The translations under genes and the position numbers were made by a program. From assembly GCA_020725625.1 (NCBI GenBank), contig DYET01000137.1, positions 1-38,732 on the forward strand: a DNA stretch of 38,732 bases. The letters are read 5' to 3'. This document shows positions 1 through 38,732 of the stretch, piece after piece. The notes below the pieces were generated by a model. That model searched no databases. It worked only from the letters and a program-made list of their open reading frames with translations, and was not told the origin of the DNA. This DNA is from Desulfovirgula sp. GTDB taxonomy: Bacteria; Bacillota; Desulfotomaculia; Desulfotomaculales; Desulfocucumaceae. The first letter of the stretch is position 1; the number at the start of each line of letters is the position of its first letter.

Positions 1-226
1 AGGCCCCCAAACAAAGTGCAAGAAATTGTAAAACCACAAACTCCCCTGCCATAAATAGGAAAATGTAGTGGTACGTCTCTTTTCTGCCTTAAAAAACCCT
101 CATTTTTCAAGGATCAGCACAGATGGGGTGTCAAACTCGAGATTTAATTAAACTGAAGTATCTAAATTAATCCCAACAAGAAGTCGGCAAACAGATGGGA
201 ACCTTGACTAAGGTCCCCAACGGATA

Positions 227-3200
227 TCACCAGGCATCCAGGAAACAGCCGCTCACCTTTTCATTTCTGTCTTTAAATGAAGGTGGAACGGACTTCAATC
301 CCCGCATGACCCACTTCCGTGTGTCCGCCGGGTCAATCAGCATGTCTATCTCCAGATACGAAGCCATATTAATAGCTTTCCCCATCTCATAAGCTTGCTT
401 AACAATCTGTTTAAAGAGAGCATCCCTTTGAGCCGGGTCTTCAATAGCCTCCAATTCTTTTCTTAAAGCATGTTTAACGGCTCCTTCAAGCCCCATACCG
501 CCAAATTCTCCGGAAGGCCATGAAGCCGTAAAGAACGATTCATGGAAACTCCCTGCTGACATTGCAATTGCGCCAAGACCATACGCTTTGCGGAGCACCA
601 CTGAAAAGACCGGCACGTTTAGGTGCGATCCAACCACAAACATACGGCAGGCGTGGCGAACATGAGCGCGGGTTTCCACTTCTGGCCCAACCATGAATCC
701 CGGTGTATCAATCAAAGACAGAATAGGAAGGCCATGCACGTTGCAAAGCTTCATAAAACGGGCGGCTTTATCTGCTTCTTCGGCCGCAATGGCTCCAGAA
801 AGGTGTCTCGGATTATTTGCCATAACACCGAAAGGATTGCCTTCTATTCTGATCAGCGAAGTAATCATTCCCTGACCGAAATGGGGCCGCAGCTCCAACA
901 CAGAACCGCTGTCGGCAAGCGTTTCAATTACTGTCCTGATATCATAAACGCGCAAACGATTTTCCGGAATTAACCGGCGAAGAATACGCTGGTCCGGAGC
1001 CTCCCAATGATCCGTCGCCCCCTGTAAGTACGAGAGATATTTCTTGGCTACTGCAACTGCTTCAGCTTCATCATTCACCGCTATATCCACAACTCCGTTG
1101 CGTGTCTGCACATTAATGGGGCCAATGTCCTCCGGCCTTACTACGCCCAGTCCCCCGCCTTCAATCATAGCCGGGCCGCCCATGCCAATATTAGAGTTCC
1201 TGGTAGCGATAATCACGTCACAGCATCCAAGCAGCGCCGCATTACCCGCGAAGCAAAATCCCGAGACTATGCCCACCAACGGAACTTTGCCGCTTAAGCC
1301 TCCAAAACGGGCGAAGGTACTATAGTCAAGGCCTGCCACCACATTTCCATCGGTGTCTCCCGGCCTTCCCCCGCCGCCTTCGGCAAATAAAACAGTGGGC
1401 AACCGCCATTCATGGGCGATTTTAAGCATGCGATCCATTTTTTTATGGTTCATAATTCCCTGGGTACCGGCCAGTACGGTATAATCATAGGCCATAACCA
1501 GGCAGCGGGACTTTTCGTCCCCGAAAAGGTGCCGGTTTACCGATCCCACACCGGCAATCAGTCCATCTGCCGGCGTCTTTCTGATGAGTTCATCAAGGGG
1601 ACGCCGGTTGCGCTGTGCGGCAATGGTGAGAGCGCCGTATTCGATGAAGCTGCCCGGATCGCAGAGGTCCTCGACATTTTCCCGGGCGGTGCGCTGACCT
1701 TTATTACGGCGGCGAGCCACTGCCTCGGGACGGTTTTTATCCAGGGTGAACTCATGGCGTGCTATCATTTCGGCAAGATCGGGACGAATTGCATCAAGAT
1801 CGATTTCATCAACAGCCGCCGTGGAGATATCATCAATATCGGTTATTTCGAGGAAACAAACCGGGTCGCCCTCTGAGACCACCTGATCTATTTCAACACA
1901 TACAGCACGGATGTAACCGCTTTGGTGGGCCATAATTTCATGCTCCATCTTCATAGCCTCGATAATAGCAATAGTTTGCCCGGCAGTGACAATATTTCCG
2001 TCAGTAACATTGATGCTTATAATTCGCCCCATGATGGGGGTAATAACCGGAATAGTTCCTTCCGGAGCCTCCGGCGCTGTACCGGTGGCTATTGGGGTAC
2101 TTGTTTCCGTATGGCTGCTGAGAAAATAGCCTATTCTATGCGGGTTCGGCGATGTTGCCAGTTCGGACGCATTCTCTTCGATAAAGCGTGTATAAATATC
2201 GTTTTTAGCAACCTCCGGCCTGCGTAAGAGGTTGAGCAGGAACGAAATGTTGGTTTCGACCCCCTCAACCCTGAACTCGCTCAGAGCTCGATAGGCCTTG
2301 GCAACCAAATCCTCGAAACGTGGTGAGCGCGAAGTCACTATCAGTTTGGCCAGCAATGAATCGAAGGAAGGATTGATGGTGTAGCCGCTGTAACCGTAGC
2401 CGTCAACCCTGATGCCCGGTCCTTGAGGCACTTCATAAACTCTCAGCGTACCACCCTTGGGATGGGAGTTGCCGGCGGAATCAATGGTCTCCACATTAAT
2501 GCGCAGCTGCATGGCGTAGCAGCGGGCCTGCGGCACGTTTTCCGCAAGTCCGAGGTCCGCCAGTGATTTACCGGCTGCGATTTCAATCTGTGTTCTCACC
2601 AGGTCGATACCGTTTATCTCCTCGGTTACTGTGTGCTCAACCTGAAGCCTGGGGTTAGCTTCCATAAATGCGAATACCTCTTCGCCCTGAATGTTTTTTC
2701 CCACCAGGAATTCAATGGTGCCGAGACTATCAAAGCTGACTTCCCGGGCCAGACGCAGGGCCGCTTCTGTGATTTTGCCCCGAAGTTTTGCTGAGAGAGT
2801 AGGGCACGGCGCTATCTCTATAATTTTTTGGTTGCGCCGTTGCATGGTACAGTCGCGTTCGCCCAGGTGGATTACCTGTTTGCCGTCACCAATAATCTGG
2901 ATCTCAATGTGCCTGGGCTTATCCATGAATTGTTCAACATAAACATCACTCCGGCCGAATGCATTAAGTGCTTCCGACTGGCAGCGGGTATAAGCCTCTT
3001 CAAGGTCAAAAAGGTTGTTGACCAGACGCATCCCCCGACCCCCGCCCCCCATAACTGCTTTGATCATTACGGCCGCATGCTGTCCAAGTGATAAAAAGAA
3101 ATCTTTGGCTTCCTCCAGGCTTGTTGCCCCCCAGGTCCCCGGCAACAGAGGCACGCCGCACCGCCTGGCCAGGGATCGGGCTTCATTTTTGTTGCCAAAC

Positions 3201-3529
3201 AACTCAAGCACATCTGGCCGTGGACCTATAAACGTCAGACCTTCCGCCGCACAATGTCGGGCAAAGGCCGCATTTTCGCTTAAAAACCCATAGCCCGGAT
3301 GAATTGCATCACAGCCTGCCGCCTTGGCAACGGAGATAATCTGATTCATGTCCAGATAAGCGGCTGGTCCTGATCCTTTTAAAGCAAAAGTCTGATCTGC
3401 GTAACAAATGTGCAATGACTTGGAGTCATCGGATGAATACACCGCGACAGTGGGTATTCCAAGGTCGGCTGCGGCCCGGGATATTCTTATTGCTATTTCG
3501 CCTCTATTGGCAATGAGAATTTTATTCAT
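227..3529 (-). CDS. Single-chain biotin-dependent acyl-CoA carboxylase (BC-BCCP-CT)
   Basis: This 1100-residue protein carries all three activities of a biotin-dependent acyl-CoA carboxylase. Residues 1-450 are biotin carboxylase: the N-terminal motif ILIANRGEIA, a glycine-rich ATP-grasp loop near residue 164, and the EANPRLQVEHTVTE motif. A biotinyl domain follows with EAMKMEHE, placing the biotinylated lysine at residue 527. Residues about 590-1100 are the carboxyltransferase, with NPRHLSGAI and DTPGFMVGPE motifs. The order BC-BCCP-CT in one chain resembles the long-chain acyl-CoA carboxylase type rather than separate AccC/PccB subunits. It is expected to carboxylate an acyl-CoA in the cytoplasm; the substrate cannot be read from sequence. 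It is the last gene of a minus-strand operon after an acyl-CoA ligase and begins 16 nt after the truncated hydrolase gene, with AGGAAG as ribosome site. Confidence 0.93.
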   Translation of the reverse strand: MNKILIANRGEIAIRISRAAADLGIPTVAVYSSDDSKSLHICYADQTFALKGSGPAAYLDMNQIISVAKAAGCDAIHPGYGFLSENAAFARHCAAEGLTFIGPRPDVLELFGNKNEARSLARRCGVPLLPGTWGATSLEEAKDFFLSLGQHAAVMIKAVMGGGGRGMRLVNNLFDLEEAYTRCQSEALNAFGRSDVYVEQFMDKPRHIEIQIIGDGKQVIHLGERDCTMQRRNQKIIEIAPCPTLSAKLRGKITEAALRLAREVSFDSLGTIEFLVGKNIQGEEVFAFMEANPRLQVEHTVTEEINGIDLVRTQIEIAAGKSLADLGLAENVPQARCYAMQLRINVETIDSAGNSHPKGGTLRVYEVPQGPGIRVDGYGYSGYTINPSFDSLLAKLIVTSRSPRFEDLVAKAYRALSEFRVEGVETNISFLLNLLRRPEVAKNDIYTRFIEENASELATSPNPHRIGYFLSSHTETSTPIATGTAPEAPEGTIPVITPIMGRIISINVTDGNIVTAGQTIAIIEAMKMEHEIMAHQSGYIRAVCVEIDQVVSEGDPVCFLEITDIDDISTAAVDEIDLDAIRPDLAEMIARHEFTLDKNRPEAVARRRNKGQRTARENVEDLCDPGSFIEYGALTIAAQRNRRPLDELIRKTPADGLIAGVGSVNRHLFGDEKSRCLVMAYDYTVLAGTQGIMNHKKMDRMLKIAHEWRLPTVLFAEGGGGRPGDTDGNVVAGLDYSTFARFGGLSGKVPLVGIVSGFCFAGNAALLGCCDVIIATRNSNIGMGGPAMIEGGGLGVVRPEDIGPINVQTRNGVVDIAVNDEAEAVAVAKKYLSYLQGATDHWEAPDQRILRRLIPENRLRVYDIRTVIETLADSGSVLELRPHFGQGMITSLIRIEGNPFGVMANNPRHLSGAIAAEEADKAARFMKLCNVHGLPILSLIDTPGFMVGPEVETRAHVRHACRMFVVGSHLNVPVFSVVLRKAYGLGAIAMSAGSFHESFFTASWPSGEFGGMGLEGAVKHALRKELEAIEDPAQRDALFKQIVKQAYEMGKAINMASYLEIDMLIDPADTRKWVMRGLKSVPPSFKDRNEKVSGCFLDAW

Positions 3530-3544
3530 GCTTTTTATTCTTCC

Positions 3545-4264
3545 TTATGGTATTTTTTTCGCTAATTTACCCAATCTGGATTGAAAAAAGCCTTTAGTAC
3601 TGTAACCGATATCCGCATTCCCGCACATATGCCCAATCATAATCCGTCCGGGATCAGCACCCAGGCTTATTAAAAGGTCAGCTTGCTGGGGTTCCATGGT
3701 TCCGTCCTCGGTATGGGTAATGATGGGAACTCCTGTTTCTTTTTGAGCCATAACTGCCTCTTCCAAAACCATACCCTCATAAGGGGTAATTTCCCCCCTG
3801 CCGGTAGCCACTTTTATAACACCGGCCTTTACATCCGTATCGCCTATCCCCTGGGTGATATCCTTTAAGAATGTTTCACACACTTCTTCTGTTATGGCCG
3901 GAAACCCTCCGGACACGGCCCTGCGGACTTTCAAGTAGGCTGATGCCCCCATTTCCTCGGTGTAGAGGCCGGTGGAGCAAATAATATTTATACCGGTTTT
4001 ATCGGCAACCATTTTGTATAATTCCGGGTCCCTCTGACCATCATTGGGTGTCGCATCTACCAAGGTTTTCGTTTTCAGTCCATATGCCATGGCTTTGCCA
4101 ACCATGCAACAGCATATCTCAAAAGCTTTATTGCGATTATAGGGTGGTGCCGCCGAGTCATCCTGCCAGCCTGGATAACCGTAAATCAGATGCTCATGCA
4201 TTAGAGTCACTCCGAGGTTTTCCGGGGCAATAGGACCCAACACAGTGTTAACTAACTGAACCAT
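3545..4264 (-). CDS. Phosphotriesterase-family hydrolase, C-terminally truncated
   Basis: The 239-residue product matches the N-terminal two thirds of the phosphotriesterase (PTE/PHP-like amidohydrolase) family. Visible metal-site residues are the HxH pair in LMHEHL, the bridging lysine in AGVIKVATG, and histidines in ITHTEDG and IGHMCGN. Family members usually have about 320-350 residues and end with a further metal-binding aspartate; here the similarity stops shortly after GNADIGY and about 100 residues are missing. The reading frame ends 16 nt before the carboxylase gene, so a deletion has probably fused the remnant to unrelated sequence. It lies between the acyl-CoA ligase and the carboxylase and was likely co-transcribed with them. 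An AGGAAAGAG ribosome site precedes the ATG. It is likely inactive, but a changed role cannot be excluded. Confidence 0.78.
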   Translation of the reverse strand: MVQLVNTVLGPIAPENLGVTLMHEHLIYGYPGWQDDSAAPPYNRNKAFEICCCMVGKAMAYGLKTKTLVDATPNDGQRDPELYKMVADKTGINIICSTGLYTEEMGASAYLKVRRAVSGGFPAITEEVCETFLKDITQGIGDTDVKAGVIKVATGRGEITPYEGMVLEEAVMAQKETGVPIITHTEDGTMEPQQADLLISLGADPGRIMIGHMCGNADIGYSTKGFFQSRLGKLAKKIP

Positions 4265-4361
4265 ATCGTTCTCTTTCCTGACTTAACACTTTTCCGGCGC
4301 ACCTTCGGCCTGCAGCACAGTCATTTTGACGCTGCTTATCTAATGCTGCTGCTTTTCCACA

Positions 4362-6056
4362 CTATAACAGCTTTTTAAGTTTTTCCTTTATGACCTTTCC
4401 GGTGGCGGTGAGGGGCAGCTCATCAACTATTCTTATTTCAGGCGCCTTGTAGGTGGCCATGTTCTCACGGCACCATGCGAAAAGCTCCGCTTCGGTAAGA
4501 TCCCGGAAATCAGGATGCAACTTTACAAAAGCCACCGGAACCTGCCCCTTCACCGGGTCGGGCCTTCCAATAACCCCGCTGCCCGCCACTGCAGGGTGGC
4601 GGCCCAGCAGCACCTCAATCTCGGACGGGAAGACGCTCATTCCCTTGACCTTCAGCATCTCCTTGCTGCGGCCCAGGAAGTGCAGGAACCCCTCCTCGTC
4701 CAGCACTCCTATATCCCCGGTGTAAAGCCATCCGTCCCTGAGAACCTTTTTGGTTTCCTCCGGCTTCCCCCAGTAAGATTTCATGAGTGACGGGGTCCTG
4801 ATGGCGATTTCACCCTCCTTGCCCAGGGGTAACAGATCCCCGGTATCAAAGTCCACAATCTTGAACTCGGTTCCGGGCATGGGCAGCCCGCAAAATACCG
4901 GCTGGGTCTTAAGGTCCATATCATCCTCTTGAAAGCCGTTGGTAAATGTGTCCATGGTATGGGTTTCGGTCATGCCGTAGGCGGCCTCCCTCAGCACCCC
5001 GGCGTTCAGACCCATCCAGCGCTTCCTGTACTCGACGGTAAGCTTCTTGACAAAGGACGAAACCATCGGGACTTCTATGGAGCTTAAATCGTATTTGGAC
5101 ACATCAGGGTGATCCATTATTTCTACTAAATTGTCTACAACGCCGCCCATATGGGTAACCTTGTACCGGTCAATGGCCGCCATTATGGCAATGGGATCCC
5201 ATCGGGTCAGCAGCACCACGGTTGCCCCACAGAACACCGGGGCAATAACTCCCGAGTTCTCCCCAGCAATCCAGAAAACCGGAAGGTAGCAAAGGCCAAC
5301 CCCGTCCTCAGGCATATTCATGCTGTAGGTAACCATTGTGGCTGCGGTGTATATCATGTTTCTCTGTGTATGCTCGCAGCCCTTTGGCATTCCGGTGGTT
5401 CCCCCGGTATAGTTCAGTGCCACCACATCGTCCAGGCCAACCTCCACCTCCGGGCACTCCGGCTTCTGATTTGCCAGAACCGACATAAGATCGTCAGCGC
5501 CGGGGCATTCCTGCCTGGGGAAAAGAAGTATCTCGGGTACCGGAATGGTGGGATTGTCGGGTATAAAGTCAGCAAAGGAGGTAACCAAAACCTCTTTCAA
5601 GCTGGTATTGTCCTTTACGGCGCTTAGCACAGGATACAGCAAGTCCAGGGCCACGATCATCCTGGCCCCGGAATCATTCAATTCGTACGTCAGCTCATGT
5701 TCCCTGAACATAGGGTTGACCGGCACATGGATACATCCAAGCTTCAGAATGCCGTAAAAAGCGATAAGAAACTGTGGGCAGTTGGGTAAAAATACCGCCA
5801 CCCTGTCTCCCTTTTTAAAATTTTTGGAGGCAAGATACGCCGCAAACCTGTCGCTCCATTCGTCTAATTGCCTGAAAGAGATCTCGGTGCCGTAGAAAAT
5901 AATACTGGCCTTATCCGGTGTCTGTCGGGCCCGTTCCCTGAGGTAATCAGTCAATAGCACCTCGCCTAAAGGGTAGTGCGGCTCCCTGGGAAGGTGCTCC
6001 GGCCAGTTCTTATTCCATAGTTTTCTCAGATTTTCCAGATACTCACGCTCGTTCAA
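4362..6056 (-). CDS. AMP-forming acyl-CoA ligase (FadD/CaiC-like)
   Basis: This is a full-length ANL-superfamily adenylating enzyme, which activates a carboxylic acid with ATP and CoA to acyl-CoA. It shows the P-loop-like TGGTTGMPKG, the YGMTETHTMD motif, the hinge GWLYTGDIG, the GRSKEMLKVKG segment and the C-terminal catalytic lysine in TATGKVIKEK. The TTG start at 6056 is preferred because GGAGAGGT lies 5 nt before it; an in-frame ATG at 6074 would put that Shine-Dalgarno sequence inside the gene. It is first in a minus-strand operon whose last gene is a biotin-dependent carboxylase, so it probably supplies the acyl-CoA that is then carboxylated. Chain-length preference cannot be judged. 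Confidence 0.92.
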   Translation of the reverse strand: MNEREYLENLRKLWNKNWPEHLPREPHYPLGEVLLTDYLRERARQTPDKASIIFYGTEISFRQLDEWSDRFAAYLASKNFKKGDRVAVFLPNCPQFLIAFYGILKLGCIHVPVNPMFREHELTYELNDSGARMIVALDLLYPVLSAVKDNTSLKEVLVTSFADFIPDNPTIPVPEILLFPRQECPGADDLMSVLANQKPECPEVEVGLDDVVALNYTGGTTGMPKGCEHTQRNMIYTAATMVTYSMNMPEDGVGLCYLPVFWIAGENSGVIAPVFCGATVVLLTRWDPIAIMAAIDRYKVTHMGGVVDNLVEIMDHPDVSKYDLSSIEVPMVSSFVKKLTVEYRKRWMGLNAGVLREAAYGMTETHTMDTFTNGFQEDDMDLKTQPVFCGLPMPGTEFKIVDFDTGDLLPLGKEGEIAIRTPSLMKSYWGKPEETKKVLRDGWLYTGDIGVLDEEGFLHFLGRSKEMLKVKGMSVFPSEIEVLLGRHPAVAGSGVIGRPDPVKGQVPVAFVKLHPDFRDLTEAELFAWCRENMATYKAPEIRIVDELPLTATGKVIKEKLKKLL

Positions 6057-6074
6057 ATTAACCTCTCCTTTCAA

Positions 6075-6520
6075 AAACTATACCTGTTTTAGTAGCCGGA
6101 AGACCAGTTTCAAGAATCCTCCGGCTTTTCCAACTGTTTTTCATTCAATCGCAGTCCAATGCCTTGCAAAAGAGCTTCCTGATATGCCGGCTGAGGTTGG
6201 TTAGGGGCGACCTTATTGATGATGTGTTAGACCCTCATGAGGTGACCATATGAAACATTATGGGTTATTATGGGTCATTCTGTGAAATTATGACCCACTC
6301 AGGTTTGAGTTTTATTCACTTCGGAAGATATTATAATTAAGGGAATTCTAATTCTTTAGTGGAAATACAGTCTGACGCCTGGCTCCGCCCCCTCCAGGTC
6401 CGGATGGAAAAAGTTTTCATCAATCTCGCCAGCTGTAGTAATCCACCCTTGCCCTGTAGGGGGCGGCTAAATAACCAATAATCAGTATAGGGTTATCAAA
6501 GACCAGCTCGACCCCGCCGT
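6075..6520. other. Intergenic region without a gene; palindromes in the acyl-CoA operon leader
   Basis: No convincing coding region is present in these 446 bases. Three palindromic features are seen. AGCCGGA at 6094-6100 pairs with TCCGGCT at 6120-6126, in the leader of the acyl-CoA ligase. CCTCATGAGG at 6233-6242 is self-complementary. TGGGTCAT at 6271-6278 pairs with ATGACCCA at 6290-6297 and resembles a regulator operator. The right part (6360-6520) is richer in GC and may be decayed coding sequence. No clear -10/-35 pair for the acyl-CoA operon was found. Confidence 0.5.
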
Positions 6521-7006
6521 TTACCGGCTGCCGCCGCTCCAGCCGGCGCGGGGGGAACGATACAACATACTGTTATTATTCAGTATTTCTTGCCAGGGAA
6601 AGGGAGATGTGGGGTCATAGAAGAATTCAGGTGCCCTTAATATTTTAATTCCCTCATAATGAAAAAGGCTTAGAAGATGCTTATCACCGGTAACAATATA
6701 ACTGGCCTTTCCCTCTACGGCGCATTCAATAATTCTGTTGTCATCAGGATCGTCAGTTATAACATTCAATTTTTGTGAAGGACTTACCAAAACAACATTG
6801 GGTAACAAACGTCCTATAAATCCATCAATTTCACTATTGGTAAATCCAAATTTGGGGTATTTACTTACCCGGTAAAACTCACTCAGTATTTGTGCTGAAA
6901 GACAGAGTTCCAGCCGGGATTCCAATACCATTTCAATAACGGCAGCCTCCGCACCGTTCCAGCCTAATGATGAAATAAGCACATTCGTATCTACAGTAAT
7001 TCTCAT
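6521..7006 (-). CDS. PIN-domain toxin (COG1569-type ribonuclease)
   Basis: This PIN-fold protein of 161 residues is expected to be a metal-dependent ribonuclease toxin. The acidic set is visible: Asp in TVDTNVL at the N-terminus, Glu in ILSEFYRVSK, Asp in DPDDNRIIECA, and Asp in VTGDKHLL. That arrangement fits the 'putative toxin component, PIN family' group that pairs with AbrB-like antitoxins. It starts inside the stop codon of the upstream antitoxin gene (ATGA overlap at 7003-7006), so the two are translationally coupled. The last 25 residues (rich in Ser, Arg and Gly) lie beyond the usual PIN end and may be read-through into junk sequence. Confidence 0.85.
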   Translation of the reverse strand: MRITVDTNVLISSLGWNGAEAAVIEMVLESRLELCLSAQILSEFYRVSKYPKFGFTNSEIDGFIGRLLPNVVLVSPSQKLNVITDDPDDNRIIECAVEGKASYIVTGDKHLLSLFHYEGIKILRAPEFFYDPTSPFPWQEILNNNSMLYRSPRAGWSGGSR

Positions 7007-7266
7007 TTTTTATTATCTCCACGTGCCCATGCGATAGCAGCTTCCACGTCATCAGGGGTAATCACTTCCTTCTGGAACCTTTCTCTGATCGGTTTGGCAA
7101 ACTCCTCAAAATCATTGGGTGGTATCATTTTTTTTATTTCTACCTTGGTGCCTTTTCTCTCAAAGAGTATATAGTCACCTTCTTTAATCTTCATTACCTT
7201 CCTCAATTCCAGCGGAACTGTTACCTGTCCCTTGGCAGTTATTTTGGCAATAAAATATTCGTCCAT
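7003..7266 (-). CDS. AbrB/SpoVT-family antitoxin
   Basis: The 87-residue protein begins with a swapped-hairpin AbrB DNA-binding domain: KITAKGQVTVPLELRKVMKI followed by EGDYILFE. This is the typical N-terminal half of antitoxins that repress their own operon. The C-terminal half (FAKPIRERF and DDVEAAIAWARG) is likely the toxin-binding tail. GAGGTG lies upstream of the ATG, and a near-consensus sigma-A promoter at 7299-7326 drives the pair. It overlaps the PIN toxin gene by four bases. Confidence 0.88.
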   Translation of the reverse strand: MDEYFIAKITAKGQVTVPLELRKVMKIKEGDYILFERKGTKVEIKKMIPPNDFEEFAKPIRERFQKEVITPDDVEAAIAWARGDNKK

Positions 7267-7298
7267 GCTTTACACCTCGGTAATATTTTCTTACTATA

Positions 7299-7326
7299 AT
7301 TATATCACCAACTTCCTTACTGTCAA
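7299..7326 (-). promoter_or_regulatory. Sigma-A promoter of the AbrB/PIN toxin-antitoxin operon
   Basis: On the minus strand TTGACA (7321-7326) is separated by 16 bp from TATAAT (7299-7304). Both hexamers are perfect consensus. The antitoxin start codon is about 33 nt downstream, and the AbrB domain suggests autorepression here. Confidence 0.8.
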
Positions 7327-7370
7327 TATTTGTTATCCTTCTCGCTCTGGTATTTACAGCTTGCCCCCGC

Positions 7371-7721
7371 ATGCTAACCTTTGTAATCGACATTGAAATC
7401 CTCATGCACTTAAGGCTGATTAAAAAAATGCGGTCCGAGGTGTCTCTCTATGACCCCATCGGCGTGGACAAGGAAGGAAATGAAATAACCCTCCTGGACA
7501 TACTGGGGACTCACCCCGATGTGGTCTCGGAACTGGTGGAAAAAAAGTTCGAGCAGGTCAGGCTGATGGATAAAATCCAGGACCTCACGCGCCGGGAAAG
7601 AAAGGTCCTGGAGTTGCGCTTCGGCCTTACCGACGGGGTACGCAAGACCCAGCGGGAGATAGCAAAAAACCTGGGTATCTCCAGGTCCTATGTTTCCCGC
7701 ATTGAGAAGCGGGCGATATAA
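7371..7721 (+). pseudogene. Orphan C-terminal fragment of a sporulation sigma factor (SigK/SigE type)
   Basis: From about base 7393 (EILMHLR) the translation closely matches the C-terminal half of sporulation sigma-K/E: the EVSLYDPIGVDKEGNEITLLDIL segment, then region 4 with RERKVLELRFGL, TQREIAKNLGISRSYVSRIEKRA. The N-terminal half, including region 2 that binds the -10 element, is missing. Upstream in-frame sequence is hydrophobic and unrelated, and the -35 box of the divergent toxin-antitoxin promoter lies 45 bases before the ORF start. The protein also stops right after RAI, where relatives continue for about 10-20 residues. No ribosome site is seen at the first ATG. It is either a decayed copy or the 3' half of a gene split by a skin-like insertion. 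Confidence 0.75.
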
Positions 7722-7762
7722 AGCACTATAATTTCTTGATAGCGGTAAACGTTTAAGAGCAT

Positions 7763-7788
7763 GCCCCTAAGTCCTTTAGGGGCTTTTT
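7763..7788 (+). terminator. Intrinsic terminator after the sigma-factor fragment
   Basis: GCCCCTAA (7763-7770) and TTAGGGGC (7776-7783) form a perfect 8-bp stem with a 5-nt loop, followed by five T. It separates the sigma fragment from ssb. Confidence 0.85.
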
Positions 7789-7879
7789 GTTATTACGGAC
7801 ATAGCCAGTAGGCCGGACTGGAATGAAGAAGGGATGTCTTAGAGCATACTTCGAGACCAGGCTTTGGAGGTGAGAACAG

Positions 7880-8230
7880 ATGAATAACGTATTGCTGGTA
7901 GGTAGACTGGTGGGTGACCCCGGATTGCGCTATACTGAAGGTGGTGCCGCCGTGGCAGGGTTCGTTCTAGCTGTGGAAAGGCCCTTCTCCGAAGGAGCGG
8001 GTGAAAAAGAGGTCGAGTTTATCAAGATCGTTGCCTTCGGCAAAGTGGGGGAGGCCTGCGCGGAGTACCTTTGTAAAGGGCGCCGTGTTGCGGTAGAGGG
8101 CTCCCTGCGGACCGCAAGGTGGCAAGGAGAAGATGGACGGGTCCGGCAGAGGGCGGAGGTGGTGGCTCGGCTAGTGGAGTTCCTGGACGGGAAGCGCAAG
8201 GGCGACCAGAATGATGCCGAGGGCGGATGA
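7880..8230 (+). CDS. ssb: Single-stranded DNA-binding protein, short form
   Basis: This 116-residue OB-fold SSB starts MNNVLLVGRLVGDPGLRYT and contains the characteristic VEFIKIVAFGKVGEACAEYL and GRRVAVEGSLRTARW segments. It should bind single-stranded DNA during replication, repair or conjugative transfer. The C-terminus (GKRKGDQNDAEGG) lacks the acidic DDDIPF-type tip used by chromosomal SSBs to recruit partner enzymes, and the length is short, as in SSBs of mobile elements. A strong GGAGGTG site lies 7 nt before the ATG. It is the first gene of the putative mobile element and is directly followed by a toxin-antitoxin pair. Confidence 0.92.
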   Translation: MNNVLLVGRLVGDPGLRYTEGGAAVAGFVLAVERPFSEGAGEKEVEFIKIVAFGKVGEACAEYLCKGRRVAVEGSLRTARWQGEDGRVRQRAEVVARLVEFLDGKRKGDQNDAEGG

Positions 8231-8239
8231 AGCAGCCGG

Positions 8240-8268
8240 TTGAGGATGGGCATTTCTTATGGTATGAT
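8240..8268 (+). promoter_or_regulatory. Sigma-A-like promoter of the UPF0175/DUF3368 pair
   Basis: TTGAGG (8240-8245) and TATGAT (8263-8268) are separated by exactly 17 bp, directly after the ssb stop and 37 bp before the GTG at 8305. Its position supports that GTG, and not the ATG at 8227, as the antitoxin start. Confidence 0.6.
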
Positions 8269-8304
8269 CTTACTAAAGCCAGGTATTACCGGGGAGGCGA
8301 TAAA

Positions 8305-8595
8305 GTGCCGGACCAAACCATAAGGATTGATCTAGAGTTACCAAGGGAACTGTTCATCAAAGGCCGAGAATCAGCTCAACGGGCAAAAATGGAGGCCTTG
8401 AAAAGGCTCGCGGCAACCTTTTACGCAGATGGGAGCTTATCCCTGGGTAAGGCGGCGGAACTGGCCAACGTGTCCAAACAGGACTTCCTCGATTTCTTGG
8501 CCGCACATAACATTCCTCTTAACTATGATCTCGACGAGTTAGAGGAAGACTTGGCGACCGTCAAGGAGTTTTTGCAAAATGAAAGTGGTCTCTAA
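8305..8595 (+). CDS. UPF0175-family antitoxin
   Basis: The 96-residue product resembles UPF0175 antitoxins: an N-terminal strand-helix (TIRIDLELPRELF) followed by a helix-turn-helix-like segment, YADGSLSLGKAAELANVSKQDFLDFLAAHNIP, and an acidic tail (DLDELEEDLATVKEF). It probably neutralises the DUF3368 PIN protein encoded next to it and may regulate the operon. The GTG at 8305 is chosen because GGGGAGGCG lies 6 nt upstream and a promoter precedes it; an ATG at 8227 in the same frame lies before the promoter. It overlaps the toxin gene by 17 bases. Confidence 0.82.
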   Translation: MPDQTIRIDLELPRELFIKGRESAQRAKMEALKRLAATFYADGSLSLGKAAELANVSKQDFLDFLAAHNIPLNYDLDELEEDLATVKEFLQNESGL

Positions 8596-9061
8596 CTCGA
8601 CACCACTTATTGCCTTGGCGCGGATTAAGCAGGTAAACCTCCTGCACGCCATATTTGGGCGTATTATTATTCCTCAAGGTGTATACCATGAAGTGGTATT
8701 ACAGGGGGCTGGACTTCCGGGTGTGAAAGAAGTCAGGGAGGCTACCTGGATCGAGAAACTCCCAGTACAAAGCGTTCTGGCGGTTTCCTTGCTTAGATCC
8801 GACCTTGACCGGGGAGAAGCGGAGGCCATTGTTTTAGCCAAGGAAGTTGAGGCAGATTATCTTTTAGTTGATGAGAAAAAAGCCCGACGTGTCGCCAGAA
8901 ACTCTGGCTTGAAGATTATGGGTACCTTAGGCGTTGTGGCGCTTGGCGTAAAAATGGGTCTGTTGCCTGGCGTTGATCCAATCCTCGATAGCCTGGAACA
9001 GAATGGGTTCCGCTTTACTGAAAGGGTAAGAAAAAAGATTAAGGAAGAAATTGGAGAATAG
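8579..9061 (+). CDS. DUF3368 PIN-like toxin
   Basis: This 160-residue PIN-like protein of the DUF3368 group is a presumed RNase toxin. The N-terminal strand is VVSNSTPLIALARI, where Asn stands at the first acidic position, as seen in many members. Conserved acidic motifs follow: DRGEAEAIVLAKE and LLVDEKKARRVA, then GTLGVVALGVKMGLLP. It starts within the end of the UPF0175 gene, the standard order of this pair. It is followed after 60 bases by an intrinsic-terminator-like hairpin. Confidence 0.86.
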   Translation: MKVVSNSTPLIALARIKQVNLLHAIFGRIIIPQGVYHEVVLQGAGLPGVKEVREATWIEKLPVQSVLAVSLLRSDLDRGEAEAIVLAKEVEADYLLVDEKKARRVARNSGLKIMGTLGVVALGVKMGLLPGVDPILDSLEQNGFRFTERVRKKIKEEIGE

Positions 9062-9120
9062 CCGGTTAAACTATTGACTCCTTGCCCCTACTGAGGGTGG
9101 AAGTGGGTCTATACAGAGAA

Positions 9121-9150
9121 CCCTTCACTGACACGGTGGAGGGCTTTTTT
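9121..9150 (+). terminator. Intrinsic terminator between the toxin pair and the Tad operon
   Basis: CCCTTCAC (9121-9128) pairs with GTGGAGGG (9136-9143) with one T-G wobble, then C and six T. It ends only 41 bp before the cpaB start codon, and no promoter was recognised between them, so it may act as a leader attenuator rather than a simple end of transcription. Confidence 0.75.
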
Positions 9151-9191
9151 ATTGCCCTAAAACTCAGATCATATCAGGAGGTGCTAAAGAA

Positions 9192-9875
9192 ATGCGTAAC
9201 CGGTACATACGCCTGACCGTCTCCCTGGTGGCGGCCCTGGCGGTAAGTATTCTCCTGGTGGCCTCCACGGGCGAAAAGCAGATAGTGTACCGGCCCGTGG
9301 TGGTGGTGACCAAGGATGTTGAGCCTAACACCCCTCTCACCGCCCAAAACCTGGCGGTCAAGAACATCCCCGCCGAGGCGGTGCCGGCGGGAGCTCTGGC
9401 GGCCCTTCCAGCCGGCAAGGTGGCCGGCCAGAGGCTCTGGCCGGGGGAGTTCCTGCTCCCGCCCATGGTCAAGGATAACCCGGTCGCCCTGCCCGTCCCG
9501 GAGCACCGGGTCTTTTCCATCCCGGTAAGCCTGAAAGCGGCGGGCGGTGTCCATCCGGGGGACCGGGTGGACATTTTCCTTTTCACCGGCGACAAGACCA
9601 ACCAGGGCGGCGGAAAAAGCCGCCTTCTCCTCTCCGGCGTCACTGTGGTGGACCTCCTCAACCAGAACGGCCAGGCCCTGGCCGGCAAACAGGAGAAGGC
9701 CACGGGATCAGCGGCCGTGCCGGCCGTGGCGGAAGTGCTGGTCACGGCGGAGCAAGCCAATCTCCTCAACGCTGCGGCCAACACCGGCACCCTGGCCCTG
9801 GCCCGCTACCTGCCGGACAGCCGGCCGGTGGCGGATGTGCCGGCAGTGCTGCTGGAAGGAGGGAGCCTGCAGTGA
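9192..9875 (+). CDS. cpaB: Flp pilus assembly protein CpaB/RcpC (SAF domain)
   Basis: The 227-residue protein starts with a membrane anchor (residues 6-26) and continues with a SAF domain: VVVVTKDVEPNTPLTAQNLAVKNIP and the GKVAGQRLWPGEFLL motif, then a CpaB-type C-terminal domain (VSLKAAGGVHPGDRVDIFLF). CpaB is a periplasmic or exoplasmic stabiliser of the Tad pilus machine; in monoderms it acts outside the membrane. AGGAGGTG lies before the ATG. It is the first gene of the Tad operon and overlaps the next gene by 4 bases. Confidence 0.9.
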   Translation: MRNRYIRLTVSLVAALAVSILLVASTGEKQIVYRPVVVVTKDVEPNTPLTAQNLAVKNIPAEAVPAGALAALPAGKVAGQRLWPGEFLLPPMVKDNPVALPVPEHRVFSIPVSLKAAGGVHPGDRVDIFLFTGDKTNQGGGKSRLLLSGVTVVDLLNQNGQALAGKQEKATGSAAVPAVAEVLVTAEQANLLNAAANTGTLALARYLPDSRPVADVPAVLLEGGSLQ

Positions 9876-10642
9876 AGAAGTTAAGATTCCCCGGCCGGGG
9901 TAGGGGGCCGCATCCCCCGCAAGATGGGGCGAACCTGCCGCGCGTGATTGCCTTCTGGTCGCCCAAGGCCGCGGGTAAGACCGTCCTGGCGGCGGCCACG
10001 GCGGTCGCCCTGGCCGGTACGGGGAGGCGCGTGGCCTGCGCGGATCTTGATTTGCTCACCCCGGACCTCCCGAGCGGGGGCTACGGCCTGGACCAGGTGA
10101 GCGAAGACGTGCTGAGAGGGGACTTCGACCCGGCCAAAACCGCCCTGGCCCTGCCGCGCCTGAAACCTGCGGGGGTCTACCTCCTGGCCGGCCCGTCCCA
10201 TCCCCTGCGGGCTGAAACCCTGGGCCGGACCGAGTTCGTAAGCTTGGTAACCGCCTTCGCGGAGGCCTACGACGCGGTGGTGCTGGACACAGGCCGCTTT
10301 TTATCCCTGGAGGCCACCCTGGCCGCCTTGGACGCGGCGGACCTGGTGGTCATGCCCGTGGCGGCGGTGGATAACCAGGTCCGGCACCTGGGCCGTTATC
10401 TTCCCATTCTGGAACGCGACCTGGGCCTGGGGCGGGATAAAGTCCGGCTTGTCATCAACCACCTCACCGGGAGGCAGGTGCTCCCGCCTACCGCCATCGA
10501 GCAGGCCCTGGGGCGGCCGGTGGCCGGAGAGGTACCGCACCGCCGGGAGTGGGACGGCTGGGCCGGGGAAGAACTGCCGCCGGTGGCCGGTCTGGAGAAT
10601 ATCTTGCTAGGCCTGGTAAGCCTTACGGGAAAGGGGGAATAA
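9872..10642 (+). CDS. CpaE/TadZ-like ParA-superfamily ATPase
   Basis: This 256-residue protein has a MinD/ParA-type deviant Walker A motif (SPKAAGKTV, lysines 32 and 36) and a Walker A'-like ADLDLLTPDLPSGGYGL segment, followed by DAVVLDTGRF (Walker B) and a C-terminal VRLVINHL strand. TadZ/CpaE proteins position or recruit the pilus machine at the membrane. The N-terminal receiver-like domain of long CpaE proteins is absent; only a basic 20-residue leader precedes the ATPase. It starts with GTG overlapping the cpaB stop codon, implying translational coupling. Confidence 0.85.
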   Translation: MKKLRFPGRGRGPHPPQDGANLPRVIAFWSPKAAGKTVLAAATAVALAGTGRRVACADLDLLTPDLPSGGYGLDQVSEDVLRGDFDPAKTALALPRLKPAGVYLLAGPSHPLRAETLGRTEFVSLVTAFAEAYDAVVLDTGRFLSLEATLAALDAADLVVMPVAAVDNQVRHLGRYLPILERDLGLGRDKVRLVINHLTGRQVLPPTAIEQALGRPVAGEVPHRREWDGWAGEELPPVAGLENILLGLVSLTGKGE

Positions 10643-10646
10643 AGAG

Positions 10647-11951
10647 GTGGGCGTGGTTAACCTGACAGAAGAGATCCACCGCCGCCAGGACCTGGTAGCC
10701 TCCGGGCGGGACCAAGCCGGTCATCCCCCAACTGGAGAAGCCGAAGATGTCCTCTTTCTGGTCACCCAGGCCATCCTCCAGGACTATGCCGACGTGGTGC
10801 AGGCCGCAAGCACAGGGAAGAAGGACCAGGCCGTCCTGGAGCGACTGGCCGCCCGGATCATCAGCGAGCGCGGGTACGTGCTTAAGAGTGGCTCCCAGGG
10901 GACGGTGAAGGCCATCCTGGACAACCTCCTCCGCTACGGCCCCCTCCAGGACCTCATTGACGACCCCGCGGTCACCGACATCTTTGTCAACGGTCCCCAG
11001 AACGTCTACAAGCGGGTCAATGACCGGGACATCTTCTGCCCGGACATCCGCTTTCGGGACGAAAAGCACCTGGAGCAGTTCATCCGCGCCGTGCTGGCCA
11101 GGGTGGGCCAGCGCATCACCCAGGCCGAGTGCCTGGTGGACACCCGCGACCTGCGTAACCGCCTGCGCATCAATGCCGGCATCCCGCCGGCGGCCAAGAC
11201 GCCATATCTTTGTATCCGCAAGCACGTGGTGGCCAACTTCACCGCCGCGGACTTCCGGCGCAGCGGCACCTTCACCCCGGAGATCGAGGAGTTTTTGGCC
11301 CTGGCCCTGCGGGCGCGGCTCAACATCCTCATCGCCGGCCCCACCGGCAGCGGCAAGACCACCCTGATGCGCTTCCTGGCCTCCCACTATATCCCGGAGG
11401 ATGAGCGCATCGTGGTCATGGAGGAAGAGGAGGAGCTCTTCATCCCCCACCGTAACCAGGTGGCCCTGGAGGCCAAGAAAAGGGCCGGGGAGGACGACGT
11501 GGAGATCACCCTGGACGACCTGGTGAAAAACGGCCTCCGGATGGCCATGCGGCGGATGCTCCTGGGGGAGTTCCGGGGCAAGGAGGCCTTCGCCCTCATC
11601 CGCGCCTTCGGCACCGGTCACGACGGCGGCCTGGTGACGGTGCACGCCAACGACCTCTTTAACGCCGTGGACCAGGTCGCCGTGATGATGCTCTACGCCA
11701 ACACCCCCTTGCAGTACGAACACCTAAAGCTCCTCATCGCCCAGGCCCTCAACCTCATCGTCTACCTGGAGAACTACCGCATCACGGACATTGCCTTTGT
11801 TTCCGGCTACGACCACCAGCGCCAGGAAGTCCTCTTGGAGCCCGTCTTTGAAACGGAAAGGGACGCCGCCGGCAACCTGGTCTATGTGCGGCACCCCTTG
11901 AGCGACGCGGCGCGGCAACTCTTCTGGCGGCGGGGGGTGGCCATCCAATGA
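10647..11951 (+). CDS. cpaF: Tad pilus assembly ATPase CpaF/TadA
   Basis: This 434-residue secretion ATPase of the PulE/VirB11 class powers pilin polymerisation. The N-terminal domain contains the DIFVNGPQNVYKRV segment typical of CpaF. Walker A is GPTGSGKT at residues 231-238. The Walker B and His-box region is present as RMLLGEFRGKEAFALIRAFGTGHDGGLVTVHAN; the usual GEVRG glutamate-valine pair is GEFRG here. The GTG start follows AAAGGGGGA. In a monoderm it should form a cytoplasmic hexamer that docks on the TadB/TadC platform encoded next. VirB11-type ATPases are usually absent from Gram-positive T4SS, so the Tad pilus is the more likely user. Confidence 0.92.
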   Translation: MGVVNLTEEIHRRQDLVASGRDQAGHPPTGEAEDVLFLVTQAILQDYADVVQAASTGKKDQAVLERLAARIISERGYVLKSGSQGTVKAILDNLLRYGPLQDLIDDPAVTDIFVNGPQNVYKRVNDRDIFCPDIRFRDEKHLEQFIRAVLARVGQRITQAECLVDTRDLRNRLRINAGIPPAAKTPYLCIRKHVVANFTAADFRRSGTFTPEIEEFLALALRARLNILIAGPTGSGKTTLMRFLASHYIPEDERIVVMEEEEELFIPHRNQVALEAKKRAGEDDVEITLDDLVKNGLRMAMRRMLLGEFRGKEAFALIRAFGTGHDGGLVTVHANDLFNAVDQVAVMMLYANTPLQYEHLKLLIAQALNLIVYLENYRITDIAFVSGYDHQRQEVLLEPVFETERDAAGNLVYVRHPLSDAARQLFWRRGVAIQ

Positions 11952-12880
11952 AACAACCCTTAATCCTGTTCCTGCTGGCGGTGGCGGCGTGGTTTGCCGT
12001 ATTCTTAACTGTTCTGGCCCTGCCCAGCCACGGGCACTTAGACTTGCGCCACTGGCCGGGGCTTCTAGACCGCCGCCTCCTTTTGGCCCTGGAGCAAAGG
12101 GAGCGTTCCCGAGCCTTCGCGCAGAAGCTCCGCCGGATGCTGGCCGCCGCCGGCCCCCGGCCCGGCGGGGCGCCGGTGAGCCTCGCGGCCTTCTTGGCCG
12201 CTTCTTTGTTTCTAGCGGTGCTCCTGGCCCTGCCGGGGGCGGTTTTCCTGCATAACCCCCTGACCGCCCTCCTCCTGGCCGGGGTGGGGTTGGTCCTCCC
12301 CTACCAGGCCCTGGAGGTGGCCTACAGCCGGAAGCGGCGGCAGCTCCGCCGCCAAGTGGCGCCGTTTTTGCTGACGGTGGGCAACCTCTACGGTGTCTAT
12401 GGCGACCCCCTGGTGGCCCTGGAGGAGGCCCTGCCCCGGCTGCAGGACCCCCTGCGCCACGAGGTGCGCTGGTTCGTCACCGCCTGCAAGGGAGGGCTAC
12501 CCTTGCCGGAGTGCGTGGAAGGGGTAAAGAACCGGCTGCCGGAGGCCACCTTACGTCGCTTCTGGGACGACCTGCGTTTCTTTGTCGAGCGCGGCGGGGA
12601 CTTCCAGGAGAGCATCACCGAGCACGTCAACCAGGCCTACCAGCGGGAGATCAAGGTCACCGAGCGGGGGGCCGACACCGGCAGCACCGTCACGGTCTTC
12701 CTCATCCTGGTGGGGGTCTACGTCGTGGTGCTGGCGACGCTAGTCCGCGTCCAGCCGGAGCTGATGCGCTTCCTGGTGGTGGACCCGCGCGGCAAGATGG
12801 CGGTAACCCTGATGACCGGCATCTTCGTCGCCGCCGGGTACTTCCTTAAACTGGCGGTCACCCGGGAGGGGGATGACTGA
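11948..12880 (+). CDS. tadB: TadB-like type II secretion F-domain protein
   Basis: This 310-residue inner-membrane platform protein has two N-terminal hydrophobic segments (residues 5-25, and a paired region near 78-120), a cytoplasmic T2SSF domain beginning QLRRQVAPFLLTVGNLYGVYGDPLVALEEALPRL, and two C-terminal membrane segments. TadB and TadC together form the platform on which the CpaF ATPase acts. The ATG overlaps the cpaF stop (ATGA). Overall layout and length fit TadB. Confidence 0.86.
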   Translation: MKQPLILFLLAVAAWFAVFLTVLALPSHGHLDLRHWPGLLDRRLLLALEQRERSRAFAQKLRRMLAAAGPRPGGAPVSLAAFLAASLFLAVLLALPGAVFLHNPLTALLLAGVGLVLPYQALEVAYSRKRRQLRRQVAPFLLTVGNLYGVYGDPLVALEEALPRLQDPLRHEVRWFVTACKGGLPLPECVEGVKNRLPEATLRRFWDDLRFFVERGGDFQESITEHVNQAYQREIKVTERGADTGSTVTVFLILVGVYVVVLATLVRVQPELMRFLVVDPRGKMAVTLMTGIFVAAGYFLKLAVTREGDD

Positions 12881-13719
12881 TGACGGCTAATCTGTGGTTG
12901 TTCCTGGCCCTCGTGGCCGCCTTGGCGGCTACCCTTGACGCGGCCTGGGAGGAGGCGAGGGTAAGGCGGCAGGTCCGCCGCCTGGTCGCCGTGACTACGG
13001 GCGGGGGAAGGAAGCAAGAAAACCCCCTCCTCACCCTGGCCGGGCGGCTCCTGGGGTGGTACGGCCGCCATTCCCTCCAGCAGCGCCTGGCCCAGGCGGG
13101 AAATCCGCGCCTCATCGGGGAAAGCCCGGCCCACTTTTACGCGGCCAAGCTGGTGCTGGCCCTGCTGGTAGGTCTGCGCCTGGGGGGCACCGGGCCAACT
13201 TTGCTGGCCTATGCCTTTCTCGGCTTCATGGTCCCGGACGGCCTGCTTTACCTGGCGATCAGGCGCCGGCAAGAGGAGATCCGGCGGGCCATGCCGGAGA
13301 TGCTGGACTTTTTGCGCCGGTCCCTGGCCGGCGGGGCCGGGATGCGGGAAACCCTGGCCGCCCTGCCGGAGAGGTTATCCGGGCCTCTGCGAGAGGAGGT
13401 GATGCTCTTGGCCGCCCGTTACGCCCTCACCCTGGACCTGCCCCGTTCCCTGGACGCCTTTGCCCAAAGAACCGGCCTGGAGGAGGTGGAGCATCTGGTC
13501 CTGGCCCTGAAGCAGAGCGAGGTGACTGGAAGGGTGAAAACCCTTTTGGCCCGGCAGTCCGAACTCTTAAAGGCCAGGCAGGAGGCCGAGGAGGAAAGGG
13601 GCGCCCGCAACCGGGCCAACTTCCTGCCCCTGGTGAGCGTGATGGTGGTGGCCAACATCATGATCCTGGTGGTGATGCCGTTACTCATTCAATTTACCAG
13701 CAGCTTTGGCCAGTTCTAA
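12880..13719 (+). CDS. tadC: TadC-like type II secretion F-domain protein
   Basis: The 279-residue protein is the second platform component. It has an N-terminal membrane segment, a central hydrophobic pair (FYAAKLVLALLVGLRL and following), a T2SSF domain that starts RRRQEEIRRAMPEMLDFLRRSLAGGAGMRETL, and a C-terminal membrane segment. It shares one base with the tadB stop codon. The basic linker before the last membrane span (ERGARNRANFLPLVSVMVV) is typical of TadC. GC content and codon use match the other Tad genes. Confidence 0.86.
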   Translation: MTANLWLFLALVAALAATLDAAWEEARVRRQVRRLVAVTTGGGRKQENPLLTLAGRLLGWYGRHSLQQRLAQAGNPRLIGESPAHFYAAKLVLALLVGLRLGGTGPTLLAYAFLGFMVPDGLLYLAIRRRQEEIRRAMPEMLDFLRRSLAGGAGMRETLAALPERLSGPLREEVMLLAARYALTLDLPRSLDAFAQRTGLEEVEHLVLALKQSEVTGRVKTLLARQSELLKARQEAEEERGARNRANFLPLVSVMVVANIMILVVMPLLIQFTSSFGQF

Positions 13720-13769
13720 CCTTACTCCATCATTAACCTTTACCTTTAACTTTAAGGAGGAGATGACAG

Positions 13770-13991
13770 GTGTTTTCCTTTGCCCGTACCGCGTTTCCCT
13801 ACTTGGCTACCGTGTCCCCGCGGCTGGGCCGCTTCCTGGGCGACAGGAAGGGCACCCCGTCCATCGAGACGGTGGCCATCATCGCCTTCATCGCCCTGGC
13901 CCTCTTTCCCTACCTGCGGGACATCGGCGGGGCCATTGGCAACGTTTTCACCTCTTTAAGCAACAACCTGAACAGCCAGGTCCGTCCCTGA
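13770..13991 (+). CDS. flp: Flp-type (type IVb) prepilin
   Basis: This is a 73-residue prepilin. After a 28-residue basic leader ending RKG, the predicted mature protein begins TPSIETVAIIAFIALALFPY, with Glu33 at +5, the signature of type IV pilins, and a hydrophobic helix. Processing after Gly28 would give a 45-residue pilin. The leader is longer than usual for Flp. AAGGAGGAG precedes the GTG start. The prepilin peptidase gene follows after 4 bases, so substrate and enzyme are co-expressed. It is probably the major pilin, as it is the only short pilin in the cluster. Confidence 0.84.
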   Translation: MFSFARTAFPYLATVSPRLGRFLGDRKGTPSIETVAIIAFIALALFPYLRDIGGAIGNVFTSLSNNLNSQVRP

Positions 13992-13995
13992 TCCC

Positions 13996-14409
13996 GTGGA
14001 AGTAGCCGGTCTAGTGGCCGCCCTCCTGGCGGCTTGGTTTGACCTGAAAAGGCGGGAGGTCCCGGACTGGATCACGCTGCCGCTGGTCCTGGCCGGGACG
14101 GTTTTTTCCCTAGTGGAGCGCGGCCTGGGGGTCACGGCGGGCACCCTCCTTCTCGGGGGTGCCCTGGCCGAGTTTCTGTATCGCCGCAAGGTTTTCGGCG
14201 GCGGGGATATGAAGCTCCTCCTGGGCCTGGCCTTGGCCGGCGGGCCGCTTTACGGGCTGGCCGTATTCTACGGGAGCCTCTTGGCGGCCCTGCCGCTTTT
14301 TTTCTTCTACATGCTGAAGGAAAAGACCAGAAAACCTGATGTCCCCTACGCCGTGGCCATCCTGGCCGGGGTGTTCTGGGTTTACTGGAAGGGGGTGTGG
14401 ATCATTTGA
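13996..14409 (+). CDS. Prepilin peptidase CpaA/TadV (A24 family)
   Basis: The 137-residue membrane aspartyl protease carries both catalytic motifs of family A24: DLKRREVPD (Asp16) and GGGDMK (Asp71), set in several hydrophobic helices. The short size without the N-methyltransferase domain is typical of TadV/CpaA. It should cleave the Flp prepilin and possibly the TadE-like pseudopilins next to it. It starts with GTG 4 bases after flp and overlaps the next gene by 13 bases. Confidence 0.9.
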   Translation: MEVAGLVAALLAAWFDLKRREVPDWITLPLVLAGTVFSLVERGLGVTAGTLLLGGALAEFLYRRKVFGGGDMKLLLGLALAGGPLYGLAVFYGSLLAALPLFFFYMLKEKTRKPDVPYAVAILAGVFWVYWKGVWII

Positions 14410-14828
14410 GGGGTTTCTGGCGGGACCGGCGGGGCGGGGCCGAGGCCGTGGCCTTTGCCGGGGTGATTGTGCTCTTGATGCTGGTGGTGCTTAACCTTTG
14501 GCCGCCGCTTTTCACGGCCTACCAGTATTCCAACCTTACCCGGGTGCACCGGCAGACCCTGCTGGGGATGGAGGTGGCTGGCGGCCTGACCCCGGCCCTG
14601 GAGCAAAGGGCGCTGGAGGAGCTGGCCAGGTGGGGGTTCGACACTTCACAGGTGGAGATCAGCGGCACGCCGGCCGTGGTGGACTACGGCGGCACGGTGA
14701 GCCTGACCATACGTTACCGCTATACCTACCGCAGCTACGCCTTCAGCGATTTCCTCCTTTACCCCGTGGACACGCCCCGGGTGATGGCCGCGGCAGGGTC
14801 CTCGGTGAGCTTTAACTTCCAGAAGTGA
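14397..14828 (+). CDS. TadE-like pseudopilin (DUF4320-like)
   Basis: The 143-residue protein has a short basic N-terminus ending RRGG, followed by AEAVAFAGVIVLLMLVVLNLW, a pilin-like hydrophobic helix, and a polar extracellular domain of about 100 residues rich in beta strands. This resembles TadE/DUF4320 minor pseudopilins. A prepilin-type cleavage after the double glycine is plausible. The start could be GTG 14397 or TTG 14406, the latter giving a TTGA overlap with the peptidase gene. It ends directly before a convergent antisense gene. Confidence 0.75.
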   Translation: MDHLRGFWRDRRGGAEAVAFAGVIVLLMLVVLNLWPPLFTAYQYSNLTRVHRQTLLGMEVAGGLTPALEQRALEELARWGFDTSQVEISGTPAVVDYGGTVSLTIRYRYTYRSYAFSDFLLYPVDTPRVMAAAGSSVSFNFQK

Positions 14829-14834
14829 AGGCGC

Positions 14835-15092
14835 CTATGCCCGGGGCTTGGTGTATTCGTGGTAACGCTTTTTCGTGAGGTCCCTGGTTGCCCTTGCCAG
14901 GAGGTCGTGGAGGTGCGCTTCCTCTTCCGGGGTTAGCGCCCAGAAGTCCTCCTGGCTGGCCTCGTCTTTCAGCCGGATGGGGAAGGCGAATTCCCGGGCG
15001 ATCAATTGCAGCAGTTCGCTGGCTTCGCCGCGGGTCAACTGGTCCTGCCGGATGGCCGCAAGCAGTTTTTCTACTTTGGGAGATGGCGACAC
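14835..15092 (-). CDS. Small antisense-oriented protein of unknown function
   Basis: I do not recognise this 85-residue protein. It is hydrophilic and helix-prone (KVEKLLAAIRQDQLTRGEASELLQLIAREF) and ends in a basic tail (TRDLTKKRYHEYTKPRA). No membrane segment or known motif is visible. The GTG at 15092 is chosen because AAGGAG lies 8 nt upstream and a TTGTCA-17-TATAAT promoter follows at the right distance. The gene runs against the Tad operon in the gap between two pseudopilin genes. Its promoter -35 lies just before the tadG-like gene, so transcription could oppose the operon. It may be a regulator or a later insertion. Confidence 0.65.
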   Translation of the reverse strand: MSPSPKVEKLLAAIRQDQLTRGEASELLQLIAREFAFPIRLKDEASQEDFWALTPEEEAHLHDLLARATRDLTKKRYHEYTKPRA

Positions 15093-15113
15093 AGGAATCA
15101 CTCCTTGGTTTTC

Positions 15114-15142
15114 ATTATAACGGCAGGGGCGCCGGTTGACAA
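15114..15142 (-). promoter_or_regulatory. Sigma-A promoter of the antisense gene in the Tad operon
   Basis: On the minus strand TTGTCA (15137-15142) and TATAAT (15114-15119) are 17 bp apart. Predicted transcription begins close to 15107, leaving a very short leader that still contains AAGGAG. It is one of the best promoter matches in the high-GC part of the window. Confidence 0.7.
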
Positions 15143-15174
15143 AGGCGCTCAAGACTGCAAGAGGGAAATGGGGG

Positions 15175-15684
15175 ATGCACATGAGCTTTTGGCGGGACAG
15201 GCAGGGCGCGGCCTCGGCTCTCATCGGCGTCGTCACCGTGATGATGGCCATGATGCTCTTTGCCCTGGCCTTTGACGCCGCCTTCCTCTACGCCCGGCGG
15301 GATGCCATCAAACAGGCCCTGGACTACAGCAACCTGGCGGTCTACCGGGAGCTTGACCGGGAGCGGTTGGCGGACGGCGACCTGTATCTCAACGAGATAG
15401 CCGCCCAGGATACCTTCCGGGAGTTTCTGGCCCAAAACCTGCGCCTGGACGGCAGCCTGAACCCCCGGCCGGGCAGCCCGGCGGCCGGGCCGGTGGAGGT
15501 GGTGGACTTCCGGGTCTTTAACCCCGAGGACCTGCCCAACACCGACGGCTTGGGTAACCCGGTGACGGAGGTTTCGGTCTACTCCCAGATCCGGGTGCCC
15601 GTGCGGCCGGTCTTTGTCGGCCTTTTCACCACGGTTTCCGTGCCGGTGGCCATCACCACCGACGTGCCGGACGGGTTGCCGTAA
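15175..15684 (+). CDS. TadE/TadG-like pilus-associated protein
   Basis: The protein has 169 residues from ATG 15175 (ATG 15181 is the alternative). It begins with SFWRDRQGAASALIGVVTVMMAMMLFALAFDAAFLYARRDAIKQALDYSNLA, the hallmark N-terminal helix plus adjacent polar helix of TadE/TadG proteins. A polar domain of about 110 residues follows and ends in a beta-rich IRVPVRPVFVGLFTTVSVPVAI segment. It is shorter than full TadG. It is probably a pilus tip or initiating pseudopilin. A GAGGGA site lies upstream. It closes the Tad operon. Confidence 0.75.
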   Translation: MHMSFWRDRQGAASALIGVVTVMMAMMLFALAFDAAFLYARRDAIKQALDYSNLAVYRELDRERLADGDLYLNEIAAQDTFREFLAQNLRLDGSLNPRPGSPAAGPVEVVDFRVFNPEDLPNTDGLGNPVTEVSVYSQIRVPVRPVFVGLFTTVSVPVAITTDVPDGLP

Positions 15685-15803
15685 AGGGGCGGGTTATCTT
15701 TTCGCCGGCCCTGGCGGGCCTTGCTCCCGCCGGTGGTTACGGGGGCTCAGGGGTAGAGGAAATCCCTGGCATAGCGGCGAAAAGTTACCTGCCGCGGGCG
15801 GCA

Positions 15804-15844
15804 AAAAAGCCAGCCCGGCTTTTGATATCTCCTCCGGGCTGGCA
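15804..15844 (-). terminator. Strong hairpin with T-run on the minus strand
   Basis: GCCAGCCCGG (15810-15819) and CCGGGCTGGC (15835-15844) form a perfect 10-bp stem. On the minus strand it is followed by six T (15804-15809); on the plus strand only by AGTTT. It may stop transcription in both directions. It lies in a 275-bp gap with no gene between the Tad operon and the MqsR-like pair. Confidence 0.65.
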
Positions 15845-15959
15845 GTTTCCAGGGCAGCAGCCAGCGGGGGATGAAAAAGTTCTCGCAAGGAGCCCTAAAA
15901 AATACCCTAAAGATGCTATCATTTGATAACGATTAAGGTATAATTAAGGAGGGAGAGTC

Positions 15960-16304
15960 ATGATTGCCAGTGAGGCCGCCGTTAAGGCTTTCCTGGCCGA
16001 CTTACAGGTGGCCATTCAAGAAGGCTTCTATCTCGTGCCGCGAAAGAAGAACCTGGAATCCCTGGCCTTAACGGGACTTACTATTCAGGAGGTCAAAGAC
16101 ATCATCCAGGGGCTCACGGTGGCCGATTATTGCCGGGGGCCGGAAGAGGAGCTCGATCCAAGGTATCCAGAAGGGGATGTCTGGCTTTTTGAGGTGACGT
16201 ACCTAGAAGTTCAGTACTACGTGAAGTTGAAGATTGAAGACGGGAGGGTCAAGTGCCTGGCCTTTCACGAATCCGAGCGCTGGCTGGGACATCCGTACCG
16301 TTAA
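15960..16304 (+). CDS. MqsR-like toxin (RelE-fold)
   Basis: The 114-residue protein resembles the Firmicutes branch of MqsR toxins: an N-terminal helix, then KNLESLALTGLTIQEVKDIIQGLTVADYCRGPEE, the strand WLFEVTYLEVQYYVKLKIEDG, and a terminal CLAFHESE. MqsR proteins are ribosome-independent mRNA interferases. The order toxin then zinc-finger antitoxin matches mqsRA. AAGGAGGG precedes the ATG. A TATAAT at 15939-15944 sits so close that the transcript would start in the ribosome site, so the true promoter is uncertain. Confidence 0.75.
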   Translation: MIASEAAVKAFLADLQVAIQEGFYLVPRKKNLESLALTGLTIQEVKDIIQGLTVADYCRGPEEELDPRYPEGDVWLFEVTYLEVQYYVKLKIEDGRVKCLAFHESERWLGHPYR

Positions 16305-16336
16305 CGGAGCGAAAACTCTATTTGGAGGTGGTTTCC

Positions 16337-16945
16337 TTGGCTGAGCGGGTCTATTGCCCCAACTGCAGGGAACTGGTGGAAACGAAGGTGGAAAGCCGGG
16401 TGGAGACATACCCGGTCAAGGGCGAGGACATTCCGGTCAGTGCCACGGTGCGGGTCTGTGAGGCCTGTGGTGAAGATATTTTTGACGAAAACCTTGACGA
16501 GCGCACCCTCGCCTTGGCCTATGAGGAGTACCGCAAGCGGAAGGGCCTTTTAACCCCGCAAGAGATCAGGAGTATTCGCGAAAGCTTCGGCCTGAGCCAG
16601 CGGGGACTGGCGGAACTGCTCAACTGGGGTGAAGTTACCATTCACCGTTATGAGAACGGCGCGGTGCAGGACGAGGCCCATAACAGCGTCCTGCTGGCCC
16701 TGCGGGACAACCCCCAGTTTGTCTTGAACCTTTTGGCCAGAAACGGGGGCAGACTTGCTCCCCGGGAAGTGGAGAGGGTGCGGCAAAGGGTCTTCGAGCT
16801 ATTACAAGTCAGTGACGAAACCGGGGACGGGGTGGTGCGATGGGTTGTTCTTCCCAAGTGGCTGAGCGACCTGGCGGAGGAGAAAAAGCTCAACCTTTCC
16901 CAGGTCCTCCAGCACGCCCTGCGGGAGAGGTTGGGTACTTCGTGA
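16337..16945 (+). CDS. MqsA-like zinc-finger/XRE antitoxin with extra C-terminal helix-rich domain
   Basis: This 202-residue antitoxin has a zinc finger with Cys7, Cys10, Cys41 and Cys44 (YCPNC and CEACG). An XRE helix-turn-helix follows from about residue 70 (LTPQEIRSIRESFGLSQRGLAELLNWGEVTIHRYENG), as in MqsA. The C-terminal 35 residues (VVLPKWLSDLAEEKKLNLSQVLQHALRERLG) look like a ribbon-helix-helix or HicB-type DNA-binding tail, which classical MqsA lacks. TTG 16337 is chosen since GGAGGTGG precedes it by 5 nt. It likely binds the upstream MqsR-like toxin and represses the operon. Confidence 0.8.
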   Translation: MAERVYCPNCRELVETKVESRVETYPVKGEDIPVSATVRVCEACGEDIFDENLDERTLALAYEEYRKRKGLLTPQEIRSIRESFGLSQRGLAELLNWGEVTIHRYENGAVQDEAHNSVLLALRDNPQFVLNLLARNGGRLAPREVERVRQRVFELLQVSDETGDGVVRWVVLPKWLSDLAEEKKLNLSQVLQHALRERLGTS

Positions 16946-16996
16946 GTGGACGTTCATGCCGCCCAGGCGGCACCAACAAAGGGAGGAGGGAAATTC

Positions 16997-18145
16997 ATGA
17001 TGATACGGCGCAAGGCCGCCAGGCCCTGGCTCTTAGTAACGGGCCTGATGGCGCTTCTGCTCCTGGCGGTACCCCCAGCGGCCCTGGCGGCGGACACCAA
17101 GCTGGGTAACTATGAGGAAGCGCCCTACCGGGACGTGGTGGACATTTATACCGTTGACCCTGGGGACGGTTTTTCTCCTCGGACCTATGTGAAAATCCCC
17201 TTTGAGTATGTGTTTTCCCCAGAAAAGCTACACCGCACCGTGACCATCAACGGGCGCGAATGGGAGGACCTGGTGATCGTTTCGCGGTATAGTGCAAGCG
17301 GTTATTTTGTTTTTGATATGTTTGAAGCAAAGGGGTTCAACACTGATTCGTTTTTTAAAATCCTGTACGCCACCTGGGATCCTCAGGTTAGCGAGGAGCA
17401 GCGGGAGCAGTTCATCCAAGATGCCTACCAGGGCGCTAAGGAGTTTACTATAGACAAATTCCTTGGCGATTATTGGGAGTACCCCTTTGGCCGTGGGGGC
17501 GGCGGCCCCGGCGAGCCCATCGTTTCCATCAATGGCCGGCCCTGGCAGGAAACCGAGTGGAAGGACTACATCACTACCCACATCCGGCAAAACCTGTATC
17601 CTTCTGATCCCCTTCTGACCAACAAACAATATTGGGAGGTATTCCTCAACCCGGCGTATAACGGCCGGGCGAAAGAGGTCATCGAGGCCATGGAGGAGCA
17701 ACAGATCGCCATTCCAACCGCTGACCAGACCGTCGTGGCGGGGAGCCAGGTGGTCCTCACCCTGGGCAAGAAAGAGGTTATCACCTACCGGGACGGCAGG
17801 GCCGACATCCGCACCCTGGACGTGGCCCCCGAAGCCCCTGAGGGAGTAACCATGATACCCTTGAGGGGAGTGCTGGACTTCTTCGGGGCCGATTTGAACT
17901 ATGACGGCCCCTCCCGGACCGTAACGGTGCTGGACGGGGACACCAGGGTGGAACTGAGGATAGGGAAGGATATCGCTCTGGTCAACGGCCAGCAGGCGCC
18001 GCTCTTGCGGTCGGCGGAGGTCAAGGACGGCCGTACCCTCATCCCCCTCAGGTTTGTGGCGGAAGGCCTCGGCTACCAGGTTACATGGGATCCGGAAAAA
18101 CAGCAGGTTACAATTAAAAAAGGGTCACAGGATGGCATTAGATAG
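16997..18145 (+). CDS. Secreted protein with copper-amine-oxidase-like stalk domain
   Basis: The 382-residue protein has a clear signal peptide (basic MMIRRKAARP, hydrophobic core, AALAAD cleavage region). The central 250 residues are unassigned and contain two similar 'INGREW' / 'INGRPW' segments. The last 90 residues match the copper amine oxidase N-terminal-like (stalk) domain: MIPLRGVLDFFGADLNYDGPSRTVTV and RTLIPLRFVAEGLGYQVTWDPE. That domain occurs in many cell-wall proteins of Clostridia and does not imply amine oxidase activity. The ATG at 16997 follows GGGAGGAGGG. It may work on the cell surface together with the Tad pilus or the giant PKD protein. Confidence 0.82.
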   Translation: MMIRRKAARPWLLVTGLMALLLLAVPPAALAADTKLGNYEEAPYRDVVDIYTVDPGDGFSPRTYVKIPFEYVFSPEKLHRTVTINGREWEDLVIVSRYSASGYFVFDMFEAKGFNTDSFFKILYATWDPQVSEEQREQFIQDAYQGAKEFTIDKFLGDYWEYPFGRGGGGPGEPIVSINGRPWQETEWKDYITTHIRQNLYPSDPLLTNKQYWEVFLNPAYNGRAKEVIEAMEEQQIAIPTADQTVVAGSQVVLTLGKKEVITYRDGRADIRTLDVAPEAPEGVTMIPLRGVLDFFGADLNYDGPSRTVTVLDGDTRVELRIGKDIALVNGQQAPLLRSAEVKDGRTLIPLRFVAEGLGYQVTWDPEKQQVTIKKGSQDGIR

Positions 18146-18199
18146 TAAATGCGTCACCCCACTATTAAACGGAAAATATTGGTATTACGAACGATAACC

Positions 18200-18235
18200 T
18201 TGCCTCTTGGGTTGAAATTAGGCTATAGTTATACC
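18200..18235 (+). promoter_or_regulatory. Candidate promoter upstream of yitT
   Basis: TTGCCT (18200-18205) with TATAGT (18224-18229) at 18 bp, or TTGGGT (18207-18212) with TATACC (18230-18235) at 17 bp, lie in the 218-bp gap before yitT. Either is a moderate sigma-A match. The base composition is clearly lower in GC than the preceding gene. Confidence 0.4.
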
Positions 18236-18363
18236 AGGGGTGAGTTTTTCATGGCCGCAGTGCGCATTTTGATAGATTTCGTGATAAAAGCTACTCAGAA
18301 GCAGCTAAAACTAAAAAAATCAAAAACCTTTCAATAACCAAAGGTCCATTAAGCCCGGAAAGG

Positions 18364-18785
18364 ATGATATATATCGCAAGCAAAAATAAGATAAACCATG
18401 AGCTAAAAATGGCCTTTAGGTTGTTTTGGCTTGTTGTAGGTGCAGCCATAGTGGCAACCGGACTAGAGATATTTTTGGTACCGAATTCTATCATTGATGG
18501 TGGCGTGGTTGGCATTTCAATCATTATTAGCCATTTAACGAGGCTACCGTTGGGTGCGTTTTTCGTTGCTTTTAACCTGCCATTTCTGTTCGTGGGGTAT
18601 AAGCATATTGGAAAGACATTCGTTATCTCTACCTTTATAGGGGTAGTGGCTCTTGCCCTGTTTGTGACTTTGCTTCACCCAGTGCCTAGCTTGACTGGCG
18701 ATTTGTTGCTTGCTGCCGTCTTCGGGGGAGTGTTTGTGGGTACGGGTGTCGGCATAATCATTAAGAACGGTGGTTCTTTGGATGG
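18364..18785 (+). pseudogene. yitT: yitT, 5' part, interrupted by an IS256-type element
   Basis: The first 140 codons encode the membrane part of a YitT-family protein: FWLVVGAAIVATGLEIFLVPNSIIDGGVVGISIIISHL and NLPFLFVGYKHIGKTF, ending ...KNGGSLDG at the insertion point. Removing the IS and one copy of the 8-bp duplication joins this codon-perfectly to the downstream half and gives 291 residues, the normal family length. The reading frame now ends inside the IS after five foreign residues. No strong ribosome site is seen at ATG 18364, and the frame stays open upstream to 18244, so the true start is unsure. Confidence 0.88.
18778..18785 (+). repeat. Target-site duplication, left copy
   Basis: TTGGATGG here and at 20229-20236 are identical and flank the IS256-type element. 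The flanking bases differ on either side, so the duplication is exactly 8 bp, the size expected for this family. Confidence 0.9.
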
Positions 18786-20228
18786 GGGGATGCCCCGCTC
18801 TTCGTAGATTTTCGGGACGGCCATTTTCACGATTTTTAGGCTCCTTGGACGGCCATGGATAATGTTGGGAATAGCTCTCTCCGCATGGCCTCCTCCAGGA
18901 TAACGAGCTCCCGGTATCCCTGGAGGCGCCGAAAGCCCTTCTCCGCTTCCAGATAGGCGGCGGCGGTCCACCGAAGAACCTGCTCTCCGTTCTGCCACCG
19001 TTTTACATTGCGGCAAATGGTTCTGGCCCTGTCATTGGCGGACTCAATGATGTTGGTGGAACCCAGGCTCAAACAGAGTTTCTCTGGTAGTCCCAGACGG
19101 TTGACGGTGAGTGTATCGTCCATCCCCTCCCGGAGGCTCGCTGCGGCACCCGGGTACGGCTTCTCCAGCCGGGTGGCCAGGGCGCGCAGGCTTTCCAGTG
19201 CCCGGTCCGGGTTCGTATCGTGCCAGGCGTCGTCCAGTTTCCGTGCCACCCAGGCCTGTTCGCTTTTGGGAAGGTGCTCCATAACGTTTCGCTTCTTGTG
19301 TACCCGGCAGCGCTGGATGAAGGCCCTATTGCCGAAGGCGTCTTTGACGGCGGCCGCCAAGGCCTTGGACCCGTCGATGACCACCAGGATGCCTTCTTCC
19401 ACGCTGAGGCCCCGCTCCAGAAGGTTGGCCAGGAGGGCCTGGCAGACAGCCTTGTTTTCCGTAGCCCCTTCCCAGAGGCCAAGCATATGCTTCTTTCCAC
19501 CAGCGTCAATCCCCAGGGCGGCTACCACGGTATGTTCGGCCACCACCACCCCGTCGATCATGAGCACCAGGAACCGTTCCCGGTCCAGGGGCCGAACCAA
19601 AAGTTCCGCCAGTGCTTGCCGGGTACCGGCGACGAAGCGCCGGCTGATCGCGCTCTTGGAAATGCCCACGGTTTCGATCCGGCTGTCGATGGGCTCCAGG
19701 CCATGGGTATACCGGCGCGTGGAAAGACCGTAGAGGATGCGCTCCATGGCCGCCATGGTCAGCATATCCTGCCGCTGGAACATGGAGTAGGTTTGAAGCT
19801 GTACCTCCTGGCCATCCAGGGTCCGGCAGCGAGGACGTTCCAGGCGGGCCTCCCGGCCACCCAGGACGACCCGGCCATGCTCGGTGCCGTGGCGCACGGC
19901 CTTGCGGTTACGGTCGTGCTTCCCCTTGGGGCCGCAAATCTCGGTGACTTCAGCCTCCATGAGTTGGCGCAAGACTGCGAACCCGGTGGCGGTACAAAGG
20001 GACAGGAGCCCCTCCTGGGCGCCGGCTACGACTTCGGACAAGGAAACCTGCACTACCTCTGGGCAACTGGACAGAAACCTTTCCCTTTGGGTCTGGCGCT
20101 GATGGCCCTCCTTGTGATATGCTGACATGGGTGGCGGTACCTCCTTTACTTTTCTTACCCACCCCTGTTATATCACGCAGGGGCAGGAGGCCGCCACCTT
20201 GAAATTCCACGAAATCCGGGACAACGCC
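18786..20228. mobile_element. IS256-family (Mutator-like) insertion sequence, 1443 bp
   Basis: The element spans precisely between two TTGGATGG copies. Its ends form imperfect inverted repeats: left GGGGATGCCCCG...TTCGT and right, in reverse complement, GGCGTTGTCCCGGATTTCGT, agreeing at most of the first 30 positions (GG.G.TG.CCCG...TTCGT.GA.TTTC). It carries one complete transposase gene on the minus strand. The intact coding sequence, clean duplication and undamaged target halves point to a recent insertion. Confidence 0.9.
18836..20128 (-). CDS. IS256-family transposase
   Basis: This is a complete 430-residue Mutator-type DDE transposase. Catalytic residues are Asp192 (LMIDGVVV), Asp252 (VVIDGSKAL) and Glu362 (NIIESAND). 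The family's C/H motif is visible as CRVHKKRNVMEHLP, and the target-type N-terminal region includes RHGTEHGRVVLGGREARLERPR. AAAGGAGGT precedes the ATG by about 10 nt. The orientation is opposite to the interrupted yitT. No frameshift or stop is present, so it should be functional. Confidence 0.95.
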   Translation of the reverse strand: MSAYHKEGHQRQTQRERFLSSCPEVVQVSLSEVVAGAQEGLLSLCTATGFAVLRQLMEAEVTEICGPKGKHDRNRKAVRHGTEHGRVVLGGREARLERPRCRTLDGQEVQLQTYSMFQRQDMLTMAAMERILYGLSTRRYTHGLEPIDSRIETVGISKSAISRRFVAGTRQALAELLVRPLDRERFLVLMIDGVVVAEHTVVAALGIDAGGKKHMLGLWEGATENKAVCQALLANLLERGLSVEEGILVVIDGSKALAAAVKDAFGNRAFIQRCRVHKKRNVMEHLPKSEQAWVARKLDDAWHDTNPDRALESLRALATRLEKPYPGAAASLREGMDDTLTVNRLGLPEKLCLSLGSTNIIESANDRARTICRNVKRWQNGEQVLRWTAAAYLEAEKGFRRLQGYRELVILEEAMRRELFPTLSMAVQGA

Positions 20229-20690
20229 TTGGATGGAACCGAAATCCTTGCGATCTTGGCCCACCGGTCCAAGGGGTTTTCTATTGGGCAAGTAGTGATG
20301 TTTTTCAATGTCTTTATCCTTGGTAGCGCCGGGTTGGTCTTCGGGTGGGATCGGGCAATGTACTCGTTGATTGCCTATTTTGTTGCATTCAGGACGATTG
20401 ATGTGGTGATCGATGGTTTGGATGAGTCAAAGTCGGTAACCATTATCTCAAATAAACCCAGTGAAATTTCCGAAGCCATTTTGGCCAGGTTGGGGCGCGG
20501 GTTGACCCATGTTTACGGAAAAGGCGGATATTCTAAGGAAGACAAGGAGATTCTTTACTGTATAGTCACTCGTTTAGAGTTGGCCAAATTAAAGTCAATT
20601 ATTCAGGAGATAGATGACAGTGCCTTTGTGGCAATAGAAGACGTTCATGAAGTACTTGGCGGAGGTTTCCGTAAGAGAACAATTCACTAA
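20229..20690 (+). pseudogene. yitT: yitT, 3' part, downstream of the IS256-type element
   Basis: This is the remaining half of the YitT-family gene, starting with the right copy of the 8-bp duplication. It encodes LDGTEILAILAHRSKGFSIGQVVMFFNVFIL, two more membrane segments, and the C-terminal soluble DUF2179 domain (TIISNKPSEISEAILARLGRGLTHVYGKGGYS ... DDSAFVAIEDVHEVLGGGF). The frame matches the 5' half exactly after removal of the IS. The ORF could be entered from inside the IS, but it lacks its own start and ribosome site. Confidence 0.88.
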
Positions 20691-20905
20691 AAAGCTGGAG
20701 ATTGTGCGACACGGAGGTTCTCATGCTTCAATGGGTTGGGGAATAGACAAAAAACCCCCCTGATTTCTATGATTGGCTGGGAAGCCTGATCTGTTTGGTA
20801 GGCATTACGGTGATAATGTATGCCCCGAGGGGCGTAAAGCCACTTTAGATTTCCGTCACTAGTCAAATATCCAAAATAACAGTCAGTAATCGGTAGCATC
20901 ATAAA

Positions 20906-20947
20906 GGGCATTCTTGAGGCATGGGCTCTCAGGTAGGCCCTTTTTTT
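20906..20947 (+). terminator. Leader terminator 29 bp before the giant PKD gene
   Basis: GGGCT (20923-20927) pairs with AGGCCC (20935-20940) with one bulge and is followed by seven T. A second GGGC at 20906 could compete for the same GCCC, which would suit an attenuator. It lies in a 286-bp gap (20691-20976) with no gene. Only 29 bp, without a recognisable promoter, separate the T-run from the GTG start of the next gene. No known riboswitch consensus could be fitted to the upstream 200 bases. Confidence 0.6.
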
Positions 20948-20976
20948 ATGCGGTTTTATGAAGGGAGGTTTGGTCT

Positions 20977-23900
20977 GTGATGCGAGGATTAATGAGACTA
21001 ATTGGTGTGTTATTGATACTTGTTACTACGTTCACCCTCTGGCCACCTATTACGACCCAAGCGGCATATATGAATGACCCCAAAGACCTGGGTACCCTTA
21101 ACAAAGGCCAAGCCATCACTAGAAACGATCCCATAAAGGGCACCGAAACCGTTAAGTTTGACGCCTACTGGACCATCATCGTAGACGGCCAGACGGTGGG
21201 GGAGGATTTGACCATCACCGAGCCCGGGAAAACGGCCGGGAATACCAACTACATTGCCCGCAGCCAGGCGCAGCAGTGGGTAGAGGTTTTCAATGGCTCG
21301 TGGAGCTATGCCGAGGATGCCGCGCCCTGGGTAACCCTGACCGCCAACAGCAGAACGTCCACCCGCGCTCACATCCGCCCCCTGGCCAAGGTAAGCGGGG
21401 CCTACGTGGAGAAGTACGACTACACACAGAAAAAGGTTTGGGTTCTCACCACCCCTTGGCCCTCCGGGAACATCCCGGACCTACGGGGAGTGGTGGCCGG
21501 CCAGCCCCAGACCTTTTGGGTGGAGGCCTATGCCTCGACTGCTGAACAACAAGGGATAAAAAACTATACCTTTTCAATTGGCGGAACGCCTATCAAGACG
21601 GGGAGTTCCACTTCCAACTACGCCGGCTTCTACGTTTCCCACACCTTCCCCTCTGCCGGCAGCTACACCATGCGCCTGGAGGTGACGGACATGGTGGGCC
21701 GCACCACCCCCATCACCAAGACCGTGTCCGTGGCCCCGGCTCCCCAGCCTCCCCCGCCCCCACCGGCTCCACCGCCGGCGGGCCAACCCGTGGCCGACTT
21801 CGACCTGCCGCCCTTCGGCGAGGTGGGCCAGAACGTCCAGGTGGTAAACAGGTCCCGGGCCAGCGAGGGCTTCTGGCTGGTACACAGCGAGTGGACGGTA
21901 ACTCCCCGGACCTACAACGGCAGCCTGGGCATGGCCGGCGGCACCCTGGTCTTTAACCGGCCCGGGACCTACACCGTCAAGCTCCAGGTTTGGGACAACC
22001 AGAATAACACGTCCACCGCCACTAAGAGTATTTCCATCTCGGAAAGCGCCCCACCACCTCCACCACCGCCCCCGCCCCAGCCGGAGAACATTCCGCCCGT
22101 GGCCCGTTTCGACATGGTGGCTCAGGCCTCGCCCGGGGTGAGCGTGCCAGTCAGGAACCGTTCCTACGACCCGGACGGTCAGATCGTGCGGGTAGAGTGG
22201 GAGACGCCCCCGGAGGCGGCGGCAAATCTGGATAACCAGGGCGGCAGCATCGCCTTCCCGGAGCCCGGCACCTACCGGGTCACCCTGACGGTGGAGGATG
22301 ACCGGGGGGCCAGCGATTCCGTCACCCAGACCATCCGCATCACCAACGAGCCGCCGGTGGCGCGCATCTCCGCCCCCAACACCGTGTTCCAGGGCGATGA
22401 GGTGGAGATCACCAGCAACTCCTACGACCCCGACGGGGAGATCGCCGGGTACGCCTGGAGCGTCACCCCCGCCGGCATGGTGGGTACCCTTACCGGCGAG
22501 GGCGGCAGCGTCTATTTCGACGAGCCGGGCACCTACACGGTGCGGCTTACCGTGGAGGACCGGTTTGGCCGGAGCGATACGGCGACGAAAACCATCGAGG
22601 TCAAACCGGCGGTGCCTACGGCCTTTTTCCGCTGGAGCGGGACGCCCAAGCAGAACCGGAAAATGACCTTCGATTCCTCCGAGAGCTACGGCTCCAGCCG
22701 TTACCCCGTGGACTTCAGCCAGAACCGGTGGGAGTTTATCCCGCCGGCGGGGGTATCCACTGCCGCGGTGAAGGTGGTGTCCTCGCCCGACCTAAAAACC
22801 AGGGAGGTACTTTTTAAGCAGCCGGGGGACTACCGGGTCCGCCTGGCGGTGAAGAACAGCAATGGCACCAGCTCGGAGTGGTACGAGCAGGTGCTCACCG
22901 TTTACCCGGACCAGCCGCCGGTGGCCGACTTCTACACCCTCCGGACCGTCACCCGCGACCCGGACAACAACAACCGGGCGGCCATCACCCTAATGGACCG
23001 CTCCCGTTCGCCCGACGGGGACGTAATTACCAAGCGGGTGTGGCAGTACCGCTACGACAGCGACAACGACGGCAGCTTCACGGACGAAGCCTGGGTCACC
23101 CTGGACAGCGGCAACAACCCCACCCCCACCCTTTACACCACCCAGGTGGGGAAGTACGAGTTCTCCCTGTACGTGGAAGAGAGCTTCGGCCAGGAGACCA
23201 TCCCGGAGTTCATCACCCTGGCGGATAAGAGGGCTGCGGATACATCTACCAAGCCCCTGGCCGAGAGGTCCGTGGAGGTCATCAACCTCCAGCCCATCGT
23301 CAACTTCGACGCCTTAAAGAAGAAAAAGGTGGATATTGTCTTCACCGTGGGCGAGGTGGACCCAGCCAAGGTGCAGGACCTTTCGGGCCGGATCACAGAG
23401 CAGATCGAAACCAGGCTGGCGGCCATGAACATCGACTACGGCACCATCCAGTCGGTGGAAACCTCCACGGTTTCCACCCGCGACGCGGGGGCGGAAGAGA
23501 TCTTTAACAACTGGCAGAAGTACCCCTTGATCAGCGCTCCCATGTTCGATGCGGGCTGGCGGTTGTACGGAAATGAGATCTATACCACAGCCAATGTCCA
23601 CTGGACCGGTTTCTGGGACAACCGCAAACAAAACGCCACGGACCAGACGATAGAATTCGAGGTCATGACCACCCAGCACCCCGATCCCTGGGGTTTCACC
23701 TTCCGCATGACCAGTCCTGAGCCCGACCGGTACTCCTTTTACGCTTTGGAGTGGGGTCCATATTGGCAGGAACTGACCCTGGCCAAAATCACCAGTTGGA
23801 AGCCTTCAAGCTCTGATCCCACCCACGGGGGGCCGCTGTATCACGGCACCATCAGTGCCGCCGACGGTTACTACGCAGGGAGCTACCACGGCGGCTTCGC

Positions 23901-26721
23901 GGGGGCGCTGCGGGACGTTTCCGGTAAGGTGCTGGTCCGGGTTCCATTTAATGTGCAATATAACCGGTGGGACCGGGCGAAGATCGACGTGCACGGAAAC
24001 CACATTCAGATTTGGGTCAACGGCGCCAAGGTGATCGATTACGTGGATAACGATAACCCATTGCTGGTAGGAAGCTACGGCCCCTACACCGCCAGCCAGT
24101 ACAATACCCATTTCCGCAACGTGACCATCACCACGGGCACCAGAAAGACCCTGGATGAAGTACTCAAAGAACCATCCTGGCGGGAGGACGCTCAAAAGTT
24201 CCTGGTCAACATCAGTGACGTACCGTACCCTGAATTTGACAACCCGGAGAAGGCCGCGGTCATCTACTCGCGCCTTTTGAGCAACGGCATCTATTTCAAC
24301 GTCCTGGGGACGGCCACCAACCAGGCCCAGGCGCAGGGGATCATCACCCGCAATGACGGCAGGGGGACCTATATTGACAACGGCAACATGGATACCGCAC
24401 TGGCGCAGCTGGCGGACTACATCATCGCCCAGGTCACGGCGCAACCCCGGCTGATTGAAAAGTACGTGCTCCTGGACGAAGAGGTGGAGTACCAGACCTA
24501 CTACGGGGACCCCGAAAGCGACCCCAAGTTCGCGGAAAGGTGGATCTACCAGCACGACCCCTACTGGTTCAAGAACAGCCTCGGCGCGGCGAGCTACGAC
24601 GGCCAGTACCTGCCGGCGCCAGTGACCCGGTTCGACAAGGTGGGCAAATTTGACGTGGAGTTTCAGGCGCGGGACAATCCCAAGCCCGACGACCGTTTCG
24701 ACAGCTACCGCCTGTGGTCTGCCATGCCCCAGGACAAGCTTACCCTCTACGTGCACCGTAAACCCCTGGCCCTGTTCTCCGTCCAGATGGCCCCCGTCGG
24801 TGGCGGGACGGCGAATATTCGCACTGAGGAAGACTTTGAGGATGCTTCTTACCCCTTCAGCTTTACGGGAAATTGGAACCGCAGTACCCAACAAAAATAC
24901 GGTGGGAGTTACTCGTACCGGAGCGCTTCCATCGGCGACGGCGGCTCCACGGCAAGCCAATTCACCGTCAACGTCCCGCCCGGCGCTACTAACGGCAGCC
25001 TGTCGCTTTACCACCTGGTGAGGTCCGAGAGCGGCTACGACTTTCTGAATATCTACCTGGACGGGAACCGCGTCGTCCGCCGCTCGGGCTATGGCAACTG
25101 GCAGCAATACAAAACACCCCTGTCCCCGGGCAACCACACGGTCAAGTTCGAATACACCAAGGACGGGTCGGTCAGTGATTACGACGACGCCGCTTACGTG
25201 GACAACATCCTGCTGTCCTACGACGCGCCGGCGGCCGCATCCTACAGCGTGCAATTGACCAGCCAGTCCTACGACCTCGACCACCAGGGGGAGGCGGGAC
25301 AGGGCATCGTCCAGGAGGAGTGGCGCTGGAAAGAAGCTCTGGAGGCCGGGTGGCACCCTGGTAAACCAGCGGAACTGGACCCCGGTGAAACCTACCTGGT
25401 GTCTCTGCGGGTGAAGGACGTGGAAGGGGCCTGGTCGGACGAGAACGTGAAGGTGCTCAGTACCGGCAGCCTGAACATGCCCCCCGTGGCCCAGTTCAGC
25501 GTCAGCCCCAACCCCCTGCCCCTGGGGAAAGACCTGTCCTATAACGACCTGAGCTACGACCCCAACGGGGATACCATCACTGAACGCAAGTGGCGGATGG
25601 CGAAACTACCGAGCGGATCCTGGACGGATTACGGCGGCACGCCGCCCAACAACTTCACGTCCCTTGGCACGGGGGACTACAAGATCGAACTCACCGTGAA
25701 AGACTCCCAAGGGGCCTGGTCCGAACCATTCTATCAAACCGTGACCGTCGTCCCGGACAACAACGCCCCCGTGGCCCGCTTCACGGTCAGCCCCAACCCG
25801 TTGCCCCTGGACGTGCCGGTGGCCTACAACGACACTTCCTGGGACCCGGACGGGGACCCCATCGTGGCCCGGGAGTGGCAGTACCAGAAAAACGGTGGGG
25901 CGTGGGTAAGCGGTCAGCCCCTGGACTTCGCCGCCCTGGGCACCGGCAGCTACAACATCCGCCTGCGGGTCAAGGACCAGCCGGCCTTGAGCCAGATGAC
26001 GCCTTTGTGGTCCGAATGGTATACCCAGAGCCTGACGGTGGTGGCCGGTAACCAGAAGCCCGTGGCCCGGTTTACCGTCGCCCCCAACCCGGCCCTTACC
26101 GACGAGCCCGTGACCTATACCGATACCTCCTATGACCCGGACGGGGCGGGGATCGCCGAACGGGTGTGGCAGGTGACCGATACGGCCGGCCGGGTGCTGG
26201 GAGAGTACCATAACCAGCTCCCGCCGCGGGTGTTTGCCAACACCGGCTGGGGGGACGGGGGCGCCGGCACCTACCGCATCGGCCTCAGGGTGCGGGACAA
26301 CTCCCCCAACGGCATTTCGCCGACCGTGTGGTCCGACTGGACCTGGCAGACCCTGACGGTGGTGATGCCCCTTTCCGGCTCCGGGGAGATCACCCCCAAC
26401 CCGGCCCTCTCCGGCTTCCGGGTGCGCGTCACCGTCTGGACCAGCGGCTACGCGGAAGAAGTCAGGGTAAAGTTCCCCGACGATGCCTTCTTCCGGGGCG
26501 ACGAGATCGTCCTGACCCCGGCTGGTCCGATTAGCGGCAAGGAAAACACTTGGCGGGGCGCCTACCTGACGGACGCCAAGACCCCGGACGGGCCGTATAC
26601 CGTTATGGCTACAATCCGGCGTAGGTCTGTGGCGCCGCAAACCGTGACGGTGCCCTTGACGCTGGTTATCCGGGGGGACATCTACGACCAGATCAGGGTG
26701 CGCATACGAGACAGCCGCTAG
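20977..26721 (+). CDS. Giant secreted PKD-repeat protein with split VWA-like and LamG-like domains
   Basis: The protein has 1914 residues with a signal peptide (about 1-30). Two proline-rich hinges (near 258-270 and 359-369) separate PKD-type repeats carrying YDPDG motifs, for example RSYDPDGQIV, NSYDPDGEIA and SYDPDGAGIA. Around 781-830 a VWA-like first strand (KKKVDIVFTVGEV) appears, then an inserted concanavalin/LamG-like jelly roll (about 867-1053), then a VWA-like second half (KFLVNISDVPY, SNGIYFNVLGTA, to about 1158). A MAM-like beta domain occupies about 1285-1418, further PKD-like repeats run to about 1790, and a final beta domain follows. No LPXTG or C-terminal anchor is seen. It is probably an extracellular adhesin. 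AAGGGAGG precedes GTG 20977; ATG 20980 is possible. Confidence 0.85.
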   Translation: MMRGLMRLIGVLLILVTTFTLWPPITTQAAYMNDPKDLGTLNKGQAITRNDPIKGTETVKFDAYWTIIVDGQTVGEDLTITEPGKTAGNTNYIARSQAQQWVEVFNGSWSYAEDAAPWVTLTANSRTSTRAHIRPLAKVSGAYVEKYDYTQKKVWVLTTPWPSGNIPDLRGVVAGQPQTFWVEAYASTAEQQGIKNYTFSIGGTPIKTGSSTSNYAGFYVSHTFPSAGSYTMRLEVTDMVGRTTPITKTVSVAPAPQPPPPPPAPPPAGQPVADFDLPPFGEVGQNVQVVNRSRASEGFWLVHSEWTVTPRTYNGSLGMAGGTLVFNRPGTYTVKLQVWDNQNNTSTATKSISISESAPPPPPPPPPQPENIPPVARFDMVAQASPGVSVPVRNRSYDPDGQIVRVEWETPPEAAANLDNQGGSIAFPEPGTYRVTLTVEDDRGASDSVTQTIRITNEPPVARISAPNTVFQGDEVEITSNSYDPDGEIAGYAWSVTPAGMVGTLTGEGGSVYFDEPGTYTVRLTVEDRFGRSDTATKTIEVKPAVPTAFFRWSGTPKQNRKMTFDSSESYGSSRYPVDFSQNRWEFIPPAGVSTAAVKVVSSPDLKTREVLFKQPGDYRVRLAVKNSNGTSSEWYEQVLTVYPDQPPVADFYTLRTVTRDPDNNNRAAITLMDRSRSPDGDVITKRVWQYRYDSDNDGSFTDEAWVTLDSGNNPTPTLYTTQVGKYEFSLYVEESFGQETIPEFITLADKRAADTSTKPLAERSVEVINLQPIVNFDALKKKKVDIVFTVGEVDPAKVQDLSGRITEQIETRLAAMNIDYGTIQSVETSTVSTRDAGAEEIFNNWQKYPLISAPMFDAGWRLYGNEIYTTANVHWTGFWDNRKQNATDQTIEFEVMTTQHPDPWGFTFRMTSPEPDRYSFYALEWGPYWQELTLAKITSWKPSSSDPTHGGPLYHGTISAADGYYAGSYHGGFAGALRDVSGKVLVRVPFNVQYNRWDRAKIDVHGNHIQIWVNGAKVIDYVDNDNPLLVGSYGPYTASQYNTHFRNVTITTGTRKTLDEVLKEPSWREDAQKFLVNISDVPYPEFDNPEKAAVIYSRLLSNGIYFNVLGTATNQAQAQGIITRNDGRGTYIDNGNMDTALAQLADYIIAQVTAQPRLIEKYVLLDEEVEYQTYYGDPESDPKFAERWIYQHDPYWFKNSLGAASYDGQYLPAPVTRFDKVGKFDVEFQARDNPKPDDRFDSYRLWSAMPQDKLTLYVHRKPLALFSVQMAPVGGGTANIRTEEDFEDASYPFSFTGNWNRSTQQKYGGSYSYRSASIGDGGSTASQFTVNVPPGATNGSLSLYHLVRSESGYDFLNIYLDGNRVVRRSGYGNWQQYKTPLSPGNHTVKFEYTKDGSVSDYDDAAYVDNILLSYDAPAAASYSVQLTSQSYDLDHQGEAGQGIVQEEWRWKEALEAGWHPGKPAELDPGETYLVSLRVKDVEGAWSDENVKVLSTGSLNMPPVAQFSVSPNPLPLGKDLSYNDLSYDPNGDTITERKWRMAKLPSGSWTDYGGTPPNNFTSLGTGDYKIELTVKDSQGAWSEPFYQTVTVVPDNNAPVARFTVSPNPLPLDVPVAYNDTSWDPDGDPIVAREWQYQKNGGAWVSGQPLDFAALGTGSYNIRLRVKDQPALSQMTPLWSEWYTQSLTVVAGNQKPVARFTVAPNPALTDEPVTYTDTSYDPDGAGIAERVWQVTDTAGRVLGEYHNQLPPRVFANTGWGDGGAGTYRIGLRVRDNSPNGISPTVWSDWTWQTLTVVMPLSGSGEITPNPALSGFRVRVTVWTSGYAEEVRVKFPDDAFFRGDEIVLTPAGPISGKENTWRGAYLTDAKTPDGPYTVMATIRRRSVAPQTVTVPLTLVIRGDIYDQIRVRIRDSR

Positions 26722-26724
26722 AGC

Positions 26725-26751
26725 AGAAGGGGCCGGGCCGCGGCCCCTTCT
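26725..26751 (+). terminator. Perfect 10-bp hairpin after the PKD gene
   Basis: AGAAGGGGCC (26725-26734) and GGCCCCTTCT (26742-26751) form a perfect stem with a 7-nt loop four bases after the stop codon. There is no T-run, so it may stabilise the mRNA end or act with the next terminator. Confidence 0.55.
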
Positions 26752-26770
26752 CAGGCTGACAAAATCACCT

Positions 26771-26796
26771 GCTGCGGGTGACCCGTGGCTTTTTTT
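26771..26796 (+). terminator. Intrinsic terminator before the small-protein/rep-like genes
   Basis: GCTGCGGG (26771-26778) pairs with CCCGTGGC (26782-26789), two G-T wobbles, loop TGA, then seven T. It ends transcription of the PKD gene; the next start codon is 40 bp downstream. Confidence 0.8.
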
Positions 26797-26835
26797 GGTA
26801 AAGGGCCGCCAGACCGAGAGGTGCGGTAAGGGAAA

Positions 26836-27084
26836 ATGGGACAGGAGAAGCAAGGCGGTGAGGCAGTGGAGGAGGGAGAACGGCTGCGGATTGGCGAGGC
26901 GGTCCAGCTCCATTTTGCGGGTAAGAAAAAGCCCTGCCGGCAGGGAGTGGTGGTGGGGCTTTATGACAAGTTTTTCAACGTCCACTTCGGCCACTACCAG
27001 GAGAGTTTCCTGTGGGTGGACCAGGTGATCGGGGAGCTAAGGATAGTGCGGCTCGGAAAACGGTCAGCCTTCAGGGCCGGCTGA
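26836..27084 (+). CDS. Small hypothetical protein next to the rep-like gene
   Basis: This 82-residue product is not recognised. After a polar N-terminus it has a beta-rich core (LRIGEAVQLHFAGKKKPCRQGVVVGLYDKFFNVHFGHYQESFLWVDQVIGELRIVRL) that could fold as a small SH3-like barrel. A GGTAAGGGA sequence precedes ATG 26836; a GTG at 26866 is an alternative start that keeps the folded core. It ends 21 bases before the rep-like gene and probably shares its transcript. The codon use matches the neighbouring element genes. Confidence 0.6.
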   Translation: MGQEKQGGEAVEEGERLRIGEAVQLHFAGKKKPCRQGVVVGLYDKFFNVHFGHYQESFLWVDQVIGELRIVRLGKRSAFRAG

Positions 27085-27105
27085 CCCGGAAGGGAGGGAT
27101 AAGCA

Positions 27106-28050
27106 TTGTCTATCATCGGGCAGGGAAGAAGCGCCGGCGGGTATGCTGTCATTCAGAACAGTACCCTGGACGGGCTCTTGCAACACGGCGGGGTGGACCT
27201 GGCCGGCTTCTACTTAGCGCTAAAGCGCTTTATTGACCGCCGCCAGGGCCCCGACTCCCATCAGACCATGGACTGGAGCATCAAGTATTTTTGCACCAAG
27301 TTCACCATGGGACAGCAACGCTTCTACCGGCTGGCGGAGAAGCTGTGGCAGCTAGGCCTTTTGGACGTGGAAAAGGTTATCTCCCCGGACGGGTGGCAAA
27401 ACAAGTACCTGGTGCACGACTATCCCCCGTACCAGGGGCCGCTACGGCCTTTTCGCCAGGGGAGTTTTAAGTACCGGAAGGGTGAAGGGGCGACCTTTGG
27501 GGAAGATGAGGAACAGGGCAAAGAAGCCCCTGTGGCGGTAGCCGCGTTCAGGCAGGAAACCTGTGCGGAGGTGGCAGGCGCGGCGGGTGATGACGGCAGC
27601 CGGGAGGGAATAGCCGGAGCGGGTATACCCAAATCAGGTATACCCGAATCAGATATACCCAAAGCGGATATACCTGCTGCAGGTATACCCGCCGCGGATA
27701 CGCTTAGAAAAGACAACGTGGCAGGAAAAGACAAGGATGAAGAAAAGGATAACGGGAAGGAAAAAGAAAAGGGTGGGAATCCGTCCGTCAGTCAGTCCGT
27801 CTATCACCACGAGCCACTTGGTCAAAGCAGAAGACCGACGGACGGACGGATTGATTTCGGCAACCCCAGACAAATAATGCAATACTACGCCCAAAAGTTT
27901 GGCGCCACGGAAAGGCAGGTGATGCTGGCCATACTGGCGGTGCAGGCCCAGCTCGACAAGGGGACCGTGATCATGGACACCAAGGCCTACTTCGAGAAAA
28001 CCCTGACCCAGCTCCTGCAGGAGGAGGACTTTCGCAAGCACTTTGTCTGA
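27106..28050 (+). CDS. Winged-helix replication-initiator-like protein with internal iterons
   Basis: This 314-residue protein starts at TTG, after AAGGGAGGG. Residues about 15-100 resemble a winged-helix initiator or DnaD/RepA_N-type domain (DLAGFYLALKRFID ... FTMGQQRFYRLAEKLWQLGLLDVEKV). The middle is low-complexity and charged, with five five-residue repeats of the type GIPKS / DIPKA (residues about 173-200) encoded by 15-bp DNA repeats. The C-terminal 60 residues form a small helical domain (QIMQYYAQKFGATERQVMLAILAVQAQLDKG). The architecture of N-terminal winged helix, repeat-bearing middle and helical end recalls plasmid RepA_N initiators, whose origin lies within the gene. Function is inferred; a transcription regulator is the main alternative. 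Confidence 0.6.
   Translation: MSIIGQGRSAGGYAVIQNSTLDGLLQHGGVDLAGFYLALKRFIDRRQGPDSHQTMDWSIKYFCTKFTMGQQRFYRLAEKLWQLGLLDVEKVISPDGWQNKYLVHDYPPYQGPLRPFRQGSFKYRKGEGATFGEDEEQGKEAPVAVAAFRQETCAEVAGAAGDDGSREGIAGAGIPKSGIPESDIPKADIPAAGIPAADTLRKDNVAGKDKDEEKDNGKEKEKGGNPSVSQSVYHHEPLGQSRRPTDGRIDFGNPRQIMQYYAQKFGATERQVMLAILAVQAQLDKGTVIMDTKAYFEKTLTQLLQEEDFRKHFV
27622..27689 (+). repeat. Five iteron-like 15-bp direct repeats (GGTATACC core) inside the rep-like gene
   Basis: The 8-bp cores GGTATACC, GGTATACC, GATATACC, GATATACC and GGTATACC start at 27622, 27637, 27652, 27667 and 27682, an exact 15-bp period. GGTATACC is itself palindromic. Weaker units flank the block. They encode the protein repeat xIPxx. They may be origin iterons or only a consequence of a peptide repeat. 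Confidence 0.75.
27778..27852. repeat. Perfect 12-bp inverted repeat inside the rep-like gene
   Basis: AATCCGTCCGTC (27778-27789) and GACGGACGGATT (27841-27852) are exact reverse complements separated by 51 bp. Each arm belongs to a short GTCC/GACG run (CCGTCCGTCAGTCAGTCCGTC and its counterpart). It lies about 90 bp downstream of the iteron block. Confidence 0.75.
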
Positions 28051-28099
28051 CGGCTTTCAGTTAGGCGTTGCTAACTCATATTGAATACCGGAAACGGTG

Positions 28100-28133
28100 A
28101 AAACCAGTCGTAGGCAGCTACCACTGGTTTTTT
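28100..28133 (+). terminator. Intrinsic terminator after the rep-like gene
   Basis: AAAACCAGT (28100-28108) and ACTGGTTTT (28123-28131) form a perfect 9-bp stem ending in a T-run to 28133. It lies 50 bp after the rep-like stop codon. Confidence 0.85.
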
Positions 28134-28145
28134 GATTAAAAGGGT

Positions 28146-28236
28146 GGTGGCAGCCCGTAGGGTCCCTCGTTCCCTACCGGCTGCCACCGGATCGGGCACC
28201 GTGCGGCGCAGGCAAAGCCCTGCCCCGCACCGTGCC
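28146..28236 (+). ncRNA. Candidate structured RNA: two long consecutive hairpins
   Basis: GGTGGCAGCC (28146-28155) pairs with GGCTGCCACC (28179-28188), enclosing GTAGGG/CCCTAC after one C-C mismatch. The next element nests GGCAC/GTGCC (28195-28199 and 28232-28236), GTGCGG/CCGCAC (28201-28206 and 28225-28230) and GCAGG/CCTGC. They are followed by a strong terminator at 28254-28292 and preceded by another at 28133, so the segment could be a separate transcript of about 150 nt. No promoter was identified. A transfer-origin DNA structure is the alternative. Confidence 0.35.
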
Positions 28237-28253
28237 AGCGTTAACAGCGGTGC

Positions 28254-28292
28254 GAACCAGGAGCGCCAGGAGCGCACCTGGTTCTTTTTTTT
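28254..28292 (+). terminator. Strong intrinsic terminator upstream of radC
   Basis: GAACCAGG (28254-28261) and CCTGGTTC (28277-28284) form a perfect 8-bp stem with a 15-nt loop, followed by eight T. It ends the structured segment before the radC/T4SS operon. Confidence 0.85.
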
Positions 28293-28562
28293 GAAAGCCC
28301 CCTCCCCTGCCCCTCCCCGGGGAGGGCTGGGAAACGGAAGCGACGCCGGCGGGCGTCGCCAGTCAAAGCCTGCCGGCTCCGGCCTGATTATACCGGCGCG
28401 GGCACCCCGGTCCGGCAAGGGTAAAGGCCGTGAGCATATCCTCCCTGCGGTCCGGTATCCCTCCCGGCCCCTCCCTTACGGTCGGCCCTTGCCGGCCCGC
28501 CCGCGCCAGCGGCCTTGTCCACCAAGGCCGGCAGGCCAAGTTCAAGAGAGGGGGAGCGGGCC

Positions 28563-29051
28563 ATGGTGCAAGGGACACTGTGGGGCGGGGACGAGATGGT
28601 GGAGGAAAGGAGGAAGCGGGTACAGGTGGTCAGGGTGGAGATGGTCAAGGAGCGCACGGTCGCCTTCGTCACCAACCGGGTGCACAACTCGCGGGACGCG
28701 GCCGCCATCCTGGCCGACTTCCTGGCCGGGGCGGACCGGGAGCACCTGGTGGTGCTCTGCCTGGACACTAAGAACAAGGTAAACGCCCTCAACGTGGCGG
28801 CGGTGGGGGTGCTGAACATGGCGCCGGTGCATCCCCGCGAGGTGTTCAAACCAGCCATCCTGGCCAACGCGGCGGCCATCATCGTCGGCCACAACCACCC
28901 CAGCGGCGACCCCGCGCCCAGCCGGGAGGACGTGGAGATGGCCAGGCGCCTGGTGGAGGCCGGGCGGCTGTTGGGGATCGAGGTGCTGGACAGCCTGGTC
29001 CTCGGGGACAACGGCACGTTTGTCAGCTTCAAGGAGCAGGGGCTGCTCTAG
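28563..29051 (+). CDS. radC: RadC-like JAB/JAMM-domain protein
   Basis: The 162-residue protein consists of a RadC-type JAB/MPN domain, without the N-terminal helix-hairpin-helix of chromosomal RadC. The metal motif HxH-x7-S-x2-D is complete: His110, His112, Ser120, Asp123 (in VGHNHPSGDPAPSRED). It is preceded by the family segment VVLCLDTKNKVNALNVAAVG and NPREVFKPAIL-like residues (HPREVFKPAIL). Short RadC proteins are frequent on plasmids, phages and integrative elements, but their role is not firmly known. ATG 28563 follows GAGGGGGAG by 8 nt. It opens the T4SS operon. Confidence 0.9.
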   Translation: MVQGTLWGGDEMVEERRKRVQVVRVEMVKERTVAFVTNRVHNSRDAAAILADFLAGADREHLVVLCLDTKNKVNALNVAAVGVLNMAPVHPREVFKPAILANAAAIIVGHNHPSGDPAPSREDVEMARRLVEAGRLLGIEVLDSLVLGDNGTFVSFKEQGLL

Positions 29052-29081
29052 GCGGCCCCTCTCGGAAAGGAGAGCAAGAAG

Positions 29082-29429
29082 ATGTGGTTCAAGGACGCCG
29101 AGCACGAGAAGTCTTTCGCGGAACTGGGGGAGAGGGCCGCGGCCAGGCCCGGCGAGCGGGAGTACCTGGCGGCCCTCTACGTCCTGGCCGCCCTGGACAA
29201 GCCGGTGGCCAAATACGTCCAGCCCCGCCGGGTGGCCTTCACCGCGCTTTTTAAGGCCGCCGGGCCGTGGAGCAGCGGGGAAAAGGCTTTTGTCCGCCTG
29301 GCGGCCACCCTGTTCAACGGTGAGGCCTGGAAGGTGGCGGTGCACGACGCTTTCTCCTGCCTGGACCCGGCCAACTGCCAGGTGGCTCTGGAGGCACTGA
29401 AGATACGTTACCAGAGAAGCGCGTTTTAA
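29082..29429 (+). CDS. DUF6075-like small protein
   Basis: The 115-residue protein begins MWFKDAEHEKSFAEL, which resembles the start of DUF6075 proteins found in Gram-positive mobile elements, and continues as a helical protein (REYLAALYVLAALDKPVAKYV, EKAFVRLAATLFNGEAW). No catalytic motif or membrane segment is visible. GGAAAGGAG precedes the ATG. It lies 30 bases after radC and before virD4, so it travels with the conjugation genes. Its function is unknown. Confidence 0.75.
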   Translation: MWFKDAEHEKSFAELGERAAARPGEREYLAALYVLAALDKPVAKYVQPRRVAFTALFKAAGPWSSGEKAFVRLAATLFNGEAWKVAVHDAFSCLDPANCQVALEALKIRYQRSAF

Positions 29430-29435
29430 CGAGAG

Positions 29436-29454
29436 GGGCCCGTTAAGCGGGCCC
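29436..29454 (+). other. Short GC-rich hairpin between DUF6075-like gene and virD4
   Basis: GGGCCCG (29436-29442) pairs with CGGGCCC (29448-29454) with a 5-nt loop, 30 bp before the virD4 GTG. No T-run follows, so it may set differential mRNA stability. Confidence 0.5.
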
Positions 29455-29484
29455 TTGACGCCACCCCGGAAAGGAGGCCTGGCC

Positions 29485-31428
29485 GTGCCCCTGGTGTTGT
29501 TGTTTTTCCTATCCCTGGTGGCCTACTGGTTACTCCTGCGCTGGCTTATCCGGCGGCGGGTGCTCACCCTGCCCCGCGCCCTGGCGGCCGCCGCCATTCT
29601 GGCCTTGGCCCTACTGGACTTCTTTCTCACCGCGCCCCTCTTCCTTCTGCCCAAGACCGTCTGGCCGGCGCTGGCACCGGCGATGACCTGGCCGGAGGTG
29701 GTGGCTAGCCTTTCCGCTCCGGCCCTGGGCGGGGGCAACCAGTGGTGGCAGCTTACCCTGGACCTTTTCCGCACCCGGCCGCCGGGCTTCTGGCTGACGC
29801 AGGTACCTTTTCTCCTGGCGGCTTTCCCCCTGGTCCGGTGGGCGTGGCGTGCCGGCTGGCCCGGCGGCGAGCCCCGTGCCGCCCGCACGGCCACCCACGG
29901 CAGCAGCCGCTGGCGCGGCCGGGCCGAACTGAAGACCACCCTGCGGGCCGTCCACTGCGGCCGGCCGCAGGGCAGCGGCGTGGTGGTGGGAGGGGCCGGG
30001 AACAAGACCTGGCTCACCCGGCCGGAGGTGGGCAACCCCCACGTCCTCCTCATCGGGGCCACCAGGAGCGGCAAGAGCCGGCGGGTCATCCTGCCCACCG
30101 TCTGGGTGCTGGGCCGGGCCGGGGAGTCCATGATCCTCACCGACCCCAAGGGAGAACTCTACGCCCACACCGCCGGCTGGCTGCAAAGTCAGGGCTACCA
30201 GGTGGTGCTCCTGGATCTCCTCGCCCCGGCCCGGGGCAACCGCTGGAACCCCCTCACCGCCGTAGCCCAGGCCTGGACCGCCGGCGAGGGCGAGGAGGCG
30301 GCGCGCCTGGCCTGGGAGATCGGCCACATCCTGGCCTGGAGCGAGGGGCCGGGCACGGACCCCATCTGGCCCCAGGCAGAGGAATCCCTTATCGCCGCCC
30401 TCTGCCTGGCGGTGGCCGTGGAGGCCCCGCCGGAGGCGCGGCACATGGCTACAGCTTTTCGCCTGCTCACGGAACTGGGCCACGGGGGCGGGGAAGCCCT
30501 GGACGCTTGGTTCGCGGGGCTACCGCCGGACCACCCGGCGCGGCTGGCCTACGGCACGGCGGCTTTAAGCGAGAGCCGTACCCGCTCCAGTATCTACACC
30601 GGCACGGCGGCCCATTTAAGGCTCTGGGGGGACCCCGGGGTGGCCTGGCTGGGCGCCGCCTCCGACCACGACCCGGCGGAAGCAGGGTTAAAGCCCACGG
30701 CCGTCTTCCTCCTGCTGCCGGACGAAGCCGGGGCGAGAAGGCCCATCGCGAGCCTCTACGTCAACCAGGCCTACGGCGCCCTGGCCCGGGTGGCCAGGGC
30801 CAACGGCGGCAAGCTGCCCGTGCCGGTCTGGTTCCTTTTGGACGAGTTCGGCAACGTGGGGAAGCTCCCGGCCATGGCGGAAAAGCTCACCGTGGCCGCC
30901 GGCAGGAACATCCGCTTCCTCCTGGCGGTGCAGTCCCTGGCCCAGGTGGCCCACGTCTACGGGGAAAAGGCGGCGGAAATCCTCCTCGGCAACTGCGACA
31001 CCTGGCTCTACCTGCGGGCGGCGGACAACGAGACGGCCCGGGCCATCAGCCAGAAGGCGGGGACGTACACGGTAAAGACGGTTTCCGTACAGCGACGGCC
31101 GGGCCTGGCCGCGGGCGGGACGGAAGGAGCGGCCGGCCGGCCGCTTTTGACGCCCGACGAGGTTTTGCGCTGGCCCGCCGGCCAGGCTTTACTCCTCCAG
31201 GCCGGCCAGTACCCGGCTCGCCTGCCTTTGCCAGACCTCTCCAATTGGCGGGAGGCCAACGCGGCCTTCGCCACCGCCCCGGAACCAGAAGGGCAGACCC
31301 CCCGCGCCGGGCCGGTCCCCACCTGGGTGCCCCGGCTGGAGTCCGGGATGGTTGTTTCTTCCGCCGGTCAGCGGCAGGCCGGGCGGGAAAGGGACGGCCA
31401 GGACATCTTCGGCCGCTGCGGGAGGTGA
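29485..31428 (+). CDS. VirD4/TraG-type conjugation coupling protein
   Basis: The 647-residue coupling protein has hydrophobic N-terminal segments (residues 3-55, 100-125) and an ATPase domain with Walker A GATRSGKS at residues 191-198 and the typical following RRVILPTVWV. It also shows ILTDPKGELY, the WPQAEESLIAALCLA segment and Walker B FLLDEFGNVGKLP. It would deliver the relaxase-DNA complex to the type IV channel. GTG 29485 is chosen because AAGGAGG lies 7 nt upstream; an upstream in-frame start would include the hairpin region. The C-terminal 70 residues are Pro/Gly-rich. It is the first transfer gene proper of the operon. Confidence 0.92.
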   Translation: MPLVLLFFLSLVAYWLLLRWLIRRRVLTLPRALAAAAILALALLDFFLTAPLFLLPKTVWPALAPAMTWPEVVASLSAPALGGGNQWWQLTLDLFRTRPPGFWLTQVPFLLAAFPLVRWAWRAGWPGGEPRAARTATHGSSRWRGRAELKTTLRAVHCGRPQGSGVVVGGAGNKTWLTRPEVGNPHVLLIGATRSGKSRRVILPTVWVLGRAGESMILTDPKGELYAHTAGWLQSQGYQVVLLDLLAPARGNRWNPLTAVAQAWTAGEGEEAARLAWEIGHILAWSEGPGTDPIWPQAEESLIAALCLAVAVEAPPEARHMATAFRLLTELGHGGGEALDAWFAGLPPDHPARLAYGTAALSESRTRSSIYTGTAAHLRLWGDPGVAWLGAASDHDPAEAGLKPTAVFLLLPDEAGARRPIASLYVNQAYGALARVARANGGKLPVPVWFLLDEFGNVGKLPAMAEKLTVAAGRNIRFLLAVQSLAQVAHVYGEKAAEILLGNCDTWLYLRAADNETARAISQKAGTYTVKTVSVQRRPGLAAGGTEGAAGRPLLTPDEVLRWPAGQALLLQAGQYPARLPLPDLSNWREANAAFATAPEPEGQTPRAGPVPTWVPRLESGMVVSSAGQRQAGRERDGQDIFGRCGR

Positions 31429-31483
31429 GGACCAGGGAGCAATCCCCTTTTCGTGTTAACCTTTTCCGGGAGGAGGTGAACCC

Positions 31484-31723
31484 ATGCCCGCCTTCGTCAA
31501 CCAACTGATCAGCTTTCTCCAGTCGGCCCTGACCTGGGTGGTGGCCCTGGCCATCCCGGCCACGGCCCTTACCGCCGGCTACCACGCCCTGATGCGGGCC
31601 ACGGCCCAGGACGAGATGACGGCCCTGCAGCACTCCCGGGCGCTGAAAAACGCCCTCGTCTACGGCGTGGTGGTCATCCTGGCCGGCAGCATCACCAACG
31701 CTGTGCTGGGCGCTTTCCGCTAA
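31484..31723 (+). CDS. Small two-helix membrane protein of the T4SS (VirB2-like position)
   Basis: The 79-residue protein has two hydrophobic helices (LISFLQSALTWVVALAIPATALTAGYHAL and LVYGVVVILAGSITNAVLGAF) joined by a polar loop with QDEMTALQHSRALKN. This size, topology and position directly before a TrbL/VirB6-like gene fit the VirB2/TrbC-like small subunits found in Gram-positive T4SS operons. There is no signal peptide. GGGAGGAGGTG precedes the ATG. Sequence identity to a named family is too low to be sure by eye. Confidence 0.7.
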   Translation: MPAFVNQLISFLQSALTWVVALAIPATALTAGYHALMRATAQDEMTALQHSRALKNALVYGVVVILAGSITNAVLGAFR

Positions 31724-31731
31724 GGGGAAGT

Positions 31732-31773
31732 CCCGGGGAAGGAGGTGGGGGCCCTTACCCCCTCCTGCCCGGG
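31732..31773 (+). other. Long GC-rich hairpin between the 2-TM gene and the VirB6-like gene
   Basis: CCCGGG (31732-31737) pairs with CCCGGG (31768-31773), enclosing AGGAGG-T-GGGGG against CCCCC-TCCT, with a short loop CCCTTA. No T-run follows. It could protect or process the mRNA so that the small pilin-like protein is made in excess. Confidence 0.5.
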
Positions 31774-31803
31774 GCCGGGTTTCCACGAAAGGAGGGAGAG
31801 AGG

Positions 31804-32664
31804 ATGCTGGAAACCCTGCAAAACGCGGCCACCCAGATGCTGACCGCCCTCTTGCTCCACTACATCAGCGCCCTGCTGGCGCCCCTGGAGTGGGCGCTCA
31901 GGATGTTCGCCCAGGCGGGGGCGCTGCGGGACCTGACCTCCCAGCCCTGGGCGCAGAACCTCATCGCCGGGACGCAGGGCATCGCCGCCGCCCTCCTGGC
32001 CCTGCGGGTGGCCTGGGAGGCGCTGCAGATGGCCTCCTTGCGGGCGGAAGGGGCGCCCACGGACCCCGGGGCGCTCCTCAAGCGCACGGTGATGGCCGGG
32101 GCGGCCATCTTCGCCGGGCCGTGGGTGGCCCGGCAGATGCTCGTCTTCGGCAACGCCCTGGCCGCCGCCGTGGCCCGGGCCGGCCTGGGCGTGGGCCTGG
32201 AGCAGTTGGACCTGGCCTCGCTCGTGGCCTTCGCCGTTGATCCTTTACGCCTGCTGGTGCTCCTGCTGCCGGCGGTGGTCCTGGGCTTACTCATCTTTTT
32301 CCAGGCCATGATCCGCACCGTGGAGATCACCCTGGCCGCCATCATCTCGCCCCTGGCGGCCCTGGGGTATGTTTCCGGCGGGGGGATGGCCGATGTCTGG
32401 TGGCGGGAGGTGGTGGTTTTAAGCACCGCCCAGGCGGTGCAGATGCTCCTCCTCTACCTGGCCACCGTCTTTTTCGCCACGCCCACCCAGTGGGACAGCA
32501 GCCAGTTCACCCTGGGGCCCTTTCTCTTCGTGGCCACCCTCTGGGTGGCCTGGCGGACGCCGCACATCCTGCGCAACTACGCCTATTCCTCGGGGGTGAG
32601 CAGTGGTATGAGCAGCGTGGGCCAGGTGGCCATGTGGCGGGTGATGGCCCGCCTGCCGTTTTAA
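31804..32664 (+). CDS. TrbL/VirB6-like polytopic conjugation protein
   Basis: The 286-residue membrane protein has about six hydrophobic helices. Its central stretch LLVLLLPAVVLGLLIFFQAMIRTVEITLAAIISPLAALGYVSGGGMADVWWREVVVL, with the ISPLA and WWRE motifs, is typical of TrbL/VirB6-type proteins of Gram-positive T4SS. It would form part of the translocation channel in the membrane. GGAGGGAGAGG precedes the ATG. Its place between the small 2-TM gene and the PrgI-like gene fits the usual order. Confidence 0.82.
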   Translation: MLETLQNAATQMLTALLLHYISALLAPLEWALRMFAQAGALRDLTSQPWAQNLIAGTQGIAAALLALRVAWEALQMASLRAEGAPTDPGALLKRTVMAGAAIFAGPWVARQMLVFGNALAAAVARAGLGVGLEQLDLASLVAFAVDPLRLLVLLLPAVVLGLLIFFQAMIRTVEITLAAIISPLAALGYVSGGGMADVWWREVVVLSTAQAVQMLLLYLATVFFATPTQWDSSQFTLGPFLFVATLWVAWRTPHILRNYAYSSGVSSGMSSVGQVAMWRVMARLPF

Positions 32665-32682
32665 GCAAGGAGGTGCTTGAAC

Positions 32683-32997
32683 ATGCCCGAGTATTTGGTG
32701 CCGCGGGCGGTGCGCTCGCGCATGGAGGTCTTTCCCGGCTTCGGTCTGGTGGAGATCCTGGCGGTGGCCGCCGGCGGGGCCGTGGGCGCGGTCCTGCAGC
32801 TCATCCCGGCGGCCCTGCCCTTGACCCCGGCCCCCCAGCTCTTCGCCCGCTTCTTTGCCTTTACCCTGCCCCTGGGGGTGGCCTACGTCCTGGTGCGCCA
32901 GGACCTGGGCGGCCACAGCCTCTGGGGCCAACTCCAAGCCTTCCGCCGCTGGGCCAACCATCCGCGCATCTACTACTATCGGCGAGGTGATGTCTGA
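32683..32997 (+). CDS. PrgI/VirB3-like T4SS membrane protein
   Basis: The 104-residue protein has a polar N-terminus (PEYLVPRAVRSRMEVFPG), two adjacent membrane helices (VEILAVAAGGAVGAVLQLI and FFAFTLPLGVAYVLV), and a C-terminal amphipathic tail ending HPRIYYYRRGD. PrgI/VirB3 proteins have this arrangement and usually lie directly before virB4. AAGGAGGT precedes the ATG, and the stop codon overlaps the next ATG by one base. It probably anchors the VirB4 ATPase. Confidence 0.75.
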   Translation: MPEYLVPRAVRSRMEVFPGFGLVEILAVAAGGAVGAVLQLIPAALPLTPAPQLFARFFAFTLPLGVAYVLVRQDLGGHSLWGQLQAFRRWANHPRIYYYRRGDV

Positions 32998-33665
32998 TGC
33001 CACAGGCATGGTCCAAGGTACGACTCAAGAAACCCTCCGGCCGTAACCCAGCGGCCGGGCCTGGGGAAAAGAACACGGTGCAGCAGTGGCTGCCCCTGCG
33101 GGACATTGCCGGAGGCTGCCTGGTGCTGGCCGGCGGGAGCGTGGTGGCCGTGGTGCGGGTGGAGCCATCACCCTTCACCCTCCTCTCCGCGGGGGAACGG
33201 GCCAGGAGGATCGCCGCCCTGCACGAGGCCATCCAGGCCCTGCCCGGGCCGGCCCAGGTCTGCGCCATCCCCCGCCCCATCGACCTGGACGCCTACCTGG
33301 CGGAACTGGAAGCGAGGCTGGCGGAAACAGACGGCAGCCGGCGGGCTGTCCTGCGCGGCTACGCGCGCTACGTGCGCGGCCTGGTGGCCGGCGCCGCGGC
33401 CATGGAACGGCGCTTTTACGTCCTCCTGCCGGGGGACGGCCGCAAGAAGGGCGGCCGGGAGGAAACCATGCAGCGCGCCGGGGAGCTGGTGGCGGCCCTG
33501 GCCCGGGCGGACCTGGCGGCGCACCTATGCGGCGACCAGGAAATCTTGGACCTCTTGTTCTGCTTCTTCCACCCGGCCCAGGCGGCCTTTGAGCGGGCGG
33601 AGTTCCCGGCGGCGGCACCCCTTTACCTGACGGCCGGGGAGGTGGGCGACCATGGCCCTGCTTGA
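32997..33665 (+). CDS. VirB4 N-terminal-domain protein (split VirB4)
   Basis: The 222-residue soluble protein contains the type of fold seen at the N-terminus of VirB4/TraC-like ATPases: a strand after GGCLVLAGGSVVAVVRVEPSPFTLLSAGE, then a helix with ERARRIAALHEAIQAL, IPRPIDLDAYLAEL, and a later strand FYVLLPG followed by a long helix. There is no Walker motif. It overlaps the VirB4 ATPase gene by 14 bases and the preceding gene by one. It likely restores, as a separate chain, the N-terminal half that the next protein lacks in part. Confidence 0.68.
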   Translation: MPQAWSKVRLKKPSGRNPAAGPGEKNTVQQWLPLRDIAGGCLVLAGGSVVAVVRVEPSPFTLLSAGERARRIAALHEAIQALPGPAQVCAIPRPIDLDAYLAELEARLAETDGSRRAVLRGYARYVRGLVAGAAAMERRFYVLLPGDGRKKGGREETMQRAGELVAALARADLAAHLCGDQEILDLLFCFFHPAQAAFERAEFPAAAPLYLTAGEVGDHGPA

Positions 33666-35388
33666 CCTCCTGGCGCCGCCGGCCCTGGGCTTCCAGCCCC
33701 GCCACCTGGTATTCGGCGACCAGGTGGCCCGGGTGCTGGCCGTCCTGGACTACCCGCCCCGGGTGGGCCAGGCCTGGCTCTCCCGGCTGGCCAACCTGCC
33801 CGGGGTGTCTTTAAGCCTGCACCTGGTCCCCACCGACCCGGTGGACCTCCTCCAGGCCCTGAACAAGAGCGTGCAGGAGTATACCAGCCGCCTAGCGGCC
33901 GGGGGCAGCGCCCTGGCCCAGTCCCGCTGGCAGCAGTCCCTGGAGGATGCCAAACTGCTCCTGAAGAAGGTGGACCAGGAGGCGCAGAAGGTCTACCGGG
34001 TGGCGGTCATCCTCCTGGTGCTGGCGCCGGACGAGGAGGAGTTGAACCGCCGCTCCCGGCAGGTGGAGGCGACCTGCGCCGCCGCCGGGATGCGGGCCCG
34101 GGCGGCCGTCTACCGCCAGGAGGATGGCCTCAAGGCGGCGGGACCGTGGGGCCTGCTGCCGCCGGAGATGGCCGGCCTGGCGGCCCGGGAGATGCCGGCG
34201 GAGACCATCGCCGCCGCCTATCCCTGGGTGGCCGGGGGTTTGAACCACGGCCGGGGGATCGTCTGGGGCCGGGATACAGGTGGCGGGCTCATCCTGGCCG
34301 ACCGCTGGCAGCCGCCGGAGGGCTCCGGCATCACCAACCCCAACCTGAACATCCTGGGCACCTCCGGCGGCGGCAAGTCCTTCGCCGCCAAGGTCCTGCT
34401 CCTGCGGGAATACGCCCTGGGGGCGCGGGTGCTGGTCCTGGACCCCGAGCGGGAGTACCGGGGCCTCTGTCGGGCTTTAGGGGGGAGCTGGGTGAACGCC
34501 GCCGGCGGCAGCGGCCGCATCAACCCCCTGCAGGTGCCGGACACGCCGGACGCCGATGAGGAGGACGAGGAGGCCGGGGGCACGGGGCGCGGGCCTTTAA
34601 GCGCCCACCTGCAGCGGGTAAAGACCTTTTTCCAGCTCTACCTGCCGGGCCTGGATGACCTGGAGCGGGCCGTCCTGGACGAGGCGGTGCTCGCCGCCTA
34701 CCGGGAATACGGCGTGGACTGGCAGACCGACCCGGCTACCGTCCAGACCTGGCCCACGGTGGACGATGTCTACCGCCACGTGCAAGGGGCGGGGGCGGAA
34801 AGGCTGGCCATCTTGCTCAAGGGTGCGGCGGAAGGCGCGGAGAGCGCCTTGTGGGCCGGCCAGACGAGCCTGCCGCCGGCGGGAGAGTTCACGGTGCTGG
34901 ACATCCGGGAGCTGACGGATGCCAGCGATGCCGTGCGCCGGGCGCAGTACTTCAACATCCTGGGCTATGCCTGGGACCTGGTGCGGGAGGGGCAGGCCAG
35001 GCAAAGGCGCACCGTGCTGGTGGTGGACGAGGCTTGGCTGTTGGCCGATCCCCAGACCCCCCAGGCCATGGGCTTTTTACGTAACGTGGCCAAGCGCATC
35101 CGCAAGTACCTGGGCAGCCTGACCATCATCACCCAGAACGTGGTGGACTTCCTGAGCCCCGAGCTGGCCCGCCTGGGCGAGCCGGTCATCAACAACGCCA
35201 GCTTCAAGCTCTTGATGCGCCAGGAATCCCGCGACCTGGAGGCTTTGCGAGAACTCTTACGGCTTTCGGAGGCGGAGGTTGACCTCCTGGCCGGGGCCAG
35301 GCGGGGCGAAGGGCTCTTGCTGGCCGGCAACCAGCGGGTGCACCTGCGGGTGGAGGCTGCGCCCCACGAACTGGAGGTGATCGGCTGA
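33652..35388 (+). CDS. VirB4-family conjugation ATPase
   Basis: The 578-residue ATPase powers T4SS assembly and substrate transfer. Walker A is GTSGGGKS at residues 236-243 (PNLNILGTSGGGKSFAAKV), Walker B is VLVVDEAWLL, and the motifs LDPEREYRGLCRALGG and IITQNVVDFLS are characteristic. The N-terminal 200 residues keep only part of the usual VirB4 N-domain (DPVDLLQALNKSVQEYTSRLAAGGSALAQSRWQQSLEDA), the rest being in the preceding gene. Full-length relatives usually have about 600-800 residues. The stop codon overlaps the next start by one base. Confidence 0.93.
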   Translation: MALLDLLAPPALGFQPRHLVFGDQVARVLAVLDYPPRVGQAWLSRLANLPGVSLSLHLVPTDPVDLLQALNKSVQEYTSRLAAGGSALAQSRWQQSLEDAKLLLKKVDQEAQKVYRVAVILLVLAPDEEELNRRSRQVEATCAAAGMRARAAVYRQEDGLKAAGPWGLLPPEMAGLAAREMPAETIAAAYPWVAGGLNHGRGIVWGRDTGGGLILADRWQPPEGSGITNPNLNILGTSGGGKSFAAKVLLLREYALGARVLVLDPEREYRGLCRALGGSWVNAAGGSGRINPLQVPDTPDADEEDEEAGGTGRGPLSAHLQRVKTFFQLYLPGLDDLERAVLDEAVLAAYREYGVDWQTDPATVQTWPTVDDVYRHVQGAGAERLAILLKGAAEGAESALWAGQTSLPPAGEFTVLDIRELTDASDAVRRAQYFNILGYAWDLVREGQARQRRTVLVVDEAWLLADPQTPQAMGFLRNVAKRIRKYLGSLTIITQNVVDFLSPELARLGEPVINNASFKLLMRQESRDLEALRELLRLSEAEVDLLAGARRGEGLLLAGNQRVHLRVEAAPHELEVIG

Positions 35389-36335
35389 TGCCGGCCTGGC
35401 TGGTGAAGCTGGGATGGGTTGCCGGTAGATTCCTCCTGGGGGACGACCTGGGGAAGAAGCTCCTCCAGGCCCTGGCGGTCCTGGCCGGGCTCATCCTCGC
35501 CCTGGTCTTATTCCTCCCTGCCCTGGTGACCTGGATCCCCCTGGCCACGGTGGAGAAGATCAACGACTTTTTCGCCGCCGCCGAACAGGCCTCCGCCACC
35601 ACCCGCACCCCGGACGACCCGGAGGGCATCACCATCCCCTGGGAAGAGGTGACGGCGGCATGGGCGGTGCTTTACGACCAGGACTTCAGCGCCGCCGGCG
35701 AGGAAGCTATTGAAAACCTGGCCGGGGAGTGGGCTGAGCGCCACGAGCGGGTGGAGGTGCACAGCGACGGCCAGGGGAACACTTGGACGGAAACCCATGT
35801 CTGGTATACCCGGCGGGATTTCCAGGAGGTGATGGAGCGGCTGGGGTTCACCAGGGAGCAAAGGGAGCAGGCGCGGCGCTACCTGGAGGCCCTGCGGGAA
35901 GGGGGCCTCAGGCCGCCGGCCGGCTGGCGGGCCCGCCCCAGCCCCGGCTGGGCCTGGCCCGTTCCGGGGTACGATAGCGCGGCGGCCATCAGCAGTCCCT
36001 ACGGGCTGCGGGTCCATCCCATCACCAAGAGGCCGCAGCTTCACCTGGGAGTGGACATCGCCGCGCCAGAGGGGACACCGGTGGTAGCCGCCCGGGCGGG
36101 CACGGTGACGGAAACGGGAACGGACGAGGAGCTGGGGCGTTACGTGGTTATCGAAGGGGGTGGCTTTGAAACCCGCTACGGTCACTTAAGCGTTATCGGT
36201 GTGCGGCAGGGGGAGAGGGTAGAGGCGGGCCAGGGTATCGGCCGGGTGGGGAACACCGGTCTTTCCACCGGGCCGCACCTGGACTTCCGGGTGCGCTTTG
36301 GCGGGTGGTGGCAGAACCCGCTGCAGTATTTCTGA
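35388..36335 (+). CDS. Membrane-anchored M23 peptidase of the T4SS
   Basis: The 315-residue protein has a basic N-terminus, one membrane segment (about residues 27-50), a polar middle of 150 residues and a C-terminal LytM/M23 domain (about 200-315). His219 and Asp223 (HLGVD), His266 (YGHLS) and His297 (GPHLD) are present. The final zinc-ligand position of the normal HLH motif is Asp299, so the usual metal set is altered. Such proteins locally open peptidoglycan for the conjugation channel, as VirB1-like muramidases do. It is the last gene of the T4SS operon and shares one base with virB4. Confidence 0.86.
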   Translation: MPAWLVKLGWVAGRFLLGDDLGKKLLQALAVLAGLILALVLFLPALVTWIPLATVEKINDFFAAAEQASATTRTPDDPEGITIPWEEVTAAWAVLYDQDFSAAGEEAIENLAGEWAERHERVEVHSDGQGNTWTETHVWYTRRDFQEVMERLGFTREQREQARRYLEALREGGLRPPAGWRARPSPGWAWPVPGYDSAAAISSPYGLRVHPITKRPQLHLGVDIAAPEGTPVVAARAGTVTETGTDEELGRYVVIEGGGFETRYGHLSVIGVRQGERVEAGQGIGRVGNTGLSTGPHLDFRVRFGGWWQNPLQYF

Positions 36336-36365
36336 AAACGGGGCAGGTAGCGCCAGGGGGCGTGG

Positions 36366-36371
36366 TATAAT
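36366..36371 (+). promoter_or_regulatory. Extended -10 promoter copy 1 downstream of the T4SS
   Basis: TGGTATAAT here is an extended -10 element inside GCGTGGTATAAT, a 12-bp sequence repeated exactly at 36495-36506. No good -35 hexamer is found. It lies in the 209-bp gap after the M23 gene. Confidence 0.45.
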
Positions 36372-36464
36372 AAAAGCAGATGGTTTAGGCGAAAGCAGGG
36401 CAATAAGGGGGACCTTGACCAGTGGGTGTAAATAGCAACCTGGAAAGTTTGAAGTGGAGGTTTA

Positions 36465-36512
36465 ATGAAAGAGGTTACTGAAAGCCAGTTTCAAGCGTGG
36501 TATAATGCCTAA
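36465..36512 (+). CDS. Possible 15-residue micro-ORF upstream of the VapBC-like pair
   Basis: An ATG follows GGAGG by 4 nt and opens a 15-codon frame ending TAA 33 bp before the antitoxin gene. The peptide has no recognisable feature. The TATAAT of the presumed toxin-antitoxin promoter lies inside it, so translation of this ORF and use of that promoter would compete. It may be accidental. Confidence 0.3.
   Translation: MKEVTESQFQAWYNA
36478..36506 (+). promoter_or_regulatory. Promoter of the VapBC-like pair (copy 2)
   Basis: CTGAAA (36478-36483), 17 bp, then TATAAT (36501-36506) with an extended TGG before it. The antitoxin ATG is 39 bp downstream. The sequence GCGTGGTATAAT is shared with 36360-36371. 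Confidence 0.6.
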
Positions 36513-36544
36513 GAGGAGACTTTGCAAGCAGGGGTGGTTTAGAA

Positions 36545-36784
36545 ATGGGTGTGGACCGTGAGGAGCTAAAAAGGGCTGTAGATACGCTGCCGGAAGAAAA
36601 ACTGGCCATTCTCCAGAGGTATATGAGGATGCTACAAAAGTCCAACCTTTTGGAGGGGGAGGCTATCGCCCCAGCCGACCAGGGGGACCCCATTTTGCGC
36701 GTCCTGGGTTGCCTTTCAGGGGAGCCTCTCACTGCCCGGCAAATCGAAGAAGAACTCTATGGGGGGAATCCCCCGGATGCTTGA
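36545..36784 (+). CDS. Putative antitoxin of a PIN-type toxin pair
   Basis: The 79-residue protein is acidic and helical: VDREELKRAVDTLPEEKLAILQRYMRML and a C-terminal LTARQIEEELYGGNP. The N-terminal helix pair resembles the small antitoxins that accompany VapC-type PIN toxins. It overlaps the PIN gene by 8 bases (toxin ATG at 36777) and is driven by the TATAAT at 36501. No known DNA-binding motif is clear. Confidence 0.72.
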   Translation: MGVDREELKRAVDTLPEEKLAILQRYMRMLQKSNLLEGEAIAPADQGDPILRVLGCLSGEPLTARQIEEELYGGNPPDA

Positions 36785-37217
36785 GCCAGTATTTATAGAT
36801 ACCTGGGGTTGGGTCGCCCTGGGCCAACGGAAGGAGCCCCGCCATGAGGAGGTAACAAAGCTCTATCAATCACTGCGGGCGCGTCATATACCGACATACA
36901 CGAGCGATTACGTTTTAGACGAAGTGATCACCCTTCTATTTCGCCGCGAACCATTCGACCAAGCCGTGCGTTTCCTGGAAGCGATACTGGCAGCGGCGCA
37001 CCAGGGATACCTTTCCCTGGTGCGCATCACCCCGGAATACTTCACCGAAGCCTGGGACTTGCGCCGGCGTTTTCAGGATAAACCCCGGATTTCCTATACA
37101 GACTTGACCTCAATGGTTATTATGCGGGACCTGCGGATAAACCGAGTGTTGACTGAGGATGAACACTTTACTCAAGTAGACCCCCATGCCACCATTGGTG
37201 GCACCAACAGAGGATGA
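36777..37217 (+). CDS. VapC-like PIN-domain toxin
   Basis: The 146-residue PIN protein has acidic residues in PVFIDTWGWVAL, SDYVLDEVITLL, SYTDLTSM and LTEDEHF, spaced as in VapC ribonucleases. ATG 36777 gives a normal start just before the first strand; ATG 36759 would add six residues. After EDEHFTQV the C-terminus (DPHATIGGTNRG) does not look like the usual PIN end, which commonly continues GF(Q/E). The adjoining IS110-type element may therefore have replaced the last codons. Confidence 0.82.
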   Translation: MLEPVFIDTWGWVALGQRKEPRHEEVTKLYQSLRARHIPTYTSDYVLDEVITLLFRREPFDQAVRFLEAILAAAHQGYLSLVRITPEYFTEAWDLRRRFQDKPRISYTDLTSMVIMRDLRINRVLTEDEHFTQVDPHATIGGTNRG

Positions 37218-37433
37218 AAACGGTGTCTCGTTGAATCTTCTTCCCTGCGGTTGGCGAAGAGAGGTCGGACTTCCTTGGTGCTTCGAGCCCGCGAAGTAGA
37301 CTGACCTCGGCGGCCTGGTGCACCACAGAATGTCGCTCCCTTTAAGGGAAGCACGCGGGGTAGATTGTCCCTATGAGGCTACCGCACCAGCCGCGGTTTT
37401 TGAAGGTACCAGCCGCGGAAGGAGTGTTGCGGC
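37218..37433 (+). ncRNA. Candidate bridge-RNA locus of the IS110-family element
   Basis: In IS110-group elements the left non-coding end encodes a bridge RNA that pairs with donor and target DNA. This 216-nt segment lies in the right place and is structured: GAGGTC (37261-37266) pairs with GACCTC (37303-37308), enclosing CTTCG/CGAAG (37281-37285 and 37292-37296). TCCCTTTAAGGGA (37338-37350) is a hairpin. ACCAGCCGCGG occurs twice at 37386-37396 and 37408-37418. No gene is present. Guide loops could not be assigned. Confidence 0.45.
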
Positions 37434-38654
37434 ATGCAAATTGTTTACGAGAGGTGTTGTGGACTAGACGTTCATAAGAAAGTCGTGGTTGCCTGCGCCA
37501 TCACCCCTGAAGGCAAGGAAATCCAAAGCTTTGGTACAATGACCGATGACCTGTTAGCGCTGGTGGAGTGGATAAAGAGCAAGGGGTGCACCCACGTGGC
37601 CATGGAAAGCACGGGTGTATACTGGAAACCGATTTATAACCTGTTGGAACTGGCAAGAATCGAGACCCTGGTGGTTAATGCCCAGCATATCAAGGCGGTA
37701 CCCGGGCGCAAGACCGACGTCAAGGACGCGGAATGGATAGCTGACCTTCTGCGGCACGGGTTGCTAAAGGGGAGCTATATTCCCAAGCGGGAGCAAAGAG
37801 AACTGCGGGAACTGGTACGTTACCGGAGGAGCCTCATTAATGAACGCTCCCGGGAGGTCAACCGCCTGCAAAAAGTCCTGGAGGGCGCCAACATCAAGCT
37901 TGCTTCCGTGGCCAGTGATGTCCTGGGGGTTTCGGGACGGTCCATGCTGGAAGCCCTTGTTCACGGCCATAATGATCCCAAGCTCTTAGCCGAACTGGCC
38001 AAAGGGCGCTTAAAGAACAAGCGACAGGACCTGGAACGAGCCCTGCGAGGCTTGGTGGGTCCTCACCAGCGGATGATTATCGCGGCTCAGCTTGAGCACA
38101 TTGACTTCCTGAACCAGCAGATCGCCCAGTTGGACGAAGAGATCGAGAAGCGGATGCGCCCTTTTGAAGAGGACCTGGAGCTTTTGGACACCATTCCTGG
38201 TGTGGGTAGGCGGGCAGCGGAAGAAATCCTGGCGGAAATAGGTACCGACATGGACCGTTTTCCCAGCGTGGCCCACTTAGCCTCGTGGGCGGGGATGTCT
38301 CCAGGTAACAACGAGAGTGCCGGCAAACGTAAGTCGGGCCGCACCCGGAAAGGGAATAACGCTTTACGCAGCACCCTCGTAGACGCCGCCCACGCCGCCG
38401 CCAGAACCAAGGATACTTATCTTTCCGCTCAGCACCAGCGCATTGCTGCTCGTAGGGGAGCAAACCGTGCCGCTGTAGCCGTTGGCCATAGCATACTGGT
38501 CATCACCTACCACGTTTTAAAAAAGCGTCAACCCTACATTGAGCTTGGTGCTAATTACCTCGATGAGCGCAGGAAACAAACCACGGTCAACCGTGCCGTA
38601 AAAAAGCTAGAAGACCTTGGTTTTAAGGTTCACCTTGAGCCAAGTGTTGCCTAA
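37434..38654 (+). CDS. IS110-family transposase (DEDD/serine recombinase)
   Basis: The protein has 406 residues and is intact. The N-terminal RuvC-like domain shows Asp12 (GLDVHKK), Glu59 (AMESTGVYW) and Asp95/Asp98 (KTDVKDAEW), giving the DEDD set. A coiled-coil linker covers about 210-250. The C-terminal Tnp_20 domain has IPGVGRRAAEEILAEIG and SWAGMSPGNNESAGKRKSG, with the likely nucleophile Ser295. GGAAGGAG precedes the ATG by about 10 nt. The protein acts with a bridge RNA encoded in the flanks, as established for IS110 relatives. No frameshift is seen. Confidence 0.95.
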   Translation: MQIVYERCCGLDVHKKVVVACAITPEGKEIQSFGTMTDDLLALVEWIKSKGCTHVAMESTGVYWKPIYNLLELARIETLVVNAQHIKAVPGRKTDVKDAEWIADLLRHGLLKGSYIPKREQRELRELVRYRRSLINERSREVNRLQKVLEGANIKLASVASDVLGVSGRSMLEALVHGHNDPKLLAELAKGRLKNKRQDLERALRGLVGPHQRMIIAAQLEHIDFLNQQIAQLDEEIEKRMRPFEEDLELLDTIPGVGRRAAEEILAEIGTDMDRFPSVAHLASWAGMSPGNNESAGKRKSGRTRKGNNALRSTLVDAAHAAARTKDTYLSAQHQRIAARRGANRAAVAVGHSILVITYHVLKKRQPYIELGANYLDERRKQTTVNRAVKKLEDLGFKVHLEPSVA

Positions 38655-38668
38655 ATCGTAATCTAAGT

Positions 38669-38706
38669 TCGTCTAACCGTTGTAAAATCGTCTAACCGTT
38701 GTAAAA
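38669..38706 (+). repeat. Two tandem copies of a 19-bp unit after the IS110 transposase
   Basis: The unit TCGTCTAACCGTTGTAAAA occurs twice without a gap (38669-38687 and 38688-38706), 14 bp after the transposase stop codon. It may mark the right end of the element. Confidence 0.85.
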
Positions 38707-38726
38707 AGCCATCACCCAATGGCTTT
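38705..38726 (+). terminator. Hairpin near the right end of the IS110 element
   Basis: AAAGCCAT (38705-38712) and ATGGCTTT (38719-38726) form a perfect 8-bp stem with a 6-nt loop, ending in only three T. It could terminate the transposase transcript in either direction. Confidence 0.55.
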
Positions 38727-38732
38727 ACTGGG

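Follow-up and report, generated by a model that had tools for sequence, protein, structure and literature searches.

Among the described replication initiators, the best parallels to the locus analysed here come from the RepA_N family (PF06970). The N-terminal domain of pSK41 Rep (319 aa) binds Rep boxes that lie centrally in the rep gene itself, and it is followed by a dispensable linker and a genus-specific C-terminal domain that contacts primase (PMC5703833). In plasmid pPR9, about 500 bp spanning the RepA_N domain and the origin has been replaced by a PF13730 (HTH_36) N-domain with retention of the pSK41 C-domain, and a pPR9 minireplicon is compatible with a pSK41 minireplicon (PMC5703833). 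A third group, the phage DnaD-like replisome organisers of Firmicutes, joins a winged helix-turn-helix (wHTH) to a DnaD-type C-domain.

We analysed a stretch of 38,732 nucleotides from Desulfovirgula sp. (contig DYET01000137.1, positions 1 to 38,732; hereafter the window) and focused on a gene on its forward strand at 27106..28050, encoding 314 aa; it begins with TTG, immediately 5' of which lies a GGAGG-like ribosome site. Its size and conjugative setting are those of RepA_N initiators, as is its order of parts: a wHTH N-domain of about 120 aa, a variable linker with candidate origin iterons, and a host-varying C-domain of about 100 aa, the repeats lying inside the gene between the two domains. 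Unlike these initiators, the protein has no RepA_N profile match, carries another iteron and ends in a C-domain unrelated to any profile tested. The gene very probably encodes a modular initiator for theta-type replication of a conjugative element, with its putative origin iterons inside the coding sequence. This reading draws on repeats observed in all seven N-domain relatives, constraint on them at the DNA level, an observed cassette swap, a DnaD fusion, the partition, MobL and type IV secretion context, an adjoining A+T-rich segment of 40 bp and the published precedent of pPR9 and pSK41.

The iteron block (27607..27695, forward strand) consists of five GRTATACC cores with a period of 15 bp, preceded by a degenerate copy. 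The five cores start at 27622, 27637, 27652, 27667 and 27682, a spacing of exactly 15 bp, and read GGTATACC, GGTATACC, GATATACC, GATATACC and GGTATACC in that order, translating as GIPKSGIPESDIPKADIPAAGIP; the sixth copy, GGAATAGC at 27607, has one mismatch to GGWATWCC. An earlier note had pointed out the five cores at 27622-27689, and their regularity is real and exceeds chance: when the gene was recoded synonymously 20,000 times with the codon usage of the element, five cores were never reached and the maximum was three. A looser motif, evaluated with the gene's own codons from outside the repeat, gave P = 6e-5. The element prefers ATC (59%) and GGC (46%); the codons used in the cores are only ATA (14% in the element) with GGT (11%) or GAT (29%). 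The GRTATACC sequence is constant in the 8-bp cores, whereas the 7-bp spacers differ at nearly every position, and this divergence argues against a simple recent duplication.

A first scan of genome contigs returned no relatives and a profile scan returned three; with whole-genome searches, the N-domain defines a new family that comprises the window protein and seven relatives, 8 known proteins in total, from the same class and Moorella. By alignment, the N-domain of the window protein shares 44-60% identity with those of the seven. Named records among the relatives are Moorella mulderi, Desulfocucumis palustris and a Desulfotomaculum MAG, and genome G029 belongs to the same family as the window genome. 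All seven N-domain (type-A) relatives carry GGWATWCC-type repeats, G[GA][TA]AT[TA]CC, in the linker. In-frame copies in these relatives have only T or A at the third positions of the Gly/Asp/Glu and Ile codons, and GGC and ATC never occur. Silent positions, on which the earlier note had let its proposal hinge, are thus not free to vary, and the motif also appears out of frame. Codon resampling of six genes, with codon usage taken from outside the repeats, gave a combined P of 1.3e-7, a value that is only approximate since the six genes share ancestry and three of them fall short of significance by themselves; L003, L004 and L005 have just two or three copies each and none is significant alone. 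In the Moorella relatives (L008-L010), the 15-mer GGTATTCCGATACAG lies in frames 1 and 0, where it is translated as RYSDT and as GIPIQ, and GGTATTCC is found a third time in frame 2, as QVFL. The presence of one motif in three reading frames in Moorella indicates that the DNA, not the peptide, is conserved.

These data bear on an alternative in which the array either repeats GIPxx at the protein level in the linker or is a 15-bp minisatellite of recent origin, and in neither case functions as DNA. All five full copies in the window gene share one reading frame, every copy in L003-L004 is likewise in one frame, and tandem duplication by itself can yield identical DNA. We regard this explanation as highly improbable, given that the cores are constant where the spacers have diverged, that synonymous recoding fails to reproduce the cores, and that the motif stands in different frames in L008-L010 as well as in L002 and L005, which have off-frame copies too.

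Other linker sequences were also recorded in the wider set of relatives. Beside 22-bp iterons, the linkers of the HTH_36-type proteins L006, L011, L012 and L013 contain AATACCCA two or three times as a 15-bp repeat (EYPxx); these copies resemble the window core and period, yet occupy another reading frame. In L003, L004, L008-L010, L045-L049 and L051, a valine run is nearly always encoded as GTT GTT GTT (GTA) beside A+T-rich sequence. This run spans initiators with different N-domains, is absent from the window gene and may be another DNA-level origin element. The DnaA-trio consensus is of the TAG type; a DnaA-trio reading of a GTTGTTGTTGTA run in the relatives was dropped, since the run is absent from the window and unlike that consensus.

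Profile searches placed the window protein in no described family. Searches against Pfam, NCBIfam, PHROGs and PDB sequences returned nothing usable, and no family profile matches its N- or C-domain. The RepA_N profile (PF06970) matched neither the window protein nor any of the 8 N-domain members, and a search with it through 113 genomes from the class, which lacked a positive control, gave no match. Rep_3 (PF01051) had no Pfam match to the window protein up to E 10, and neither DnaD (PF07261 / TIGR01446) nor HTH_36 (PF13730) matched it. Equally, tblastn of the window protein against phages, plasmids and also viral contigs gave no match. L002 had weak matches to partition families of Borrelia plasmids (PF01672, E 0.04; borfam_49, E 0.036), which were not upheld across the family. 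The earlier note had named RepA_N, DnaD and Rep_3 as candidate families, and none of them matches the window protein; nor does any profile match point to a transcription regulator. Its broader suggestion of a divergent initiator with an internal origin gains from the constraint on the DNA and from a DnaD-bearing relative, and loses its tie to RepA_N as far as profile membership is concerned.

The N-terminal domain (residues 1-125; 27106..27480, forward strand) was delimited by alignment with relatives and by the predicted wHTH, and is a putative iteron-binding domain. Its model has the order E-E-H-H-H-E-E with a block pLDDT of about 40-77 over residues 20-110, so that the winged helix proposed earlier is reproduced in its order of elements, at moderate confidence only. 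A fold search (VIA-align) with this low-to-moderate confidence model placed Geobacillus DnaB (Z 7.0), 4pql (Z 6.5) and 4pt7 (Z 6.4) on top, the latter two being RepA_N N-domains, with ordinary wHTH proteins and regulators tied at Z about 6. As the top matches lie within about one Z unit of many ordinary wHTH proteins, the search supports a winged helix and nothing further. The C-terminal domain is helical from about residue 225 (27778..28050, forward strand) and is common to HTH_36-type initiators. Modelled alone, it forms a three-helix core with pLDDT of about 90; the fold search with this model had no informative match, with no DnaD or RepA C-domain structure among the matches listed.

Comparison with an element from genome G221 (L025) revealed an exchange within the gene. 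This element is colinear with most of window positions 13996-36335, with protein identities of 60-90%. In blastn alignments of the two, DNA homology stops at 27099, just 5' of the start codon, and restarts at 27831; homology to L024/L026 restarts at about 27780. The N-domain and iterons (27100..27830, forward strand) are thereby replaced as one unit. The G221 counterpart of this segment encodes an unrelated HTH_36-type wHTH N-domain, whose homologue L006 matches PF13730 with E 4e-15, together with a 22-bp tandem array at spacings of 22, 22 and 22. A repeat of 22 bp is not a whole number of codons, so this array runs through all frames and cannot encode a peptide repeat, a further point against a purely peptide-level origin of the window repeats. 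The C-domain is retained on the other side of the breakpoint, with identity to the window of 69% for the L011 / G221 type and 57% for L006. On the 5' side, a small ORF of 82 aa (26836..27084, forward strand) has a 67% conserved counterpart in the same position in G221, despite the different initiator N-domain there.

The C-domain also has a separate history. The C-domain-only relatives of the window protein are L006, L011, L012, L013 and L014. In Desulfocucumis (L002), a window-type N-domain with its repeats is fused to a DnaD domain (PF07261, E 6e-15; TIGR01446, E 2e-14), an arrangement like that of the phage replisome organisers; unlike these, the window C-domain does not match a DnaD profile. 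The N-domain with GGWATWCC repeats is found in front of three or more types of C-domain: that of the window, DnaD in L002, and the type of L003-L005/L008-L010. The last type is also found in Moorella behind HTH_36-type N-domains with 21-bp linker repeats, at 54-58% identity, and in Moorella genomes with both type-A and HTH_36-type proteins the C-domain is common while the N-domain and linker repeats differ. In other HTH_36-type relatives (L043, L044) the linker repeats measure 22 or 23 bp. On these alignments, the N-domain and its putative cognate iterons are a single exchangeable cassette, and the C-domain is kept or exchanged separately. The layout is modular, with N-domain and candidate origin exchangeable in the G221 swap and one C-domain common to two N-domain types in Moorella. 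The compared elements differ by about 25% or more in DNA, so the exchange is not recent.

The window/G221 pair closely parallels the pPR9 chimera and is an exchange of that type involving another N-domain: in both, a single stretch of about 500-700 bp that covers the N-domain and presumed origin is exchanged while the C-domain and flanks are kept, and the replacement N-domain in G221 is also HTH_36-type. Unlike the pPR9 type, the window's own N-domain is not PF13730, and the hosts are Desulfotomaculum- and Moorella-like anaerobes. The gene would thus work like RepA_N without being a member by profile. This carries an exchange described in staphylococcal plasmids over to conjugative elements in relatives of Desulfotomaculum and Moorella. 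It also offers a natural experiment in the co-evolution of origin and initiator, as the DNA-binding domain and its candidate sites swap together inside one ORF and the candidate sites persist across reading frames among largely colinear conjugative elements.

The same comparisons weigh on whether the protein could be a DNA-binding regulator of the conjugation operon, with the repeats as operator sites in its own gene and not an origin. The winged-helix fold matches many regulators equally well, and the gene lies immediately 5' of the transfer genes. We nevertheless consider a regulator quite unlikely, as a relative has a DnaD helicase-loader domain at the C-terminal position, the exchange of N-domain and iterons parallels the pPR9 initiator swap, two unrelated wHTH types would not be expected both to have operator arrays in their coding linkers, and partition genes lie nearby in relatives.

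For the initiator, the proposed mechanism begins with the N-terminal winged helix, which would bind the GGWATWCC iterons of 15-bp period that lie in the linker region of its own gene; we infer that these repeats are the origin. An A+T-rich segment of 40 bp (27725..27765, forward strand), a possible DNA-unwinding element by its composition, begins about 30 bp 3' of the iterons and would then open. At 65% A+T it is the richest 40 bp of the gene, against 43% for the whole gene, and the most A+T-rich 40 bp also adjoins the iterons in L002, L003, L005 and L008-L010. The C-domain, presumably the replisome-contacting module, would recruit the host primosome, and the element would replicate autonomously. 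Such an initiator would offer a way, amenable to testing, of building replicating vectors for organisms in which few exist.

The C-terminal cassette opens with an inverted repeat (27778..27852, forward strand), in which a perfect 12 bp, AATCCGTCCGTC/GACGGACGGATT at 27778-27789/27841-27852, forms the ends of 20-nt arms that are 90% complementary. The earlier note was correct in placing this repeat inside the same gene; its role as part of the origin is not clearly borne out. The repeat is partly kept in C-domain relatives, being well formed in L006 and L012 and weak in L011, and the peptide encoded there is likewise conserved. The inverted repeat accompanies the C-domain rather than the iterons. 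A more speculative and on balance rather doubtful extension is that the gene represents an initiator family of its own in anaerobic Firmicutes, with free recombination between the N-domain/iteron cassette and the C-domain, and that a non-DnaD-like C-domain would load the replisome via a DNA site of its own, the inverted repeat at 27778-27852. If true, two separately swapped gene halves would set incompatibility and host range.

The gene is followed by a conjugation module (28515..36335, forward strand; colinear in G221) that encodes RadC, a DUF6075-like protein, a TraG/VirD4 coupling protein, a TrbL-like protein, a VirB4-like ATPase and an M23 peptidase, and thus a type IV secretion system with its coupling protein. 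In related elements, a MobL relaxase and a type IV secretion system are present together with an actin-like (ALP_N) partition protein, whose gene lies a few kb or less from the initiator in L020-L023, and the contig of the Desulfocucumis relative has a tyrosine integrase and a MobL homologue. No phage genes adjoin the window gene. The window element is conjugative and may be either an ICE or a plasmid assembled beside chromosomal genes. Its incomplete contig contains no integrase (PF00589), no PF03432 relaxase and, by tblastn, no homologue of the G221 MobL, and it ends just beyond the secretion genes in an IS110 transposase/element. The earlier suggestion of autonomous replication after excision is accordingly unsupported on this contig, where neither an integrase nor a PF03432 relaxase was found. 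The same findings would suit an array and protein that are relics, the initiator being no longer used and the element being copied only along with the chromosome or through a relaxase-driven rolling circle. Decayed HTH_36-type initiator copies with an internal stop or apparent frame shift do exist in G388 and G281 (L012/L039, L013/L040, L014). A relic is nonetheless unlikely here, because the window ORF is intact and its repeats are undegraded except for the first copy.

Several minor features were observed in and around the element. The window's own genome encodes a second, distant HTH_36-type homologue (G000:C118:18035-18328; 321-aa frame, E 4e-9). Directly 3' of the initiator gene (28100-28137), a hairpin followed by a T run resembles a terminator. 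Just 5' of the initiator, 20977-26721 encodes a 1914-aa protein with many PKD domains, about 76-78% conserved at the same place in G221. The two parts of a YitT-family gene, 18364-18807 and 20127-20690, appear to have been separated by a Mutator-family transposase (18836-20128; region 18364-20690). A UPF0175 gene followed by an ORF judged PIN-like by eye (8227-9061) and an MqsA-type antitoxin gene (16253-16945) are likely toxin-antitoxin pairs or remnants. Finally, ParA/CpaE-like, T2SSE and T2SSF genes at 9192-13719 form a Tad/Flp-like pilus cluster beside the conjugation module, with similar ORFs in G221.
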